DNA of 64,000 bases from Jiella mangrovi. Its GTDB lineage: Bacteria; Pseudomonadota; Alphaproteobacteria; Rhizobiales; Rhizobiaceae. The translations under genes were made by a program, and so were the position numbers. This document shows positions 1 through 64,000 of this stretch, piece by piece. The first letter of the stretch is position 1. Each line of letters begins with the position of its first letter. Location: assembly GCF_017815135.1 (NCBI RefSeq), contig NZ_JAGJCF010000002.1:1-64000 (forward strand), read 5' to 3'. The notes under the pieces were generated by a model. The model did not search any database, was not told where the DNA came from, and was given only the letters and a program-made list of their open reading frames with translations.

Positions 1-134
1 GCCGTCGCCGAAAGATCGGGATCGAAGAAAGTCGGCATCATCGCCGTCGCCAGAAAGCTTCTCACTGTTCTCAACGCCATGCAGAGAGACAGAAAGGCGT
101 TCGAATGAACACAGTTGCCAGAAACGTCTGACAC

Positions 135-262
135 AAAAGAAGCTTAATCGGCGCACTGGATGCTCGGGACGGGGCCCGAGCATGACGAGCGCGATAAAAG
201 TGCACGCCTGATCTTGGAGTGTCAGGCACTCGATATGCGCCGTTCAACGAGACTGTCGTGCA
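135..262 (+). repeat. dispersed intergenic repeat, copy 1
   Basis: About 128 bp that match 39450-39577 in the same orientation at roughly 80-85 percent identity by eye. The shared core runs from GCGCACTGGATGCTCGG through GCCCGAGCATGACGA to the CGATATGCG segment. Boundaries are approximate. It looks like a non-coding mosaic repeat typical of rhizobial intergenic DNA; there is no transposase. Confidence 0.7.
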
Positions 263-270
263 CACCGAAT

Positions 271-303
271 GGACGCACAAAGGACGCTCTAACTTATTGA
301 ATC
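271..303 (+). repeat. 33-bp intergenic repeat, copy 1
   Basis: Identical to 63897-63929 except for one base. It ends in the 18-mer GCTCTAACTTATTGAATC (286-303), variants of which occur again at 63912-63929 and 63975-63992. Confidence 0.75.
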
Positions 304-328
304 AACGACCCTTGTCAGGCATCCGTCA

Positions 329-367
329 CAAAAAAGGCCCGACCGCAGGAATGCGGCCGGGCCTTTC
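329..367 (-). terminator. rho-independent terminator of the first TRAP operon
   Basis: Read on the minus strand, a GC-rich stem (AAGGCCCGGCCGCA pairing with TGCGGTCGGGCCTT, one mismatch, loop TTCC) is followed at once by a run of T. It lies 24 bp beyond the dctP stop codon, so it ends the minus-strand transcript. Confidence 0.85.
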
Positions 368-390
368 AATGAGCCGGAAATGTCAGGCGA

Positions 391-1380
391 TCAGTTGCTC
401 TTCAGCGCCTTGACGAAGGCCGACGCCTTGATGCCGGAGCTGTCCGCCTCGGAAATGACGCGTTCGACCACCGGAGCCGACGCGGCGTCGAACTTCGCGG
501 CCTCTTCGGCGGGCAGCGTGATGACTTCCTTGCCGTCCGTGGAACCGAAATCGGCGAGCACCGTCTTGGCCGTCGATTCCCAGGCGTCGTGACCGTTGCG
601 TGCGGCCTGTTTTCCGGCCTCCATCACGGCCTTCTGCTGCTCGTCGGTAAGGTCGGCGAGCGAGTCCCGGTTCATGATCAGGAAGAAGCTGGAGATCGTG
701 GTCTTCATCCCCTGCGTGACGGACTTGGTGACCTCGGCGAGCTTGAACGCCTTCAGCGCCGTCGCATCGATCATCGCGCCGTCGATGACGCCGGTCTGCA
801 TCGCGTTGTAGATATCCGGCGCCGGCATCGAGACGGGGGTCGCGCCCCAGGCGGCCACCACGAGGCCGGCATTGCGCGACGGCACGCGGATCTTCATGCC
901 CTTCATGTCGTCGAGTGTCCGGATCGGCTTGCTTGCCGACAGGAGGAGGTTCGGTGCGTTGTTCCACAACCCAAGCAGCGCGACGCGGCGATACTCGTCG
1001 GACAGCATGTCCATATGCGCGAGGATGTGGTCGGTTCCCGTCGCGGCGTCGATCACGCCGGGCAGTTCGGTCAGGAGCGTCTTCGGAAAGTTCGCAGCGG
1101 TATAGCCCGGCAGCCCGAAGGCGATGTCGGTCACGCCCTCGACGGTGCGATTATACTGTTCCGACGGCCCCGGGCCGAGCTCGCCGCCCATGTAGAAGGT
1201 GACGGTGACCTCGCCGTTCGTCGCCGTCTCGACGGACTTCTTGAACGGCTCGTAGACCGAGCCGACGACGAAGTGGCTTGGCGGCTGGAAGTCGGCGAGC
1301 TTGAGATCCTTGGCGGACGCCAGCGGCGCCGCCGTAAGAACCGCCGCCGCAACGGCTGCCCTGAGTACTGTCTTCAACAC
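391..1380 (-). CDS. dctP: TRAP transporter substrate-binding protein DctP
   Basis: Periplasmic solute receptor of a tripartite ATP-independent transporter; it hands an organic acid to the DctQM membrane complex. 329 residues, usual for the family. Residues 1-23 form a signal peptide ending ASA. The conserved ligand-contact region shows IRVPSRNAG and later YNAMQTGVIDGA. The start is GTG at 1380, chosen because a strong AGGAGG lies 7-8 bases upstream. It is the last gene of dctQ-dctM-dctP, downstream of the LysR gene, and is followed by a terminator. The substrate is not shown by the sequence; the shared LysR box with the gal operon suggests an aromatic acid. Confidence 0.93.
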   Translation of the reverse strand: MLKTVLRAAVAAAVLTAAPLASAKDLKLADFQPPSHFVVGSVYEPFKKSVETATNGEVTVTFYMGGELGPGPSEQYNRTVEGVTDIAFGLPGYTAANFPKTLLTELPGVIDAATGTDHILAHMDMLSDEYRRVALLGLWNNAPNLLLSASKPIRTLDDMKGMKIRVPSRNAGLVVAAWGATPVSMPAPDIYNAMQTGVIDGAMIDATALKAFKLAEVTKSVTQGMKTTISSFFLIMNRDSLADLTDEQQKAVMEAGKQAARNGHDAWESTAKTVLADFGSTDGKEVITLPAEEAAKFDAASAPVVERVISEADSSGIKASAFVKALKSN

Positions 1381-1446
1381 GTCTTTTCCTCCTGTTTGAC
1401 ATGCATTGATGGAATGCTTGGCGCGGCTCGTCGAGGCGTCGCCGCG

Positions 1447-2751
1447 TCAGCCGAACATCGAATTGGGCAGCACGAGCGCGATCCCCGGGATCGCGATGAT
1501 CAGCAAAAGGCCGACGATCATCGCGACGAGGAACGGCAACACGCCGCGAAACACGGTCGTGAGCGGCACGTCGCCGGCGACGCCGCGAACCACGAAGACG
1601 TTGAGCCCGACCGGCGGCGTTATCATCCCCATCTCGATTACGATCACCGCGACGACGCCGAACCAGATCGGATCGAAGCCGAGGCCGACGATCACCGGAA
1701 AGACGATGGGGATGGTCACGACCAGCATCGACAGCCCGTCCATGAACATTCCGAGAACGAGATAGGCGAGGATGATGACGAAGAGCGTGCCATAGGCGCC
1801 GAGACCGAGCGCGACGAGGCCGTCGCCGAGCGCTTCGGGAATGCGGGTAATGGCGAAGAACGGGTTGAGGACGTTGGCGCCGATGACGATCATGTAGAGC
1901 ATTGCCGAGGTGCTGAGCGTGTTCAGCACCGCCTCCTTGAGGCCGGAAAATGTCAGCCGCCGGCGGGCGAGCGCCAGAAGGATGACCAGCGCGGCACCGA
2001 CCCCCGACGCTTCGACGGGCGTGAAAACGCCGGCATAGATGCCGCCGATCGAGATGACGATGATCGCCAGAAGCGGCGCAGCCTCGCCGAGAACCCGAAA
2101 GCGCTCGCCGAGAGCCATCGGCTCGCCGCGGGGACCGGCCTTCGGATCGAGCGTCGCGACGATCCAGATCGCCGCGATGAACAGGCCCGTCAGAAGCAGT
2201 CCCGGCAGGATGCCGGCGATGAACAGCCGGCCGATCGATTCCTCGGTCAGGATGGCATAGAGCACGAAGCCGGTCGACGGCGGGATCAGAAAGCCGAGCG
2301 TGCCGCCCGCGGCGATGGCGCCGGTCGAAAGGCTCGGCGCATAGCCGAGGCGGCGCATCTCCGGCAGTGCGACGCGGCCGAGCGTCACGGCCGTCGCGAC
2401 CGAGGATCCGGAGACGGCGGCGAACACCGCGCATCCGAGCACCGAAGCCGAGGCGAGCCCGCCCTTGAACCGGCCGACCCATGCGAAGGCCGCGTCGTAG
2501 AGGCCCCGGCTGAAACCGGCCACGGCCGAAATGTTGCCGAGAAGGACGAACATCGGCACGATGATGAGATTGTAGCTCGCGACCGCCGAATAGCTCTCGG
2601 TCAGAAGCACGCCGCCCGCGCTGCGCGAGCCTTCCAGAGCCCAGTAGCCGAAGAAGCCGACGGCCAGCATGGCGAAGGCGACCGGCGTGCGGATGATGAG
2701 AAGGACGAACAGGCAGGCGATGCCGATGAGACCGACGGTGACCGGCGTCAT
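1447..2751 (-). CDS. dctM: TRAP transporter large permease DctM
   Basis: Large membrane subunit that couples sodium influx to solute uptake. 434 residues, rich in hydrophobic helices throughout, with family segments such as SGSSVATAVTLG and LIPPSTGFVLYA. The ATG at 2751 overlaps the dctQ stop by 4 bp (ATGA); a longer frame runs upstream but only as the shadow of dctQ. The 66 bp to dctP carry the AGGAGG of that gene. Inner membrane; works with DctQ and DctP. Confidence 0.93.
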   Translation of the reverse strand: MTPVTVGLIGIACLFVLLIIRTPVAFAMLAVGFFGYWALEGSRSAGGVLLTESYSAVASYNLIIVPMFVLLGNISAVAGFSRGLYDAAFAWVGRFKGGLASASVLGCAVFAAVSGSSVATAVTLGRVALPEMRRLGYAPSLSTGAIAAGGTLGFLIPPSTGFVLYAILTEESIGRLFIAGILPGLLLTGLFIAAIWIVATLDPKAGPRGEPMALGERFRVLGEAAPLLAIIVISIGGIYAGVFTPVEASGVGAALVILLALARRRLTFSGLKEAVLNTLSTSAMLYMIVIGANVLNPFFAITRIPEALGDGLVALGLGAYGTLFVIILAYLVLGMFMDGLSMLVVTIPIVFPVIVGLGFDPIWFGVVAVIVIEMGMITPPVGLNVFVVRGVAGDVPLTTVFRGVLPFLVAMIVGLLLIIAIPGIALVLPNSMFG

Positions 2752-3248
2752 GAACGGGGACCTTTCGCGGCCAGGACGAGGAACTGGACCGCGAAGACCA
2801 GCGCGCACAACGCCGTGCCGACCGCGAGGATCGCGTAGTAGGGCCAGAGCGGCATCTGCAGCATGTTGGTGGCATCGCCCCATTCGAGAGCGTCGAGCGC
2901 CTTCAGCACCGCGCGATAGCTGAGGATGGCGAGGATCGTCACCGCGATGCCGCGCGACAGGAGGTCGCCCAAAAGCCGGCCCCACGCCCCGAGCATGCCA
3001 TCGAAGACATCGACGGCGACGTGATCGCCGCGAGCCGTGCAATAGGGGAGCGCCGACATGACGAGGGCGACGGCGGTGAGTTCGACGATCTCGTTCACCC
3101 CGAGCACCGGCGCTCCGAAGACGTAACGCGACACGACGCCCGCCGTCACGACGACGACCACGCCGAGGAGGCAGAGGCCGCCGATCACCGTCAGTGCGAT
3201 CGTCGCCTTTTCGAGGCCGTTGGACAACCGTTCCAGTCCGCGCAGCAT
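2748..3248 (-). CDS. dctQ: TRAP transporter small permease DctQ
   Basis: Small four-helix membrane subunit that docks the receptor to DctM. 166 residues from the ATG at 3248, preceded by GGGAGGAAGC, a good ribosome site; the open frame reaches 3386 but that extension is arginine-rich and not DctQ-like. Hydrophobic helices are visible from about residue 19 on, with the family-type SRYVFGAPVLGVNEIVE. First gene of the TRAP unit; its promoter region (3249-3369) carries a LysR-type box at 3358-3375. Confidence 0.9.
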   Translation of the reverse strand: MLRGLERLSNGLEKATIALTVIGGLCLLGVVVVVTAGVVSRYVFGAPVLGVNEIVELTAVALVMSALPYCTARGDHVAVDVFDGMLGAWGRLLGDLLSRGIAVTILAILSYRAVLKALDALEWGDATNMLQMPLWPYYAILAVGTALCALVFAVQFLVLAAKGPRS

Positions 3249-3357
3249 GCTTCCTCCCATCGCAGCCCGGAAACGAAGCCCTCCCTCGCACGGACTGCCT
3301 GATCCTCTCAGTAGACGCCGATGAGCCCTCTTTCCCAATTCAAACGACAGGGGCGCC

Positions 3358-3375
3358 CATAAGATCATGCTATGA
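3358..3375 (-). promoter_or_regulatory. LysR-type operator, TRAP copy
   Basis: On the minus strand this reads TCATAGCATGATCTTATG, 17 of 18 bases identical to the box at 5493-5510. It contains ATA-N9-TAT, the shape of a LysR regulator site. It overlaps the last bases of the LysR gene and lies 110 bp upstream of dctQ, so the TRAP genes probably have their own LysR-controlled promoter. Confidence 0.65.
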
Positions 3376-4545
3376 TGCGCCGTCATCGACCCGGCTGCGA
3401 ATGAGGTCGAGAAGCATCGACTGCGAGCGTGTCGGCGCCCAATTCTCTCGATAAGTCAGACCGATGGCGCGGCCCGGCCAGTTAATGTCGACGTCGATCT
3501 CTGCAACCAGACCCTTTGAAATTTCGGCACGCGCCTGTTGTCCGGAGATGCAGCCGAGATGCTCACTTTCGGCGACGATCTCGCGCATCAAAAGGATCGA
3601 CCCTGCCTCGATGATGCCGCCCGGCAGATCGACACCTTGAAAAAACGCGTCGAACTGAAGCCTTGCGGGCGTTCCCTCGCGCGGCACCACGAAGGGATAA
3701 GCGGCAAGCGCCTCGCGGGGCACTCCGGTCTGCCCGACGAGCGGATGGTGATTGCCGGCGATGATCGTCAGCTGGTCGTCGAAGAGCCGTTCCTGGACGA
3801 CGTCGCCGATCGGCGCCGGCTGGCGCAGCGCCCCGACGATGACATCGATGTCGCCGCGCCGAAGCCCGGTCAGGAGTTCGTCATAAAGGCCGTCGACGAC
3901 GAGAACCCTTTGTCCCGGACGGATCGCACGGAACTCGACGAGCGCCTGCGGCAGGAGAACCGAGCGGGCGAGCGGCAGCGCGCCGATGACGATGCGCCCG
4001 GCGTCGCGCCCGTCGAACTCCGCCAGATCGGCTTCGGCCTGATCGAATTCGCGGAATGCCAAAAGGACGGCACGCGCCAGCGCCACCGTCTGGCGCGAAG
4101 CGACCATGCCGAAGGACATCCGCTCGAAGAGCCGGCGCCCGGCCTCGCGCTCCAGCATCGTGATCGCCCGGTGGACGGTCGGCTGCGCGAGGTCCAGCCG
4201 GCGCGCGGCCAGCGTCACGTTCTCGGTCTCGACGACGGCGGTCAGCGCCTGGAGCTGTGCCATGGTCGCCGTCAGTTTGAGCCGCGGCGAGATGTCGGCG
4301 AGCGCCGGATCGAGACGATCGAAGGCCCGGCGCAGCCGGCCAACGAGCGCGCCGCCCCTTGGTGTCACGAAGAAGCCCTGCCGCGTCCGGTCGAAGAGCT
4401 TGCCGCCGAAGTCCCGCTCGAGCTTGCCGATCGCCTGCGTCACCGCAGGCTGGGAGACATGGGCGACTTCGGACGCAAGCGTCAGCTTGCCGGTGTCGGC
4501 GACCGCGAGGCACAGCCGCAGGTGACGCAGGTTGCGGGACGTCAC
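3370..4545 (-). CDS. LysR-family regulator with duplicated DNA-binding domain
   Basis: Transcription regulator, probably of the neighbouring gal-like operon and TRAP genes. 391 residues against about 300 for an ordinary LysR protein. The excess is explained by two HTH domains in tandem: residues 4-63 (VSQPAVTQAIGKLERDFGGK) and 94-153 (LAQPTVHRAITMLEREAGRR), followed by an effector domain from about residue 182. The GTG start overlaps the stop of the upstream oxidoreductase by 4 bp, so both are co-transcribed. Both halves keep the hydrophobic spacing of a working HTH. What the duplication does is unknown; it could let one chain bind unusually spaced half-sites. Confidence 0.88.
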   Translation of the reverse strand: MTSRNLRHLRLCLAVADTGKLTLASEVAHVSQPAVTQAIGKLERDFGGKLFDRTRQGFFVTPRGGALVGRLRRAFDRLDPALADISPRLKLTATMAQLQALTAVVETENVTLAARRLDLAQPTVHRAITMLEREAGRRLFERMSFGMVASRQTVALARAVLLAFREFDQAEADLAEFDGRDAGRIVIGALPLARSVLLPQALVEFRAIRPGQRVLVVDGLYDELLTGLRRGDIDVIVGALRQPAPIGDVVQERLFDDQLTIIAGNHHPLVGQTGVPREALAAYPFVVPREGTPARLQFDAFFQGVDLPGGIIEAGSILLMREIVAESEHLGCISGQQARAEISKGLVAEIDVDINWPGRAIGLTYRENWAPTRSQSMLLDLIRSRVDDGAS

Positions 4546-5429
4546 AACCGGTTCAGAAGCGCATCGGCGCGGGCCGCCAGCCCGTGGTCTCCATTGGCGG
4601 GTCCCGCATCTTCAAAGGCAACGCCGAGCCCGCCGATTTGGCGCTGCCAGGCGGCGATTGCGGCGCTCATGCGCGGCGGCAGGCCGAGCGCGGCAACGGT
4701 CTTCTCGACCTCTTCCATCTCCGCCGCCCGGCGGTTTCCATGCGCCGCCATCCGTTCGAGATTGTAGCTCGACCGGGCCTGCCAGTCGAAACCGGGATCG
4801 GACGCCTGCAGTGAGGCGAGGACCTTCGCCTCGACCCCTGCCCTGCGGGCCGCCAGGATGCACTCGGCCGTCAGCGCCTCGAAGCCCTTGATCATCACCG
4901 ACCGCAACATCTTGATGGCCGAGGCCTGCCCGACCTTCGGCCCGGCGACGGCGGCATTCATGTCGAGCCCTTGAAGAACCGCGAGCCCGGCTTCGGCGTG
5001 CGGCCCCGCGAGAAGCACCGGGACGCGATGCCCCTTGGGATGCACCGGCGCCATGATCGCCATGTCGACATAGCGCCCGCCGGCAACCTCGACGATCGCC
5101 GCCGCCTCGCTCTTGCTGTCCGGGCTGCAGCTGTTGCCGTCGAACCAGAATGCGCCCTCTTCGAGAAACGGCGAATTCTGCCGGGCCGCGACGACCGCCT
5201 GGTCGGCGGTCACGAGGCAGAACACCGCCCCGGCCTCGGCCAGCGCCTCGGCTCCTGACGAAAAGCCGGCGATGCCAGCCTCATCGAAACGCGCCGCCAT
5301 CGCCTCCCGGGTTTCGCTCGCCGCCGACTTGACGTCGAAGGCCGAAAGGGTGTCGCGGGCGACCGGCCAACCGGCGCTGATCGTCCGGCCTGCCTCGCCG
5401 AAGCCGATAACCGCAATCCGTTCGCTCAC
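4542..5429 (-). CDS. NAD(P)-dependent oxidoreductase (DUF1932, beta-hydroxyacid dehydrogenase type)
   Basis: Cytoplasmic dehydrogenase with an N-terminal Rossmann fold (IAVIGFGEAGRTI, residues 5-17) and the all-helical C-terminal domain of the 6-phosphogluconate/3-hydroxyisobutyrate dehydrogenase class. The segment GPKVGQASAIKMLRSVMIKG holds the conserved active-site lysine. 295 residues. Start GTG at 5429, preceded by GGAGG at good spacing. Divergent from the gal-like operon across a 158-bp region with a LysR box, and co-transcribed with the LysR gene. It may oxidise or reduce an intermediate of the ring-cleavage pathway; the sequence does not show which one. Confidence 0.8.
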   Translation of the reverse strand: MSERIAVIGFGEAGRTISAGWPVARDTLSAFDVKSAASETREAMAARFDEAGIAGFSSGAEALAEAGAVFCLVTADQAVVAARQNSPFLEEGAFWFDGNSCSPDSKSEAAAIVEVAGGRYVDMAIMAPVHPKGHRVPVLLAGPHAEAGLAVLQGLDMNAAVAGPKVGQASAIKMLRSVMIKGFEALTAECILAARRAGVEAKVLASLQASDPGFDWQARSSYNLERMAAHGNRRAAEMEEVEKTVAALGLPPRMSAAIAAWQRQIGGLGVAFEDAGPANGDHGLAARADALLNRL

Positions 5430-5492
5430 TGCCTCATCCTCCGTGTTTCTCTTGCCGCGATTGTCGCACGAAGGGCGGCGCGAAGGGAGGCG

Positions 5493-5510
5493 TCATAGCA
5501 TGAACTTATG
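5493..5510 (+). promoter_or_regulatory. LysR-type operator, gal copy
   Basis: TCATAGCATGAACTTATG with ATA-N9-TAT symmetry (CATA and TATG arms), placed 78 bp before the galB-like start and 64 bp before the divergent oxidoreductase start. A 17/18 copy is found before dctQ (3358-3375). This is the expected placement for a LysR activator working on a divergent promoter. Confidence 0.65.
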
Positions 5511-5587
5511 TCGAGACGCGCGCTTCCGAATTGCCGCGAAGCGCGCTGCCGTGAAAGGTCGCCGCCAGAACAACGCAGGAGACGGCC

Positions 5588-6322
5588 ATGTCCGCCCAGA
5601 AAACCGCCCTCGTCATCTCCGCCCATGCCGCCGATTTCGTCTGGCGCTGCGGCGGCGCGATCGCGCTCCATGCCGAAAAGGGCTATGCGGTCACGGTTCT
5701 CTGTCTCTCCTTCGGCGAGCGCGGCGAGAGCGCCAAGCTCTGGAAACAGGACGGCATGACCCTGCAAAGGGTCAAGGACGAGCGCCGCAAGGAGGCCGAG
5801 GAGGCCGCGAGCGCGCTGGGCGTCCACGACCTCGTCTGCCTCGACCTCGGCGACTATCCGCTGGAATTCTCCCGCGACAACAAGATGAAGATCGTCGACG
5901 TGATCCGGAAGGTCCAGCCGGCCTTCATGCTCTCCCATTCGCGCTACGACCCCTACAACACCGACCACATGAACACGACGCAGGCGGTGCTCGAATGCCG
6001 GATGATCGCCCAGGCCTGGGGCCACAATCCGGGCGAAAAGGTTCTCGGCGCGCCGCAGCTCTATCTCTTCGAGCCGCACCAGACCGAGCAGATGGGCTGG
6101 AAGCCCGACACCTTCCTCGACATCACGCCGGTCTGGGAGAAGAAGCGCGCGGCGATCGAAGCCATGCAGGGCCAGGAGCATCTGTGGGAATATTATACCC
6201 GCGTCGCCATCAACCGGGCCAACCACTTCAAGCGCAATTCCGGTGGCCAGTCCGGCGGCCGCGACTGCCGCTATGCCGAAGGCTTCGAGTCAGTCTTCCC
6301 CCGGACGGTGGACGAACTTTGA
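5588..6322 (+). CDS. galB: 4-oxalomesaconate hydratase, GalB-like (PIG-L/LmbE fold)
   Basis: Probably hydrates 4-oxalomesaconate to 4-carboxy-4-hydroxy-2-oxoadipate in gallate or protocatechuate meta-cleavage. 244 residues with the PIG-L zinc fold: AHAAD near residues 12-16 in place of the AHPDD of deacetylases, and a second metal His in NTDHMNTT. GalB of Pseudomonas putida is the known PIG-L-type hydratase. The three genes that follow supply the next enzyme types of the same route, which favours hydratase over deacetylase. AGGAG precedes the ATG. First gene of the operon behind the LysR box. Confidence 0.82.
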   Translation: MSAQKTALVISAHAADFVWRCGGAIALHAEKGYAVTVLCLSFGERGESAKLWKQDGMTLQRVKDERRKEAEEAASALGVHDLVCLDLGDYPLEFSRDNKMKIVDVIRKVQPAFMLSHSRYDPYNTDHMNTTQAVLECRMIAQAWGHNPGEKVLGAPQLYLFEPHQTEQMGWKPDTFLDITPVWEKKRAAIEAMQGQEHLWEYYTRVAINRANHFKRNSGGQSGGRDCRYAEGFESVFPRTVDEL

Positions 6323-6359
6323 GCCGCAAAGGCCGAAATCTTCTGGGAGGTGAGACCGC

Positions 6360-7322
6360 ATGACCATGCCCGCGACCCAAAGCTTCGACATCGCCCATCT
6401 CGGCCATGTCGAAATGCTGACCGACAGGTTCGACGAGAGCCTCGATTTCTTCACGCGGGTCTACGGGCTGAAGCTTTCCGGCCAGGACGAGACCTCGGCC
6501 TATCTGCGCGCCTGGGACGACTACGAACATGCGACCCTGAAACTGACGCGCTCCGACAGCACCGGCATCGGCCATGTCGCCTATCGCGCCGCCTCGCCGG
6601 AAGCGCTGGAGCGCCGGGTCGCCGCGATCGAGGCGTCGGGCTACCGGATTCACGGCTGGATCGAGGGCGACGAGAGCCATGGCCGCGCCTTCCGCTTCGA
6701 CGACCCGTTCGGCCACGTCTTCGAGATCTACTATGATACGGTATGGTATGCAGCGCAGAAGGACGCCGAGAAGGCTGCGCTGAAGAATACCGCCTCCGCC
6801 TTCACCGGCGCCGCGCCGCGCCGGATCGACCATCTGAACCTGCTTGCCGAGGATGTCGGCGAGTTTCGCCGGTTCATGGAAACCTGCCTCGGCAGCCGCG
6901 TGACGGAATACATCCAGCTCGACAACGGCCGGATCGGCGGCTGCTGGTTCACCGTCAACAACAAGAGCTACGACCTCGCCTGCACCGAGGAACACGGCAA
7001 GGGCCACGGCCGCTTCCATCACGTCACCTATGCCACCGACCAGCGCGAGGACATCCTGCGCGCCGCCGACGTGTTCCTCCAGAACGGCGTCCACATCGAG
7101 ACCGGGCCGCACAAGCACGCGATCCAGGGCACCTTCTTCCTCTATGTCTGGGAGCCTGCCGGCAACCGCGTCGAACTCGCCAATGCCGGCGCCCGGCTGA
7201 TCCTCGCCCCGGACTGGCAGCCGGTCATGTGGACCGAAAGCGATCGCAGGAAGGGCCAGGCCTGGGGCCTGAAGACCATCGAGACCTTCCACACCCACGG
7301 CACCCCGCCGGTCAAATCCTGA
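6360..7322 (+). CDS. type I extradiol dioxygenase (VOC family, catechol 2,3-dioxygenase-like)
   Basis: Iron-dependent ring-cleaving dioxygenase. 320 residues, two vicinal-oxygen-chelate modules (about 8-125 and 153-275). The C-terminal module keeps the 2-His-1-Glu site: His158 (RRIDHLN), His220 or 221 (RFHHVTY) and Glu272 (NRVELAN), spaced as in XylE, plus a late His (HKHAIQG) and Tyr262. GGAGG lies before the ATG. It sits between the galB-like and galC-like genes. Known gallate clusters use a LigAB-type dioxygenase (GalA) instead, so this may be the ring-opening enzyme by replacement. The substrate is inferred only from context. Confidence 0.82.
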
Positions 7323-7336
7323 AGGAAAGCGACGTC

Positions 7337-8044
7337 ATGGCCTTCGACATCCATTCCATCGCGCCTCACACGCCGGGCTACGTGGTCCAGACCATCGAGC
7401 GCGCCGATCCCGCGGTAATCGCGGGCCTCGCCGAAGCCGGCACCTCGACGGTCCACGAGGCGCAGGGACGGGTCGGCTATCTCGGCAGCGCGCTTCGCCC
7501 CATCCAGACGGGCGTGCGGATCGCCGGCTCGGCCGTCACCATCTCCTCGCCGCCGGGCGACAACTGGATGCTGCATGTTGCGATCGAGCAACTCAAAGAC
7601 GGCGACATCCTCGTGCTGGCTCCGACCAGCCCCTGCGACGACGGCTATTTCGGCGATCTTCTCGCGACGAGCGCGCAGGCGCGCGGTTGCCGCGGCCTGA
7701 TCATCGAGGCCGGCGTCCGCGACGTCGCCGATCTGAAGGAAATGAACTTTCCGGTCTGGTCGAAGGCGATTTCCTCGCAGGGCACCATCAAGGAGACGCT
7801 GGGCTCGGTGAACGTGCCGATCATCTGCGGCGGCCAGCTGATCGAGGCCGGCGACGTGATCGTCGCCGACGACGACGGCGTCTGCGTCGTCAGGCGCGCC
7901 GATGCCGCCTCGGTCGCCGAGAAGGCGAAGGCCCGCACCGCCAACGAGGAGGCCAAGCGCCAGCGCCTCGCCGCCGGCGAACTCGGCCTCGACATCTATT
8001 CCATGCGCGGGCGGCTGGCCGAGAAGGGCCTGAAATATGTCTGA
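7337..8044 (+). CDS. galC: 4-carboxy-4-hydroxy-2-oxoadipate aldolase, GalC/LigK-like (RraA fold)
   Basis: Expected to split 4-carboxy-4-hydroxy-2-oxoadipate into pyruvate and oxaloacetate; relatives also decarboxylate oxaloacetate. 235 residues, RraA-like fold. The class II aldolase signature is present: GDLL (106-109) and, twenty residues on, Arg128-Asp129 in [10 protein letters not shown], which bind substrate and divalent metal. The start at 7337 gives the normal family length; the frame continues upstream only as a shadow of the dioxygenase gene. The gap to the dioxygenase is 14 bp and the next gene overlaps by 8 bp. Confidence 0.87.
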
Positions 8045-9134
8045 GGCGCCCGGCCCGGCGACGGCTGATTCCGATCCCGTCCGCGACGGCATTCCCTGCC
8101 TGTGGATGCGCGGCGGCACCTCGAAGGGGGCCTATTTCCTCGCAACCGACCTCCCCGCCGAGCCCGCCGCCCGCAACGAGCTTCTCCTTCGCATCATGGG
8201 CTCGCCCGACCCGCGCCAGATCGACGGTATCGGCGGCGCCGATCCTTTGACGTCGAAGGTGGCGATCCTCTCGCCATCGAGCCGTGACGATGCCGACGTC
8301 GACTATCTGTTCCTGCAGGTCTTCGTCGATCAGGCACTCGTGTCGGATGCGCAGGCCTGCGGCAACATCCTCGCCGGCGTCGGCCCGGCGGCGATTGAGC
8401 GCGGTCTCGTCGCCGTCGCCGGCGCGGAAACGCCCGTCCGCATCCATATGCTCAACACCGGCGAGATCGCCACCGCGCGCATCCAGACGCCGGACGGCCG
8501 CGTCTCCTATACCGGCAAAGCCGCGATCGACGGTGTGCCGGGCCATCACGCCGCCGTGCCGCTGATGTTTACCAACATTGCCGGCTCGATGTGCGGCGCG
8601 CTTCTGCCCACCGGCAATGCGGTCGACGTCATCGACGGCGTCGAGGCGACGCTGATCGACAACGGCATGCCGATCGTCGTCATGCGGGCGAAGGACCTCG
8701 GCATCGAAGGCACCGAGAGCCGCGAGGCGCTGGAAGCCGACGCAAAATTGAAGGCGCGGCTCGAGGCGATCCGGCTCAAGGCCGGGCCGATGATGAATCT
8801 CGGCGACGTCAGCGAGAAGTCCGTGCCCAAGATGACGCTGGTCTCGCCCGCCACGGCCGGCGGCACGATCTCGACCCGCAGCTTCATTCCCCATCGCTGC
8901 CACGCGACGATCGGCGTCTTCGCCGCCGTCTCCGTCGCCACCGCCTGCACGCTGGAGGGAACGCCGGCCGGCGAGATGATCGGCCCGCATGCCGGCGGCC
9001 GCTTCCTCATCGAACACCCGACCGGCGCCGCCGAAGTGCTCATCGAGCAGGACGCGGCGGGCCTGGTGACCGGCGCCGGCACCCTGCGCACGGCACGCAA
9101 GCTCTTCGACGGCCGTGTGTTCCCGAGCGCTTGA
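8037..9134 (+). CDS. galD: 4-oxalomesaconate tautomerase, GalD-like (PrpF family)
   Basis: Converts the keto form produced by ring fission to the enol or isomer used by the hydratase. 365 residues, PrpF/diaminopimelate-epimerase-like double fold; characteristic stretches are [12 protein letters not shown] near residue 24 and [14 protein letters not shown] near residue 104. The ATG overlaps the aldolase stop by 8 bp, so the two are translationally coupled. Last gene of the operon; the convergent minus operon ends 133 bp further on and I saw no clear hairpin between them. PrpF itself acts in the methylcitrate route, but the neighbours point to GalD/LigU. Confidence 0.85.
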
Positions 9135-9267
9135 GGTCCCGCCAACTCCGGATGCCGGCCCGATTCGCCAACCGGTACCGCAAAGAGCTTCGATCTCGGT
9201 TTCAGCGCGCGGGATCTCATTTCGAACCGAAACTTCGGGCAACTCCGACCCGCCAGGCACGCCCGCT

Positions 9268-11376
9268 TCAGCCGCCGAGCGTATCCAGCATCGCCTCGAC
9301 CTTCCCCCGCCTGAAGGTCGGCCCGACGACCTTGCTTACCTCGGGCAGTGCCGCAAGCACCGCTTCCCGGCCCTCGTGAGCTGCCCACCAGAGCGGGCCG
9401 CCGCGCCAGCGCGGAAAGCCGTAGCCATTGACGAAGGCGACGTCGATATCTCCCGGCCGCTGGGCGATCCCCTCCTCCAGCACCAGCGCCGCCTCGTTGA
9501 CGAGGGCCGCCAGCGCAAGGTCTCGGCAGGCCGCATCCGCGACGGGACGGCGCTCGCTCCCGGCGGCTTCGGCCTCGGCGAGAAGCATCTGCTCGACCTG
9601 CGGATCCGGCTGCCGTTTGCCATTCTCATAGATATACCAGCCAGCGCCGGTCTTGCGGCCGAGCCGGCCGGCTTCGCAGAGCATATCCGGCAGCTTGACG
9701 TAACGCTCGGCCGGATCGCGCGTTGCGGCCAGTCGCTTGCGCCGGGCAAAGGCGATGTCGAGGCCGGAGAGATCGGACACCGCGAAGGGCCCCATCGCCA
9801 TGCCGAACTCTTCCAGCGCCGCATCCACCTGCCAGGGCAGCGCCCCGTCCTCGACCAGCATCTCGGCAAAGCCGCGATAGGCGGCATAAAGCCGGTTGCC
9901 GACGAAGCCCTCGCCGACGCCAGCGACGATCGCCGTCTTGCCGAGCTTGCGACCGAGCCAGAGGCCCGTCGCCAGCGTCTCGTGGGACGTCCTCGCGCCA
10001 CGCACGACTTCGAGGAGCTTCATGATGTGGGCGGGGCTGAAGAAGTGGAGGCCGAGAACGCGGTCCGGCCGCCCGCTCGCCGCCGCCAGAGCGTCGAGGT
10101 CGAGATAGGAGGTGTTGGAGGCAAGGATCGTTTCCGGGCCTATGATCGCGTCCAGATCGCCGAGAAGCTGCGACTTGATCGCCATGTCCTCGAAGATCGC
10201 CTCGATGACGAGATCCATCCTCGCACAGGCGGAAAGCTCCGTGCTGGGCGACAGTCGGCCCGACGCGTCGGTGGCAGCCGCCTCGCTCAGCCGCCCCTTG
10301 GCGGCGTCGCCGGCGATCAGATCCTCGACACGGCGGACACCGGCCGCAAGGGCTTCCGCGCCCCGTTCGACGAGGGTCACAGCAAAGCCCGCGCGCAGCA
10401 GCGCATAGGCGATACCGGCCCCCATCGTGCCGGCGCCGATGACGGCCACCTTGTCGATCCGCCTGGGCCTGGCCGACAAGCCGTTGACGCGCCCCGCCTC
10501 CCTTTCGGCGAAGAAGACATGGCGGAGCGCCACCGCCTCGGGGCTCAGGCGAATTTCCTGAAACACCCGGCGCTCTTCGGCCAGACCCTCGGCAAAGGGC
10601 CGGCTGGCGGAAAGCTCGACGAGCCGCGCCGCCTCGATCGCTGCCGGGCGGTTCTTGCCGACCTTCAGCGCCTCGCGCCTCGCCGCCTCGCGCTCCGCCG
10701 CGTCGACTGCCGGAACCTGCAGATCCTTGACCCGGCGTTTTGCGCCGAGGCTTCTTGCGAAATCGGCTGCTTCCTGGCGCAGATCGCCGTCCGCGACCTT
10801 GTCGACGAGACCAAGCTTCAGGGCTTCGACGGCCTTGATCCGCCGCGCGCCGCAGATCAGCTTCAACGCCTCCGGCACGCCGGCAAGGCGGGGCAGTCTC
10901 TGGGTGCCCCCCGCTCCCGGAACGATGCCGAGGCCGACCTCGGGGAGACCGAGGATCGCGCCCGGTGCCGCCACCCGTCCGTCGCAGGCCAAAGACAGCT
11001 CAAAGCCGCCGCCGAGCGCCGCCCCGTCGAGAGCCGCGACCACCGGAACCGGCAGCGCCTCGATCGCGGCAATCACGGCCGGAAGCGTCGGATCGCCGAG
11101 CGGCGCACCGAATTCCTTCAGGTCCGAGCCGGCAACGAAGGTGCCGTTGGCGCCGCAAAGGACGACGCCGACGAGACCAGCCAATCCCTCGATCGCGGCA
11201 AAGGCCGCCAGAAGCCCATGGCGAACGTCGTGGCTTCCGGCATTGACCGGGGGGTTGTCGATGACGACCGTCGCGACATCGCCGTCGATCCGGAGCGAGA
11301 CTGTGCCGTTGCCGTATTCCATCCGTGTCACTCGCTGTTTCATTCCCGTTGTAGCGTCCGTCTTTCCAGCCGCCAT
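9268..11376 (-). CDS. enoyl-CoA hydratase / 3-hydroxyacyl-CoA dehydrogenase fusion (FadJ-like)
   Basis: Bifunctional beta-oxidation enzyme, 702 residues. The N-terminal crotonase domain (about 20-200) has GAALGGGFEL and GLPEVGLGIVPGAGGTQR, carrying both catalytic glutamates. The NAD domain begins near VAVIGAGTMGAGIA and has NTSYLDL and the catalytic His in GLHFFSPAHIMKLLEVV, followed by two C-terminal helical repeats. Starts at 11376, 11343 and 11322 are possible; none has a strong ribosome site, and 11376 lies 2 bp after the ligase stop. Last gene of the minus operon. Probably oxidises a ring-opened or cyclic acyl-CoA rather than housekeeping fatty acids. Confidence 0.9.
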   Translation of the reverse strand: MAAGKTDATTGMKQRVTRMEYGNGTVSLRIDGDVATVVIDNPPVNAGSHDVRHGLLAAFAAIEGLAGLVGVVLCGANGTFVAGSDLKEFGAPLGDPTLPAVIAAIEALPVPVVAALDGAALGGGFELSLACDGRVAAPGAILGLPEVGLGIVPGAGGTQRLPRLAGVPEALKLICGARRIKAVEALKLGLVDKVADGDLRQEAADFARSLGAKRRVKDLQVPAVDAAEREAARREALKVGKNRPAAIEAARLVELSASRPFAEGLAEERRVFQEIRLSPEAVALRHVFFAEREAGRVNGLSARPRRIDKVAVIGAGTMGAGIAYALLRAGFAVTLVERGAEALAAGVRRVEDLIAGDAAKGRLSEAAATDASGRLSPSTELSACARMDLVIEAIFEDMAIKSQLLGDLDAIIGPETILASNTSYLDLDALAAASGRPDRVLGLHFFSPAHIMKLLEVVRGARTSHETLATGLWLGRKLGKTAIVAGVGEGFVGNRLYAAYRGFAEMLVEDGALPWQVDAALEEFGMAMGPFAVSDLSGLDIAFARRKRLAATRDPAERYVKLPDMLCEAGRLGRKTGAGWYIYENGKRQPDPQVEQMLLAEAEAAGSERRPVADAACRDLALAALVNEAALVLEEGIAQRPGDIDVAFVNGYGFPRWRGGPLWWAAHEGREAVLAALPEVSKVVGPTFRRGKVEAMLDTLGG

Positions 11377-11378
11377 GC

Positions 11379-12935
11379 CTAGCGCACGGCAATACCGTGG
11401 GCTTCCCGGTCAAAGGTCGCCGCGCTGACGCCGCGCTCGCTGAGCGCATGTTTGCGCACCTTGCCGTTCTCTGTGACGGGCAGGCTGTCGACGATGTCGA
11501 TGAAGCGCGGAATGGCGAAATAGCTCAGCCTCGACCGGCAGAAGGCGATCAGCTCGGCCGGATCGATCACGCTGCCGGTCGCCGGGACGATCGCCGCCAT
11601 GACCTCGTCCTCCGCCATTTCCGCACGCACCGCAAAGACCGCGACGGTCGCGATCGCCGGATGGGCGAGCAGCGCCTGCTCGACCTCGAAGGAGGAGATG
11701 TTCTCGCCGCGCCGGCGGATCGCATCCTTCATCCGGTCGATGAAGCGGAAGCTGCCGTCGGCGTTGCGGACCACCCGGTCGCCGGTGTGAAACCAGAAAT
11801 TTCGCCAGGCTTCGACGGTCTTGTCCGGCATGCCGAAATAGCCGCTCGAAAAGGCGAAGGGCTCGTCGGCGCGCAGGATGAGTTCGCCCGCCTCGCCGGC
11901 CGGGAGCGCCTCGTCGTTCTCATCCACCACCTTCGCCTCGAAGCCCGGCCGCAGCGTCCCCATGGCGCCGGTCACGCCCTCGCCGGGCTGTCCGGCGATG
12001 ACGAAATTGGTCTCGGTCGAGCCGTAGCCCTCGACCAGGCGAAAGCCGAACCGCTCATGGAATGGCCCATGAAAGCGGGCCGGCGCGCCGGGGCCGAGGG
12101 CGATCCGCAGAAAGTGGGCCCGGTCGAGATCCGAGGCGGGCCGCGACAGCAGGATCGGCACCATGGCCCCGAGGAGATAGGTGACGGTCGCCCGATGCTC
12201 GATCATCGCCGGCAGGAAGCCGGACGCTGAAAAGCGCTGTCCGACGATCACCGTCGCGCCGGTGATCAGGGCCTGATAGACGGTATTGAGCGCATTGACA
12301 TGGAACAGCGGCAGCGACGTGTAGAGCCGGTCGCTCTGCGTCACGCCGAGGATGTCGGCGGTGTTGGCGCCCCACCAGTAGAGCTGGCCATGGGGACAGC
12401 ACACGCCCTTGGACGGACCGGTGGTGCCGGAGGTGTAGATGATGGCGGCGAGATCACCGGCGGTCGAAGCCGCCGCCTCTCTCAGGCCACCGGCTTCGGG
12501 CATGGCGATCGCGCCCCCATGAGGAACCGCCGCTACATCGCCGACGACCCAGATCTTCGCCAGCGCCGATGCCTGAAGGTCGATCGTGCCGAGGCAGTCT
12601 GCGAGGCTGTCTTCGATCACCAGCAGCTTCGCGCCGCAATTGCCGAGAATGTGCTGCAGCTGCAGGCCACGTGACGCGCCGTTGATCGGCACGGCGATCG
12701 CCCCGAGCCAGGCACAGGCAAAGAAGACTTCGAGGAATTCGACTCGATTGGAGACCATCAGCGCGACACGGTCGCCGCGGCCGATGCCGATGCCCGCCAG
12801 CGCCGAGGCCCGGCGCGAGGCAGCCTCCACGGCGCCGGCAAAACTCAGCCGCGTCTCGCCGATCACCACGAATTCACGCTCGCCGAAGCGGTTTGCCTGC
12901 TCGGTCATGAGATCGCTCAGAACGCGCTTGTCCAT
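11379..12935 (-). CDS. ATP-dependent acyl-CoA ligase (AMP-binding superfamily)
   Basis: Activates a carboxylic acid to its CoA thioester through an acyl-AMP. 518 residues. The ATP loop YTSGTTGPSKG, the YGSTETNF motif and the C-terminal catalytic lysine in TENGKVRKH are all present. The start is the ATG at 12935 with AGGA upstream; a frame extending to 13163 is arginine-rich shadow. The general look is of the crotonobetaine/carnitine ligase branch, but the acid cannot be told from sequence. Between the thioesterase and the FadJ-like gene in the minus operon. Confidence 0.88.
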   Translation of the reverse strand: MDKRVLSDLMTEQANRFGEREFVVIGETRLSFAGAVEAASRRASALAGIGIGRGDRVALMVSNRVEFLEVFFACAWLGAIAVPINGASRGLQLQHILGNCGAKLLVIEDSLADCLGTIDLQASALAKIWVVGDVAAVPHGGAIAMPEAGGLREAAASTAGDLAAIIYTSGTTGPSKGVCCPHGQLYWWGANTADILGVTQSDRLYTSLPLFHVNALNTVYQALITGATVIVGQRFSASGFLPAMIEHRATVTYLLGAMVPILLSRPASDLDRAHFLRIALGPGAPARFHGPFHERFGFRLVEGYGSTETNFVIAGQPGEGVTGAMGTLRPGFEAKVVDENDEALPAGEAGELILRADEPFAFSSGYFGMPDKTVEAWRNFWFHTGDRVVRNADGSFRFIDRMKDAIRRRGENISSFEVEQALLAHPAIATVAVFAVRAEMAEDEVMAAIVPATGSVIDPAELIAFCRSRLSYFAIPRFIDIVDSLPVTENGKVRKHALSERGVSAATFDREAHGIAVR

Positions 12936-13011
12936 GAGGTGTCCTGTTCGTGAAAAGATCGGCGCCGTCAAAGGCGCCGGAAGCGTTTGGGAGAAGCCCC
13001 TTGGGGCACGG

Positions 13012-13461
13012 TCAGGCGACCTGCGCGTCCCTGACCAGATAGCCTTCCATCTTCCGACGCAGCCCTTCGGGCAGTGCTTGCGATTGCGGCGCCTCGCCCG
13101 AAAGGGCACAGTGAACGACCGTCTGGGTCGATCGCAGCACCATCGTGCCGTCTTCCTTGGCAACGCAAATGTCGAGCTTCACCGCACTTCGCCCGATCTC
13201 GAGCACGCGCAGTTCGTGAACCAGAACGTCGCCGAGCCGGGCCGGGCTGACGAAATCGACCGACAGCGAGACGACAGGCGTCGCCCGGTCTTCCTCGACA
13301 TGGATCCGGCGAAAGGATTGCCCGAGCGCTTCGGCGAACCAGTCCTCGACGGTCCAGGCCAGCATCTCGACCAGACGGGGAAAGAAGGCGATCCCGGCCG
13401 GGTCGCACTGGCCGAAGCGCAACGCGTAGCGGGCGGTGAAGACCGACGCTTCGTCAGCCAT
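13012..13461 (-). CDS. acyl-CoA thioesterase, 4-hydroxybenzoyl-CoA thioesterase type (hotdog)
   Basis: Hydrolyses an aryl- or acyl-CoA. 149 residues, single hotdog fold. The active-site aspartate lies in RFGQCDPAGIAFFPR near residue 20, the 4-hydroxybenzoyl-CoA thioesterase pattern. The ATG at 13461 shares one base with the upstream stop (TGATG); a GTG one codon earlier is also possible. Directly behind the two-domain CoA monooxygenase, so it may release a hydroxylated aryl acid or rescue trapped CoA. Confidence 0.85.
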   Translation of the reverse strand: MADEASVFTARYALRFGQCDPAGIAFFPRLVEMLAWTVEDWFAEALGQSFRRIHVEEDRATPVVSLSVDFVSPARLGDVLVHELRVLEIGRSAVKLDICVAKEDGTMVLRSTQTVVHCALSGEAPQSQALPEGLRRKMEGYLVRDAQVA

Positions 13462-15848
13462 CACTCCGCTGCCGCCTGCTGGTCGCCGCCGGCGTCCACC
13501 GCGTCGGACGGATCATGCGGCCGCGGCCGCGCCTTGCGGCGCAGTTCGGTCTCCTGATCCCGTTTCTTCGGCAGTTCCCGGTGGGCCTGATCGCGGCCGG
13601 CGAGATATTGCTTGGGCCAATGCTGGTTGCGGGTGTCGTACCAGGCAGCCGCCTCGCGGGTGAAATACGGGTTCCAGAGATGCGGCCGGCCGAGCGCGAC
13701 GAGATCGGCGCGCCGGGTATGCAGGATCGTGTTGACCTGGCCCGGTTCGGTGATCGCGCCGACGGCCATAACCGCCATCTTCGGTCCGTTGCGGATGGCC
13801 TCGGCGAACTTCACCTGGAACATCCGGCCATAGACCGGCTTCTGCTCGGGGATGGTCTGGCCTGCAGAAACGTCGATGAGATCGCAGCCGGCCTCGCCGA
13901 AGGCTTGCGAGATCGCGACCGCATCCTCCTCGGACAGTCCACCCTCCGCCCAGTCGGTGGCGGAGATGCGCACCGACATCGGCTTGTGCTTCGGCCAGAC
14001 CTCGCGCATCGCCTGAAAGACCTCGAGCGGATAACGCAGCCGGTTCTCGACCGAACCGCCATACTCATCCGTACGCAGATTCGTCAGCGGCGAGAGGAAC
14101 GATGCCAGCAGATAGCCGTGGGCGCAGTGCAGCTCGACCATGTCGAAGCCGGCGCGCTCGGCCCGCTCGGTCGCCTGGACGAAATCGGCCTTGATCCGGT
14201 CCATGTCGGCCCGGTCCATCGCCTTCGGCGCCTGGCTGACGCCGCCAAAATAGGGCAGCGCCGAGGCCGAATAGAGTGGCCAGTTCTTCGCCTCGTCTTC
14301 GAGCGGCCTGTCCATCTTTTGCCAGCCGAGCTGGGTCGATCCCTTGCGGCCGGCATGGCCGAGCTGCATCACCATTTTCGTCTTCGAATGCTGATGGACG
14401 AAATCGACGATCCGCTTGAACTGCGCTTCCTGCTCGTCGGTCCAAAGCCCCGGGCATCCCGGCGTGATGCGCGCATCTGCCGACGGGCAGGTCATCTCGA
14501 CGAACACCATGCCCGGCCCGCCAAGGGCGTGGGATGTATAATGGACGAAGTGCCAGTCGGTGAGGTTGCCGTTCTCGTCGGCCGAATATTGCGCCATCGG
14601 CGACATCACGACCCGGTTTTCGACCGTCATCTCCCGCAGCTTGAAGCGCGTGAACATCGGCGTCGGCCGCGATTTCGCGTAGTCCTCGCCGGTCTCGGCC
14701 AGAAGCCGTTTGTAAAAGGCGTCGTCGACCTTTTCGACAAAGGCCGGGTCGCGCACGAGGAGATTATCGTAGGTGATGGATTTCGCCCGGCACATGACGA
14801 CCATGGCGAACTGCTCGGGCTCCATGTCCCAGGAGCGGTTCATGTGCTCGAACCAGGCGAGCGAAACGTCGGCATTGTGCTGGATGATCTGGCAGGGCGT
14901 GCGGCGCGCGTCCTCATAGGCCTTGAAGGCGTCGGGGACGCTGGTCTCGCCATGATCGACGACGGCATCGGACAGGGCTATGGCGCATTCCATGGCGAGC
15001 TTCGTGCCCGAGCCGATGGAGTAATGCGCCGAGGCCTTGGCATCGCCGAGGAGGACGATGTTGTCGTGCGACCAGTTCTCGCAGAAGATGCGCGGAAACT
15101 GGCGCCAGTTCGACCGGTTGAGGAGCAGCGAATGGCCCTGAAGCTCCTCGGCATAGAGGCTTTCGAGCGCGGTCTTCGACTGCTCCTCGTCCATCCGGTC
15201 GAAGCCGTGGCCGCGCCAGCAGGCGTCGTCCATCTCGAAGATCCAGGTCGAGCGGCCCTTCTCATATTGATAGGTATGGGCGCAGATGATGCCGTGCTCG
15301 GTCTCGCGGAAGAAGTAGTTGAACTCGTCCATCGGCCGGGTCGAGCCCATCCAGCAGAAACGATTCGACTTGATTGCGACCTCGGGCTGGAAGCTGTCCT
15401 TGAACTGCTCGCGGATGCGCGAATTGACACCGTCCGCGGCGACGATCACGTCCGAATCCGCAAAGCGGGTCTGCAGCTCCTCGGGCGGGATCGAGACGCC
15501 GAACTGCATCGCGACGCCCTCTTCCCGGCAGCGCTGCTGCAGGATGGCAAGGAGCTTCATCCGCGAGATGCCGGCAAAGCCGTTGCCGGCGCAGCGCATC
15601 TCGGCGCCATGCTTGTGGACGGCGACGTCGTCCCAATAGGCGAAGTCGTCGCGGATGCGATCGAAGGACTTGGGGTCCCGCGACAGGAATTCGTGCAGCG
15701 TTTCGTCGGAAAAGACCACGCCGAAGCCGAAGGTATCGTCGGCCTGGTTTTGCTCGAAGATCTCGACGTCCCAGTCCGGCCGCCGCTTCTTGGTCAGGAG
15801 CGCGAAATAGAGCCCGCCGGGCCCGCCGCCGATCACCGTGATGCGCAT
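13461..15848 (-). CDS. two-domain aryl-CoA monooxygenase/reductase (2-aminobenzoyl-CoA or salicylyl-CoA type)
   Basis: 795 residues. The N-terminal flavin monooxygenase has the FAD motif GGGPGG at 7-12, AADGVNSRIR near 138 and GDAKASAHYSIGSG near 275. From about residue 395 follows an old-yellow-enzyme domain with FMN-barrel features (RVVMSPMAQYSA, HCAHGYLLASFLSP, RTDEYGGSVENR). This fusion is the architecture of 2-aminobenzoyl-CoA monooxygenase/reductase, which hydroxylates and then reduces the ring; databases often name it bifunctional salicylyl-CoA 5-hydroxylase. The ligase and RidA elsewhere in the window favour the aminobenzoyl reading. AGGAG precedes the ATG. Its promoter carries the best palindromic operator of the window. 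Confidence 0.88.
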   Translation of the reverse strand: MRITVIGGGPGGLYFALLTKKRRPDWDVEIFEQNQADDTFGFGVVFSDETLHEFLSRDPKSFDRIRDDFAYWDDVAVHKHGAEMRCAGNGFAGISRMKLLAILQQRCREEGVAMQFGVSIPPEELQTRFADSDVIVAADGVNSRIREQFKDSFQPEVAIKSNRFCWMGSTRPMDEFNYFFRETEHGIICAHTYQYEKGRSTWIFEMDDACWRGHGFDRMDEEQSKTALESLYAEELQGHSLLLNRSNWRQFPRIFCENWSHDNIVLLGDAKASAHYSIGSGTKLAMECAIALSDAVVDHGETSVPDAFKAYEDARRTPCQIIQHNADVSLAWFEHMNRSWDMEPEQFAMVVMCRAKSITYDNLLVRDPAFVEKVDDAFYKRLLAETGEDYAKSRPTPMFTRFKLREMTVENRVVMSPMAQYSADENGNLTDWHFVHYTSHALGGPGMVFVEMTCPSADARITPGCPGLWTDEQEAQFKRIVDFVHQHSKTKMVMQLGHAGRKGSTQLGWQKMDRPLEDEAKNWPLYSASALPYFGGVSQAPKAMDRADMDRIKADFVQATERAERAGFDMVELHCAHGYLLASFLSPLTNLRTDEYGGSVENRLRYPLEVFQAMREVWPKHKPMSVRISATDWAEGGLSEEDAVAISQAFGEAGCDLIDVSAGQTIPEQKPVYGRMFQVKFAEAIRNGPKMAVMAVGAITEPGQVNTILHTRRADLVALGRPHLWNPYFTREAAAWYDTRNQHWPKQYLAGRDQAHRELPKKRDQETELRRKARPRPHDPSDAVDAGGDQQAAAE

Positions 15849-15876
15849 CGCTCTCTCCTCTCGGCTGTGGTCATAT

Positions 15877-15906
15877 TAGTTTAGGCTTAAACTATAACGA
15901 TGGCAA
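15877..15906 (-). promoter_or_regulatory. promoter with embedded TTTAAGCTTAAA-type operator
   Basis: On the minus strand: -35 TTGCCA (15906-15901), 17-bp spacer, -10 TAAACT (15883-15878), 30-35 bp before the monooxygenase start. The inverted repeat TAGTTTAGGCTTAAACTA (15877-15894, plus strand, 8 of 9 pairs) covers the -10 and half the spacer, the place for a repressor. This gives the aryl-CoA block its own start point inside the larger minus-strand array. Confidence 0.6.
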
Positions 15907-15946
15907 TCCGGATGGGGCGCTCCGCTCGTGGCGCTCTTCACACGCC

Positions 15947-16765
15947 TCAGAGTCCCGCAGGTTTCCCCGGAACCATCGCAAAGACCCGCAGCGGGCTGCC
16001 CGAGCCGTTGCGGATCTTCAAGGGCGCCGCGAACAGAACCGCGCCGCGCGCCGGCAGCCGGTCGAGGCCCGTCAGACACTGCAGGCCGTAGCGGCCGTGG
16101 CCGTGCAGGATGAAATGGGCCGGATAGGGCGGGCTCAGATGTCCGCCCTGCCCGGCATCCGTTCCGATCGTCTCGGTGCCGAAGCCGCAGATGCCGCGCT
16201 CCTTGACCAGAAATTCCATCGCGTCGGCGGCAGGCCCCGGCGAATGGGCGCCGTCTTCCTTCAGGTTCAGATATCTGGCGCTGCCGAGATGCTTCGACCA
16301 GTCGGTGCGAAACAGCACCCAGGCGCCCTCTTCGATCGCGCCATTCGCCGCCTCCCACGCCTCGAGGCCATCCCGCGTCAGGAGAAAATCCTCGTCGGCG
16401 GCACTTTCGGCCGAAAAGTCGAGCACGATGGCCGGCCCCACAAGCTTGTCGAGCGGCACCGCGTCGACGGTTCCCTGCGGCAGGTTACGGCCGGAAATCC
16501 AGTGCGCCGGAGCGTCGAAATGGGTGCCGGCATGCTCCGACATGGTGATGGTGTTCCAGTACCAGCCGGGCCCGCGCCCGTCATAGCGCGAGACTTCCTC
16601 CATGCGGAAAGGCTGGCACTGGCCGAACTCCGGCGGCAGGACCATCACCGGAAAGTCCGGCGACAGGGCGTGGGTCAGATCGACGATCTCGACCGTCCCG
16701 GATGCGAGGCCGGCGGCGAGGCCCTGAAGAAGATCGGCGCCGGTCGGCTGCGGCGGCTGCGTCAC
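15947..16765 (-). CDS. cyclase-family metal hydrolase (kynurenine formamidase / isatin hydrolase type)
   Basis: Metal-dependent hydrolase of the Cyclase family. 272 residues from a GTG that overlaps the previous stop (GTGA). The metal motif HxGTHxDxPxH is complete: His78, His82, Asp84, His88 in SEHAGTHFDAPAHW. The C-terminal AAPLKIRNGSGSPLRV matches the end of the second family member at 41635-42426. Characterised relatives open N-formylkynurenine or isatin. Next to CoA-ester genes for an amino-aromatic pathway, either role would feed anthranilate, but it is not proven. Confidence 0.83.
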   Translation of the reverse strand: MTQPPQPTGADLLQGLAAGLASGTVEIVDLTHALSPDFPVMVLPPEFGQCQPFRMEEVSRYDGRGPGWYWNTITMSEHAGTHFDAPAHWISGRNLPQGTVDAVPLDKLVGPAIVLDFSAESAADEDFLLTRDGLEAWEAANGAIEEGAWVLFRTDWSKHLGSARYLNLKEDGAHSPGPAADAMEFLVKERGICGFGTETIGTDAGQGGHLSPPYPAHFILHGHGRYGLQCLTGLDRLPARGAVLFAAPLKIRNGSGSPLRVFAMVPGKPAGL

Positions 16766-18003
16766 TGGCTGAGCTCCCGTTCCAGAACCTTGGGATCGGC
16801 GAGAAACCGGGCCATCACATCCTGCGCGACATCGCCGACAAAGCTTTCCTCGATGCCTTCGTTCAGCGCTGTGAGAACGGCGGACGCGATCTGCGACGGC
16901 GCCACCTTGGGCGGCGGCACATGCTGGCGCCAGTCGTCATCGACCGGACCGGTGAAGACGCTCATCACACGCACGCCGCCGGGGCGCAGTTCGGCGCGCA
17001 GGCATTGCAGGAGCGAATGGCGAGCCGCACAGCTGGCCGAATGAAAGCCGAACTCCGGCAGATTGGCAAAAGCGTGGATCGGCAGGATGTCGACGAAGGC
17101 GGCCGCCGAGTTCGTGCCGTCGCCGCCGCGCGCCCGCATCCCCGGCCCGAAGGCCATGGCAAGGCGCTGCAGGCCGAAGACGTTGACCTCGAAGGCCTGA
17201 TGGGCCGTCGCCAGCGCGTCCTGGCCGACGAGCCCGCCGGGCCGGACATGGTCGGCGGTGTTGACGATGATGTCCGTCTTGCCGCCGATCTCGCCGGCAA
17301 GCTCGGTCACCGAGGCCGTGTCGGTCAGGTCGAGCTCCATCGTCTCGACATTGGCCATGGCCGCGAGTTCGCTCTGACCGGCAAAGGGCTTCCACGGCTC
17401 GGCTATGCCGACGAAGACGCTCACCGCACCGGCGCCTGCAAGCCTTGCCGCCACCGCCTGACCGACGGCGCTGCGCCCGTCTGTGACGAGGACCCGGCGA
17501 AATTTCGGGCTCGCGGTCAGTTCGCGAAATTGAAGGTCATCGGCCATGTTGTCACTATCCTCGGCCGGAAGCGCTATGACGACGGCATTGCCGCCCTTGT
17601 CGAGCTTGGCCACCATGCGAACCGGGCCCGGCACCGCAACATCGCCATGCAGATGGGTCACGATCGAAGCACCGCTGTCGAGCCTCACCATGCCGACGCG
17701 CCAGGGCATGCGCTCGCGGAAATAAAGGTCGGTGCTGGTTCGGATGGTCGTTTCGGCGATCACCGTCGCGCCGCCCTCCACGGGCTGGAAACGCAGGCTC
17801 GTCGACAGGCAGCCCGAGCAGGCATCGCGCGGCGGATAGGCCACCCGGCCGCACGCGTCGCAGACCTGCAGCGCAAAGATGCCGCGCGCCGCCCAGGCCG
17901 TCATTCCGAGCGCTGACCGGCTGCGATTGAGCGGCGGCAGCTCCGCCGGCCGCGTCGCGGCCTGTGGATCCTTGCGGGGTGGCCTTTCGATCGGAACGCT
18001 CAT
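16762..18003 (-). CDS. DUF35 zinc-ribbon/OB-fold protein fused to a short-chain dehydrogenase
   Basis: 413 residues. The first part (about 40-150) is a DUF35 unit with zinc ribbon Cys48, Cys51, Cys62, Cys65 and an OB-fold tail. From about residue 180 an SDR-like Rossmann domain follows (RRVLVTDGRSAVGQAVAARL). The usual SDR Ser-Tyr-Lys triad is not clear, so the domain may be degenerate. DUF35 proteins pair with SCP-x-like thiolases; the structurally known case is BbsAB, the benzoylsuccinyl-CoA thiolase. Here it is coupled by a 4-bp ATGA overlap to such a thiolase. Likely an obligate thiolase subunit with an extra redox or structural domain. Confidence 0.8.
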   Translation of the reverse strand: MSVPIERPPRKDPQAATRPAELPPLNRSRSALGMTAWAARGIFALQVCDACGRVAYPPRDACSGCLSTSLRFQPVEGGATVIAETTIRTSTDLYFRERMPWRVGMVRLDSGASIVTHLHGDVAVPGPVRMVAKLDKGGNAVVIALPAEDSDNMADDLQFRELTASPKFRRVLVTDGRSAVGQAVAARLAGAGAVSVFVGIAEPWKPFAGQSELAAMANVETMELDLTDTASVTELAGEIGGKTDIIVNTADHVRPGGLVGQDALATAHQAFEVNVFGLQRLAMAFGPGMRARGGDGTNSAAAFVDILPIHAFANLPEFGFHSASCAARHSLLQCLRAELRPGGVRVMSVFTGPVDDDWRQHVPPPKVAPSQIASAVLTALNEGIEESFVGDVAQDVMARFLADPKVLERELSQ

Positions 18004-19184
18004 GTCGCCGCCCCTTGCAGGATGGCCGCGCCGGAGCAGAGGCCGCGATCGTAGTTGATCATGCCGAAGCCCGAGACCAGCGCAGTTCTCGCGCCCTCCA
18101 CCGGCTTCGAAAGCGACTGCCCGGTCACCTGCCGCAATCCCTCGACGAGGCCAAGATAGCCGCCTGCGGCCCCCGCCTGCCCGGCCGAAAGCTGCCCGCC
18201 GCTGGTATTGTGCGGAAAACTGCCGCAATTGGTCAGATCGTGCGAGCGGACGAACTCCGCCCCCTCGCCCTTTTTGCAGAAGCCGAGATCCTCGAACTGC
18301 ATCATCACGATCACCGGATAGTCGTCATAGGTCTCGACCACGTCGATGTCGTCCGGGCGAAGGCCGGCCATGGCGTAGAGCTCGTCCACATCCATCGCCC
18401 AGCCGCCGCGCATCTGGATAGCGTCGTCCGGAAAGGCGTTGTGGCGCTCGATGGTCGACAGCAGCCTCGCTTGTTCCAGACCGAGATCTTCGGCGATGTC
18501 GGCCGTAGTGACCAGAAAGGCCTCGGCGCCGGCGCAGGGCATGACGCAGTCGAAGAGATGGATCGGATCGGCGATCGGCCGCGCCGCCATATAGGCCTCG
18601 AGCGTCAAAGGCTTCCGCATGATCGCCTGCGGATAGGTCAGCGCATTGTCGCGCTGGGCGACGCAGATCCGGCCAAAATCCTGGCGGGTCACGCCATAGC
18701 TTCGCATGTAGTGATCGGTGAGGAGCGCGAAGGAGCCGTTCGGTCCGCCATAGCCATAGGGATAGCTGGCATCCTGGGAAAAGCGCGAAAACGACGACAA
18801 GAGCTTGCGGAACGAATCGACCTGATTGGCATCGGCGCCGACACAGGCGACGATCGACGCATCCCCTGCCTCCACCGCCCGCGCTGCCCGGCGCAGGGCA
18901 ACGACGGCGCTGGCGCCGCCCATGGGAATGGCATCGAGCCAGCGCGGCGTCAGCCCCAGATGCTGGGTCAGGCCGACGGCGGTGTCGGGGCCGAGCGAGA
19001 AGCTCGAGACGGAGAGGCCGTCGAGATCGGCGGGGGTGATGCCCGCCCTCTCGGTCAGGGTCTTCAACGCCCGGGCAATCCACCAATGCGCCGTGTCCTG
19101 GGAGTAGCGCACATAGGGAATGCTGACGGGAACGGCGACGGCGACGTCCCTGTAGGGCCTGCGCGGATTGCCTCGTTGGGTCAC
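18000..19184 (-). CDS. SCP-x-like thiolase family protein
   Basis: 394 residues, thiolase fold of the lipid-transfer (SCP-x) branch, expected to cleave or form a beta-ketoacyl-CoA together with the DUF35 partner encoded next. At the position of the usual nucleophilic cysteine the protein reads PMGGASAV (about 87-94), and the C-terminal GHP-like motif reads GGQLSAGQAGAAGG, with Gln for His. Such changes are common in DUF35-partnered thiolases. Start is GTG at 19184, one base after the ligase stop. Operon with the ligase upstream and the DUF35-SDR fusion downstream. Confidence 0.85.
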   Translation of the reverse strand: MTQRGNPRRPYRDVAVAVPVSIPYVRYSQDTAHWWIARALKTLTERAGITPADLDGLSVSSFSLGPDTAVGLTQHLGLTPRWLDAIPMGGASAVVALRRAARAVEAGDASIVACVGADANQVDSFRKLLSSFSRFSQDASYPYGYGGPNGSFALLTDHYMRSYGVTRQDFGRICVAQRDNALTYPQAIMRKPLTLEAYMAARPIADPIHLFDCVMPCAGAEAFLVTTADIAEDLGLEQARLLSTIERHNAFPDDAIQMRGGWAMDVDELYAMAGLRPDDIDVVETYDDYPVIVMMQFEDLGFCKKGEGAEFVRSHDLTNCGSFPHNTSGGQLSAGQAGAAGGYLGLVEGLRQVTGQSLSKPVEGARTALVSGFGMINYDRGLCSGAAILQGAAT

Positions 19185-19185
19185 G

Positions 19186-20829
19186 TCACGCCGTCCGTTT
19201 CTTCAGGCTGCGGGTATCGATGGCGATGCCTTTGGCAATCAGGGTCTCGACCGTCGTCTTCAGCGCCCCGCGCTGGATCTTTTCCGTCGAGGTCAGCGGG
19301 ATTGCATCGACGAAGGCGACATGGCCGGGCGCCTTGTAATAGGCAAGCTGCGACAGGCAGTATCGCACGATCTCTCGGGCCAGCTCAGGCCCAGCGCAAG
19401 CACCCTCGCGCGGCACGATCAGGGCGACCACCTCCTCGCCGCGCACCGCATCCAGCGTCGGCGCGACGGCGACCGAGCCCACCCCAGGATGCCGCGCCAG
19501 CACGCTCTCGACCTCGACGGCGGAGATGTTTTCGCCGGATCTGCGGATGACATTCTTGCGCCTGTCGACGAAATGCAGCTGGCCGTCGGCATCGCGCCGC
19601 ACGACGTCGCCGGTGTGGAACCAGCCGCCTTCCCAGGCAGCCTTGGTGGCGTCGGGATCTCCGAGATATTCGCGGAAAAAGCCGCGCTTCGGGTCGGGGC
19701 CCGCGCGCCGCACCAGCATTTCGCCCGGCTCGTCGGTCATGGCTTCGCCGCCCGTCTCGGTCCGGATGGCGATCTCGACCTCGGGTCGGGGGCGACCAAA
19801 GCAGTTGGTGCCGATCCGGCGCGGCTCCTCGCTGGCGATGACCACGGCGCCAGCCCCGGTTTCCGTCATCGCCCAGGCTTCCAGCAGCGGAAAGCCGAAG
19901 CGCTCCTCGAACGGCCCATGCAGGCTGCGGTCGACACCCGCGCCAAAGCCGAAGCGGACCTCATGCGCAGTGTCGGAGGGATCGGCGGGAGCGGCCATCA
20001 GCATCGCCGGCATCACGCCGAGATAGTGCACCACCGTCGCGCCGAATGTCCGCACGCTCGCCCACCATCTTTTCGGATGAAACCGGTCGAGAATCGCGAT
20101 GGAGCCGCCGACCGTGATCACGCCGATGAGCGAATAGGCCATGGCGTTCATGTGGAACAGCGGCAGCGGCGTCAGCATCCGCTCGGGCGGATCGGCGCGA
20201 AGGGCGGCGAGGCCGCCGACGGTCGCATACCATTCGCCGGCGGTGAGGAAATAGTCGTTGGTAAGGACGCAGCCCTTCGGCTTCCCGGTGGTGCCCGACG
20301 TGTAGAGCAAGGCGCATTCGTCGTCGCGCGAAAGCCCTGCCTGGCCAAGAGTTCGCGGCGTCGCAGCAGCTGGAACCGGCTCGCCTGGCGTGATCACGCC
20401 GATCACGGCGCCGCTTGCCTCTGCGGCCTCGACGAGGTCGCGGACACGGTCCGCGGTCGCGACGGCCAGCACCAGCTTCGAATGGGCGATCAGATATTCG
20501 AGCTCGACGGCCCGCAGATCCGGATTGATCGGCACGACGGAAACGCCAAGGGCGTTAAGCGCGAACCAGTGAAAGATGAAATCGGGCCGATTGTGAAGCA
20601 GCAGCCCTACCCTGTGGCCGGCCCCATAGCCGCCCGCGCGATAGGCCTCCACCTGCGCCAGGACGGCGTCGAGGGCCTTGCCATAGGTCGTCGTTCCGGC
20701 GGCGATGCCGTAGACGGCGGCGGTTTCGGGCAGGACCGTCAGAAACGGTCGATCGGCATAGCGTTCCGCGGTGCGCTGGAACCTTCCGAAGACTGTCTGG
20801 TCGTCGGTGACGCCGGAAAGCTGGCTCAT
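19186..20829 (-). CDS. AMP-dependent acyl-CoA ligase
   Basis: 547 residues. The motifs are YTSGTTGKPKGC (ATP loop), AWAMTETGAG, and the C-terminal TSTEKIQRG carrying the catalytic lysine. Start at the ATG 20829 with GGGAG about 12 bases upstream; an extension to 20910 is possible but lacks family features. First gene of the minus-strand array 20829 to 15947, giving the CoA ester consumed by the thiolase and DUF35-SDR pair. The substrate is unknown. A TTTAATCTTAAA box lies about 200 bp upstream. Confidence 0.88.
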   Translation of the reverse strand: MSQLSGVTDDQTVFGRFQRTAERYADRPFLTVLPETAAVYGIAAGTTTYGKALDAVLAQVEAYRAGGYGAGHRVGLLLHNRPDFIFHWFALNALGVSVVPINPDLRAVELEYLIAHSKLVLAVATADRVRDLVEAAEASGAVIGVITPGEPVPAAATPRTLGQAGLSRDDECALLYTSGTTGKPKGCVLTNDYFLTAGEWYATVGGLAALRADPPERMLTPLPLFHMNAMAYSLIGVITVGGSIAILDRFHPKRWWASVRTFGATVVHYLGVMPAMLMAAPADPSDTAHEVRFGFGAGVDRSLHGPFEERFGFPLLEAWAMTETGAGAVVIASEEPRRIGTNCFGRPRPEVEIAIRTETGGEAMTDEPGEMLVRRAGPDPKRGFFREYLGDPDATKAAWEGGWFHTGDVVRRDADGQLHFVDRRKNVIRRSGENISAVEVESVLARHPGVGSVAVAPTLDAVRGEEVVALIVPREGACAGPELAREIVRYCLSQLAYYKAPGHVAFVDAIPLTSTEKIQRGALKTTVETLIAKGIAIDTRSLKKRTA

Positions 20830-21024
20830 GAAGGGCGCGCTCCCTCGCTGCGGCAGATGGCGGCGAACGGCGTTGCGATGGTCTGGCCCGGGCGTAGCGA
20901 CAAGTGGCACATCTGCGGCCCTATCCTGAATGAAAGCGCGGCCACCGCCGCCGAGCCATGCCCCTGTCGAGCAACTGCCAAGGCCTTGCGATGACCGGTC
21001 GAAACCTCGGCCGCAAGTGAATGC

Positions 21025-21036
21025 TTTAATCTTAAA
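21025..21036. promoter_or_regulatory. TTTAAGCTTAAA-type operator, copy at 21.0 kb
   Basis: TTTAATCTTAAA, 11 of 12 bases of the consensus palindrome; on the side of the divergent region nearer the minus-strand ligase operon. Confidence 0.5.
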
Positions 21037-21183
21037 ATTTTCAAGCCCGGTGGCTCAGAATTCGAAGCGGGACCATTGCGAGCCCCGCAAGACGGCAAGC
21101 CCTTACGCTCCACTCTCCCCGATCCGTCTAGCTGTGACCACCGTTGCAGAAGGGGCGTTGACAGGCAGCCCGGTCCGGTCAAT

Positions 21184-21195
21184 TTTAAGCTTAAA
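21184..21195. promoter_or_regulatory. TTTAAGCTTAAA operator, perfect copy
   Basis: Perfect 12-bp palindrome, extended to AATTTTAAG/CTTAAAGCT, just downstream of a TTGACA -35 box. It is the founding member of the seven-site motif set. Confidence 0.65.
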
Positions 21196-21272
21196 GCTTT
21201 CGGGGGAGGTCGATCGATGCGACGGCCGGAAGCTGCGAGGCGCGGCCTGCCGTCTCGCCGAAGGGAGCGCCC

Positions 21273-21698
21273 ATGCAGGATCCCCATTGCCATTCGAGCA
21301 GCATCGCGGTCGAGCGCCCCGCAGAGATCGCCTTCGAGATCATGGCCGATGGCCTGAAGCAGGGTCGATGGACGCTGGGCAGTTACGAGCGCCGGGAGAT
21401 CGAACCCGGCGTCTTCGTCGGAACCTCGCTGTTTTCAGGCAAGGAGACCTTCGTGCGCCTCGATGTGGACCGTGCCCGCTTGCTCGTCGATTACAATGTG
21501 GGCCCCAGCCCCGAGGCCATGGAGTTCCGCAACATGGCGCGGGTCATCCCCGGCTCCGCCTTGAAAATGAACGCCTCGCACTGCGTCGTGACGCTCCTGT
21601 CCTGGCGCCACGCAGGTCAGAGCGAGGCCGCCTGGATGCAAATATCGACGTCCCACGAGGCGGAGATGTTCCTCATCAAGGGGCTTCTCGAGCAATGA
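21273..21698 (+). CDS. small SRPBCC-like protein
   Basis: 141 residues. The N-terminal SIAVERPAEIAFEIMADG, with the alternating beta pattern after it, resembles the start of SRPBCC/polyketide-cyclase-like proteins, which bind hydrophobic small molecules in a deep cavity. No catalytic residues can be named. AGGGAG precedes the ATG. Its stop overlaps the next gene by 4 bp (ATGA), so the two products probably act together. Function unknown; SRPBCC members in such clusters bind or isomerise aromatic intermediates. Confidence 0.65.
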   Translation: MQDPHCHSSSIAVERPAEIAFEIMADGLKQGRWTLGSYERREIEPGVFVGTSLFSGKETFVRLDVDRARLLVDYNVGPSPEAMEFRNMARVIPGSALKMNASHCVVTLLSWRHAGQSEAAWMQISTSHEAEMFLIKGLLEQ

Positions 21699-22480
21699 AG
21701 ATCTTCTGGCAGAGCTTCATCGACGAGACCGCGAGCCGCCCCTACATGGAGCGGCTGTCCGCCTATCTGAACGACATCGCGGCACCTGGCACCAGCGTCC
21801 ACGTCGCCGGCATTTCGCCGCCCGATCGCGATTTCGGCCGGCTTGCGGAGATGCGCTGCGCCGTCATGGCCGTCGACAACGGAATCGGCGCCGAGGCGGA
21901 CGGTTTCGACGCCTATGTGATGGGACATTTTCAGGATCCCGGCCTCTATGAGCTTCGCTCGGCGGTTCGAATTCCGGTGATCGGCGTCGGTGAGGCAACG
22001 TTGTTCGCGGCGGCGCAACTGGGACGGCGGCTCGGCCTCGTCACCCTCGATCCGGCCTTCGAGGTCTGGCACCTCGAACAGGCCGATCGCTACGGGCTTG
22101 GCGACCGCGTTGCCCATGTCGCCGCGCTGTCCTGCCGGCCGGAAGACTTTTCCGACGCCTTTGCCGGCGACGAGGCGGCCAGGCGTCGCATGCTCGGCGA
22201 CTTCACCGCCTGCGCCATGCCGTTGGTCGAAGCCGGCGCCGACGTCATCGTCCCGGCGGGTGTGCTGCCCGGCCTTCTGTGCGGTGGCGAGTTCGGCTTC
22301 AAGGTCGGGCACGCCCCGGTGGTCAACTGTGCCGCCGTCGGCCTGAAGAGCGCCGAGATGTGGGTCCAACTGCACCAGCTCGGCGGCATCGAACCGAGCC
22401 GCGGCCCGAGTTTCGCTCTCGCGCCGGATCGGGCGAAAGCCGATTTCCGGGCGCTCGTGGCCAAAGGCCGGGCCGTCTAA
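21695..22480 (+). CDS. Asp/Glu/hydantoin racemase-like protein lacking the canonical cysteines
   Basis: 261 residues, fold of the Asp/Glu/hydantoin racemase family. Where the family has a first cysteine (pattern CFxDP) this protein reads MGHFQDPG, with His instead; at the second (GCAGM-like) it reads PAGVLPG. A Cys in LLCGG is slightly displaced. It is therefore unlikely to be an ordinary two-cysteine racemase; maleate-isomerase or decarboxylase relatives are alternatives. The ATG at 21695 overlaps the SRPBCC stop; the long frame extending back to 20930 is only shadow. The next gene starts 280 bp later behind its own operator. Confidence 0.75.
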   Translation: MKIFWQSFIDETASRPYMERLSAYLNDIAAPGTSVHVAGISPPDRDFGRLAEMRCAVMAVDNGIGAEADGFDAYVMGHFQDPGLYELRSAVRIPVIGVGEATLFAAAQLGRRLGLVTLDPAFEVWHLEQADRYGLGDRVAHVAALSCRPEDFSDAFAGDEAARRRMLGDFTACAMPLVEAGADVIVPAGVLPGLLCGGEFGFKVGHAPVVNCAAVGLKSAEMWVQLHQLGGIEPSRGPSFALAPDRAKADFRALVAKGRAV

Positions 22481-22689
22481 GCTCTCGCCAGGACCTTCGG
22501 GCAAGGCGGCGGCATTCAAGGCTTCGGCGTCTCGGCGGGCGGTACGCGGAGCGACGGCCTTGCCTCCCATCGCGATGCTGCATTGCCGCAATTTACGCCG
22601 CACTGCATAATAAATCGGCATGGTGAAAAATGCTTCAAGCTCCCCCTTGGCAAACCGTCCGACTTGCGCGTTTAATGCAAAGAAGAATT

Positions 22690-22701
22690 TTAAGCCTAAA
22701 G
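22690..22701. promoter_or_regulatory. TTTAAGCTTAAA-type operator, copy at 22.7 kb
   Basis: TTTAAGCCTAAA (11 of 12), 60-70 bp before the ABC binding-protein gene. The 280-bp gap 22481-22760 holds nothing else that I can identify. Confidence 0.55.
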
Positions 22702-22760
22702 CAGTCTGGTGACCCACATCTCACTGCCAGGCCACGATCCGAGGGGCGATTCCTCGCCCA

Positions 22761-24335
22761 ATGACCACTCTCTTGCGGGACGCGATCGGCATGAACATCG
22801 GCACGACGAGACGGGACTTTCTCAAGCTTGCGGGCGCCGGAGCGGTGCTCGCCGGGTTCCTGCGCGGCGGCGCCGCCATGGCCGCCGACACCGACACGGT
22901 GACCATCGCCTACAACGTCAACCTGCCCGCCTTCGACCCGACCGTCGGGCCATCGGCGGTCAATCCGACGATTCAGGCGATCTACCGTTCGATCTTCGAT
23001 CAGTATGTGGGCCAGAAGCCGGACCTGTCTTTCGAGCCCGGCCTTTTGACCGAATGGGGCTGGAACGACGACAAAACCAAGGTCTGGATGACCGTCCGCG
23101 AAGGTGTCACCTGGCACGATGACTCGAAGCTCACGCCGGAAGACGTCGTCTGGTCGCTGGAGCGGGCCGGCGACGAAAAGAGCGGCAATCCCATCCAGTT
23201 CGTCTGGTCGACCATCGGCAATTTCACCATCGACGGCCAGCGTATCGAGGCCGACGTCAAATCCTTCGACCCGACCCTGTTCAAATGGATGGCCTTCCTC
23301 ACCGGCTATGTCATGCCGAAGGCCTATTATGAGAAGGTCGGAGCCGAGGGCTTCGAGCAGAAGCCGATCGGCACCGGCCCCTATATGGTCGATGAATTCC
23401 AGTCGAACGGATTTTTGCGGCTGAAGGCCCACAAGGACTATTGGGGCGGCAAGCCTGCCTTCGAGACGGTGATCTTCAAATTCGTGCCGGACGCGTCCAG
23501 TCGTGTCGCCGAAATCGAAAGCGGCGGCTCCGACGTGACGCTGCAGATCCCCTATGAGGAATATGACCGCCTGACCAAGGGCGGCCGGTTCTCCGGCACC
23601 TGCGAGCCGGTGTCCGACATCGGCATGATCTTCATCAACAATGTCGAGCCGCTGCTCGACAAGAACGTCCGGCTGGCTGCCTGCCATGCCGTCGACAAGC
23701 AGGCGATCATCACGAGGCTTCTGCGTGGTTACGGAACGCCGATCGATACATTGGAAGCGCCGGGCTATGCCGCCTACGATCCGTCGATCAAGGTGCCTCA
23801 TGATCCCGAGCTTGCCAGGAAGCTGCTCGCCGACAGCGGCTTTTCCACCGACAACCCCGTCAAGGTGACGATCCAGACGACCCGCGGCTACATGCCGAAG
23901 GACTACGAGATGATCCAGGCGATCGTCGGCATGTGGCGCAAGGTGGGGATCGAGGCGACCATCGAGGTCTACGAGATCGCCAAGCATTACGAGCTGCGCG
24001 CCGCCGACCAGCTCGCCCCCTTCGCTTTCTACAACTGGGGCAACGCCATCGGCGACCCGGCGACGTCGACGGGGTTTGCCATGTTCGGCCCCTCGCCGCA
24101 CTCGGTCTGGAACACCGACGACCTTGATGCCAGGATCGCGCCGCTCTGGGGCGAGAAGGACGAGGAAAAACGCATCGAAGGCTGGAAGGCCGTCGACCGA
24201 TACATCGCCGAAGAGGGCTATGTCCTGCCGATCCTGCAATACGCCCAGCCGATCGTGTTCCGGAAGGGCCTGACGGTCACGGCCAACCAGTCCGAAGCGC
24301 TGCAGCCGACCCTGATCGCGCCGGACAAGGCCTGA
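22761..24335 (+). CDS. dipeptide/oligopeptide-type ABC substrate-binding protein with Tat signal
   Basis: Periplasmic receptor of the SBP_bac_5 class, 524 residues. The N-terminus carries a twin-arginine signal (TRRDFLKLAGAGAVLAG) followed by a hydrophobic stretch, so it is exported folded by the Tat system. Later segments such as PIGTGPYMVDEF are family-typical. Start at 22761; an ATG at 22791 (MNIGTTRRDFLK) is equally plausible and would give the usual short leader. First gene of the run to 31839, preceded by a TTTAAGCCTAAA box. Confidence 0.9.
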   Translation: MTTLLRDAIGMNIGTTRRDFLKLAGAGAVLAGFLRGGAAMAADTDTVTIAYNVNLPAFDPTVGPSAVNPTIQAIYRSIFDQYVGQKPDLSFEPGLLTEWGWNDDKTKVWMTVREGVTWHDDSKLTPEDVVWSLERAGDEKSGNPIQFVWSTIGNFTIDGQRIEADVKSFDPTLFKWMAFLTGYVMPKAYYEKVGAEGFEQKPIGTGPYMVDEFQSNGFLRLKAHKDYWGGKPAFETVIFKFVPDASSRVAEIESGGSDVTLQIPYEEYDRLTKGGRFSGTCEPVSDIGMIFINNVEPLLDKNVRLAACHAVDKQAIITRLLRGYGTPIDTLEAPGYAAYDPSIKVPHDPELARKLLADSGFSTDNPVKVTIQTTRGYMPKDYEMIQAIVGMWRKVGIEATIEVYEIAKHYELRAADQLAPFAFYNWGNAIGDPATSTGFAMFGPSPHSVWNTDDLDARIAPLWGEKDEEKRIEGWKAVDRYIAEEGYVLPILQYAQPIVFRKGLTVTANQSEALQPTLIAPDKA

Positions 24336-24369
24336 GACAAGACGAGGCGACCCGAAAGGAGCCGGGCGC

Positions 24370-25389
24370 ATGCGCGTGCCGTTTCTAGCTGTCCTTCCCT
24401 GGCGCTCGCTGCTTCTCGCGATGGTGACGCTGTTCGGCGTCGCCGTCGTCTCCTTCGTGCTCCTGCGCGTCGTGCCCGGCGATCCGATCGCCATGATGAT
24501 CTCCCCGGGCGCCAGCCCGGAGGACATCATGCGCCTTCGCGCCTCCTATGGCCTGGATCGAAGCATTCCCGTGCAGTTCGTCATCTGGCTCGGCCATGCC
24601 GTCACCGGCGATTTCGGCACCTCGATCTCGATGCGCCAGGACGTGATGCACCTGATCGCCGGCCGGCTGCCGGCGACGACCGAACTGACCCTCCTCGCCC
24701 TCGTCATTGCGCTCGTCCTCGGCATCGGCACTGCGGTCCTCTCCACACTGTCACGACGCAAGCTCGTCGGCGCGGCCATCGAGAACGGCAACGGCATCCT
24801 GCTCGCCGTGCCGGATTTCGTCTGGGCCCTGACCTTCGTCGTCCTGTTCGGCGTCGCCTGGCAGATCCTGCCGATTTCCGGCCGGATCGATCCGCGCATC
24901 TCGACGGATTTCGCCACCAACTTCGTCCTGTTCGAAGGGCTCTTGCGCCTGCGCCCTGCCGTCGTCGGCGACGTTCTCGCCCACATGATCATGCCGGCCT
25001 TCGCGCTCGCCCTCCCGCTCGCCGCCGTCATCATGCGGGTGTTGAAAGGCGCGCTGGAAGCCGAGGGCCAGCAGGACTACGCACTTCTGGCGAAGATCCG
25101 CGGCCGCTCGAAGCTGCGCATCACCCTGCAGGAGACGCTCCGCAACGCCCTGGTCCCGACCCTGGCGCTGACCGGCGTCCAGTTCACCTTCATGTTCGGC
25201 GGCACCGTCATCGTCGAGCGGATCTTCTCCTATCCCGGCATCGGCAACCTCGCCATCGACGCGGTGATCAACCGTGACCTGCCGCTGATCCAGGGTTTGA
25301 TCCTCGTCTTCGGCCTGATCTTCATCCTCATCAATCTCGCCGTCGAGGCAAGTTTCGCAATGCTCAACCCGAGGCTCCGGCATGGTTGA
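24370..25389 (+). CDS. ABC transporter permease (DppB type)
   Basis: 339 residues, inner-membrane subunit. N-terminal helix, PGDPIAMMISPGAS periplasmic loop typical of DppB/OppB, then the permease core with the ATPase-contact loop region ALVPTLALTGVQF. AAAGGAG lies before the ATG. Its stop overlaps the next permease by 8 bp. Partners: the binding protein upstream, the DppC-like permease and two ATPases downstream. Confidence 0.9.
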   Translation: MRVPFLAVLPWRSLLLAMVTLFGVAVVSFVLLRVVPGDPIAMMISPGASPEDIMRLRASYGLDRSIPVQFVIWLGHAVTGDFGTSISMRQDVMHLIAGRLPATTELTLLALVIALVLGIGTAVLSTLSRRKLVGAAIENGNGILLAVPDFVWALTFVVLFGVAWQILPISGRIDPRISTDFATNFVLFEGLLRLRPAVVGDVLAHMIMPAFALALPLAAVIMRVLKGALEAEGQQDYALLAKIRGRSKLRITLQETLRNALVPTLALTGVQFTFMFGGTVIVERIFSYPGIGNLAIDAVINRDLPLIQGLILVFGLIFILINLAVEASFAMLNPRLRHG

Positions 25390-26299
25390 GCGCGCCCTTC
25401 CCGAAGCAAGCGTGAGCAGCGCGCCGATCGCCGGCGCTGCGCCCCGCCGCGGAGCGTCCATCTGGTCAGCGCTTCTCGCGGAGCCTCGCGTCGTGATTGC
25501 CGGCGGTTTTCTCGTTCTTCTGGCGCTTGCCGCCATTTTCGCGCCGCTGATTGCGCCCCACAACCCGCTCGAGCAGGATCTGATGCTCAACACCCTGCCG
25601 CCGGCGTGGGTGGACGGCGCCGAACCCGGCTATCTTCTCGGCACCGACAGCCTTGGCCGGGACCTCCTGTCGCGGATGATCTATGGCGGGCGCGTCGCTT
25701 TGACGGTCGCCCTCGTCGCCGCCTTCGCCGCCGGCCTGATCGGCACGGTGCTCGGGCTTCTCGCCGGCTTCTTCGGCGGCTGGATAGACGCCGCCGTCTC
25801 CCGGCTGATCGACATCTGGATGGCTTTCCCGCCGGTCCTCCTGTCGATCCTCCTCGTCGCCGTCATCGGCACCGGGCTGACTTCGGTCATCCTCGCCATC
25901 GTCGTCATCGACTGGACGCGGTTCTGCCGGGTAGTGCGTTCCGAAACGCTGCAACAGGCGCGCATGGATTATGTCGATGCCGCCGTCGTTCTGGGCACCA
26001 GCCGCTGGCGTATCCTCTTCGTCGAAATCCTGCCCAATCTCCTGCCCGTCGTCGTCGTCCTTCTCAGCCTCGAAATGGGCATTGCGGTCATCGTCGAGGC
26101 GGTTCTGTCCTTCGTCGGCCTCTCGGTCTCCTCGGACATGCCGACCTGGGGCGGGCTGATCGCCGAGGGACGGCAGATCATCTATCAGGCCTGGTGGGTG
26201 CTGGTCTTCCCGCTCGTCCTCCTCTTCGCCACCGTCCTCGCCTTCAACCAGCTCGGCGACGGGCTGCGGCGGCTGGTCGATCCGGTGCTGCTGCGATGA
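25382..26299 (+). CDS. ABC transporter permease (DppC type)
   Basis: 305 residues. It shows the OppC/DppC N-terminal domain (AAIFAPLIAPHNPLEQD, then LLGTDSLGRDLLSRMIYGGR), followed by five hydrophobic helices; the coupling helix lies around ARMDYVDAAVVLGTSRWR. Overlaps the DppB-like gene by 8 bp and the ATPase gene by 4 bp. Inner membrane. Confidence 0.9.
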   Translation: MVERALPEASVSSAPIAGAAPRRGASIWSALLAEPRVVIAGGFLVLLALAAIFAPLIAPHNPLEQDLMLNTLPPAWVDGAEPGYLLGTDSLGRDLLSRMIYGGRVALTVALVAAFAAGLIGTVLGLLAGFFGGWIDAAVSRLIDIWMAFPPVLLSILLVAVIGTGLTSVILAIVVIDWTRFCRVVRSETLQQARMDYVDAAVVLGTSRWRILFVEILPNLLPVVVVLLSLEMGIAVIVEAVLSFVGLSVSSDMPTWGGLIAEGRQIIYQAWWVLVFPLVLLFATVLAFNQLGDGLRRLVDPVLLR

Positions 26300-27180
26300 G
26301 CGCCCCTTTGCTCGAGATTTCCGGCCTCTCGGCCCGGCTGCGTCGCCCGCCGCACAGCCCCCTGCTGCGATCGGTCAGCCTCACGGTCGCGGCCGGCGAG
26401 GTCCATGGCCTCGTCGGCGAAAGCGGCGCCGGCAAGTCGACCATCGGCAAGGCGATTCTCGATATCCTGCCCGATGCGATCGAGCTGTGCGGCGGCACGA
26501 TCCGCTTCGCCGGAGAAGATCTCACCACCATGCCGGCGGCGCGTTTGCGCAAGCTGCTCGGCACCGAGATCGCCCTGATCCCGCAGGATCCGATGACGGC
26601 GCTGAACCCGTCGCGACAGGTCGGAAGCCAGCTGACCGACGGCCTGCGGCTGAGGCGCGGCCTGAAGGGCGCCGCGCTGAAGCAAAAGGCCATCGAACTC
26701 CTGCGCGACGTCCAGATAGCCGATCCCGAACGCGTGCTCGCGCTCTACCCGCACGAGATCTCCGGCGGCATGCGCCAGCGCATCCTCATCGCCGCGGCCT
26801 TCTCCCTCGATCCGAAACTGATCATCGCCGACGAACCGACCACCGCCCTCGACGTGACGGTGCAGAAGGAAGTGCTGCGGATGATCCGGAACATGCAGAA
26901 GATCCATGGGACCGGTGTGGTCTTCGTCACCCACGATCTCGGCGTCGTCGCGCAGGTCTGCGACCGCCTGACTGTGCTTTATGGCGGCATGGTCGTCGAA
27001 CAGGGCGAGACCGCCGCAATCCTTGCCTCGCCCTCCCATGGCTACACGCGGGCGCTGATCGATGCGACGCCCCGCCATGACCGGGCCGGCACCGGCATGC
27101 AGCCGATCCCGGCCGGCATCGTTGCCGATCTCAAGGCCCAGCTCTCACGTTACGGTTTCGGGCCGTCCGGCCATGTCTGA
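26296..27180 (+). CDS. ABC transporter ATP-binding protein (DppD type)
   Basis: 294 residues. Walker A GESGAGKST, Q-loop PQDPMTALNP, signature ISGGMRQR, Walker B LIIADEPTTALD, and the H-loop THD. The OppD/DppD C-terminal extension is short; no cysteine cluster is seen, unlike the second peptide transporter of this window. The ATG overlaps the permease stop (ATGA). Cytoplasmic face of the membrane. Confidence 0.9.
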   Translation: MSAPLLEISGLSARLRRPPHSPLLRSVSLTVAAGEVHGLVGESGAGKSTIGKAILDILPDAIELCGGTIRFAGEDLTTMPAARLRKLLGTEIALIPQDPMTALNPSRQVGSQLTDGLRLRRGLKGAALKQKAIELLRDVQIADPERVLALYPHEISGGMRQRILIAAAFSLDPKLIIADEPTTALDVTVQKEVLRMIRNMQKIHGTGVVFVTHDLGVVAQVCDRLTVLYGGMVVEQGETAAILASPSHGYTRALIDATPRHDRAGTGMQPIPAGIVADLKAQLSRYGFGPSGHV

Positions 27181-28093
27181 CCACAGCGCCCCCATCCTGA
27201 TCGAGGCCCGCGACATCGCCCTCGATCTTGCCGACATGAACGCCCGCAAGAGCCTCGGCAAACGCCCGAGCATCCGCATCCTCAATCCGATGTCTCTGAC
27301 GGTGCGTCGCGGCGAGATCGTCGGCATCGTCGGCGAATCCGGCTCGGGCAAGTCTTCCCTCGGGCGCGTCCTGTTGCGGCTCCACGAGCCGAGCGAGGGT
27401 CGCCTCACCTTCGGGGGCATCGACGTCACCCATTGCCCCGAGGCGGAGCTCAGGCCCCTGCGCCAGCGCATGCAAATGATCTTCCAGGATCCCCAGTCCT
27501 CGCTCAATCCGCGCCGCCGCATCCGTGCGATCATCGGCGCCGGCCTCGCCCTCGATCCCGAGGTCACGCCGAAGACCCGCGAGGCGGCGCTGGAGAGCAT
27601 CGCGGCGCAGGTCGGCGTCGATTCCGCGCTGCTCGACCGCTTCCCCCACGAGCTCTCGGGCGGCCAGCGCCAGCGTGTCGGCATTGCCCGGGCGATCGCC
27701 ACCCGGCCGGATTTCGTCCTCGCCGACGAGATCGTCTCCGGCCTCGACGTCTCCACCCAGGCGCAGGTTCTGGCGCTCCTGAAGACGCTCGCCCGCGAGC
27801 GCCAACTCGCCCTCGCCTTCATCAGCCACGACCTGTCGGTGATCCGCAGTCTGTGCGACCGCGTCGTCGTCATGCGCGCCGGGCGGATCGTCGAGGAAGG
27901 CCCGTGCGGGGCGATCTTCGAGCGGCCGGCCAATGCCTATACGCGCCAACTCCTCGACGCCATTCCCTTGCCGGTCCCCGATCCGGGCTGGCTCGACCGC
28001 GAGACGGCTGAAGCCTCGCCCTCTTCCCGATCGCCGACCCTGCCTCCCGGCGCCCCGGTGCGGGCGGCAGGCAACGCCTCGCCCCAACCCTAA
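27173..28093 (+). CDS. ABC transporter ATP-binding protein (DppF type)
   Basis: 306 residues. Walker A GESGSGKSS, Q-loop FQDPQSSLNP, signature LSGGQRQR, H-loop SHD. Walker B reads FVLADEIVSGLD: the catalytic Asp-Glu pair is kept although the usual PT after it is IV. Overlaps DppD by 8 bp, completing a five-gene peptide-type transporter. The C-terminal 40 residues are proline/serine-rich and lack the OppF cysteine signature. Confidence 0.9.
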   Translation: MSDHSAPILIEARDIALDLADMNARKSLGKRPSIRILNPMSLTVRRGEIVGIVGESGSGKSSLGRVLLRLHEPSEGRLTFGGIDVTHCPEAELRPLRQRMQMIFQDPQSSLNPRRRIRAIIGAGLALDPEVTPKTREAALESIAAQVGVDSALLDRFPHELSGGQRQRVGIARAIATRPDFVLADEIVSGLDVSTQAQVLALLKTLARERQLALAFISHDLSVIRSLCDRVVVMRAGRIVEEGPCGAIFERPANAYTRQLLDAIPLPVPDPGWLDRETAEASPSSRSPTLPPGAPVRAAGNASPQP

Positions 28094-28113
28094 CAAAGCG
28101 AAAGGATCACGAT

Positions 28114-29097
28114 TTGCAAAGAGCCCTGAAACTTGCAGCCGCTCTCGGCCTCGTCCTCATGTCGGCAGGGTCTTCCCTCGCCGAGGAGGTGACGCTCAAC
28201 GCCGTTCATTTCACCCCGGCGCAGAACTCCTATGCCAAGAGCTTTCTGAAATATGTCGACGAGGTCAACGCCGCCGGCAAGGGCGTCGTCCAGATCAAGG
28301 TCCGCGGTGGCCCCGAGGTCATTCCCTCCGGCCAGCAGGGGCAGGCCCAGAAGAACGGCTTGATCGACATGATCAACACCCCGGCCGGGCAATATCTGGA
28401 GATCGTGCCCGAGGGCGAGGCCTTCTCGGCCTCGACCAAGAAGCCGGCGGAAATCCGCAAGAACGGCGGCTGGGATCTCATGCAGAAGATCTTCGGCGAA
28501 AAGGCCAACGCCCACCTCCTCGCCCATGTCGATGCCGGCACCGGCTTCAACATCTTCACCGTCGACGAGCCCAAGCGCACGCCCGATGGCGGCATGGACT
28601 GGTCTGACCTGAAGATCCGCGCCTCGCCGCTTTACCGGCAGTTCTTCGAAACGCTGGGCATGACCGTCATCGTGCTGCCGCCCGGTGAGGTCTACACCGC
28701 GCTGGAGCGCGGCGTCATCAACGCCAACGCCTATCCGGTCTTCGGCTATGCGTCCTTCGGTTGGGACAAGTTCACCAAGTACCGCGTTGATCCGACCTTC
28801 TTCCAGACTGATGTCCTGATTTCGATGAACAAGGACAAGTGGGACTCGCTGTCGCCGGAAGCCCAGAAGATCCTGACCGACGTCTCGATCAAGTATGAGG
28901 AAGAGAGCCTAGAAACGGTCCAGGCCCAGAACACCAAGGAAGCCGAAGCGATGATCGCCAAAGGTCAGAAGGTGTTCGAGCTCGAGGGCAAGGGCCGCGA
29001 GGAGTTTCTCGCCAAGGCCGCAAAGGCCAGCTGGGACCGGATGGAACAGCGCGATCCGACCTATGTCCCGGAACTGAAGAAGCTGTTCCAGAACTAG
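28114..29097 (+). CDS. dctP: TRAP transporter substrate-binding protein DctP (second system)
   Basis: Periplasmic receptor, 327 residues. The start codon is a TTG at 28114, supported by AAAGGATC 8 bases upstream and by the signal peptide that begins there and ends near SSLA (residue 23). Ligand-site region IRASPLYRQFF, then VLPPGEVYTALERGVINA. Only 20 bp behind the ABC operon, so probably co-transcribed; 209 bp with two hairpins separate it from dctQ. It shares little obvious similarity with the first DctP, so the substrates probably differ. Confidence 0.9.
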   Translation: MQRALKLAAALGLVLMSAGSSLAEEVTLNAVHFTPAQNSYAKSFLKYVDEVNAAGKGVVQIKVRGGPEVIPSGQQGQAQKNGLIDMINTPAGQYLEIVPEGEAFSASTKKPAEIRKNGGWDLMQKIFGEKANAHLLAHVDAGTGFNIFTVDEPKRTPDGGMDWSDLKIRASPLYRQFFETLGMTVIVLPPGEVYTALERGVINANAYPVFGYASFGWDKFTKYRVDPTFFQTDVLISMNKDKWDSLSPEAQKILTDVSIKYEEESLETVQAQNTKEAEAMIAKGQKVFELEGKGREEFLAKAAKASWDRMEQRDPTYVPELKKLFQN

Positions 29098-29101
29098 AGC
29101 A

Positions 29102-29129
29102 TTTCCGGTGAACTCGTGTTCGCCGGAAA
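29102..29129. repeat. intergenic hairpin after dctP
   Basis: Arms TTTCCGGTGAAC and GTTCGCCGGAAA around TCGT, one T-G pair. This resembles the short palindromes scattered in rhizobial genomes. It starts 4 bp after the dctP stop and could protect the dctP message or reduce read-through into dctQM. Confidence 0.6.
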
Positions 29130-29196
29130 CTCTCAAGAGCCTGATCGGCAAGAGTTGGAACCGGTTTCGGCAAGATCACGCGCTGACACAAAAGAT

Positions 29197-29235
29197 AGAG
29201 CGGGGTTTCGATCAGACATGATCGTGTCCCGCTCT
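29197..29235. repeat. second hairpin before dctQ
   Basis: Outer arms AGAGCGGG and CCCGCTCT with an inner CGATCA/TGATCG stem. No T-run follows, so it is not a strong terminator. Likely the same class of intergenic palindrome as the one at 29102. Confidence 0.6.
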
Positions 29236-29306
29236 TCAGGCTTCGGCCAACACTGCGCCGGCGCTGCCGAAAAGGCGCCGGCAACCCTCATGGAGCCCCG
29301 TCCACC

Positions 29307-29819
29307 ATGGACATATTCTTCAAGATCGTCGGCTGGGCGAGCCTTGCGCTCGCCTCCCTCGTCAAGCTGATCCTCGCCGCCATCGTCATCGAGGTCGTCC
29401 TCGATGTGATCCTGCGCAATCTGAACTACCGGCCGATCGGCTGGGGCGTCTCGGCGACGGAATACGGTCTGCTCTACGCGGCCTTCCTGCCGATGCCCTG
29501 GCTGGTGCGGATCAAGGGCCACGTCTTCGTCGAGTTCCTGCGCCGCGCCCTTCCCGCAGCCGGCCGCACCATTCTGGAAAAGCTCGTCTATCTGATCTGC
29601 GTCGGCCTCAGCCTCTACCTCACCTGGTACGCCTTCGGCGCCTTTCTCGATGCGCTGCGCACGGGAGCCTACGAGACCAAGACCTTCGACATGCCGAAAT
29701 GGCTGATCTTCCTGCCCATCGCCGTCGGCTTCTTCCTCTCGGCCCTCGAATGGGTGCGTTACCTCGTCGGTTCCGACAGCCTCTACAATGTCGATCCGCT
29801 CGAACGCGAAGGGCTCTAG
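29307..29819 (+). CDS. dctQ: TRAP transporter small permease DctQ (second system)
   Basis: 170 residues, four hydrophobic helices; the region IEVVLDVILRNLNYRPIG is at the place of the DctQ signature. GGAG lies about 9 bases before the ATG. Ends 3 bp before dctM. Inner membrane. Confidence 0.88.
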   Translation: MDIFFKIVGWASLALASLVKLILAAIVIEVVLDVILRNLNYRPIGWGVSATEYGLLYAAFLPMPWLVRIKGHVFVEFLRRALPAAGRTILEKLVYLICVGLSLYLTWYAFGAFLDALRTGAYETKTFDMPKWLIFLPIAVGFFLSALEWVRYLVGSDSLYNVDPLEREGL

Positions 29820-29822
29820 ACC

Positions 29823-31133
29823 ATGGACTGGCTGTTTCCCTTTGCCCTGATGGTCGGGCTGATCCTGTTTTTCATGGGTGTCGGCCTGCCCGTCGCCTTC
29901 GCCTTCTTCCTGGTCAACATCATCGGGCTGTTCCTGTTCTTCGGCGGCTCCGCCGGCGTCACCCAGATGATCTCCAACTTCTCCGACGCCATCGCCAGCT
30001 ATTCGCTGGCGCCGCTGCCCTTGTTTCTGATCATGGGCAGCCTGTTCTTCCGCTCCGGTCTCGGCGACGGCGTCATGCACGCGCTGGACCTTTGCATCGG
30101 CAATCTGCGCGCCCGCCTGTCCTATGTCGTGCTCGCCGCAGGCGCGGTGTTCTCGGCGCTGTCGGGATCGAGCCTTGCCAATACCGGCATGATGGGATCG
30201 CTGATGGTCCCGGAGATGCTGAAGCGCGGCTACAAGCCGAAGATGGCCTATGGGCCCATTCTCGGCGCCGGCAGTCTCGCGGTGATCATCCCGCCCTCGT
30301 CCCTCGGCGTCCTTCTCGGCTCGCTGGCCAACATCAATGTCGGAGCGCTGCTGATCGCCGGCATGATACCCGGCCTGGTGCTGACCGTCCTCTTCGCCCT
30401 GCTGATCTTCGTCCAGACCCGCATCGACCCGGACTGCGCGCCGCTCTATCCCGTCGAGGACATCTCCTTCCTCGCCAAGGTGAAGGCGATCTCCGTCAAC
30501 ATCGTGCCGATGGGCGTGATCATCTTCCTCGTCGTCGGCACGATCCTGCTCGGCATCGCCACACCGACGGAATCGGCGGCGCTCGGCTGCGTCGGCGTCT
30601 TCGCGCTTCTCGTCGCCTACGGACGCTTCTCCATCAAATCCGTCTGGGCGGCGCTGGACGATGCGATGAAGGTCACCGGCATGACCTTCCTGATCATCTC
30701 GGCCTCGACCACCTTCTCGCAGGTCTTCGCCTTTTCCGGCGCCAGCAACGGCTTCATCTCCTACGTCACCGGCTTCGACCCCGGCCCTTACACCTTCATC
30801 CTGATCATGGTGCTGGTGATCCTCGTCCTCGGCATGTTCATGGATCAGGTCTCGATGATGCTGATCACCCTGCCGATCTTCCTGCCGATCGCCAACCATT
30901 TCGGCTTCGATCTGGTCTGGTTCGCACTGATCCTGCTGCTTGCCTACGAGGTCGGCTTCACGACGCCGCCCTTCGGCCTGTTGCTCTTCGTCATGATCGG
31001 CGTCGCGCCGCCGGGCACCAGCCTCAAGACCGTGGCGATGGCCGTCGCGCCCTACATGATCTGCACGCTGCTGCTGATCCTTCTGATCGTCATCTTCCCG
31101 AGCCTCGCGCTCTTCCTGCCCAACATGTTGTGA
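29823..31133 (+). CDS. dctM: TRAP transporter large permease DctM (second system)
   Basis: 436 residues with about a dozen hydrophobic helices; family segments SGSSLANTGMMG, IPPSSLGVLLG and LGMFMDQVSMML. Completes the P-Q-M order, whereas the first TRAP system of the window is Q-M-P, so the two are not a recent local duplication. The EthD-like gene begins 7 bp after its stop. Confidence 0.93.
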   Translation: MDWLFPFALMVGLILFFMGVGLPVAFAFFLVNIIGLFLFFGGSAGVTQMISNFSDAIASYSLAPLPLFLIMGSLFFRSGLGDGVMHALDLCIGNLRARLSYVVLAAGAVFSALSGSSLANTGMMGSLMVPEMLKRGYKPKMAYGPILGAGSLAVIIPPSSLGVLLGSLANINVGALLIAGMIPGLVLTVLFALLIFVQTRIDPDCAPLYPVEDISFLAKVKAISVNIVPMGVIIFLVVGTILLGIATPTESAALGCVGVFALLVAYGRFSIKSVWAALDDAMKVTGMTFLIISASTTFSQVFAFSGASNGFISYVTGFDPGPYTFILIMVLVILVLGMFMDQVSMMLITLPIFLPIANHFGFDLVWFALILLLAYEVGFTTPPFGLLLFVMIGVAPPGTSLKTVAMAVAPYMICTLLLILLIVIFPSLALFLPNML

Positions 31134-31140
31134 GGACGCG

Positions 31141-31839
31141 ATGCGTTTTTCCTATCTCGTCTTCTTCACCTCGGAAGAGCCTGGCACCCGGATCTCGGCG
31201 GAGGATCTCGCCACCGTCCGCAAGGCCGTCGCAACCGTAAAGGGCCTGAAACGCGGTCGGCTCTACACGCCGGAGGTCGCGAGCGACCTTTATCACGACG
31301 ACGGCGCCTCGCCGCTCTTCGGCTTCCAGCTGGATTTCGCCGAGCTCGCGGATCTGGAGGCCGCGATCGCGTCCTCCGGCGCTCTCAGCCCCCTCGGCAA
31401 ACCCGGCGCCCTGCCGAGCCTCGCCGGCACCGACGCCACCCAGCAGGCGATGGCGCTGCGCACATACACCGTCCCCGAGCCGGCGCCGCTGTCGGCCTCG
31501 GCCTGCAGCTATGTGGTGCACTATCCCGGCCCCGCCGCCGACACCAACGCCTGGCTCAGCCACTACATCGCCCATCACCCGCCGATCATGAGGCGCTTTC
31601 CGGGGGTGCGGGAGTTGGAGATCCTGACCCGGATCGACTGGATCGACGCCATGCCCTGGCGCCGCGTCCTGCATCTCCAGCGCAACCGCATCCTGTTCGA
31701 CAGCGCGGCCGCCCTGGAAGCCGCGCTGCATTCGCCCGTCCGCCACGAAATGCGCGCCGACTACACGCAATTCCCGCCCTGCGAAGGCGGAAATTTCCAT
31801 TATCCGGTGGCGACAGAAGAGGTCGTGCCGGCGGGGTGA
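31141..31839 (+). CDS. EthD-like dimeric alpha/beta-barrel protein
   Basis: 232 residues. The second half (about 118-215) resembles an EthD/ferredoxin-like barrel: SYVVHYPGPA, then HYIAHHPPIMRRFPGVRELEI, the H-x-P-x-x-x-x-x-P pattern near the start of such domains. The first half has a weaker similar pattern, so it may be a duplicated barrel. GAGGA precedes the ATG. Last gene of the ABC/TRAP run. EthD-like proteins act as small-molecule-binding helpers or cofactor-free enzymes for aromatics; no reaction can be assigned. Confidence 0.6.
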   Translation: MRFSYLVFFTSEEPGTRISAEDLATVRKAVATVKGLKRGRLYTPEVASDLYHDDGASPLFGFQLDFAELADLEAAIASSGALSPLGKPGALPSLAGTDATQQAMALRTYTVPEPAPLSASACSYVVHYPGPAADTNAWLSHYIAHHPPIMRRFPGVRELEILTRIDWIDAMPWRRVLHLQRNRILFDSAAALEAALHSPVRHEMRADYTQFPPCEGGNFHYPVATEEVVPAG

Positions 31840-31866
31840 GTGTTTTTCATGGAGCTGCGTTGCGTT

Positions 31867-31895
31867 GTGAAACAGAATTGTCAAATCTGTTTCAC
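31867..31895. repeat. palindrome A, GTGAAACAGA arms
   Basis: Perfect 10-bp arms GTGAAACAGA and TCTGTTTCAC with a 9-bp spacer, just after the EthD-like stop. It shares the half-site TGAAACAGA with palindrome B. Resembles operators of the IclR class (TGAAAC...GTTTCA), but the position at a gene end is odd for that. Confidence 0.6.
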
Positions 31896-31962
31896 TCGGA
31901 CCTATAGACGTGCGTCATCCATCGCTCGCATCATCCAAAATGAGGGCGGGCGCAGGGAGGCG

Positions 31963-32160
31963 CTAGGAGCGGGTGGTCTCTCGATCACGCGCTTTCCAGA
32001 CGATCCAATTTCCCAGACGTAGTTCACGCTCGCGCTCAACGACACGGATACGCTTTCGCGCCGCCCGACGAGGCGTAGAGTACCAGAAACTCAGGAAATT
32101 GACCGCAAAAGTCAGCACGTTGATCGAGAGGCCGACCAGCACCCAGAAATCTGGGAGCAT
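31963..32160 (-). CDS. possible small membrane protein
   Basis: 65 codons: one strong hydrophobic segment at residues 4-27 (FWVLVGLSINVLTFAVNFLS) followed by an arginine/glutamate-rich tail, the layout of a single-pass inner-membrane peptide. No convincing ribosome site, and it lies beyond the terminator of the upstream quinone oxidoreductase gene, so it would need its own promoter. I do not recognise the family; it could be chance. Confidence 0.25.
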   Translation of the reverse strand: MLPDFWVLVGLSINVLTFAVNFLSFWYSTPRRAARKRIRVVERERELRLGNWIVWKARDRETTRS

Positions 32161-32185
32161 AAGGGCCGGGTTTCATCTGATCATG

Positions 32186-32211
32186 AAAAACCCGGCCTTT
32201 GGGACCGGGTT
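32186..32211 (-). terminator. rho-independent terminator of the quinone oxidoreductase operon
   Basis: On the minus strand AACCCGG pairs with CCGGGTT around TCCCAAAGG and is followed by TTT and TC. About 100 bp beyond the oxidoreductase stop. Confidence 0.75.
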
Positions 32212-32282
32212 GTGACGCTAACCTTTGTTAGCTTGAGTTTTGTGACACAAATCACTCCCGCAAGTCAATGATGCTCGAATTT

Positions 32283-32310
32283 TGAAACAGAATCATTGTA
32301 TTCTGTTTCA
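32283..32310. repeat. palindrome B, TGAAACAGAAT arms
   Basis: Perfect 11-bp arms TGAAACAGAAT and ATTCTGTTTCA with spacer CATTGT; the last three bases form the stop codon of the quinone oxidoreductase gene. Related to palindrome A 444 bp away. Confidence 0.6.
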
Positions 32311-33237
32311 CGTCCTTGCCAGCAACAATCGCCCGCGCGTGACCGCCCCGGCCTCCATCATCCGGTGCGCCCGCGCCGCATCTTCCAGCGGCAAAATGTC
32401 GGCGATCTGAGGCTGAACCTCGCCGCTCGCCGCCATCGCCAGGATCGCTTCGACCGGCCCCTTCGCATCGGTGATCATGGCCCGTGTGACGGTGACGCCG
32501 AACTCGGCGTTGCGGTCGACGATGGGCGCTGCCACCAGCCAGACGAGATGGCCACCCTTTTTCAGGACCGGATAGGATCGCGCGTGTGTGGCGCCGCCGA
32601 TGAGGTCGAAGACGACGTCCTGATCCCGGAGCGTGCCGAAATCCTCTTCGTCATAGGCGACCGCGTGAGCCGCGCCGAGTGAGCGGACATAATCCCTGTT
32701 GGCCGCGCGGCATGTGGCGGTGACCTTTGCGCCGAGGTGGCGGCACAGCTGGACGATCAGGCCGCCGACTGCGCCTGATCCGGCATGAACGAGGACCTTC
32801 ATGCCGGGCTTGATCCGCGCCGTCTCGAAGACCGAGATATGGGCGCTGAGGCCGGCATTGACGAGGCTGGCGGCGGCCGCGTCGGAAAGACCGTCCGGGA
32901 TCGCGACGAGGTCGGCCGCCCGTGAGATCCGCTCCTCGGCGTAGCTCCCTTGTGTGCCGTGGCCGGCCATGACGCAGACCCGGTCGCCGACGGAAAACTC
33001 AGAGATACCGTCGGCGATCTCACTGATCACCCCGGCGCCGTCGCGCCCCGGCACCTTGGGAAAGTCGACGGAGAAATGCGCCTTCAAGAGACCGGCGCGC
33101 AGCTTGCAATCGAGCGGCGTGACGCTGGCGTAGCGCAGGTCGACGCGGATCTCGCCGGGCTCCAGCGGCCGCGACGGTCGATCGTTCAGGGTCAGAACCG
33201 TTGGATCGCCGTAGCGCTCATATTCAATCGCGCGCAT
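32308..33237 (-). CDS. NADPH:quinone oxidoreductase-like protein (MDR superfamily)
   Basis: 309 residues. GroES-like N-terminal half (PGRDGAGVISEI), then the nucleotide-binding half with VLVHAGSGAVGGLIVQLCRHLGA, the AxGxVG motif of the zinc-free quinone oxidoreductases. No structural-zinc cysteines. The ATG at 33237 has AGGAG upstream; the frame to 33885 is shadow of the aldolase. 70 bp after the aldolase, same strand, so one transcript. Likely reduces an alpha,beta-unsaturated or quinoid intermediate. Confidence 0.87.
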   Translation of the reverse strand: MRAIEYERYGDPTVLTLNDRPSRPLEPGEIRVDLRYASVTPLDCKLRAGLLKAHFSVDFPKVPGRDGAGVISEIADGISEFSVGDRVCVMAGHGTQGSYAEERISRAADLVAIPDGLSDAAAASLVNAGLSAHISVFETARIKPGMKVLVHAGSGAVGGLIVQLCRHLGAKVTATCRAANRDYVRSLGAAHAVAYDEEDFGTLRDQDVVFDLIGGATHARSYPVLKKGGHLVWLVAAPIVDRNAEFGVTVTRAMITDAKGPVEAILAMAASGEVQPQIADILPLEDAARAHRMMEAGAVTRGRLLLART

Positions 33238-33307
33238 GGGGGCTCCTGTCGCAGCGGGGGTTTCAAGAACGACGGACAGCCTGACGGCGGCGACGCTGTC
33301 GAACCTG

Positions 33308-34078
33308 TCAGTCCGACGAGGTGGGCGAGATCGCCTTTGCCATCGACGCGGCCGAGGCGCCCAGAAGCATCGTGTCGGAGGCGACAACAAACAGGCTGAC
33401 GCCCGCGTCGCGCCAGCGTGGCACGTCGGCGGCGGAGGGGCGGAACAGGCCGACCGCCTTGCCGGCCGACCGGCAGGCCGCAATGACCGTCTCGATCGCC
33501 GCTTCCAGCCGCTCGGTGCCACCGGGCCCGAAGGCCCCCATCGAGACCGCCAGATCGCCCGGTCCGATGAAGACGAGGTCGACGCCCTCGACGGCGGCGA
33601 TCGCCTCGATGTTCTCGACCGCGCGAACGGTCTCGACCTGCACGCACAGAAGGATCTTCGCGTTCGCCGTGGCGACATAGTCGGCGATGTCGTAGCCATA
33701 GCGGGACGCCCGGCCGGGGCCCGCCCCGCGCTCGCCATCGGGCGGATAGCGCGTCGCGCGCACCGCCGCCTCGGCTTCTTCGGCACTGGAGACGCGGGGC
33801 ACGAGGACGCCCTCGGCGCCGGAATCGAGCACCGCCGCGATCGCCTCAGCGTTGTTGCCGGGCACCCGGACCATGGCGACCGCACCGCCGGCCTCGGCCG
33901 CGCGGACGAGATTCTCGATCTCGCCGCGCGAAATCTGCGAATGCTCCCAGTCGATGCACAGGAAGTCGAGCCCCGCTCGCGCGATCACCTCGACGGCGAC
34001 GGGATGGGGAATGGCGGCGAAGGTGCCGTTCAGCGGCTGGCCCGAGCGCCCCCTCTCGCGGAAGCTTGTCTGTGACAT
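33308..34078 (-). CDS. HpcH/HpaI-type aldolase
   Basis: Class II (divalent-metal) pyruvate aldolase, 256 residues. Metal and catalytic signatures: LDFLCIDWEHS (the H of the H-D/E dyad), LCVQVET, and FIGPGDLAVSMG. Cleaves 4-hydroxy-2-oxo acids to pyruvate plus an aldehyde, a usual last step of meta-cleavage routes. Start at 34078 after GAAGGTGAG; the frame to 34141 is unlikely. Divergent from the luciferase-like monooxygenase gene, with an operator-like site between. Confidence 0.87.
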   Translation of the reverse strand: MSQTSFRERGRSGQPLNGTFAAIPHPVAVEVIARAGLDFLCIDWEHSQISRGEIENLVRAAEAGGAVAMVRVPGNNAEAIAAVLDSGAEGVLVPRVSSAEEAEAAVRATRYPPDGERGAGPGRASRYGYDIADYVATANAKILLCVQVETVRAVENIEAIAAVEGVDLVFIGPGDLAVSMGAFGPGGTERLEAAIETVIAACRSAGKAVGLFRPSAADVPRWRDAGVSLFVVASDTMLLGASAASMAKAISPTSSD

Positions 34079-34146
34079 CGTCTCACCTTCGATTGCGGTC
34101 AAATTCTCCGCGAGTTTCCCGCATCGCGGGCTTTGCGGCAAGCTGT

Positions 34147-34158
34147 TTTATATTTAAA
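34147..34158. promoter_or_regulatory. TTTAAGCTTAAA-type operator, weak copy
   Basis: TTTATATTTAAA, 9 of 12; the right half extends to TTTAAACTA as in the 15.9 kb site. Lies in the 141-bp divergent region between the aldolase and the monooxygenase. Confidence 0.4.
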
Positions 34159-34219
34159 CTATTTTCCGATGGACACGACCCGCCTTCTGGCCGGGCGGTC
34201 TCAACACTGGAGATCGACG

Positions 34220-35311
34220 ATGATCAAACGACATCCGCTGAAGGGCGCCAACCGTCTGAAACTCGGCGTTTTCTCCACCAATGCCGATGGCGGGCTCGCC
34301 ATCACCACGGTTCCCGAGCGCTGGCGCGCGACATGGGACGACAACATGAATGCCGCCCAGATCGCCGACCGGGCCGGCCTCGAATTCATGCTGCCGATCG
34401 CCCGCTGGAAGGGTTTCGGCGGCCAGACCCATGCCCGCGAATGGTCGTTCGAGACCTTCACCTGGGCGGCCGCGCTCGCCGCCGTCACCGAGCGCATCGC
34501 CCTGTTCATGACTGTCCATGTCCCGGTGATGCATCCGCTCTATGCGGCCAAGGCGCTCGCCACCGTCGACCACATTTCCAAGGGACGCGCCGGCCTCAAC
34601 ATCGTCTGCGGCTGGAACCCGTCGGAATTTGCCATGTTCGGCGTCAAGCTCGGCGAAAAGGGCTACGACCAGGCCGGCGAGTGGCTGGAGATCCTCGAAA
34701 AGGCCTATGGCTCCAGCGATCCCTTCGACTTCGACGGAGAATATTATCAGCTGAAGCAGGTGGTCAGCCGCCCGTCCAGCGTCCAGGTGCCGCGTCCCGT
34801 CACGATGAACGCCGCCTTCGGTGGCCCCGGCCGGGATTTCGCAGCCAGGCATTGCGAATACATCTTCACCACCTTTTCCGAACTCGACGGGGCGGAAAAG
34901 CATGTCGCCGACGTGCGCGAGCGGGCGGCAAAGGCCAACCGCGAAGTCGGCCTTTATACCGTCTGCCACGTCGTGTGTCGCGAGACCCAGGCCGAAGCCG
35001 ACGCCTATTACGAACGCTATGCCCTCACCGAAGCCGATCATGCAGCGGTCGAAACCCACATGGCCGGCAAGAAGGAGTTCTCCTCCTCCCACGATACGGA
35101 TGCCTATGATCGCTACCGCCAGCGCTTTGCCGGCGGCGCCGGCTCCTATCCGCTGGTCGGGACGCCGGAAAAGATCGCCGAGGAGATGATCCGGATCTCC
35201 GAGATCGGCTATGCCGGCATCGCCCTTTCCTTCGTCAACTACACCTACGAGCTGCCGTTCTTCTGCGACCGGGTGCTGCCGCTGTTGCGCCAGGCCGGCA
35301 TGCGGTCATAG
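34220..35311 (+). CDS. luciferase-like flavin-dependent monooxygenase (LLM class, two-component)
   Basis: 363 residues, bacterial-luciferase-like TIM barrel. Stretches such as FMTVHVPVMHPLYAAKALATVD and RAGLNIVCGWNPSEFAMFG are the SsuD/RutA-like substrate and FMN site. Start chosen at 34220, where GGAG stands 7 bases upstream; an in-frame ATG at 34133 would add 29 non-family residues. The flavin reductase gene follows after 9 bp, so the enzyme uses reduced flavin made next door. It probably oxygenates or opens a heteroatom-containing ring, in line with RutA-like enzymes; the substrate is unknown. Confidence 0.87.
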   Translation: MIKRHPLKGANRLKLGVFSTNADGGLAITTVPERWRATWDDNMNAAQIADRAGLEFMLPIARWKGFGGQTHAREWSFETFTWAAALAAVTERIALFMTVHVPVMHPLYAAKALATVDHISKGRAGLNIVCGWNPSEFAMFGVKLGEKGYDQAGEWLEILEKAYGSSDPFDFDGEYYQLKQVVSRPSSVQVPRPVTMNAAFGGPGRDFAARHCEYIFTTFSELDGAEKHVADVRERAAKANREVGLYTVCHVVCRETQAEADAYYERYALTEADHAAVETHMAGKKEFSSSHDTDAYDRYRQRFAGGAGSYPLVGTPEKIAEEMIRISEIGYAGIALSFVNYTYELPFFCDRVLPLLRQAGMRS

Positions 35312-35320
35312 GCAAGAGCG

Positions 35321-35857
35321 ATGAGCGAGAAGCCCGTCTCTGCCGAGCCGCCCGCGGCCGGCCCCGCCCGCTTCCGGCAGGGGATGCGATGCCTCGCCGG
35401 CTCGGTGACGGTGGTTGCCCAGCAAAGCGCCGGCGGAACGCTGTCGGGCGTGACCGCGACCGCCGTATGCTCGCTTTCGGCCGCGCCGCCCTCGCTGATC
35501 GCCTGCATCAACATGACCTCGGTTCTGGCTCAGGGGCTGGTCGCCGGCGCGCCCTTCAGCGTCAACATCCTGTCCGAGCATCAGGAGGATATCGCCAGGG
35601 CCTTCGGCGGCCAGAAGGGCCTGTCCGGCCGCGACCGCTTCATCTATGGCGAATGGTATCGCAGCGACGACGGGGTGCCCTTGCTCGCCGCCGCCCGGGC
35701 CACCTTCGAATGCCGCGTCGCCAGTTTCGTCGATTATGGCAGCCACCGTGCGGCCATCGGCCTCGTCCGCGACGTTCACATGAGCGACGAGGCGGACGCG
35801 ACGCTGCTGTTCGCCGATGGCCGCTTCGTCACCGCAATAAAGACGGATCCGGTCTGA
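35321..35857 (+). CDS. flavin reductase (FMN-binding split-barrel)
   Basis: 178 residues, flavin-reductase-like domain from about 17. TLSGVTATAVCSLSAAPPSLIACIN is the flavin-binding loop region and PFSVNILSEHQEDIARAF the conserved following strand and helix. Supplies reduced flavin from NAD(P)H to the monooxygenase just upstream. The convergent FAD oxidoreductase ends 9 bp after its stop. Confidence 0.9.
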   Translation: MSEKPVSAEPPAAGPARFRQGMRCLAGSVTVVAQQSAGGTLSGVTATAVCSLSAAPPSLIACINMTSVLAQGLVAGAPFSVNILSEHQEDIARAFGGQKGLSGRDRFIYGEWYRSDDGVPLLAAARATFECRVASFVDYGSHRAAIGLVRDVHMSDEADATLLFADGRFVTAIKTDPV

Positions 35858-35866
35858 GCGCCCGCC

Positions 35867-37441
35867 TTACTTGAGCGATTGCGCCAGCCCGTAGCCGGAG
35901 CCGCCGCCAAGGCCGGGGCCGGGATGGGTCGACGCCCCGATCTGATGAAGACCCTTGATCGCCGTGCCATGGTTCTTCGACGAGGAAAACGGCCGCCAGA
36001 TGAAGAACTGGTCGATGGTCGCGGCCCCGCCATATGGGTCGCCGCCGACGAGGTTCTTGTTCATGGCCTCGAGATCGGCCGGCGAGAAGACCCGGCGTGC
36101 GACGAGATTTTCTTCAAAGTCGTCGATCTGTTCGGCAAGGATCGCCTCCACCCGGTCGGCATAGGCTTCGCGCAGTGCCTCGGTCCAGCGTCCGTCGGCG
36201 GGCGGCGCGATCGCTCCGGCCGCATCGCCCTTGACGAAACGCGGCGTCTCCGGCAGCTGCAGCCACAAGATTGCCGAACCTTGCGGGCAGCGGCTCGGAT
36301 CGAGCCCGTGGGGCTGACCGACGCAGATCGTCGGCACCGCCGGCAAGAGGCCGCGCTCGCATTCGTTCACCGCCCGCGACACCCCGTCGAGGCCGGGCGT
36401 CAGATGGATGAGCGCGACCTTGTCCAGCCCGGCCGTCTTCCAGCGCGGCGGACTTTTCAGGGCGTAGTGGATCTGCATGTTGCCCTTGCCATAGCGATAG
36501 GCCGCGGCGCTCTCGCGTGTCGCCGTATCGACGGCGCTTTCCGGCAGAAGCCGCTGGTAGAGCTGGGTCGGCGTCACCGAGCAGATGACCCCCTTCTTTG
36601 CCTCGATCACGGAGCCGTCGCCAAGCTTCACGCCGGTGGCGCGTCCTTTGACGACGAGCACCTCGGCCACGTCGGCGCCGGTTCGCACTTCGCCGCCATG
36701 TTCGCCGATCAGCCCCTCGAAGGCTTTGACGGCATTGGCGGCGCCGCCTTTGACGATGGGCGCGCCGGCCGCCTCCAGCGCAAAGGCGATGATCCGCGCC
36801 ATCTCGCCTGAAAAGGCACTTTCGGGCCCAAGCCCCGCATGGAGCACCCAGGGCGCTAGGAGCGCCCGTGTCAGATCGGACTGAAAACTTGCCTCCAGCC
36901 AGGCCCGCCCCGGACGCAACGCCTCGCCGAGACGCGCCGCAAGCCCCCTCACCCCCCGCCGACGGGCCTCGGCGAACAGGAGCTTCGACGTCTTGAGGCT
37001 CCACAGCGTACCGCCAAGGAGGCCGAAGAGGAGGCCGGCGTCGCGCTCGACCGTCTCGATCTCGCGCCGATAACGTGCGCCCTCGCCCGGTGCCAGTTCC
37101 TCGAGCTGCGCGATATTGGCGGCGCGATCCGTCGTCAGGACGAGGCTGCGCCCGTCCGGCATGAGGACGGCGGTCGGATGCTGAGTGTTGGCGAAATCAA
37201 GACCATGGCGCGCGAGATCGGCGCCAAGTTCCACAAAGGCCGGCGATGTCACGAAGAGCACGAAGGTCGCCGCCATCACGTCGTGATGATAGCCCGGCAC
37301 GGTGATCTCGTCCGTGCGCATGCAGCCGCCGGCCACCTTCTCGCGCTCCAGAACGACGACCGAATGGCCTTTCTTGGCGAGAAGCGCCGCGCAGGTCAGC
37401 CCGTTGATACCCGATCCGACGACGACGTAATCAGCAGCCAT
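35867..37441 (-). CDS. FAD-dependent oxidoreductase, phytoene-desaturase/PYROXD2-like
   Basis: 524 residues. N-terminal FAD fold VVVGSGINGLTCAALLAKKG ending in VLERE, C-terminal FAD contact near IGASTHPGPGLGGGSGYGLAQ. Clear paralogue of the divergent protein at 37665-39248; both share the NLVGGDxxGG and IGAST motifs. Start at 37441; the frame runs to 37537 but the extension has no FAD motif. Not a carotenoid gene by context (no phytoene synthase). Likely a desaturase or dehydrogenase of a cyclic substrate. Confidence 0.85.
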   Translation of the reverse strand: MAADYVVVGSGINGLTCAALLAKKGHSVVVLEREKVAGGCMRTDEITVPGYHHDVMAATFVLFVTSPAFVELGADLARHGLDFANTQHPTAVLMPDGRSLVLTTDRAANIAQLEELAPGEGARYRREIETVERDAGLLFGLLGGTLWSLKTSKLLFAEARRRGVRGLAARLGEALRPGRAWLEASFQSDLTRALLAPWVLHAGLGPESAFSGEMARIIAFALEAAGAPIVKGGAANAVKAFEGLIGEHGGEVRTGADVAEVLVVKGRATGVKLGDGSVIEAKKGVICSVTPTQLYQRLLPESAVDTATRESAAAYRYGKGNMQIHYALKSPPRWKTAGLDKVALIHLTPGLDGVSRAVNECERGLLPAVPTICVGQPHGLDPSRCPQGSAILWLQLPETPRFVKGDAAGAIAPPADGRWTEALREAYADRVEAILAEQIDDFEENLVARRVFSPADLEAMNKNLVGGDPYGGAATIDQFFIWRPFSSSKNHGTAIKGLHQIGASTHPGPGLGGGSGYGLAQSLK

Positions 37442-37543
37442 GGCGTTGCTCCCCACAAGTCTGAACAGGTGCGAGCGCCCGCCGAAACGGGATGTTCGCG
37501 CGGCACGGCAGCCTGCAGCGGCCGAGATTATGGCCAATCAATG

Positions 37544-37555
37544 CATTTGCAAATG
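37544..37555. promoter_or_regulatory. CATTTGCAAATG palindrome
   Basis: Perfect 12-bp palindrome in the divergent region between the two FAD oxidoreductases, immediately next to a TATAAGCTTAAA site. Related sequences occur at 41361 and 41568, on both sides of the GlcD-like/cyclase promoter region. Confidence 0.5.
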
Positions 37556-37567
37556 TATAAGCTTAAA
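37556..37567. promoter_or_regulatory. TTTAAGCTTAAA-type operator, copy at 37.6 kb
   Basis: TATAAGCTTAAA (11 of 12), abutting the CATTTGCAAATG palindrome. About 100 bp before either divergent start. Confidence 0.55.
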
Positions 37568-37664
37568 ATAAATTCGTCCTTGCAAGAGCGGCCGTCCGGG
37601 ACCGGCACCCTATCCGGCAACGATCGCAGATCGTGCCGCTCGTCACGAGATTGAGGAGGCGTTC

Positions 37665-39248
37665 ATGGCCGAAGAATTCGATGCCGTCTTCGTCGGCGCG
37701 GGGCACAACGCGCTGGCGGCAGCGGTCCATCTGGCCTCCAGGGGCTGGTCGGTCGGCGTGTTCGAGAAGAACGACACGGCCGGCGGCGCCGCCCGCACCG
37801 AGGAAGCGACGCTTCCCGGCTTTCGCCACGATCTTTACGCCACCAATCTCGGCCTTTTCGCCGGCTCCGGGTTTTTTCGCGAACACGGCGAGGCCCTCGG
37901 CAAGCACGGCCTCGCCTTCGTTCCGGCCGAAGACTGCTTCGCCTCGCCGGCGCCCGATGGCAGTTGGTTCGGCGTGTCGAAGGACATCGAAAAGACCGTT
38001 GCGCGGGCCTCCAGCCTGTCGCCCGCGGACGCGGAACGCTGGCGCGAGATGGTCGCGGGCTTCGGCGCCGACGCACCGCATCTCTTCGCCCTCCTCTCGG
38101 CGCCCATGGGCTGGCGTCATCTGGCGTCGCTCGGCTGGAGGGCCTGGCGGGCCAAGGGCACGGCCGGAACGCTGGAGATGGCGCGGTTCCTCGCCTCCTC
38201 CCCGCGCGAATTTCTCGAGCGCAATTTCGAAACGCCGTTGATCCGCGCCGCCCTCGGCGCCTGGGGCATGCATCTCGATTTCGCCCCGGACGTCGCCGGC
38301 GGCGCGCTGTTTCCCTATCTGGAAGGCATGGTCGACCAGACCATGGGCATGGTCATCGGCAAGGGTGGCGCCGATACGATCATCAAGGCGATGGTCGCGC
38401 GGATCGAGGAACTCGGCGGCTCGGTTACCACCGGAGCGGAGGTGACGGAGATCCGCAACCGCTCCGGCAAGTCCGACGGCATCACGTTGGCCGATGGCAG
38501 GCAGATTACGGCAAGGCGCGCGGTCATCGCCGGCGTGACGCCCGGCGCACTGGTCGACCGGCTCCTGTCGGGCTCGCAGGGCAGCGGACAAAGCACCTTC
38601 GATGCCGGGGCGCGCAAGTTCAGGCACGGTCCCGGCACGATGATGGTGCATCTCGCCCTCTCCGGCCTGCCGGACTGGAAAGCCGGCGACGAGCTGAAGC
38701 GCTTCCTCTACGTCCATCTTGCGCCCGATCTCGACGGCATGGCGCGCGCCTATGCCGAGGCGATGGCAGGGCTCCTGCCCCGCCAGCCATTGCTCGTCGT
38801 CGGCCAGCAGACGGCGGTCGATCCGTCCCGCGCGCCCGAGGGACAGCATACGCTGTGGGTGCAGGTGCGCATGGTGCCGGGCACGATCAAAGGCGATGCG
38901 GCCGGAACGATCCAGGCGACGGACTGGTCCGAGGCCGGCGAAGCCTATGCCGACAGGGTGATCGACCTGATCGAGGACTATGCGCCGGGCACGAAGGCGA
39001 AGATCCTCGGCCGATATGTCGAGACGCCGGCCGATCTCGAACGCCGCAACCCCAACCTCGTTGGCGGCGACGGCATCGGCGGCAGCCATCATCTGTCACA
39101 GAATTTCCTGTTCCGGCCGATGCCCGGCTGGGCGCGCTACCGAACGCCGGTCAAGGACCTCTATCTCATCGGCGCCTCGACCTGGCCCGGCGGTGGCCTC
39201 GGCGCGGGCTCGGGCTACATTTTGGCGAAGGACCTCGCGGGACGATGA
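37665..39248 (+). CDS. FAD-dependent oxidoreductase, phytoene-desaturase/PYROXD2-like (paralogue)
   Basis: 527 residues. FAD motif VFVGAGHNALAAAVHLASRG then VFEKND; GGAARTEEATLPGFRHD matches the paralogue's GGCMRTDEITVPGYHHD. The C-terminal end has LIGASTWPGGGLGAGSGYILAKDL. GAGG lies about 10 bases before the ATG. Divergent from its paralogue across 223 bp. The pair may act as a heterodimer or on two successive intermediates; neither is proven. Confidence 0.87.
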   Translation: MAEEFDAVFVGAGHNALAAAVHLASRGWSVGVFEKNDTAGGAARTEEATLPGFRHDLYATNLGLFAGSGFFREHGEALGKHGLAFVPAEDCFASPAPDGSWFGVSKDIEKTVARASSLSPADAERWREMVAGFGADAPHLFALLSAPMGWRHLASLGWRAWRAKGTAGTLEMARFLASSPREFLERNFETPLIRAALGAWGMHLDFAPDVAGGALFPYLEGMVDQTMGMVIGKGGADTIIKAMVARIEELGGSVTTGAEVTEIRNRSGKSDGITLADGRQITARRAVIAGVTPGALVDRLLSGSQGSGQSTFDAGARKFRHGPGTMMVHLALSGLPDWKAGDELKRFLYVHLAPDLDGMARAYAEAMAGLLPRQPLLVVGQQTAVDPSRAPEGQHTLWVQVRMVPGTIKGDAAGTIQATDWSEAGEAYADRVIDLIEDYAPGTKAKILGRYVETPADLERRNPNLVGGDGIGGSHHLSQNFLFRPMPGWARYRTPVKDLYLIGASTWPGGGLGAGSGYILAKDLAGR

Positions 39249-39402
39249 GGTGGAGTGCGGGATAAAGGGAAATCGCCGGGTACAGCAGTCTACTCGCGCC
39301 GCCGCCCCCATTTGGCTCGAACCGCCACCCCAACCTTCCAGTGCACGACACGACGCGCGAGCGCCGGCCACGACTTATTCGAGAAGGCGCACCATCCGAC
39401 GC

Positions 39403-39504
39403 TTCGTCATTCTCGGGCCCCGTCCCGAGGATCCAGAAATCCTCGACAAAACAGAAGTTTGATTGGCGCACTGGATGCTCGGTACGGGGCCCGAGCATGA
39501 CGAA
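39403..39504. repeat. long inverted repeat 1
   Basis: 34-bp arms 39403-39436 and 39471-39504 with 31 of 34 pairs (core CTCGGGCCCCGT). It would fold into a large cruciform. The right arm belongs to the dispersed repeat also present near position 160-190. Confidence 0.75.
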
Positions 39505-39577
39505 CGCGCTGAAAGCGAACGCCTGATCTTAGAGTGCCAGGCCTCCGATATGCGACGTTCGACGAAACTGCCGTGTA
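39450..39577 (+). repeat. dispersed intergenic repeat, copy 2
   Basis: Partner of 135-262. The two copies lie 39 kb apart, each in a gene-free stretch. Confidence 0.7.
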
Positions 39578-39614
39578 CCGTGCCCAACCTCTACGGACGG
39601 GTCGAACCATCCAA

Positions 39615-39764
39615 GCTTCGTCATCCCGGGCCTGACCCGGGATCCACTCCAAATCGTCGAAGCTGCGATCACCGATCCCGTCCATCGTATTCTAAAATCT
39701 GACCCGAAATGACGTTTGCGACACCGAGGAACGGGTCCCGGCTCGCAGGCCGGGATGACGAAGC
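39615..39764. repeat. long inverted repeat 2
   Basis: Arms beginning GCTTCGTCATCCCGG (39615) and ending CCGGGATGACGAAGC (39764), about 32 bp each, with CCCGGG-rich cores and small indels. Same class of rhizobial palindrome as repeat 1 but a different sequence. Confidence 0.65.
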
Positions 39765-39886
39765 GTTGCGGGTCGCTGTCGTTCTTCCGCGTCCGTCCCC
39801 ATGCTCGTTCGGATGAACACACCCTTCGCATTCATCTCCGGATCTGCCGACGCCTCATGACTGTCATTGCGCTCAGCGCGCGCCCG

Positions 39887-41275
39887 TCAGCCCAGCACCT
39901 TCCCCGGATTGAGCACCCCGGCCGGATCGAGCGCCAGCTTCATCCGCCGCATCAGGTCGAGCTCTTCGGGCGAGCGCGTATAGGCCAGATATTTCCGCTT
40001 CATCAGGCCGATGCCATGTTCGGCGGAAATCGTGCCGCCGGCCGCGCGGACGGTCTCGTAGACGAAGGCCGAGACCGCCTCGCCGGGCTGTTCGTTTCCA
40101 GCCGACGGCACATGGACGACGAGATGGAGATTGCTGTCGCCGATATGGCCGTAGGAGAGCGCGACGACATCGGGCCAGCGGGCGGCAAGACCGGCCTCGA
40201 GCTCTTCGACCACAACTCCGGTTCGATGGGCGGAAACGCCGACGTCGAAGGCGGTGATCGGCCCGAGCACCTTTGAATATTCGGAGACGCTCTCGCGCAC
40301 CGCCCACAAGTCGGCGACATCCTTTTGCGAGGCCGCGAGCACCGCATCCTCGACCGCACCGGTCTCCAGCACCGCGCCGAGCACGGTTTCCAGCCGGTTC
40401 GATTCGTATTCGGCGTCAAAGCCGCTGGATTCGATCAGAACATAGAGGCCGTGTTTGTCGGCAAGCGGCCGGGGCAGAGTGAGGCTCGAGGACATGAAGT
40501 CGTAAAAGCTCGGCCACATCACCTCGAAGGAGGAGAGCGATGGCCCGAGCCCCGCCCGAACGGCGCGGAGCAGCTCCAGCACCGCGTCGAAATCCCGGCA
40601 ACCACACAGCGCGCTAGTCGAGAATGTCGGGCGCGACTGAAGCTTGAGAACGGCGCGGGTGATGATGCCGAGGGTGCCCTCCGAGCCGATGAACAGCTGC
40701 TTGGAATCGTAGCCGGCATTGTTCTTCAGCATCTTGTTCAGCGAGGAAACGATGGTGCCGTCGGCCAGCACCACCTCGAGGCCGAGCACGTGCTCGCGGG
40801 CCATGCCGTATCGGATCACCCGGTTGCCGCCGGCATTGGTCGAGAGCACGCCGCCGACGCTGCACGATCCCCGCGCCCCGAGATCGACGGCGAGGAACAG
40901 ATCGGCTGCTTCGGCCGCCTCCTGTGCCGTCTGCAGCGTCGTGCCGGCGCCGACGGTCATCGTCGCCATGGCCGGGTCGATCTCCTCGATCCGGTTCATT
41001 CTTTCGAGGGACAGCGCGATGGCCCCGGCAACCGGCTGCGCGCCGCCGGCAAGGCCGGTCAGCCCGCCCTGCGGCACGACGCCTATATGATGACGGCTGC
41101 AAAGCTCCAGCGTCGCGGCAACATCCGATGTCGTTCGCGGCCGCACCAGGGCAAGCGGCTCGACGGGGGCAAGACCGCTCCAGTCGTGCCACGCCCGCTC
41201 GGGAATATCCGCGCCCGTCGCCACGAGATCGTCGCCGAGCCGTTCGAGCAGGAGATCTGCGAGCCGCTTGTCCAT
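39887..41275 (-). CDS. FAD-linked oxidase, GlcD / D-2-hydroxyacid dehydrogenase-like
   Basis: 462 residues. FAD-binding domain of the vanillyl-alcohol-oxidase fold: PQGGLTGLAGGAQPV near residue 68 and NAGGNRVIRYGMAREHVLGLEVV, then FIGSEGTLGIITRAVLKL. The C-terminal cap ends with the metal/substrate site YGHIGDSNLHLVVH, ISAEHGIG and DPAGVLNPGK. Oxidises a 2-hydroxy acid (lactate, glycolate, 2-hydroxyglutarate or an aromatic analogue). Divergent from the cyclase/ior operon across 359 bp, with a palindrome-like site on each side. A mandelate-like aromatic 2-hydroxyacid would fit the neighbouring 2-oxoacid enzyme, but that is inference. Confidence 0.88.
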   Translation of the reverse strand: MDKRLADLLLERLGDDLVATGADIPERAWHDWSGLAPVEPLALVRPRTTSDVAATLELCSRHHIGVVPQGGLTGLAGGAQPVAGAIALSLERMNRIEEIDPAMATMTVGAGTTLQTAQEAAEAADLFLAVDLGARGSCSVGGVLSTNAGGNRVIRYGMAREHVLGLEVVLADGTIVSSLNKMLKNNAGYDSKQLFIGSEGTLGIITRAVLKLQSRPTFSTSALCGCRDFDAVLELLRAVRAGLGPSLSSFEVMWPSFYDFMSSSLTLPRPLADKHGLYVLIESSGFDAEYESNRLETVLGAVLETGAVEDAVLAASQKDVADLWAVRESVSEYSKVLGPITAFDVGVSAHRTGVVVEELEAGLAARWPDVVALSYGHIGDSNLHLVVHVPSAGNEQPGEAVSAFVYETVRAAGGTISAEHGIGLMKRKYLAYTRSPEELDLMRRMKLALDPAGVLNPGKVLG

Positions 41276-41360
41276 GTCGTTTCCCTTGCAGTCCAGGAGG
41301 GCGCGGCATTGCGGGATGCCCCAGCGCGACGGCCCGTTAAGCGCCTCTTCCTTTTATATC

Positions 41361-41372
41361 CATTTTCATATG
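41361..41372. promoter_or_regulatory. CATTTGCAAATG-type site, GlcD side
   Basis: CATTTTCATATG, 10 of 12 to the perfect palindrome at 37544; 86 bp before the GlcD-like start. Confidence 0.4.
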
Positions 41373-41567
41373 ATTCCAGCCGTCAGTTCACACGGGCGAT
41401 GGGTCTCGGCAGAAACGAGCGCTTGGATTTGGCCGCACTGCAATGCGAACCCGGCCTGCAATGCTACAAATACAACGAAATGACCGATCTTTCGGCACGA
41501 TCCGGCGCGATAACGGGCAATCTGCCGATCTCGATGGCAAACGTTTTGTTTGGAAAGGATATACTTG

Positions 41568-41579
41568 CATCTGCATATT
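41568..41579. promoter_or_regulatory. CATTTGCAAATG-type site, cyclase side
   Basis: CATCTGCATATT, 9 of 12; 56 bp before the cyclase ATG. The MarR gene two positions into this operon is the natural candidate regulator. Confidence 0.35.
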
Positions 41580-41634
41580 TGCGGCGATAACCTCCCGATC
41601 ACAAGACAAGATGACATCGGATCAGGAGACGAGA

Positions 41635-42426
41635 ATGGCACAGACACAAGGCTTGAGCGGCTTGGCCGAGATGTTTCTCGGCGGTGCAGTCGAGATCGTC
41701 GATCTTACCGCGACCCTCGGCCCTGACACGCCGCTCCTGAAGCTGCCGCCGGAACTTGCCGTCGACACGCCGAAGATCGAGATTCACAAGATTTCCGAAT
41801 ACGACAAGGCCGGCCCGTTCTGGGCATGGAACTGGCTGAAGGTCGGCGAACATTCCGGCACCCATTTCGATGCGCCGCATCACTGGATCACCGGCAAGGA
41901 CTATTCCGACGGCTACACCGATACGATCCCGGCGCAGAACTTCGTCGCCCCGGTCAATGTCATCGACTGTTCGGCCGAGACTGCTGCCGACAACGACTTC
42001 CTTCTCACCGCAGACGGCGTCAAGGCCTGGGAAGCCGAGCACGGCGAGATCAAGCCGGGCGAGTGGGTGGTCATGCGCACCGACTGGCACAAGCGCAACG
42101 GCTCGGAAGAGACGTTCCTCAACGCCGACGAAACCGGCCCGCATTCGCCGGGACCGTCCGTCGACTGCATCGAATACATCCTGTCCAAGGGTGCGCTCGG
42201 CTGGGGCACGGAGTGCATCGGCACCGATGCCGGCGCCGCCGGCGGCTTCGAGCCGCCCTTCCCGGCCCACAACCTCCTGCACAAGGCCAACAAATACGGC
42301 CTTGCCAGCCTCTGCAACCTCGACAAGCTGCCGCCCAAGGGCGCGGTTCTGATCGCCGCGCCCTTGAAGATCGAGCATGGCACCGGCAGCCCGGTCCGCG
42401 CCCTGGCGATGGTGCAGAAGTCCTGA
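41635..42426 (+). CDS. cyclase-family metal hydrolase, isatin-hydrolase-like
   Basis: 263 residues. The metal motif is complete: His73, His77, Asp79 and His82/83 in GEHSGTHFDAPHHW, as in the manganese-dependent isatin hydrolases and kynurenine formamidases. The C-terminus reads AAPLKIEHGTGSPVRALAM. Start at 41635 with AGGAG upstream; an ATG at 41611 is possible. First gene of an operon with MarR and the IorA/IorB-like pair. If it is an isatin hydrolase, its product isatinate is an aryl 2-oxoacid, which is exactly the substrate class of the enzyme encoded next. Paralogue of 15947-16765. Confidence 0.83.
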   Translation: MAQTQGLSGLAEMFLGGAVEIVDLTATLGPDTPLLKLPPELAVDTPKIEIHKISEYDKAGPFWAWNWLKVGEHSGTHFDAPHHWITGKDYSDGYTDTIPAQNFVAPVNVIDCSAETAADNDFLLTADGVKAWEAEHGEIKPGEWVVMRTDWHKRNGSEETFLNADETGPHSPGPSVDCIEYILSKGALGWGTECIGTDAGAAGGFEPPFPAHNLLHKANKYGLASLCNLDKLPPKGAVLIAAPLKIEHGTGSPVRALAMVQKS

Positions 42427-42469
42427 TGCGGCCAGCGGTGACGGTCGACTGGCCGGCAGACCGGACTTG

Positions 42470-42955
42470 ATGATGGACGACGATACGGCGGAGCTCGCCG
42501 AACGGCCCTACGCACTCGGCGAACTCGGCCTGCAGCAGTTCGCGCCGTATCTGATGAACCGGATCATGGGGCGCTACAACGCCACGCTCCGGGACGACCT
42601 GAAGGCCAACGGCCTTTCGACCGCGCAGATGCGGACCCTGGCGATCCTCGCGGTCGCCGAAGGTCTGACGATCAACGAGATCGCCGTCTACGCGGTGATC
42701 GAGCAGTCGACGATGAGCCGGACGCTGGATGCCATGGAAGCGCAGGACCTTTTGCGCCGCGAGACCGAGGCGAGCGACAACCGGGTCCGGCGCATCTATC
42801 TGACCGAAAAGGGCCGGGCGCTGTTCGACGAGGTCTGGCCGGTGATGCGCTCGGCTTTCCAGACAATGTTCGCCGGCGTCGATGCCGAGGAATACGCAAC
42901 CTTCGTCGCCGTCCTGCAGAAGGTGCTGCGCAACATTCGCAAGCACGACTTTTGA
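42470..42955 (+). CDS. MarR-family transcription regulator
   Basis: 161 residues, winged helix: INEIAVYAVIEQSTMSRTLDAME is the recognition-helix region, followed by the wing SDNRVRRIYLTEKGR. Two ATG codons in a row (42470 and 42473). 43 bp after the cyclase. Probably an aromatic-ligand-responsive repressor of this operon and perhaps of the divergent GlcD-like gene; the CATTTGCAAATG-type sites are candidate operators. Confidence 0.88.
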   Translation: MMDDDTAELAERPYALGELGLQQFAPYLMNRIMGRYNATLRDDLKANGLSTAQMRTLAILAVAEGLTINEIAVYAVIEQSTMSRTLDAMEAQDLLRRETEASDNRVRRIYLTEKGRALFDEVWPVMRSAFQTMFAGVDAEEYATFVAVLQKVLRNIRKHDF

Positions 42956-43017
42956 CGGCGATCCCCAGGAGTAGCCCGGCCCGGTTCGAGGCAACGGCAT
43001 GAAGAAGGAGTGGCGGC

Positions 43018-45180
43018 ATGGCTGAACGTTCATTCGCCAAGGAAGTCGAAAAGCTTCGGCTCGGCGACGGCGCGGAATTCTCCGGCGAAGGCATCCTGGC
43101 CATCACCAAGGCGCTGCTCCAGTGCGGCGTCGGCTATGTCGGCGGCTATCAGGGCGCGCCGATCAGCCATCTGATGGACGTTCTCGCCGACGCGCAGGAC
43201 ATTCTCGGCGAGCTCGGCGTGCATTTCGAGGCCTCCGCCTCCGAGGCGACGGCGACGGCGATGCTCGCCGCCTCGGTGCATTATCCGATCCGCGGGGCAT
43301 GCACCTACAAGTCCACCGTCGGCACCAACGTCGCCTCCGATGCGCTGGCCAACCTCGCCTCCGGCGGCGTCACCGGCGGCGCGCTGATCATCGTCGGCGA
43401 AGACTATGGCGAAGGCTCCTCGATCATGCAGGAGCGCAGCCACGCCTTCGCGATGAAAAGCCAGGTCTGGCTTCTCGATCCGCGCCCGAATCTGCCCTCC
43501 ATCGTCAAGACCGTGGAGGACGGCTTCGAGCTGTCGGAAATATCGAACACGCCGGTTATGCTGCAGGTGCGCATCAAGTCCTGCCATGTCCACGGCAAGT
43601 TCGTGGCCAAGGACAACAAGCGTCCTGCGATGACCGTCGCCGATGCGCTCGACAGCCCGCGCCGCGATCTCGGCCGCATCGTCCTGCCGCCAGCCTCCTT
43701 CAACCACGAGAAGGAAAAGATCGAAAAGCGCTGGCCTGCCGCCGTCGGCTTCATCCGCGAGCGCAAGATCAACGAGATCTTCGGCTCGTCGACAGGCAAG
43801 ATCGGCCTCGTCCTTCAGGGCGGCATGTATAACGGCGTCATCCGGGCGCTGCAGCGGCTCGGCCTTGCCGACATCTACGGCGACACCGAGGTGCCGCTCT
43901 ACGTCCTCAACGCCGTCTATCCGCTGATCGACGTCGAGTTCCTGGAGTTCTGCGAGGGCAAGGATTCGGTGCTTCTCATCGAGGAGGGCCAGCCGAATTA
44001 CATCGAGCAGGCTTTCGGCGCCCTTCTTTACAAGAACGGCGGCACGACGCGGCTTCTCGGCAAGGGCTATCTGCCGGTCGCCGGAGAATATACCGGCGAC
44101 GTCATGCTCGCCGGCATCGGCGACTTCCTGCGCGATCATGCGCCTTCCATGCTGCCCGATCCGGTGCGCGCGCCGAATCGCCCGTCAGAGGAGACAGACA
44201 TCGGGCCGGAGCTCGCCAAGGTCGTGCCGGGCCGCCCGCCCGGCTTTTGTACCGGCTGCCCCGAGCGCCCGATCTTCGCGGCGACGAAACTCGTCGAGGA
44301 AGAGCTCGGCTCCCACCACATCGCCTCGGACATCGGCTGCCATCTCTTCTCGATCATGCCGCCCTTCGAGCTGGGCGCAACGACCATGGGCTACGGTCTC
44401 GGACCCGCCTCGGCCTCGGCCTTCAATTCGCCCGACGCCAAGCGCCGCTCGATCTCCTTCGTCGGCGACGGCGGCTTCTGGCACAACGGCCTGACCTCCT
44501 CCATCGGCAATGCCGTCTTCAACCAGAATGACGGCGTCATCGTCATCGTCGACAACTACTATTCCGCCGCGACCGGCGGACAGGACATCCTCTCCTCGCG
44601 GGCGACCAACAAGTCGAAATCGACCAAGCATCCGATCACCGAGGCGGTGAAGGGGATGGGCGTCAAATGGGTGCGCCATCTCGATCGCACCTATGACGTG
44701 ACGAAGATGCAGGCGACGCTGAAGGAAGCGCTGACCACCGAGGAGAGCGGGCCGAAGGTCATCGTCGCCTCGTCGGAATGCATGCTCAACCGCCAGCGCC
44801 GGGAAAAGCCGATCGCGGCCAAGGCAATCAAGGGCGGCGAGCGGGTGGTGACGCCGCGCTTCGGCGTCGATGAGGATATCTGCACCGGCGATCACGCCTG
44901 CATGCGCCTGTCCGGCTGCCCGTCGCTGTCGGTCAAGACGCTGGACGATCCGCTGCGTGACGACCCGGTCGCCGCGATCGACCACACCTGCGTCGGCTGC
45001 GGCAATTGCGGTGAGGTCGCCGATGCGGCCGTTCTCTGCCCGTCCTTCTACCGGGCCGACAGGGTCCACAATCCAAGCGGTGCCGAGAAGTTTTCGGCCC
45101 GCACCAGCAAGCGTCTCATCGCCTGGCTGCAACGGCGCCGCGAGAGCCGCCAGCTGGTCTTTTCCGAGGCAGCAGCATGA
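43018..45180 (+). CDS. iorA: indolepyruvate:ferredoxin oxidoreductase alpha-like subunit (TPP-dependent 2-oxoacid oxidoreductase)
   Basis: 720 residues. Oxidatively decarboxylates an aryl 2-oxoacid to its acyl-CoA. The TPP motif GDGGFWHNG lies near residue 482, followed by the Asn-containing VIVIVDNYYSAATGG. C-terminal ferredoxin-like part: the second cluster is complete (Cys658, 661, 664, 674), but the first has only three cysteines with stretched spacing (622, 628, 634), so it probably holds no normal [4Fe-4S]. AAGGAG precedes the ATG. Overlaps the partner gene by 4 bp. Context suggests isatinate or another arylglyoxylate rather than indolepyruvate; the family also includes phenylglyoxylate oxidoreductase. 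Confidence 0.88.
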   Translation: MAERSFAKEVEKLRLGDGAEFSGEGILAITKALLQCGVGYVGGYQGAPISHLMDVLADAQDILGELGVHFEASASEATATAMLAASVHYPIRGACTYKSTVGTNVASDALANLASGGVTGGALIIVGEDYGEGSSIMQERSHAFAMKSQVWLLDPRPNLPSIVKTVEDGFELSEISNTPVMLQVRIKSCHVHGKFVAKDNKRPAMTVADALDSPRRDLGRIVLPPASFNHEKEKIEKRWPAAVGFIRERKINEIFGSSTGKIGLVLQGGMYNGVIRALQRLGLADIYGDTEVPLYVLNAVYPLIDVEFLEFCEGKDSVLLIEEGQPNYIEQAFGALLYKNGGTTRLLGKGYLPVAGEYTGDVMLAGIGDFLRDHAPSMLPDPVRAPNRPSEETDIGPELAKVVPGRPPGFCTGCPERPIFAATKLVEEELGSHHIASDIGCHLFSIMPPFELGATTMGYGLGPASASAFNSPDAKRRSISFVGDGGFWHNGLTSSIGNAVFNQNDGVIVIVDNYYSAATGGQDILSSRATNKSKSTKHPITEAVKGMGVKWVRHLDRTYDVTKMQATLKEALTTEESGPKVIVASSECMLNRQRREKPIAAKAIKGGERVVTPRFGVDEDICTGDHACMRLSGCPSLSVKTLDDPLRDDPVAAIDHTCVGCGNCGEVADAAVLCPSFYRADRVHNPSGAEKFSARTSKRLIAWLQRRRESRQLVFSEAAA

Positions 45181-46841
45181 CCGTCGCCCTCGATCACCGC
45201 CCCGGCTCCGAACTTGCCGACCGGATCATCTCGGTCGCCGCCCTCGCCGTCGGCGGTCAGGGCGGCGGCGTCCTGACCAACTGGATCGTCGACGTGGCCG
45301 AGCGCAACGGCTACCGGGCCCAGTCGACATCGGTCGCAGGCGTCGCCCAGCGCACCGGCGCGACGATCTACTATGTCGAGATGTGTCCCGATCGCGGCCG
45401 CCAGCCGGTGTTCTCGCTGTCGCCGTCGAAGGGCGACGTCGACGTCCTCATCGCGGCGGAGCTGATGGAGGCCGGACGGGCGATCCTGCGCGGCTTCGTC
45501 ACGCCCAATCGCACCACCCTGATCGCCTCGGCCCACCGGATCGCCGCCGTGTCGGAGAAGATCGTCCCGGGCGACGGGCGTGCCTCCTCCGCCGAGGTCT
45601 TGGAAGCTGCGCAAAAGGCGGCCAAGGACGTCGTCATCTTCGACATGGAGAAGATGGCCGTCGAGTCCGGTTCGGTCATCTCGTCCAGCCTGTTCGGCGC
45701 ACTCGCCGGCTCCGGCGTGCTGCCGTTCTCGCGCGAAAGTTTCGAGGCGACGATCACCGCGTCCGGCCGTGGCGTGGCGGCCAGCCTCAAGGCCTTTGGC
45801 GCGGCCTATGACGAGGCCGCGCGCGGTCGCGGTGGCGACATCGTCGCCCCGCCTTCGCCTCCCGCCGCCGAGCCCGGGCGCACTGTCGAAGCGCCTTTGC
45901 CATTGGGCGGCACGCCCAAGAGCGAAGACGCCCGATCCAACGGCGCCAAGGCGGACCTCACGCAAGAGCCGCGCGGCGACGAGCGCCTCCTCACGCGCTG
46001 GCGAGCGCTGGAATCGCGCATCGCGACCCTGCCGGAGCCCGTGCGCGAAATGGCACGGCTCGGCCTCAGAAAGGTCGTCGATTATCAGGATCTCGCTTAC
46101 GGCGAAGACTATCTCGACCGCCTCGATCAGGCTGTCGCGAAAGACGACGGCGCGTCGGACTTCGCCTTCAGCCAGACGGCGGCGAAGTATCTCGCCAATG
46201 CCCTCTGCTACGACGACGTCATCCGCGTCGCCGATCTGAAGACACGGTCCGCCCGTTCGGCCCGGGTGCGCCGCGAGATCGGTGTCGATGACGCCGCCGT
46301 CCTCAAGGTGACCGAGTATTTCCACCCGCGCATCGAGGAGGTCTGCGGATCGCTCCCCGCAGGCCTCGGTCGCTGGATCGAAGCCCGGCCGCGGCTCGTC
46401 GAATGGCTCGACAAGCGGATCAGCAAGGGACGGCACATCCGCACCGATTCGATCCCCGGCTTCGGATTGCTCTGGATGCTCGGCGGCATGCGGCGCTGGC
46501 GCCGTTCGCTGCTGCGCCATCAGGTCGAGATGAACCATGTCGACGACTGGTACCGGCTCGCCCTCGACACGGCGCCAAAGGACAGGGCGCTGGCCACCGA
46601 GATCCTGGCCTGCCGGCGGTTGATCAAGGGCTACAGCGACACCCATGTCCGCGGCCTGTCGAAATTCGACCGGGTGCTGTCGGCCTTGCCGATGCTCGCC
46701 GGGCGCGCCGACGCTGCCGACTGGCTGCGCCGCCTGCGCGAAGCGGCGCTGAAAGACGAAAAGGGCACCATGCTGGACGGCGCGCTGAAGACCATCGCCT
46801 CCTTCACCGGGGAGACGGACACCACCGCCGCTCCCCGATGA
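45177..46841 (+). CDS. iorB: indolepyruvate oxidoreductase beta-like subunit with DUF6537 extension
   Basis: 554 residues. The N-terminal gamma domain of pyruvate:ferredoxin oxidoreductases (about 18-215) has VGGQGGGVLTNWIVDVAE and STSVAGVAQRTGATIYYVEM, the CoA/TPP-partner region. A low-complexity linker (about 220-265) leads to a C-terminal DUF6537-like domain of about 280 residues, absent from archaeal IorB. The extension is found in aerobic proteobacterial members, so the electron acceptor may not be ferredoxin. Partner of the preceding gene. Confidence 0.87.
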   Translation: MTVALDHRPGSELADRIISVAALAVGGQGGGVLTNWIVDVAERNGYRAQSTSVAGVAQRTGATIYYVEMCPDRGRQPVFSLSPSKGDVDVLIAAELMEAGRAILRGFVTPNRTTLIASAHRIAAVSEKIVPGDGRASSAEVLEAAQKAAKDVVIFDMEKMAVESGSVISSSLFGALAGSGVLPFSRESFEATITASGRGVAASLKAFGAAYDEAARGRGGDIVAPPSPPAAEPGRTVEAPLPLGGTPKSEDARSNGAKADLTQEPRGDERLLTRWRALESRIATLPEPVREMARLGLRKVVDYQDLAYGEDYLDRLDQAVAKDDGASDFAFSQTAAKYLANALCYDDVIRVADLKTRSARSARVRREIGVDDAAVLKVTEYFHPRIEEVCGSLPAGLGRWIEARPRLVEWLDKRISKGRHIRTDSIPGFGLLWMLGGMRRWRRSLLRHQVEMNHVDDWYRLALDTAPKDRALATEILACRRLIKGYSDTHVRGLSKFDRVLSALPMLAGRADAADWLRRLREAALKDEKGTMLDGALKTIASFTGETDTTAAPR

Positions 46842-47003
46842 GAGACACCGCATCCCGGCAAGTCGTTCGCCGGGGTGACGGCAAGGACATATCCCGCGTT
46901 CAAACGGCTTGCGAAAGAACCACGAAAGCCCTCTGATCATCACCGGCCAAGATCCTGGCCGAGGTTCCACCGTCATCCCAACTGTCCGGACAACGAGGTC
47001 GAC

Positions 47004-47801
47004 ATGCATTCCTTGAAGACATTTCTCCTGGCCTTCGGCCTTGCAGCGGCCGCAACCGGCGCACCGCAGCTGGCAGCTGCCGACACGCTGACGGTCGGCG
47101 CCTATCCGGCCAACCCGCCCTGGGAGGTCAAGACCGAGACCGGCGAATTCGAGGGCTTCGAGGTGGACCTCGTCAAGGAAATTGCCAAGCGGCTCGGCGA
47201 CGACGTCGACTTTCAGGATCTCGGCTTCCAGGCGCTCTTTGCCGCGACGGCCTCCGGCCGCATCGACATGGCCATCTCGACCATTTCGATCACCAATGAT
47301 CGCCTGCAGAACCAGTCCTTCACCCAGGGCTATTACGACAGCGACCTGGCTCTCGTGACCCAGGTCGGCTCCGACGTGAAGTCGCTGGAAGACATGAAGG
47401 GCAAGACCGTCGGCGCGCTTTCCACATCGACCGGCGAGACCTGGGTCAAAGCCAATCAGGAGAAATACGGCTTCGGCGACTTCAAGGGTTACGACACCTT
47501 CCAGAACCTTCTGCTCGACGTACAGAACGGCAGGGTCGACGGCGGCGTCAGCGACATCGGCAGCTTTCAGTTTGCGATGAAGCAGCTGCCTCAGCTCCAG
47601 ATCGCGGCGCGCATCCAGACCGGCGATCGTTTCGCCATCATGCTACCGAAGAACTCGCCGCTGCTTCAGAAGGTCAATGACGCCATCAGCGCCATCAAGA
47701 CCGACGGCACCATGGCGAAGCTGCACGAGAAGTGGCTCGGCGCCGCGCCCGACAAGGGAACGTCGACCGTCGACGTGCTGCCGATCCCGACCGCCCAGTA
47801 A
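47004..47801 (+). CDS. amino-acid-type ABC substrate-binding protein (SBP_bac_3)
   Basis: 265 residues. Signal peptide about 1-24 ending LAAA. Family stretches are VGAYPANPPWEV, FEGFEVDLVKEIAKRLG and GRIDMAISTISITNDR. Start at 47004 with GAGG upstream; the frame to 46875 lacks a signal. Behind the ior genes by 162 bp and before a matching permease. Could bind an amino acid or an aromatic relative such as kynurenine or anthranilate; not resolvable from sequence. Confidence 0.9.
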   Translation: MHSLKTFLLAFGLAAAATGAPQLAAADTLTVGAYPANPPWEVKTETGEFEGFEVDLVKEIAKRLGDDVDFQDLGFQALFAATASGRIDMAISTISITNDRLQNQSFTQGYYDSDLALVTQVGSDVKSLEDMKGKTVGALSTSTGETWVKANQEKYGFGDFKGYDTFQNLLLDVQNGRVDGGVSDIGSFQFAMKQLPQLQIAARIQTGDRFAIMLPKNSPLLQKVNDAISAIKTDGTMAKLHEKWLGAAPDKGTSTVDVLPIPTAQ

Positions 47802-47979
47802 GGCTCCCTTGGTCGGAACACGCCCGTCATCGGACGGCAGCGGCGTCAATCCTGATCCGCAACCGAGCGACGCTGTCATCGTCTCCCGGCCATATCGCTG
47901 ATCGCGTGGGTCGCCGCCATGGCCGGCGGCCCACCCGGCCGAGCTTGGCCACGACAACCCCATCGAAACGCGAGCGGCG

Positions 47980-48648
47980 ATGAATTTTCTCGACACCTTC
48001 TTCAATACCGGTGTGATGCTGCGGGTCTTTCCGATGCTCCTGGCGGGCCTCGAAAACACGCTCTACCTCGCCGTCACGACGCTGATCATCGGCTCGATCG
48101 TCGGGATCGGCCTTTGCATCGTCCGACTCTACGCGCCGGCGCCGCTCAACTATCTGGCCGTCGCCATCATCGATATTTTCCGGGCCCTGCCGATCCTGGT
48201 CGTGCTCGTCCTCGTCTATTACGCCCTGCCATTCCTCGGCATTCGGCTGTCGTCCTTCGTCTCGGCCGTCTTTGCGCTGTCGCTCGTCCTGTCGGCCTTC
48301 ACGGCGGAAGTGTTTCGCTCCGGCGTCCAGGCGATCCCCGACGGACAGACCGAGGCGGCCCGCTCCCTCGGCCTGCATTTTCCGGCGATCCTGTGGAAGG
48401 TCATCCTGCCCCAGGCGCTGCGGATCGCGATTCCGCCCCACACCTCGAACTGCGTCGCGATCGCCAAGGACACCTCGCTAGCCTCGGTCGTGGCGATGCC
48501 CGACCTCCTCAAGCAGGCCACCGACGCACAGGCCCTGACCGCCAATCCCTCGCCCCTGATCGCGGCAGCGCTGCTTTATCTGATCATCCTGTGGCCGGCC
48601 GTCCGACTGGTCTCGATGCTCGAAAAGCGCATGTCCCGCGCCCGCTGA
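47980..48648 (+). CDS. amino-acid-type ABC permease (HisM/GlnP type)
   Basis: 222 residues, about five hydrophobic helices, with the EAA-type loop GQTEAARSLGLHFPAILWKVILPQA. Inner membrane, with the upstream binding protein. No ATPase gene follows before the SDR operon, so a homodimeric permease must borrow an ATP-binding subunit encoded elsewhere. Confidence 0.9.
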   Translation: MNFLDTFFNTGVMLRVFPMLLAGLENTLYLAVTTLIIGSIVGIGLCIVRLYAPAPLNYLAVAIIDIFRALPILVVLVLVYYALPFLGIRLSSFVSAVFALSLVLSAFTAEVFRSGVQAIPDGQTEAARSLGLHFPAILWKVILPQALRIAIPPHTSNCVAIAKDTSLASVVAMPDLLKQATDAQALTANPSPLIAAALLYLIILWPAVRLVSMLEKRMSRAR

Positions 48649-48811
48649 CATCCCCTTTTCCCTCGCCAGCAGACGGCGTCCGCAGTGGCCAGGACGAACT
48701 CCGCATCCGGGCGTCGCCGAGACCCGTTCCGGCTGTTTCCGCGCATCAAGGGCGCCGGACCGCGGAACGCAAAGTTGTGTTATCCTCGGGCCCTGTGCCT
48801 AAGCTCTGGCA

Positions 48812-48849
48812 TTGCTTGCCGAAGAGCGACAAGATAGTTTAAGGTTAAA
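48812..48849 (+). promoter_or_regulatory. promoter with TTTAAGCTTAAA-type operator
   Basis: -35 TTGCTT (48812-48817), 17-bp spacer, -10 TAGTTT (48835-48840). The operator TTTAAGGTTAAA (48838-48849, 11 of 12) starts inside the -10; the left half TAGTTTAAG is identical to the consensus half of the 15.9 kb site. 24 bp before the SDR start, with the MarR gene in the same operon. Confidence 0.55.
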
Positions 48850-48872
48850 AGAAATTACCCGGAAACATCCCG

Positions 48873-49637
48873 ATGGCCTCAGCTTCGTCTCCCCGTCATG
48901 TCCTCGTCACCGGCTCCTCGCGCGGCATCGGCCAGGCGATCGCCGCGGCGTTCGTTGCGGCCGGTGACAAGGTCACTGTTCACGGGCGCAGCCGCGAGAG
49001 CGCCGAGCGCGGCATGCGCGCGATCGGCGCGGCCGGCTTTGTCGTCGCAGACATTACCGACGAAGCCGATCTTATGAAAGCGCTTGGCGAAGCGGCCGAA
49101 GCACGCGGCCCGATCGACGTTCTCGTCAACAATGCCGGCGGTGTCGAGACCGCGCCCCTGTCGCGGCTCGGTGTCGATCAACTGCGCCGGATGATGGCCC
49201 TGAATGTCGAGCCGGTTCTGACCGCCATCCGCGCAGTCGTGCCGGCGATGAAGGCGAAAGGCGGCGGCCGGATCGTCACCGTCGCCTCGACGGCCGGCCT
49301 CAAGGGCTATGGCTATGTCGGTGCCTACACCGCCGCCAAGCACGCCGCCGTCGGCCTGACCCGGGCGCTGGCCCTGGAACTGGCTTCGGCGGGCATCACG
49401 GTGAATGCCGTCTGCCCCGGCTATACCGATACGGACCTGATGGACGGATCGCTGGACAAGCTCGAGGAGAAGACCGGGCGAAGCCGCGAGGAGATCCTGA
49501 AGGATTTCACCAAGGTCAATCCGCTCGGACGGCTGATCCGGCCGGACGAAGTCGCCGACTGCGTGGTCTGGCTCGCCGGCAACGGCGCCGGCGCCATCAC
49601 CGGCCAGGCGATATCGGTTGCGGGAGGCGAGATATGA
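48873..49637 (+). CDS. short-chain dehydrogenase/reductase (classical SDR)
   Basis: 254 residues. NAD(P) motif TGSSRGIG near residue 13, NNAG near 88, catalytic set in STAGLKGYGYVGAYTAAKHA (Ser, Tyr and Lys), and the closing [11 protein letters not shown]. Expected to oxidise a 3-hydroxyacyl-CoA or cyclic alcohol. First gene of the SDR-MarR-hydratase-dehydrogenase-ligase-RidA operon and closely coupled to MarR (4-bp overlap). Confidence 0.88.
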   Translation: MASASSPRHVLVTGSSRGIGQAIAAAFVAAGDKVTVHGRSRESAERGMRAIGAAGFVVADITDEADLMKALGEAAEARGPIDVLVNNAGGVETAPLSRLGVDQLRRMMALNVEPVLTAIRAVVPAMKAKGGGRIVTVASTAGLKGYGYVGAYTAAKHAAVGLTRALALELASAGITVNAVCPGYTDTDLMDGSLDKLEEKTGRSREEILKDFTKVNPLGRLIRPDEVADCVVWLAGNGAGAITGQAISVAGGEI

Positions 49638-50179
49638 CCACCGCTCGGGCGCCCCAACGCGAGCATATCGACGCCGAATCCAAGGTCGACGAAAGCCCCC
49701 AGCATCACCGTGTCGAACTGCGGCTGTGGCTGCGCCTGCTCACCTGCGCGACGCTGATCGAGGCGGAGATCCGCAAACGCCTGCGTGAAAATTTCAACAC
49801 CACCCTGCCGCGTTTCGATCTGATGGCCCAGCTCGAACGCGCCCCCGACGGGGTCCTCCTCGGCGAATTGTCCCGGCGCATGATGGTCTCCAACGGCAAT
49901 GTCACCGGCCTCGTCGAGCGGCTAGTGCAGGAAGGCCTGATCGAGCGCCAGGTCTCCGAGCGCGATCGCCGGGCCGCGATCGTACGCCTGACCGAGCATG
50001 GCCGCTCCGTCTTCGCCAGGATGGCCTCCGCCCACAGCGACTGGGTCGCCGAGCTTCTCGCCGAGCTGCCGGCGCAAGAGCAGAAGGCGCTCTGGTCGCA
50101 GCTGGGCGATCTGAAACATTCCGTCCACACCGCCATTGCGCGCGGACAACGGACGGCCGAGCCAGGACAGGACCGATGA
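49634..50179 (+). CDS. MarR-family transcription regulator
   Basis: 181 residues, winged helix: [23 protein letters not shown] (recognition helix) and the wing [17 protein letters not shown]. Embedded in the catabolic operon with 4-bp overlaps on both sides. It is the best local candidate for the repressor of the TTTAAGCTTAAA sites, since one such site overlaps its own promoter; in MarR systems the ligand is often the aryl-CoA made by the pathway. Confidence 0.88.
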
Positions 50180-51009
50180 AGCGACAGAACGCCATCACCG
50201 CCCCGCTGAAGGATTTCACCCCGGAGCATTTCCGCCTGTCGATAGAGGGCGGCATCGCCACGGTGACCCTGAACCGGCCCGAGAAGAAGAACCCGCTGAC
50301 CTTCGAGAGCTACGCCGAGCTGCGCGACACGTTTCATGCGCTTCGCTTCGAAGACGCGGTGACGGCTGTCGTCATCACCGGGGCCGGCGGCAATTTTTCC
50401 TCCGGCGGCGACGTCTTCGAGATCATCGAGCCGCTGACGAAGATGGAGGCAGCCGAGCTTCACGCCTTCACCACCATGACCGGCGATCTCGTCAAGGAAA
50501 TGCGCGCCTGTCCGCAGCCGATCGTCGCCGCGGTCGAGGGCATTTGCGCCGGCGCCGGCGCGATCGTCGCCATGGCATCCGACATGCGGGTAGGCGCTGC
50601 GGGTGCGAAGGTCGCCTTCCTCTTCAACCGCGTGGGCCTTGCCGGCTGCGACATGGGCGCCTGCGCCATCCTGCCCCGACTGATCGGCCAGGGCCGGGCT
50701 TCCGAACTCCTCTATACCGGCCGCTTCATGAGCGCCGAGGAGGGCGAGCGCTGGGGCTTCTTCAATCGTCTGACCGACAGGGACGGCGCGCTGGACGCTG
50801 CGACGGAATTGGCGAAGGCGCTGACCGAAGGGCCGACCTATGCCAACTCCGTCACCAAGAAGATGCTGCAGATGGAGTGGGCGATGGGCGTCGAGGAGGC
50901 GATCGATGCCGAAGCCATCGCCCAGGCGCTGTGCATGAAGACCGGCGATTTCCGCCGCGCCTTCGAGGCCTTTGCCGCCAAGCAGAAACCCGTCTTCATG
51001 GGGAACTGA
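50176..51009 (+). CDS. enoyl-CoA hydratase/isomerase family protein
   Basis: 277 residues, crotonase fold. Oxyanion-hole stretches are [15 protein letters not shown] and [38 protein letters not shown] is the following conserved loop, with no obvious second glutamate, so a hydratase is not certain (isomerase or ring hydrolase are options). Probably acts on a ring or ring-opened CoA ester in this operon. The next gene starts 4 bp after its stop. Confidence 0.88.
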
Positions 51010-51013
51010 GGCC

Positions 51014-52168
51014 GTGGCGGATACAAGCTTCCTCGCCTGGCCCTTCTTCGAGCCGCGGCACCGCGAACTCGCAGCCAAAGCCGACGCCTGGGCGGCCGAA
51101 CATCTGCCGGCGCTCGTCGATCACCACGATGTCGACGGCAGCTGCCAGCGCCTTGTCGCCGCGATGGGTGAGGCCGGCTTTCTCGCTCACGCTGCGCCCG
51201 AAGACGGCCGCTTCGACGTGCGCAGCCTCTGCATCCTGCGCGAGACCTTCGCGCGCCATGATGGCCTTGCCGATTTCGCCTTCGCCATGCAGGGGCTGGG
51301 CACCGGCGCCCTGACGCTTTCGGGCAGCGACGCGCTGAAAGCGTCCGTCCTGCCCGGTGTGCGGGCCGGAACGACGATCGCCGCCTTCGCCCTGACCGAG
51401 CCCGAGGCCGGATCCGACGTCGCCGAAATCGCGCTCGCGGCCGCGCCCGTCGGCAACGACATGGTGCGTCTCGACGGGGAGAAGACCTGGATTTCCAATG
51501 GCGGCATCGCCGGCCACTACGTGGTCTTCGCCCGGACCGGCGAAGCCGCCGGCGCCCGCGGGCTCAGCGCCTTTTCCGTGCCCGCCGATACGCCCGGTCT
51601 GACCATCGCTGAACGTCTCGATACCATCGCCCCTCATCCGCTGGCCCGCCTGCGGTTCGACGATTGCCGCATCCCGGCCGCCAATCGGATCGGCGAGGCC
51701 GGCGCCGGCTTCAAGATCGCCATGGCGACCCTCGACGTCTTTCGCTCGACGGTCGGCGCGGCAGCGCTCGGCTTTGCCCGCCGGGCCCTCGACGTCTCGA
51801 TGGAGCGGACCCGCGGCCGCAAGCTCTTCGGCGCGCCGCTGGCCGACATGCAGCTGACCCAGACCGCCCTCGCCGACATGGCGACGGCCATCGATACTTC
51901 GGCCCTGCTCGTCTATCGGGCCGCCTGGACGCGGGATGCCGGCGCGCCGCGCATCACCCGCGAGGCGGCCATGGCCAAGCTGGTCGCCACCGAAAGCGCG
52001 CAAAAGGTCATCGATGCCGCCGTTCAGCTGCATGGCGGCGAAGGCGTGCGCTCGGGTTCGGTGCCCGAAACCCTCTACCGCGAGATCCGCGCCCTTCGCA
52101 TCTACGAGGGCGCGAGCGAAGTCCAGAAGCTCATCATCGCCCGCCAACTCCTCTCGCAGCCCGCTTAA
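51014..52168 (+). CDS. acyl-CoA dehydrogenase
   Basis: 384 residues from a GTG start. FAD motifs [12 protein letters not shown] and [18 protein letters not shown]; the catalytic base Glu lies in [20 protein letters not shown], the standard C-terminal position. Introduces a 2,3 double bond in an acyl- or alicyclic acyl-CoA, passing electrons to ETF (not encoded here). Fourth gene of the 48.9 kb operon. Confidence 0.9.
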
Positions 52169-52179
52169 GGAGCGCGCCC

Positions 52180-53826
52180 ATGCCCGGCACGTCCCATGTC
52201 GACACCTTCGTTCTCGACAATCTGCCGCCGGCGCATCTCCTGCCGGACTTCGTCAATCTCGACCGGCTGGCCTATCCCGAGCATCTGAACGCCACGGTCG
52301 AGCTGGTCGACCGGCACGTCGCCGAGGGCCGCGGCGACAGGCCGGCCCTGCTCGCCCCCGGCGGCGTCCGATGGACCTATGCCGATCTCGCCCGGATGAT
52401 CGATCGGATGGCCAACGTCCTCACCGGGAAGCTCGGCCTCGTCTCGGGCAACCGGGTCCTGCTGCGCTCGGCCAACAACCCGACGAAGGTCGCGCTCTAC
52501 ATGGCGGTCATCAAGGCGGGCGGCATCGTCGTCGCCACCATGCCGCTGCTGAGATCGCGCGAACTGGTGCAGATCCTCGACAAGGCGAAGATCTCTCTGG
52601 CGCTCTGCGACGCGACGCTCGCCGCCGAGATGGAAAAGGCCGCGGCCGGCGCCGCCGAAAAGCCGCAGGTCGTGACCTGGGCGGGCACCGCCGGAGGCGA
52701 GCTCGGCGCCTTGCTGGACGGCGTGACCGATCGGTTCGCGGCCGTCCCGACACGGGCGGACGATCCCTGTCTCCTCGGCTTCACCTCCGGCACGACCGGC
52801 CTGCCCAAGGCGACGATCCACTATCACCGCGATCTTCTGATCATCTGCGACTGCTATGCCAGGGACGTGCTCAAGGCGGATGCCGACGACGTCTTCATCG
52901 GCTCGCCGCCGCTCGCCTTCACCTTCGGCCTTGGCGGGCTCGTTCTGTTCCCGTTCAGGGTCGGAGCCTCGGCCGTGCTCCTCGAAAAGGCCGGCCCGCC
53001 GGATCTCGCCAAGGCGATCGGCGATTATGGCGCGACGATCTCCTTCACGGCCCCGACGGCCTATCGCGCGATTCTGGCGAAGGCCGAGGACTACGACCTT
53101 TCGTCCCTGAAGAAGTGCGTCTCGGCTGGCGAGACCCTGCCCAAACCCACCTTCGACGCCTGGCTGGAGGCGACCGGCATTAAGCTGATGGACGGCATCG
53201 GCGCGACCGAGATGCTGCATATCTTCATCGCCGCCAGCGAAGACGAGATCCGCCCCGGCGCGACCGGCAGGCCCGTGCCCGGCTACGAGGCGAAGGTCAT
53301 TGATGGCGAAGGCCGGGAAGTGCCGCGCGGCACGCCCGGCAGGCTCGCCGTGCGCGGCCCGATCGGCTGCCGCTATCTCTCCGACGAGCGCCAGAGCGCC
53401 TATGTCGAGAAGGGCTGGAACGTCACCGGCGACACCTATGTCGAGGACGAGGACGGCTATTTCTGGTTTCAGGCCCGCAATGACGACATGATCGTCTCCT
53501 CCGGCTACAACATCGCCGGCCCGGAGGTGGAGGCGGCCCTGTTCGCCCATCCCGCCGTCCTGGAGACCGGCGTCGTCGGCGCGCCGGACGCCGAGCGCGG
53601 GCGGATCGTCAAGGCCTATGTCGTGCTTGCAGGCGGCTTCGAAGCGTCTGACGAGCTGGCCAAGGACCTGCAGGATCATGTGAAGCGTGAGCTTGCGCCC
53701 TATAAATATCCCCGTTCGATCGTCTTCGTGGACGCCCTTCCGAAAACCGAATCCGGGAAGCTGCAGCGCTTTGCCCTGCGCCAGCAGGCCGAGCTCGAAC
53801 ACGAAATCCAAGGAGAGACCGCGTGA
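52180..53826 (+). CDS. benzoate/2-aminobenzoate-CoA ligase-like enzyme
   Basis: 548 residues. AMP-binding motifs FTSGTTGLPKATIHYHRD, GATEML and the lysine in TESGKLQRF. The N-terminus (HLNATVELVDRHVAEGRGDRPAL) and the overall form are of the benzoate-CoA ligase branch, in which 2-aminobenzoate-CoA ligase AbmG of aerobic Azoarcus lies. AAGGAG before the ATG. With the monooxygenase-reductase at 13.5 kb and RidA next door it makes 2-aminobenzoate the likeliest acid, although other benzoates are possible. Confidence 0.85.
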   Translation: MPGTSHVDTFVLDNLPPAHLLPDFVNLDRLAYPEHLNATVELVDRHVAEGRGDRPALLAPGGVRWTYADLARMIDRMANVLTGKLGLVSGNRVLLRSANNPTKVALYMAVIKAGGIVVATMPLLRSRELVQILDKAKISLALCDATLAAEMEKAAAGAAEKPQVVTWAGTAGGELGALLDGVTDRFAAVPTRADDPCLLGFTSGTTGLPKATIHYHRDLLIICDCYARDVLKADADDVFIGSPPLAFTFGLGGLVLFPFRVGASAVLLEKAGPPDLAKAIGDYGATISFTAPTAYRAILAKAEDYDLSSLKKCVSAGETLPKPTFDAWLEATGIKLMDGIGATEMLHIFIAASEDEIRPGATGRPVPGYEAKVIDGEGREVPRGTPGRLAVRGPIGCRYLSDERQSAYVEKGWNVTGDTYVEDEDGYFWFQARNDDMIVSSGYNIAGPEVEAALFAHPAVLETGVVGAPDAERGRIVKAYVVLAGGFEASDELAKDLQDHVKRELAPYKYPRSIVFVDALPKTESGKLQRFALRQQAELEHEIQGETA

Positions 53827-54281
53827 CTGTGACCAAGCCTGCCGACGCAATGGATGGCACCCCCGGAGACACCAAAGCCGTTGAGGGAGGACTGACCGTC
53901 CTGCAGCCGTCCGGGTGGAAGCGGCCGCGTGGCTATGCCAACGGCATGATGGGTCGTGGCCGCCTTGTTCTGACCGGCGGACTGATCGGCTGGGACGAGA
54001 CCGAGACTTTCGCCGAGGGCTTCATCCCGCAGGTCGAGCAGACCCTGAAGAACGTCCTCGCCGTCGTCGCCGAGGCTGGCGGTCGCCCCGAACACATCGC
54101 CCGGCTGACCTGGTACGTCAAAAGCATCCCGACCTACCGGGCCTCGCTCTCCGAACTCGGCACCGTCTACTCCCGCACCTTCGGGCGCCACTATCCGGCG
54201 ATGGCCCTCGTCCAGGTATCCGACCTCGTCGAACCCGAGGCGCTGGTCGAGATCGAGGCGACGGCAATCCTTCCGGATTGA
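53823..54281 (+). CDS. RidA family protein (enamine/imine deaminase type)
   Basis: 152 residues. Conserved core from about residue 27; the strand LVLTGGLIGWDETET replaces the usual GQ segment, and ALVQVSDLVEPEALVEIEATA is the typical end. RidA-type proteins hydrolyse enamine/imine intermediates, releasing ammonia. In a 2-aminobenzoyl-CoA route such a step removes the ring amino group after reduction. The GTG start overlaps the ligase stop (GTGA), showing tight coupling. Confidence 0.85.
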   Translation: MTVTKPADAMDGTPGDTKAVEGGLTVLQPSGWKRPRGYANGMMGRGRLVLTGGLIGWDETETFAEGFIPQVEQTLKNVLAVVAEAGGRPEHIARLTWYVKSIPTYRASLSELGTVYSRTFGRHYPAMALVQVSDLVEPEALVEIEATAILPD

Positions 54282-54739
54282 GCGCTTCGGCTGAAGGCAA
54301 ACTTCCCCGGCGAAGACTGACAGGGCGACGTCGCCCCTGCCGCTTGGCGAATACGAGCTGGCTCTCGGTCGCGCCGACCTGCGTTCGTCCTGACCATTCG
54401 ACCATCAGTGAAAAGCAGTCACCGCACCGGATGTGCGGCGGCCGCTCGGAAACGACCAACAGGCGGGTTGCTGCGTGCAATTCGCCGGTCCTGCCCGCGC
54501 GTCTCGGGCACCCATACCCGCTCCGCCAATTCGGCACGCAGACTGCACAAAGTTCATGCAGATCAACGCGATGAAAATCCAGCAGCCGTCTTGATCTTTG
54601 CCTAAGTCGATGGTCTTCTCATTTGATCAAACGATCAGAAGCCGGCGTCAGCGCAGACAAGCGCGGCGGAGGCAGGCCCGATCGAAGGCATCCAAACAGA
54701 GCTGGCAAATTCGCGTCGGCGACATGGAGTGGGACAGGA
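54282..54739. other. gene-free region before the second peptide transporter
   Basis: 458 bp. No credible ORF, no TTTAAGCTTAAA site. The only pattern seen is a 10-bp palindrome TTTGATCAAA at 54622-54631, 109 bp before the binding-protein start, a possible operator. No clear terminator for the RidA operon was found. Confidence 0.5.
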
Positions 54740-56329
54740 ATGAAACTCAGGCACACCTCCGTTTTGATGGCCCCTGCCCTTGCCGCGCTCTTGGCCATGA
54801 CGCCAGCTGCGCAGGCGGCGGAGTTCAAGTTCGCCGGCCCGCTCGACGCCTATACGCTGGACCCGCACGCAATCTCCAACACCCTGGTCTTTGCCGTTCT
54901 GCGCAATGTCTACGAGCCGCTCGTGACCCGGGGAAAGGACCTGTCCATTCAGCCGGTGCTGGCGACGGAGTGGAAGCAGGTCGACGACACGACCTGGGAA
55001 TTCAAGCTGCGAAAGGGCGTCAAGTACTCGAACGGCAACGCCTTCAACGCCGACGACGTGGTTTTCTCCTTCGAGCGGGCGAAGAAGGGCGGGATGAAGT
55101 CGCACCTGTCCGAAGTCACAGCGATCGAGAAGGTCGACGACTACACCGTCCGTCTCAAGACCAAGTCCATCGATCCGATCCTGCCGAAGCAGATCGTCAA
55201 CTGGTTCATGATGGATAGCGACTGGGCCAAGGAAAATGGCGCGGTCGAGCCGGGCCAGGCCGACAATTCGACGGAAAGCTATGCCAATCGCAACGCCGTC
55301 GGCACGGGCCCCTATGTCATCTCCGCGCGCGATCCCGGCGTGAAGACGGTCTTCACCGCCAACAAGGATTGGTGGGGCAAGATGGACGGAAACGTCGACA
55401 AGGCGACGTTCTACGTCATCGCCAACCCCTCGACCCGGGTCTCGGCGCTGCTGACGGGCGAGGTCGACATGATCGACGGTGTCCCTCCGCAGGACGCCAG
55501 CCGGATCGAAAAGGCCGACGGCCTGCGCATCGAGGCGACATCCGACCTTCGCACGGTCTATCTTCAGCCCGATGTCGCCCGTGACACGCTGATCCATGGC
55601 GGCGGCGTCGAGGGCAATCCGTTCAAGAACCCCAAGGTTCGCGAGGCGATGAAACTCGCGATCGATACCAAGGCGATCCAGAAGAGGGTCATGCGCGGCT
55701 ATTCGACCCCCGTGGGGCTGCCGATCGCCAACGAGGTCGAGGGCTCGACGCCCGAACTCAACGCCCCCAACAAGCCCGATCTCGCCAAGGCCAAAGAGCT
55801 CATGAAAGAAGCCGGCTACGACAGCGGCTTCGACGTGACGCTCGACTGCACCAACGACCGTTTCATGAACGACGAGGCCACGTGCCTGGCGGTCGGCTCG
55901 TTCCTCTCGCAGATCGGCATCCGCGTCACGCCCCGGGCGCAGGCGACGGCCCGCTGGGCTCAGCAGATCAACCCTCCGGGCTACGACACGTCCTTCGCGA
56001 TGCTGAGCTATTCGCCCTACACCTACGACGCGCATCAGTTCCTGGCGACCATCGCCACCACCCGCGATCCCAAAAGCGGACGGGGCGCCTTCAATATCGG
56101 CGGCTACTCGGATCCGGAACTGGATCGGCTGACGACAGAGATCGGCGCCGAAAGAGATCAGCAGAAGCGCTCCAAGCTTCTGGAAGAGGCTTTGACCATC
56201 CTGAAGAAGAGCAACACCTCCATCCCGATCCACCAGCTGCAGATCCTGTGGGGCGTGCGTGACGGCGTCGATGTGGTGCAGCAGGCCGATCTCTCCTACC
56301 CGCTGGCCTGGTTCACGGTCTCGAAATGA
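54740..56329 (+). CDS. dipeptide/oligopeptide-type ABC substrate-binding protein (second system)
   Basis: 529 residues. Sec signal about 1-26 (LMAPALAALLAMTPAAQAA). Family stretches YTLDPHAISNTLVFAVLRNVYEPL and GTGPYVISARDPG. Start at 54740 with AGGA; the frame to 54623 has no signal. First gene of a coupled eight-gene operon (54740-63878). Exported by Sec, whereas the first peptide-type receptor of the window uses Tat. Confidence 0.9.
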   Translation: MKLRHTSVLMAPALAALLAMTPAAQAAEFKFAGPLDAYTLDPHAISNTLVFAVLRNVYEPLVTRGKDLSIQPVLATEWKQVDDTTWEFKLRKGVKYSNGNAFNADDVVFSFERAKKGGMKSHLSEVTAIEKVDDYTVRLKTKSIDPILPKQIVNWFMMDSDWAKENGAVEPGQADNSTESYANRNAVGTGPYVISARDPGVKTVFTANKDWWGKMDGNVDKATFYVIANPSTRVSALLTGEVDMIDGVPPQDASRIEKADGLRIEATSDLRTVYLQPDVARDTLIHGGGVEGNPFKNPKVREAMKLAIDTKAIQKRVMRGYSTPVGLPIANEVEGSTPELNAPNKPDLAKAKELMKEAGYDSGFDVTLDCTNDRFMNDEATCLAVGSFLSQIGIRVTPRAQATARWAQQINPPGYDTSFAMLSYSPYTYDAHQFLATIATTRDPKSGRGAFNIGGYSDPELDRLTTEIGAERDQQKRSKLLEEALTILKKSNTSIPIHQLQILWGVRDGVDVVQQADLSYPLAWFTVSK

Positions 56330-57477
56330 GCTTCGACGCCGATTTCACCCGGCATCTCGGTGAACTGATCGCCTTTCCGACGGTCAGCGACGTTTCGAAC
56401 CTCGAGCTCGTCGCTCACATCGAGGCGCTCGCTGGCACGCACGGCGCGTCCTGCCGCCGCTTTCTCGATCCGGATGGTGCGAAGGCGAACCTTCTCGTCA
56501 CCATCGGACCCGAGGCGCCGGGTGGCCTGGTCCTCAGCGGCCATACCGACGTGGTGCCGGTCACCGGCCAGAGCTGGACCGGTGACCCGTGGACGCTCCG
56601 CAGCATCGACGATCGCCTCGTCGGGCGCGGCGCGACGGACATGAAGGGCTTTCTCGCCTGCTGTCTGGCGGCCCTCCCCCACTTTGCCAGAATGAACCTG
56701 ACACGGCCGATCCACCTTGCCTTCTCCTATGACGAGGAAGTCGGCTGCACGGGTGTCGGCCCGATGGCCGAGTGGCTCGGCGCAAACGCCACGCCGTCCC
56801 TCGCCGTCATCGGCGAAGCGACGCAGATGGATCTCGTCACCGCCCACAAGGGCGGCACTATCGGCTGGACCTATGTCACCGGCAAGCCGGCGCATTCCTC
56901 CCAACCCGATAGCGGCGTCAACGCGGTCATGATCGCGGCCGAGATCGTCCATGAGATCAATCAGATCTCCCGGGAGATGCGATCGGGGCCGACGGTCGAA
57001 GGCATCGACCCGCCCTTCTCCACCATCCAGGTCAATCAGATCGAAGGCGGCAGCCACGGCAACATCCTTGCCGAGCACTGCAAGTTCTTCTGGGAAATGC
57101 GGCTTGTTCCCGGCGACAGCGCCGAGCGCGTCCTCGGCCGCATGAAGGCCAGGGCCGATGCGCTCGAACCTGAAATGAAGGCGGTATCGCCCGGCGCCGG
57201 GATACGGACGGACATCCTCGCCCGCATTCCGCCGCTCGCTCCCACCGGCGACGCGGCGCTCGAGGCGAAACTGCTTTCCCTTCTCGGTCGCAAGGCAGCG
57301 CGCGCCGTGCCCTACGGGACGGAAGCCGGGATCTTCGCCGCTGCGGGAATGCCCGCGGTCGTCATCGGGCCGGGCTCGATCGCCGACGCCCATCAGCCCG
57401 ACGAGAGCATCGCCATCGAGCAGATGGCGGCCTGTACCGACTTCCTCCTGCGCCTCGCCGCCCAAGAGGCCGCATGA
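56326..57477 (+). CDS. M20 peptidase, acetylornithine-deacetylase-like (ArgE type)
   Basis: 383 residues. Metal and catalytic residues in LSGHTDVVPV, GRGATDMKGF, SYDEEVGC, IGEATQM and, late, IGPGSIADAHQPDE: the complete two-metal site. Removes an acyl group from an N-acyl amino acid in the cytoplasm. Not the arginine-biosynthesis gene by context: it sits between receptor and permease of an ABC operon, overlapping both by 4 bp. It probably processes the imported conjugate. Confidence 0.88.
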   Translation: MSFDADFTRHLGELIAFPTVSDVSNLELVAHIEALAGTHGASCRRFLDPDGAKANLLVTIGPEAPGGLVLSGHTDVVPVTGQSWTGDPWTLRSIDDRLVGRGATDMKGFLACCLAALPHFARMNLTRPIHLAFSYDEEVGCTGVGPMAEWLGANATPSLAVIGEATQMDLVTAHKGGTIGWTYVTGKPAHSSQPDSGVNAVMIAAEIVHEINQISREMRSGPTVEGIDPPFSTIQVNQIEGGSHGNILAEHCKFFWEMRLVPGDSAERVLGRMKARADALEPEMKAVSPGAGIRTDILARIPPLAPTGDAALEAKLLSLLGRKAARAVPYGTEAGIFAAAGMPAVVIGPGSIADAHQPDESIAIEQMAACTDFLLRLAAQEAA

Positions 57478-58445
57478 TTATCTATACCGTCGGGCGCATT
57501 TTGCAGACCCTGCTGGTGCTGCTCGTCATCAGCTTCATCGCCTTTCTTCTCGTTGCGACGCTCGGCGACCCGCTCGGCATCTTGTTGCCGCCAGAGGCGA
57601 GCCTTGCCGAGCGCCAGGAGCTGATCCTCCGCCTCGGGCTGGACCAGCCCATGCTGGGGCGCTTCCTGCATTTTCTGTGGGGCATGCTGCACGGCGACTT
57701 CGGCCTTTCCTACCGCACCCAGCAAGGCGTCGGCGCGATGATCGCCGCGCGACTTCCCGCCACCATCGAACTCGCCTTCGTCAGCCTCCTGGTGACGCTG
57801 TTCGTCGGCGTTCCGCTCGGGATCGTCTGCGGCGTCAAGCCGAACAGCGTCGTTTCCAGAGGCGTCATGCTCGTCTCGATCGCCGGCATCACCTTGCCGA
57901 ACTTCGTCGTCGGCGTCCTTCTGATCGCGATCTTCTCGGTGCAACTCGGCTGGTTTCCCTCCTTCGGGCGCGGCCACACCGTCGATCTCGGCGGCTGGAC
58001 CACCGGCCTTCTGACCGTGTCGGGCTGGCAGGCGATCATCCTGCCCGCCATCACCCTTGCGGCCTTCCAGGTGACCTTCGTCATCCGAATGCTGCGCACC
58101 CAGCTTCTCGAGGTGGGGCAGAGCGAACACATCCGCTTTGCCCGGGCCCGGGGCCTGAGCGAGCGGACAGTCTGGTTCTCCTACGCGATGCGCAACGCCC
58201 TCCTTCCCACGATTACCATGCTCGCCCTGCAGCTCGGCAACGTCATCGCCTTCTCGGTCGTCACCGAAGGCGTCTTTGCCTGGCCCGGACTGGGATCGCT
58301 GTTCCTGCAGTCGGTGCAGTCCGCCGACATTCCCGTCATTGCCATCTATCTGATCTTCGTCGGGGCGGTGTTCATGATCATCAATCTCTTCGTCGAGTTG
58401 AGCTACCCGCTTCTCGACCCGCGTCTGCGCAAGGGGCGGGCATGA
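57474..58445 (+). CDS. ABC transporter permease (DppB type, second system)
   Basis: 323 residues; about six hydrophobic helices and the typical coupling region VGQSEHIRFARARGLSERTVWFS shortly before the C-terminal helices. The ATG overlaps the M20 peptidase stop by 4 bp. Confidence 0.9.
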   Translation: MIIYTVGRILQTLLVLLVISFIAFLLVATLGDPLGILLPPEASLAERQELILRLGLDQPMLGRFLHFLWGMLHGDFGLSYRTQQGVGAMIAARLPATIELAFVSLLVTLFVGVPLGIVCGVKPNSVVSRGVMLVSIAGITLPNFVVGVLLIAIFSVQLGWFPSFGRGHTVDLGGWTTGLLTVSGWQAIILPAITLAAFQVTFVIRMLRTQLLEVGQSEHIRFARARGLSERTVWFSYAMRNALLPTITMLALQLGNVIAFSVVTEGVFAWPGLGSLFLQSVQSADIPVIAIYLIFVGAVFMIINLFVELSYPLLDPRLRKGRA

Positions 58446-59331
58446 GAAGTCTCATCGAGGCCCTGCGCGGGCGACCGGGGCCGATCTGCGCGGCCGTGCT
58501 CATCCTCCTCTTCATCGCCTACGCCTTCGTCGTGCCGCTGTTTTCGGCCGATCCCTTCTCGATGGCCGGCATGTCCATCCTCGACGCCTTCAGCCCGCCC
58601 GTCTGGATGGATGGCGGCACCGCCGCCATGCCGCTGGGTGCCGACGACCAGGGTCGCAACCTCTTGACCGCGATGGCCTACGGCCTGCGCACGTCGATCA
58701 TGGTGGGCGGCATCTCGGTGGTCATCGGGCTCGTGCTCGGCGGCGCCCTCGGCCTTCTTTCCGGCTTCGTCGGCGGGCGCATCGACGCCGCGATCATGCG
58801 CCTTGCCGATGTCCAGCTCGCCTACCCCGCCCTGCTTCTTGCCATGGTCATCGACGGCATCGCCACGGCCGCTCTCGGCCGGGGTCGATCGAACGAAATG
58901 TCCATTGCCATCGTCACGGTCTCGATCGGTATCGCCTTCTGGGTCCAGTACGCCCGGACCATCCGCTCCAGTGTGATGATCGAACGGGAGCAGGAATATG
59001 TGGCCGCCGCCCGTGTCACCGGCCGAACCAACACCGCGATCCTCATCCGCCACATCCTGCCCAACGTGATGGCGCCGGTTCTGGTGATCGCGACCATCAA
59101 TCTGGGCATCGCGATCATCACCGAGGCGACGCTGAGCTTTCTCGGCATCGGCATTCCCGCCACCTATCCCTCGCTCGGCTCGCTGATCCGCAACGGCAAT
59201 GCCTTCCTGCAATCGGGCGAATGGTGGATCTCGGTCTGGCCGTGCCTCCTTCTGGTGGTTCTGGTGATCGCCGTGAACGTGCTGGGCGACCATCTGCGCG
59301 ATCATTTCAATCCGAAGATCAGGGGGCGCTC

Positions 59332-59335
<4 letters not shown>
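58442..59335 (+). CDS. ABC transporter permease (DppC type, second system)
   Basis: 297 residues; LGADDQGRNLLTAMAYGLRTS is the OppC-type signature and EREQEYVAAARVTGRTNTA the coupling helix region. Starts at 58442 by ATGA overlap with the first permease; the longer frame from 57677 is shadow. Confidence 0.9.
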
Positions 59336-60311
<976 letters not shown>

Positions 60312-60315
<4 letters not shown>

Positions 60316-61274
60316 GCGGCCACGAAGTTCTGACGCTGAGCTCGGTATCGAAGGCCTATGGCGGCCGCGCCTCGCTGATCGAGAAGCTGTTCGGACGCCA
60401 GCCGAAGAGCCTCCAGGCCGTACGCGAGGTAAGCTTTACCATTCGCAAGGGCGAGGTGATGGGGCTCGTCGGCGAGTCAGGCTGCGGCAAGTCCACCATT
60501 GCCCGCATCGCTGCCGGCCTGATGGCGCCCACCGGCGGCGAGATCGGTCGGGCGGAAAAGACCCGCCAGCAGATGATCTTCCAGGATCCGTTCTCCTCGC
60601 TCAATCCGCGCTGGCGCGTCCACGACATCGTCGCCGAGCCGATCCGCACCCATAGGCTGCGGCCGAAGAATGCCGTGAGCGCAAGGGTCGGCGAACTTCT
60701 GACCCAGGTCGGGCTGTCGGAAGCCGACGGGGCGAAATTCCCGCAGGCCTTCTCCGGCGGGCAGCGCCAGCGCATCTCGATAGCCCGGGCGCTGGCGGGC
60801 GAGCCGGACTTCCTCATCCTCGACGAACCGACGAGCGCGCTCGACGTGTCCGTCCAGGCGCAGATCCTCGATCTGTTGCGGGATCTGCAGGCGCGGCTCC
60901 ATCTGACGAGCCTGTTCATCACCCACAATCTGCCGGTCGTACGCCTGATGGCCGACCGCATCGGCGTCGTCTATCTCGGCGAGCTCGTCGAGCTCGCGCC
61001 GACGGATGCGATCTTCCGGCGCCCACGCCACCCCTATACCCGCCTTCTCATCGATGCGGCGCCCGATCTCGACGCAAAGGACCGCAGTCTGCATCCGATC
61101 CCAGGCGAGTTGCCCGATCCCTCCGATCCGCCATCGGGCTGCGTCTTTCGCACGAGATGCCCGTTTGCCACCGAAAAATGCGCAGCGGAGCGCCCGCTGC
61201 TGCGCCAGATCGGCGCCGGCGAGGTCCGTTGCCACTACGACCTCGATCTCACCGGCCGGGAGCTGGCAGCATGA
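60312..61274 (+). CDS. ABC transporter ATP-binding protein (DppF/OppF type)
   Basis: 320 residues. Walker A GESGCGKST, Q-loop FQDPFSSLNP, signature FSGGQRQR, Walker B LILDEPTSALD, H-loop THN. C-terminal cysteine motif CVFRTRCPFATEKC. Overlaps its neighbours by 4 bp on both sides. Confidence 0.92.
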
Positions 61275-62686
61275 GCCGTGAAACCGCCATCGCCCGCGCC
61301 CAGGAAGGCATATCCGACGGCAGCTTCCGCGCGGCACTCGCCCGCCGTGTCGCGATCCCGAGCGCCAGCCGCGTCGCGGAGCTCGCGCCCGAGCTCTCGC
61401 GCTATCTCGACGAGGAGATGATCCCGCTATTCCAGCGGCTCGGCTTCACGACGCGTCTCCTCGAACATCCCCTCGCGCCGGGTCCATGCCTTCTCGCCGA
61501 GCGGATCGAAAGCCCGGATCTTGCGACGGTGCTGCAATATGGCCATGGCGACGTGGTCGCCGGGCTGGACGGCTGGGACGACGGGCTCGACCCCTTCACC
61601 CTCACCGAACGCGACGGCCGCTGGTACGGTCGCGGCACCGCCGACAACAAGGGCCAGCACAGCGTCAATCTCGCAGCCCTCGAGGCGGTCATTGCGACCC
61701 GCGGCCGGCTCGGCTTCAATCTGAAATACCTGATCGAGATGGGCGAGGAATCAGGTTCGCTCGGCCTCAGGGAAATCTGCGCCGAACACGCCGATGCCCT
61801 CAAGGCGGACGTCTTCATCGCCTCCGACGGACCACGTCTTGCTCTTGACCGTCCGACGCTGTTCTTGGGCGCGCGTGGCGGGGTCTCGTTCTACATCGAG
61901 ATCATCGCCCGCGACCAGTTTCAGCATTCCGGCAACTGGGGCGGTCTGCTCAGCAATCCCGGCGTCGAACTGGCCCATGCCATCACCGCGCTGATCGGGC
62001 GGAGCGGCGAGATCCGCGTCGCCGAACTGATGCCGGAAGAGATCCCGGCGAATGTCCGCGCGGCGCTGTCGAAACTGAAGGTGACGCCGCTCGCAGGCGA
62101 TCCGCAGATCGAGCCGTGGTGGGGAGAACCGGGCCTCACGAGCGAGGAGAAGGTCTTCGCCTGGTCGAGCTTCGAGGTCATGGAGATGGAGTGCGGCAGT
62201 CTCGCCCAGCCGCTCTACGCCATTCCCCCGCGCGCCCGCGCAAGGCTGCAGCTCCGCTTCCCCGTGGGGGTCGACGTCGACGCGGTCGTTCCCGCGGTGC
62301 GCCGGGCCCTCGACGACGCCGGCTTCGGGAAGGTGGTCGTCCATGAGCCCCATGACGCGATCTTCCTTGCCACCCGCCTCGATCCGGACCACCCCTGGGT
62401 CCACCGGATCGCCCGCTCGCTCGAACTGACGACGGGCGCGGCTCCGGCGATCCTGCCCAATCTCGGCGGCTCGCTCCCGAACGATATCTTCGCGCGCGAC
62501 CTGAAGCTGCCGACGATCTGGATCCCGCATTCCTATCCCGGCTGCCTGCAGCACGCGCCGAACGAGCATCTCCCGATCGCACTTGCCCATGAGGCTCTCG
62601 GCCTGATGGCAGGGCTCTATTTCGATCTCGGGTCGAACGGACCCGCCCCCTTGAACCACTCCACCCCTTCGAACCGGAACGCATGA
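61271..62686 (+). CDS. M20 family dipeptidase
   Basis: 471 residues, carnosinase/PepV-like size. Two-metal site in QYGHGDVVAG, YGRGTADNKGQ, EMGEESGS, SDGPR and, late, PHSYPGCLQHAPNEH. Splits a dipeptide or amino-acid conjugate in the cytoplasm. Starts at 61271 by ATGA overlap with the ATPase. The second M20 hydrolase of the operon, of another subfamily than the ArgE-like one. Confidence 0.9.
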   Translation: MSRETAIARAQEGISDGSFRAALARRVAIPSASRVAELAPELSRYLDEEMIPLFQRLGFTTRLLEHPLAPGPCLLAERIESPDLATVLQYGHGDVVAGLDGWDDGLDPFTLTERDGRWYGRGTADNKGQHSVNLAALEAVIATRGRLGFNLKYLIEMGEESGSLGLREICAEHADALKADVFIASDGPRLALDRPTLFLGARGGVSFYIEIIARDQFQHSGNWGGLLSNPGVELAHAITALIGRSGEIRVAELMPEEIPANVRAALSKLKVTPLAGDPQIEPWWGEPGLTSEEKVFAWSSFEVMEMECGSLAQPLYAIPPRARARLQLRFPVGVDVDAVVPAVRRALDDAGFGKVVVHEPHDAIFLATRLDPDHPWVHRIARSLELTTGAAPAILPNLGGSLPNDIFARDLKLPTIWIPHSYPGCLQHAPNEHLPIALAHEALGLMAGLYFDLGSNGPAPLNHSTPSNRNA

Positions 62687-62687
62687 C

Positions 62688-63878
62688 ATGAAACGGTTGG
62701 CCATCGCCGAGAACACAGCCCTTGCCCATGTGCGCGGCGCGGTCGCAGACGTCGAGACGGACAATATCGCCCTCCTCGCCGAAAAGGCGGGCGAGATCGA
62801 AGACGTCATCCGCCTGTGGTACGGCGAAAGCGACGTGGTGACACCGGAGCCGATCCGCCAGGCCGCGACCGAGAGCCTTCAGCGTGGCGAGACGTTCTAC
62901 GTTCCGCAGATGGCCGGCCATCCGGCGCTTTCGGCGGAGCTTGCGGCCTACCAGTCGAAGCTGCACGGGCTGGATCTCGGCATCGATCGCTCGACCATCA
63001 CGCCCGGCGGCATGCAGGCCGTGCATCTGGCCTTGTCGCTGGTCCTCGAGCCGGGCACGAACGCCGTCTATGTCGAGCCGCAATGGCCCAACATCCGCCA
63101 TTCGATCCAGCTGAGCGGCGCCGAGGCCCGCCCCGTCGCGCTCGACATGGCCGACGGACGCTGGTCCCTCGACCTCGATCGCCTGTTCGACGCCTGCGAC
63201 GCGCGGACCCGGGCCATCGTCTTCTCGACGCCGTCCAACCCGTGCGGCTGGTGCGCCAGCCACGAAGAACTCGAGGCCCTCGTCGCCTTCTCGCGGCGGA
63301 CCGGGATATGGATCATCAGCGACGAGATGTACAACCGTTTGAGCCGAAGCGGCCGGGCGGCCCCCTCGCTGCTGCAGCATGCCGGCGACGAAGATCTGGC
63401 CCTTTGCATCAACGGCTTTTCCAAGGCCTGGGCGATGACCGGGTGGCGGGTCGGCTGGCTGAACCATCCCGCCTCGGTCGCGCCGGCCATCCGGGCGGTG
63501 ACGCAGTATGTGAACAGCGGCACCTCGCCTTTCGTTCAGGCCGGTGCCCTGGAAGCGCTGCGCAACGGCGAGGATTATGCTCTCGCGATGCGCGATCGGT
63601 GCATCGCCGGCCTCGACGTCGCCTATGAACGCCTCGGCGCGTCAAACGCCATCCGCCTGCCGGAAATCCCGCAGGGCGGAATGTATGCGTTCTTCCCGCT
63701 GGCGCCCGAGGGCGTCGATGCCCGTCAAATCTGCCTCGATCTCGTCTCGACGGCCCATGTCGGCCTTGCGCCGGGCGGCATGTTCGGCAGGAGCACGATC
63801 AACTACGTGCGCATGTGCATCGCCCGCAAGACCGAGATGGTCGCCGCGGCCTGCGACCGGATGGCTGCCGTCCTTTAG
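62688..63878 (+). CDS. PLP-dependent aminotransferase, class I/II
   Basis: 396 residues. PLP lysine Lys246 in NGFSKAWAMTGWRVGWL, Asn184 in TPSNPCG, Asp212 and Tyr215 in SDEMYN; the fold-type I aspartate-aminotransferase pattern. One base after the dipeptidase stop. It probably removes the amino group of the amino acid freed by the two M20 hydrolases. Last gene of the operon. Confidence 0.9.
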   Translation: MKRLAIAENTALAHVRGAVADVETDNIALLAEKAGEIEDVIRLWYGESDVVTPEPIRQAATESLQRGETFYVPQMAGHPALSAELAAYQSKLHGLDLGIDRSTITPGGMQAVHLALSLVLEPGTNAVYVEPQWPNIRHSIQLSGAEARPVALDMADGRWSLDLDRLFDACDARTRAIVFSTPSNPCGWCASHEELEALVAFSRRTGIWIISDEMYNRLSRSGRAAPSLLQHAGDEDLALCINGFSKAWAMTGWRVGWLNHPASVAPAIRAVTQYVNSGTSPFVQAGALEALRNGEDYALAMRDRCIAGLDVAYERLGASNAIRLPEIPQGGMYAFFPLAPEGVDARQICLDLVSTAHVGLAPGGMFGRSTINYVRMCIARKTEMVAAACDRMAAVL

Positions 63879-63896
63879 CGCGCCGTGCGTCCGAGC

Positions 63897-63929
63897 GGAC
63901 GCACAAAGGACGCTCTAACCTATTGAATC
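63897..63929 (+). repeat. 33-bp intergenic repeat, copy 2
   Basis: 32 of 33 bases as 271-303. The 18-mer at its end (63912-63929) recurs at 63975-63992 as GCTCTGACCTATTGTATC. Confidence 0.75.
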
Positions 63930-63944
63930 CACGCATCGTGCTTT

Positions 63945-63968
63945 CCAAAAATCGATTCCGATTTTTGG
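63945..63968. repeat. hairpin, possible terminator
   Basis: Perfect 10-bp arms CCAAAAATCG and CGATTTTTGG around ATTC, 66 bp after the aminotransferase stop and set between two direct repeats. A-rich and T-rich arms could work as a bidirectional terminator, but the same palindrome is known to me as part of rhizobial intergenic repeats. Confidence 0.6.
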
Positions 63969-64000
63969 GCCGATGCTCTGACCTATTGTATCACCGCAAC

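What the first reader, a model, noticed from the sequence alone, without database searches (positions are those of the whole stretch)
41635..46841. Possible direct route from isatin to 2-aminobenzoyl-CoA
An isatin-hydrolase-like enzyme is followed in the same operon by a TPP-dependent aryl-2-oxoacid oxidoreductase. Isatinate, the isatin hydrolase product, is 2-aminophenylglyoxylate, an aryl 2-oxoacid. Oxidative decarboxylation with CoA would give 2-aminobenzoyl-CoA with no ATP cost, by analogy with the phenylglyoxylate to benzoyl-CoA reaction of the same superfamily. The window also encodes the enzymes expected to use 2-aminobenzoyl-CoA. I know of no described pathway joining these steps, and it would bypass free anthranilate.
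Basis: inference. Interest (0 to 1): 0.78.

Follow-up and report, generated by a model that had tools for sequence, protein, structure and literature searches.

The report
Isatin to 2-aminobenzoyl-CoA gene cluster
A bacterium carries, in one gene row, an isatin-opening enzyme, an enzyme that probably turns the opened product directly into a CoA-activated aminobenzoate, and genes that burn it further; this would give a job to a so far unassigned gene pair of bacterial plant-hormone (auxin) breakdown.

Summary
41635-42426 is an isatin hydrolase (IHB type); 43018-46841 is an intact two-subunit 2-oxoacid oxidoreductase, IorAB. Both lie in a same-strand row that continues into an anthranilate-CoA (abm-type) set, 48873-54281. 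The window also holds a 2-aminobenzoyl-CoA monooxygenase/reductase relative (ABMR, 13461-15848) and an IHA-type isatin hydrolase (15947-16765).

The proposed reaction is unproven, but comparative tests favour it. In 199 genomes of the order, 22 of 22 with isatin hydrolase have this IorAB; 36 of 37 IorAB genomes have ABMR, against 25 of 162 others (odds ratio 197; control PaaA 5). Fifteen of the 22 lack the auxin oxygenase IadD. In three loci elsewhere IorA-IorB-thioesterase-ABMR form one row without CoA ligase, followed by ring-cleavage and amidase-type genes that suit an amino-substituted ring.

The pairing is not wholly new: IorAB is iadAB, a marker of known auxin-degrading iad loci, with no reaction assigned in what I read. 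Against: a Variovorax strain without iadAB still makes anthranilate; this window keeps a CoA ligase; 15 of 37 IorAB genomes have no isatin hydrolase.

Best reading: IorAB is an isatinate:ferredoxin oxidoreductase making 2-aminobenzoyl-CoA (0.72).

The parts
41635..42426 (+). isatin hydrolase, IHB type (GLAS motif): isatin to isatinate (2-aminophenylglyoxylate)
   Evidence: 456.5 bits to PDB 4j0n; pocket and metal residues
42470..42955 (+). MarR-family regulator (start codon uncertain); closest solved structure 3cjn, further from the IAA-binding IadR structures 3cdh and 7kfo
   Evidence: IAA binding of those structures from passages
43018..45180 (+). IorA/IadA: TPP and Fe-S subunit of a 2-oxoacid:ferredoxin oxidoreductase; proposed isatinate:ferredoxin oxidoreductase
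45177..46841 (+). IorB/IadB: POR gamma-type domain plus DUF6537
   Evidence: NF006179 703 bits, over cut-off
47004..47801 (+). family 3 ABC solute-binding protein
47980..48648 (+). amino-acid-type ABC permease
48873..49637 (+). SDR of the abm-type (anthranilate-CoA) set
   Evidence: same set beside ABMR in other genomes
49634..50179 (+). second MarR regulator, of the abm-type set
50176..51009 (+). enoyl-CoA hydratase PRK08258 (463 bits, cut-off 330)
50972..52168 (+). acyl-CoA dehydrogenase (start codon uncertain)
52219..53826 (+). benzoate/2-aminobenzoate-type CoA ligase (TIGR02262 364.7 bits, just under its cut-off 375.25)
53823..54281 (+). RidA-family protein
13461..15848 (-). ABMR: 2-aminobenzoyl-CoA monooxygenase/reductase relative (FAD monooxygenase half plus old-yellow-enzyme half)
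   Evidence: PRK08255 1053.7 bits, just under its cut-off 1078; PF01494 and PF00724; PDB matches to both halves
13012..13464 (-). 4HBT-type thioesterase overlapping ABMR; relatives sit between IorB and ABMR in L087 and L088 (32-34% identity)
   Evidence: Pfam
11379..13163 (-). acyl-CoA ligase PRK06155 (778 bits, over cut-off 722; start codon uncertain)
9268..11376 (-). FadJ-like enoyl-CoA hydratase/3-hydroxyacyl-CoA dehydrogenase
15947..16765 (-). second isatin hydrolase, IHA type (GLQC motif), in an IadI-like place
   Evidence: 387 bits to 5nnb and 5nna isatin hydrolase A; motif
16762..18228 (-). SDR with ChsH2-type zinc ribbon and OB fold (IadH-like place; start codon uncertain)
18000..19184 (-). 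thiolase (IadG-like place); 67-70% identical relatives lie in several iad loci
   Evidence: PF22691
19186..20910 (-). acyl-CoA ligase (IadF-like place)
35867..37537 (-). Crt1: FAD oxidoreductase of the phytoene-desaturase/CrtO family, partner of IHB-type isatin hydrolase
37665..39248 (+). Crt2: second FAD oxidoreductase of that pair

Best explanation
The operon opens isatin to isatinate (isatin hydrolase, 41635-42426). IorAB (43018-46841) then decarboxylates isatinate oxidatively with TPP, CoA and ferredoxin, giving 2-aminobenzoyl-CoA, CO2 and reduced ferredoxin without ATP. ABMR (13461-15848) oxygenates and reduces the ring, and the abm-type set (48873-54281) finishes it by beta-oxidation-like steps. 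Shown by sequence: the enzyme families, key motifs, the gene row, conserved linkage. Inferred: the isatinate specificity of IorAB, the product, the electron carrier, and that ABMR and the abm-type set act together here. Two upstream routes seem to feed isatin in this window: an iadFGHI-like set with the IHA-type hydrolase (15947-20910), and a pair of CrtO-like FAD oxidoreductases tied to the IHB type.
For: Isatin hydrolase identity with pocket residues. Order sample of 199: 22 of 22 isatin-hydrolase genomes have IorA (Fisher 9e-20); 36 of 37 IorA genomes have ABMR against 25 of 162 without IorA (OR 197); control PaaA 19 of 37 against 28 of 162 (OR 5). IadD orthologs in only 7 of the 22, so the link outlives the auxin oxygenase. 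Phylum sample of 299, overlapping the first: 16 of 17 isatin-hydrolase genomes have IorA, 20 of 22 IorA genomes have ABMR; the one exception of the 17, G414, lacks the GLAS/GLQC motif. Ligase-free rows IorA-IorB-thioesterase-ABMR-cupin dioxygenase-FAH-CN hydrolase in L087, L088 and L188; L188 also carries an IHA-type hydrolase. One-strand row IorAB-iadCDE-ligase-SDR-ABMR-SDR-ECH-ACDH on an Azospirillum plasmid. Variovorax carrying iadC-K2 in a deletion background that by gene numbers lacks iadAB accumulates C8H7NO3, the formula of isatinate (deletion range in passages).
Against: In Variovorax anthranilate is fully restored without iadAB. A CoA ligase stays in this very operon, and a second ligase sits beside ABMR. 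IorA occurs without isatin hydrolase in 15 of 37 order genomes, some with TRAP transporter genes. ABMR clusters of IorA-positive genomes do not lack the ligase significantly more often than others (7 of 22 against 2 of 20, p 0.13); only narrower, post hoc cuts differ. Of 8 plasmid loci checked, ABMR is in the stretch in 3 and isatin hydrolase in 5; the Tsukamurella cassette has a ligase beside ABMR. In G402 and G471 the isatin hydrolase is on another contig than the IorAB-ABMR row. PRK08255 is named after salicylyl-CoA 5-hydroxylase. IOR-family enzymes are often oxygen-sensitive (recalled).
Confidence: 0.72

Rival explanations
1. Isatinate becomes free anthranilate (spontaneously or by an unlinked enzyme), the CoA ligase at 52219-53826 or 11379-13163 activates it, and IorAB serves another 2-oxoacid.
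For: Anthranilate is detected in iad organisms and is restored without iadAB in Variovorax. The abm-type ligase is kept here; a ligase is present in 18 of 20 ABMR neighbourhoods of IorA-negative genomes with full flanks and in 15 of 22 of IorA-positive ones.
Against: It does not explain why each of 22 isatin-hydrolase genomes in the order sample has IorAB, nor the ligase-free IorAB-ABMR rows.
Confidence: 0.15
2. IorAB is an indolepyruvate or arylpyruvate oxidoreductase that turns indolepyruvate into indoleacetyl-CoA and so feeds the auxin pathway.
For: Annotation and family names; it is part of auxin-degrading loci.
Against: IorA is far below the indolepyruvate equivalog cut-off (268 against 651 bits); it is kept with isatin hydrolase where IadD is absent (15 of 22); ABMR co-occurrence (OR 197). 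The own genome has another, fused IOR-like frame elsewhere (28% identity, 1227 codons).
Confidence: 0.08
3. IorAB acts on a related ortho-substituted phenylglyoxylate (for example 2-hydroxy, giving salicylyl-CoA), and its tie to isatin hydrolase is secondary.
For: PRK08255 is named after salicylyl-CoA 5-hydroxylase; IorAB occurs without isatin hydrolase and with TRAP transporters in other genomes.
Against: In the cassettes L087, L088 and L188 the ring-cleavage genes are followed by a CN hydrolase, and in L087 and L188 also by an Asp/Glu-racemase/arylmalonate-decarboxylase-type enzyme; this suits an amide from an amino-substituted ring better than a hydroxy one (inference).
Confidence: 0.05

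Closest known systems
iad auxin-degradation loci (Variovorax, Bradyrhizobium, Achromobacter)
   Same: IorAB orthologs stand beside iadCDE in related loci; isatin, isatinic acid and anthranilate are reported intermediates
   Different: The genome of this window has no IadD ortholog; the passages I read end the pathway at anthranilate and give iadAB no reaction
Labrenzia isatin hydrolases A and B
   Same: Both types are encoded in this window
   Different: Here tied to IorAB and ABMR genes; the Labrenzia gene neighbourhood was not looked at
Aerobic 2-aminobenzoyl-CoA pathway of Azoarcus evansii (PMC4539516, passages)
   Same: ABMR and beta-oxidation-type genes, CoA ligase present
   Different: Proposed extra entry through isatinate and IorAB, without ATP
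Anaerobic iaa auxin pathway of Aromatoleum
   Same: Also reaches 2-aminobenzoyl-CoA (passage)
   Different: Another, anaerobic gene set; not compared here
Phenylglyoxylate:acceptor oxidoreductase (Pad; recalled)
   Same: Same type of reaction, aryl-2-oxoacid to aryl-CoA (recalled)
   Different: Different subunit make-up (recalled); not compared by sequence here

Membership tests
Isatin hydrolase | Metal-binding motif HxGTHxD with GLAS or GLQC signature and aromatic pocket | tested here: met
   motif definition from passages of PMC6117287
Isatin hydrolase | Hydrolysis of isatin | not testable with these tools
   needs an assay
Indolepyruvate:ferredoxin oxidoreductase (TIGR03336 equivalog) | IorA score over the curated cut-off | tested here: not met
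   268.4 against 650.9 bits
IOR/POR superfamily (TPP 2-oxoacid oxidoreductases) | TPP-binding C-terminal domain with GDG motif, POR gamma-type domain, Fe-S ligands (motifs recalled) | tested here: met
   PF02775 and PF01558; GDG at 483, CxxCxxC at 658; in the first cluster motif an aspartate stands where a cysteine is usual (usual motif recalled)
iad auxin-degradation locus | iadA and iadB orthologs | tested here: met
   IorA relatives beside iadCDE-type genes in L032, L033, L065, L067 and L251 are 70-72% identical to this one; marker status
iad auxin-degradation locus | IadD/IadE oxygenase | tested here: not met
   best own-genome matches to IadD 27-29% and partial; IadE was not searched separately
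2-aminobenzoyl-CoA monooxygenase/reductase (ABMR) | FAD monooxygenase fused to old-yellow-enzyme domain, PRK08255-like | tested here: met
   PF01494 and PF00724; PRK08255 1053.7 bits over the full length, but just under the cut-off 1078; both halves match solved structures
2-aminobenzoyl-CoA monooxygenase/reductase (ABMR) | 2-aminobenzoyl-CoA rather than salicylyl-CoA as substrate | not testable with these tools
   no characterised ABMR sequence was compared

The most novel reading that the evidence does not exclude
Isatinate is a shared catabolic node. Two separate upper routes, the auxin (iad) route with IHA-type hydrolase and a second route run by a pair of CrtO-like FAD oxidoreductases with IHB-type hydrolase, converge on one CoA-acylating isatinate:ferredoxin oxidoreductase (IadAB). 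It can replace the ATP-using anthranilate-CoA ligase, sits on plasmids and chromosomes, and spans Pseudomonadota and Actinomycetota.
Probability: 0.5. Interest if true: 0.78.

Novelty: new variant of a known kind. Interest (0 to 1): 0.68.

Why it matters
The iadAB genes are used as markers of the auxin-degrading iad loci, yet I found no reaction assigned to them in the papers searched. If they make 2-aminobenzoyl-CoA from isatinate, the unassigned step after isatin hydrolysis gets an enzyme; free anthranilate in auxin degraders may be an overflow or side product rather than the main intermediate; and the ATP spent by an AMP-forming CoA ligase is saved. It also predicts a new reaction for the IOR family and points to a ligase-free plasmid cassette (Caballeronia sp. 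SBC1) in which to test it.

Tried and rejected
Structure prediction of IorA gave a poor model (mean pLDDT 62.8, TPP and Fe-S regions mostly under 50), so no fold search was made. No solved structure matches IorA by sequence at E 0.001. Considered and set aside: that the isatin hydrolase is a kynurenine formamidase (TIGR03035 29 bits against a cut-off of 223; GLAS motif); that the MarR at 42470 senses auxin (closest structure is 3cjn, not the IAA-binding 3cdh or 7kfo; not excluded); that the genome is an ordinary auxin degrader of the iad type (no IadD ortholog). A first scan of the thiolase used a wrong reading frame (18325-19086) and found no family; the right frame is a thiolase.

The test whether IorA-positive genomes lose the anthranilate-CoA ligase was not significant (no ligase in 7 of 22 against 2 of 20, p 0.13; with all 60 stretches 12 of 35 against 4 of 25, p 0.15). 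Narrower cuts chosen afterwards were significant: isatin-hydrolase genomes 7 of 17 against 2 of 27, p 0.017; ABMR within 20 kb of IorA 5 of 6 against 4 of 38, p 0.0006. Fisher values are not corrected for multiple testing or shared ancestry; the phylum sample overlaps the order sample.

In Pseudomonas sp. LY1 disruption of genes called iadA and iadB stops growth on IAA (PMC8383072, passages), but the paper does not mention indolepyruvate oxidoreductase, and I could not tell whether those names mean IorAB; not used as evidence.
Full report
WHAT IS THERE. The region holds an isatin hydrolase gene at 41635-42426 (the mechanical ORF starts further upstream, at 41443). The protein matches Labrenzia isatin hydrolase B (PDB 4j0n) at 456.5 bits over residues 4-262. 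It keeps the metal motif, W65, W84, F209 and the GLAS motif, with W instead of F at position 63 (roles of these residues from passages of PMC6117287). A MarR regulator follows at about 42470, then IorA (43018-45180) and IorB (45177-46841), overlapping by 4 bp. IorA has a TPP domain; IorB has a POR domain and DUF6537. IorA scores 268 bits against the indolepyruvate equivalog, whose cut-off is 651, so that model does not call it an indolepyruvate enzyme. The own genome has one other, distant IOR-like frame (28% identity).

The same strand continues with an ABC binding protein and permease and then SDR, MarR, enoyl-CoA hydratase, acyl-CoA dehydrogenase, a benzoate-type CoA ligase and a RidA protein, to 54281. 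In many other genomes this same set of six sits beside ABMR, the 2-aminobenzoyl-CoA monooxygenase/reductase relative, so I call it abm-type (anthranilate-CoA). The ABMR of this genome (one match at E up to 1e-120 in the own genome) lies in the window at 13461-15848 on the other strand. Beside it lie a 4HBT-type thioesterase, a second isatin hydrolase of the A type (15947-16765; 387 bits to 5nnb; GLQC motif), an SDR with an OB fold, a thiolase and an acyl-CoA ligase. The last four resemble the IadF-G-H-I steps described in PMC12633357 (sections 5 and 6 read); that assignment is by similarity and position.

TESTS. I asked whether isatin hydrolase, IorAB and ABMR travel together. In 199 genomes of the order, IorA was found in 37 (E up to 1e-50), isatin hydrolase in 22 (E up to 1e-40), ABMR in 61 (E up to 1e-120). 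All 22 isatin-hydrolase genomes have IorA. Of 37 IorA genomes 36 have ABMR (G024 lacks it), against 25 of 162 genomes without IorA: odds ratio 197. The phenylacetyl-CoA oxygenase PaaA, used as a control for aromatic-degrading genomes in general, gives 19 of 37 against 28 of 162, odds ratio 5. The 15 IorA genomes without isatin hydrolase still have ABMR in 14 cases. Fisher values ignore shared ancestry.

The tie is not only that of the auxin operon. Eight of the 199 genomes match IadD at E up to 1e-60; I counted 7 as orthologs (67-100% identity) and dropped G082 (33%). All 7 lie within the 22, so 15 of the 22 isatin-hydrolase genomes keep IorAB without IadD. The genome of this window is one of them.

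In 299 genomes of the phylum (a sample that overlaps the first), IorA is in 22, isatin hydrolase in 17, ABMR in 42; 16 of the 17 have IorA and 20 of the 22 have ABMR (G321 and G383 lack it). The exception among the 17, G414, has neither GLAS nor GLQC but GLSS. Outside the order there are 7 IorA genomes: 5 with ABMR and 3 with isatin hydrolase; in two of these three (G402, G471) the isatin hydrolase is on another contig than IorA.

OPERONS. In L087 and L088 (G471 and G402, of another class than the window) the genes run IorA-IorB-thioesterase-ABMR-cupin dioxygenase-FAH hydrolase-CN hydrolase on one strand; four ligase queries found no CoA ligase in these 20 kb at E up to 1e-3. The same search over 11 loci found none in L089, L091, L092, L093 and L104 either, and did find ligase-domain hits in L048, L090, L097 and L106. 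L087 also has an Asp/Glu-racemase/arylmalonate-decarboxylase-type gene; in L088 the frame tested at that place is a MarR. A Caballeronia sp. SBC1 plasmid repeats the cassette with the racemase-type gene, a MarR and an isatin hydrolase with the GLQC motif; no ligase is annotated or found in its 34 kb. On an Azospirillum plasmid IorAB-iadCDE-ligase-SDR-ABMR-SDR-ECH-ACDH follow one another on one strand; that ligase is 61% identical to the IadF-like one of this window. A Tsukamurella plasmid, from Actinomycetota, carries IorAB, a cyclase, one Crt-like and one FMO-like FAD oxidoreductase, ABMR, a ligase 50% identical to the abm-type one, thioesterase, cupin, FAH and nitrilase-type genes; its cyclase has GLTS rather than GLAS or GLQC.

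Not every locus has the full set. I looked at 8 of the 50 plasmid records with IorA. ABMR is found in 3 (Caballeronia, Azospirillum, Tsukamurella) and an isatin hydrolase relative in 5. Ruegeria pomeroyi and Shinella have IorAB-thioesterase with divergent cupin, FAH and CN hydrolase genes but no ABMR in the stretch. In Variovorax sp. PBS-H4 IorA and part of IorB lie by themselves near an IS1071 transposase. One record has no annotation.

The gene order suggests this chemistry (inference): if the ring carries an ortho amino group, gentisate-type cleavage leaves an amide, FAH-type hydrolysis releases pyruvate and maleamate, a CN hydrolase frees ammonia, and a racemase-type isomerase turns maleate into fumarate. 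A salicylate-derived ring would need no amidase. ABMR is reported to give 5-hydroxyanthraniloyl-CoA when NADH is limiting (PMC3534580, passage). Neither the cupin nor the CN hydrolase of L188 reaches a curated cut-off that would name its substrate.

In 80 named loci around IorA (63 with full 10 kb flanks on both sides; the 80 best of at least 590 relatives, so close relatives are over-represented), isatin hydrolase lies within the stretch in 55, CrtO-like oxidoreductases in 39, ABMR in 22, IadD at 60% identity or more in 9. Of the 22 ABMR loci, 14 show no ligase hit at E up to 1e-3 in the stretch and 8 do; with the stricter limits it is 16 and 6.

TWO ISATIN HYDROLASES, TWO ROUTES. Among 85 distinct isatin-hydrolase-like sequences in the loci held, the script called 69 GLAS, 14 GLQC and 2 neither. 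The window's 15947 protein was miscalled because GLAS also occurs near its N-terminus; its signature is GLQC, so I count 68, 15 and 2. A Crt-type oxidoreductase at 50% identity or more lies within 5 kb of 52 of 68 GLAS and 0 of 15 GLQC sequences; a thiolase at 55% or more within 5 kb of 0 of 68 and 9 of 15. Two GLQC loci (L102, L103) have a Crt relative at 47%, below that limit. So the B type goes mostly with the Crt pair and the A type mostly with the auxin-type set; the window has both.

AGAINST. The ligase remains in this operon. ABMR neighbourhoods of IorA-positive genomes lack a ligase in 7 of 22 cases against 2 of 20 in IorA-negative ones, p 0.13; only narrower, post hoc cuts are significant. 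IorA occurs without isatin hydrolase in 15 of 37 genomes. In Variovorax, complementation with iadC-K2 fully restores anthranilate although iadAB should be missing; the same kind of strain accumulates C8H7NO3 and C7H7NO. Gene numbers place iadA (72) inside the deleted range 77-53 (passages); that iadB is missing too is my inference. C8H7NO3 is the formula of isatinate, and its build-up there fits a missing consumer, but the authors read it as an intermediate on the way to anthranilate.

LITERATURE. [quoted passage not shown] Aerobic 2-aminobenzoyl-CoA degradation in Azoarcus starts with a ligase (PMC4539516, passages), and a 2-aminobenzoyl-CoA cluster is reported to serve anthranilate breakdown during indole degradation (PMC6221969, passages). 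In full-text searches (open-licence papers only) I found no paper that joins isatinate directly to 2-aminobenzoyl-CoA; of the papers listed I read passages or sections, not whole texts, and most subscription papers are not in that library.

VERDICT.

Noticed in passing
9268-20910 (-): Second cluster: FadJ-like protein, acyl-CoA ligase, thioesterase, ABMR, A-type isatin hydrolase, SDR/OB-fold protein, thiolase, acyl-CoA ligase; resembles iadFGHI joined to ABMR.
   Followed up: partly
35867-39248: Pair of CrtO/phytoene-desaturase-like FAD oxidoreductases; such genes lie within 5 kb of 52 of 68 distinct B-type isatin hydrolases (corrected); substrate unknown, perhaps an upper route to isatin.
   Followed up: partly
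IorA residues 622-634 (window 43018-45180): In the first Fe-S cluster motif an aspartate (D625), invariant in all 14 aligned IorA sequences, stands where a cysteine is usual (usual motif recalled).
   Followed up: no
54740-62686: Family 5 ABC solute-binding protein and peptide-type transporter genes with two M20 peptidase-family genes; might import and split an amide conjugate.
   Followed up: no
6360-9134: Catechol 2,3-dioxygenase-like (299 bits, under cut-off 320) and 4-oxalomesaconate tautomerase genes: a further ring-cleavage route.
   Followed up: no
33308-35857: HpaI-type aldolase, SfnG/RutA-type flavin monooxygenase and RutF/HpaC-type flavin reductase; relatives of the first two also lie near isatin hydrolase in L090, L104, L105 and L118.
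   Followed up: no
L250 (Tsukamurella plasmid): A cyclase/IorAB/ABMR gene set occurs in Actinomycetota with IorA about 65% identical to this one, which suggests transfer between phyla.
   Followed up: partly
L051, L052, L039, L047: IorAB with TRAP transporter genes but no isatin hydrolase within the stretch; L051 and L052 also have the MarR. The substrate there may be an imported aryl-2-oxoacid.
   Followed up: no
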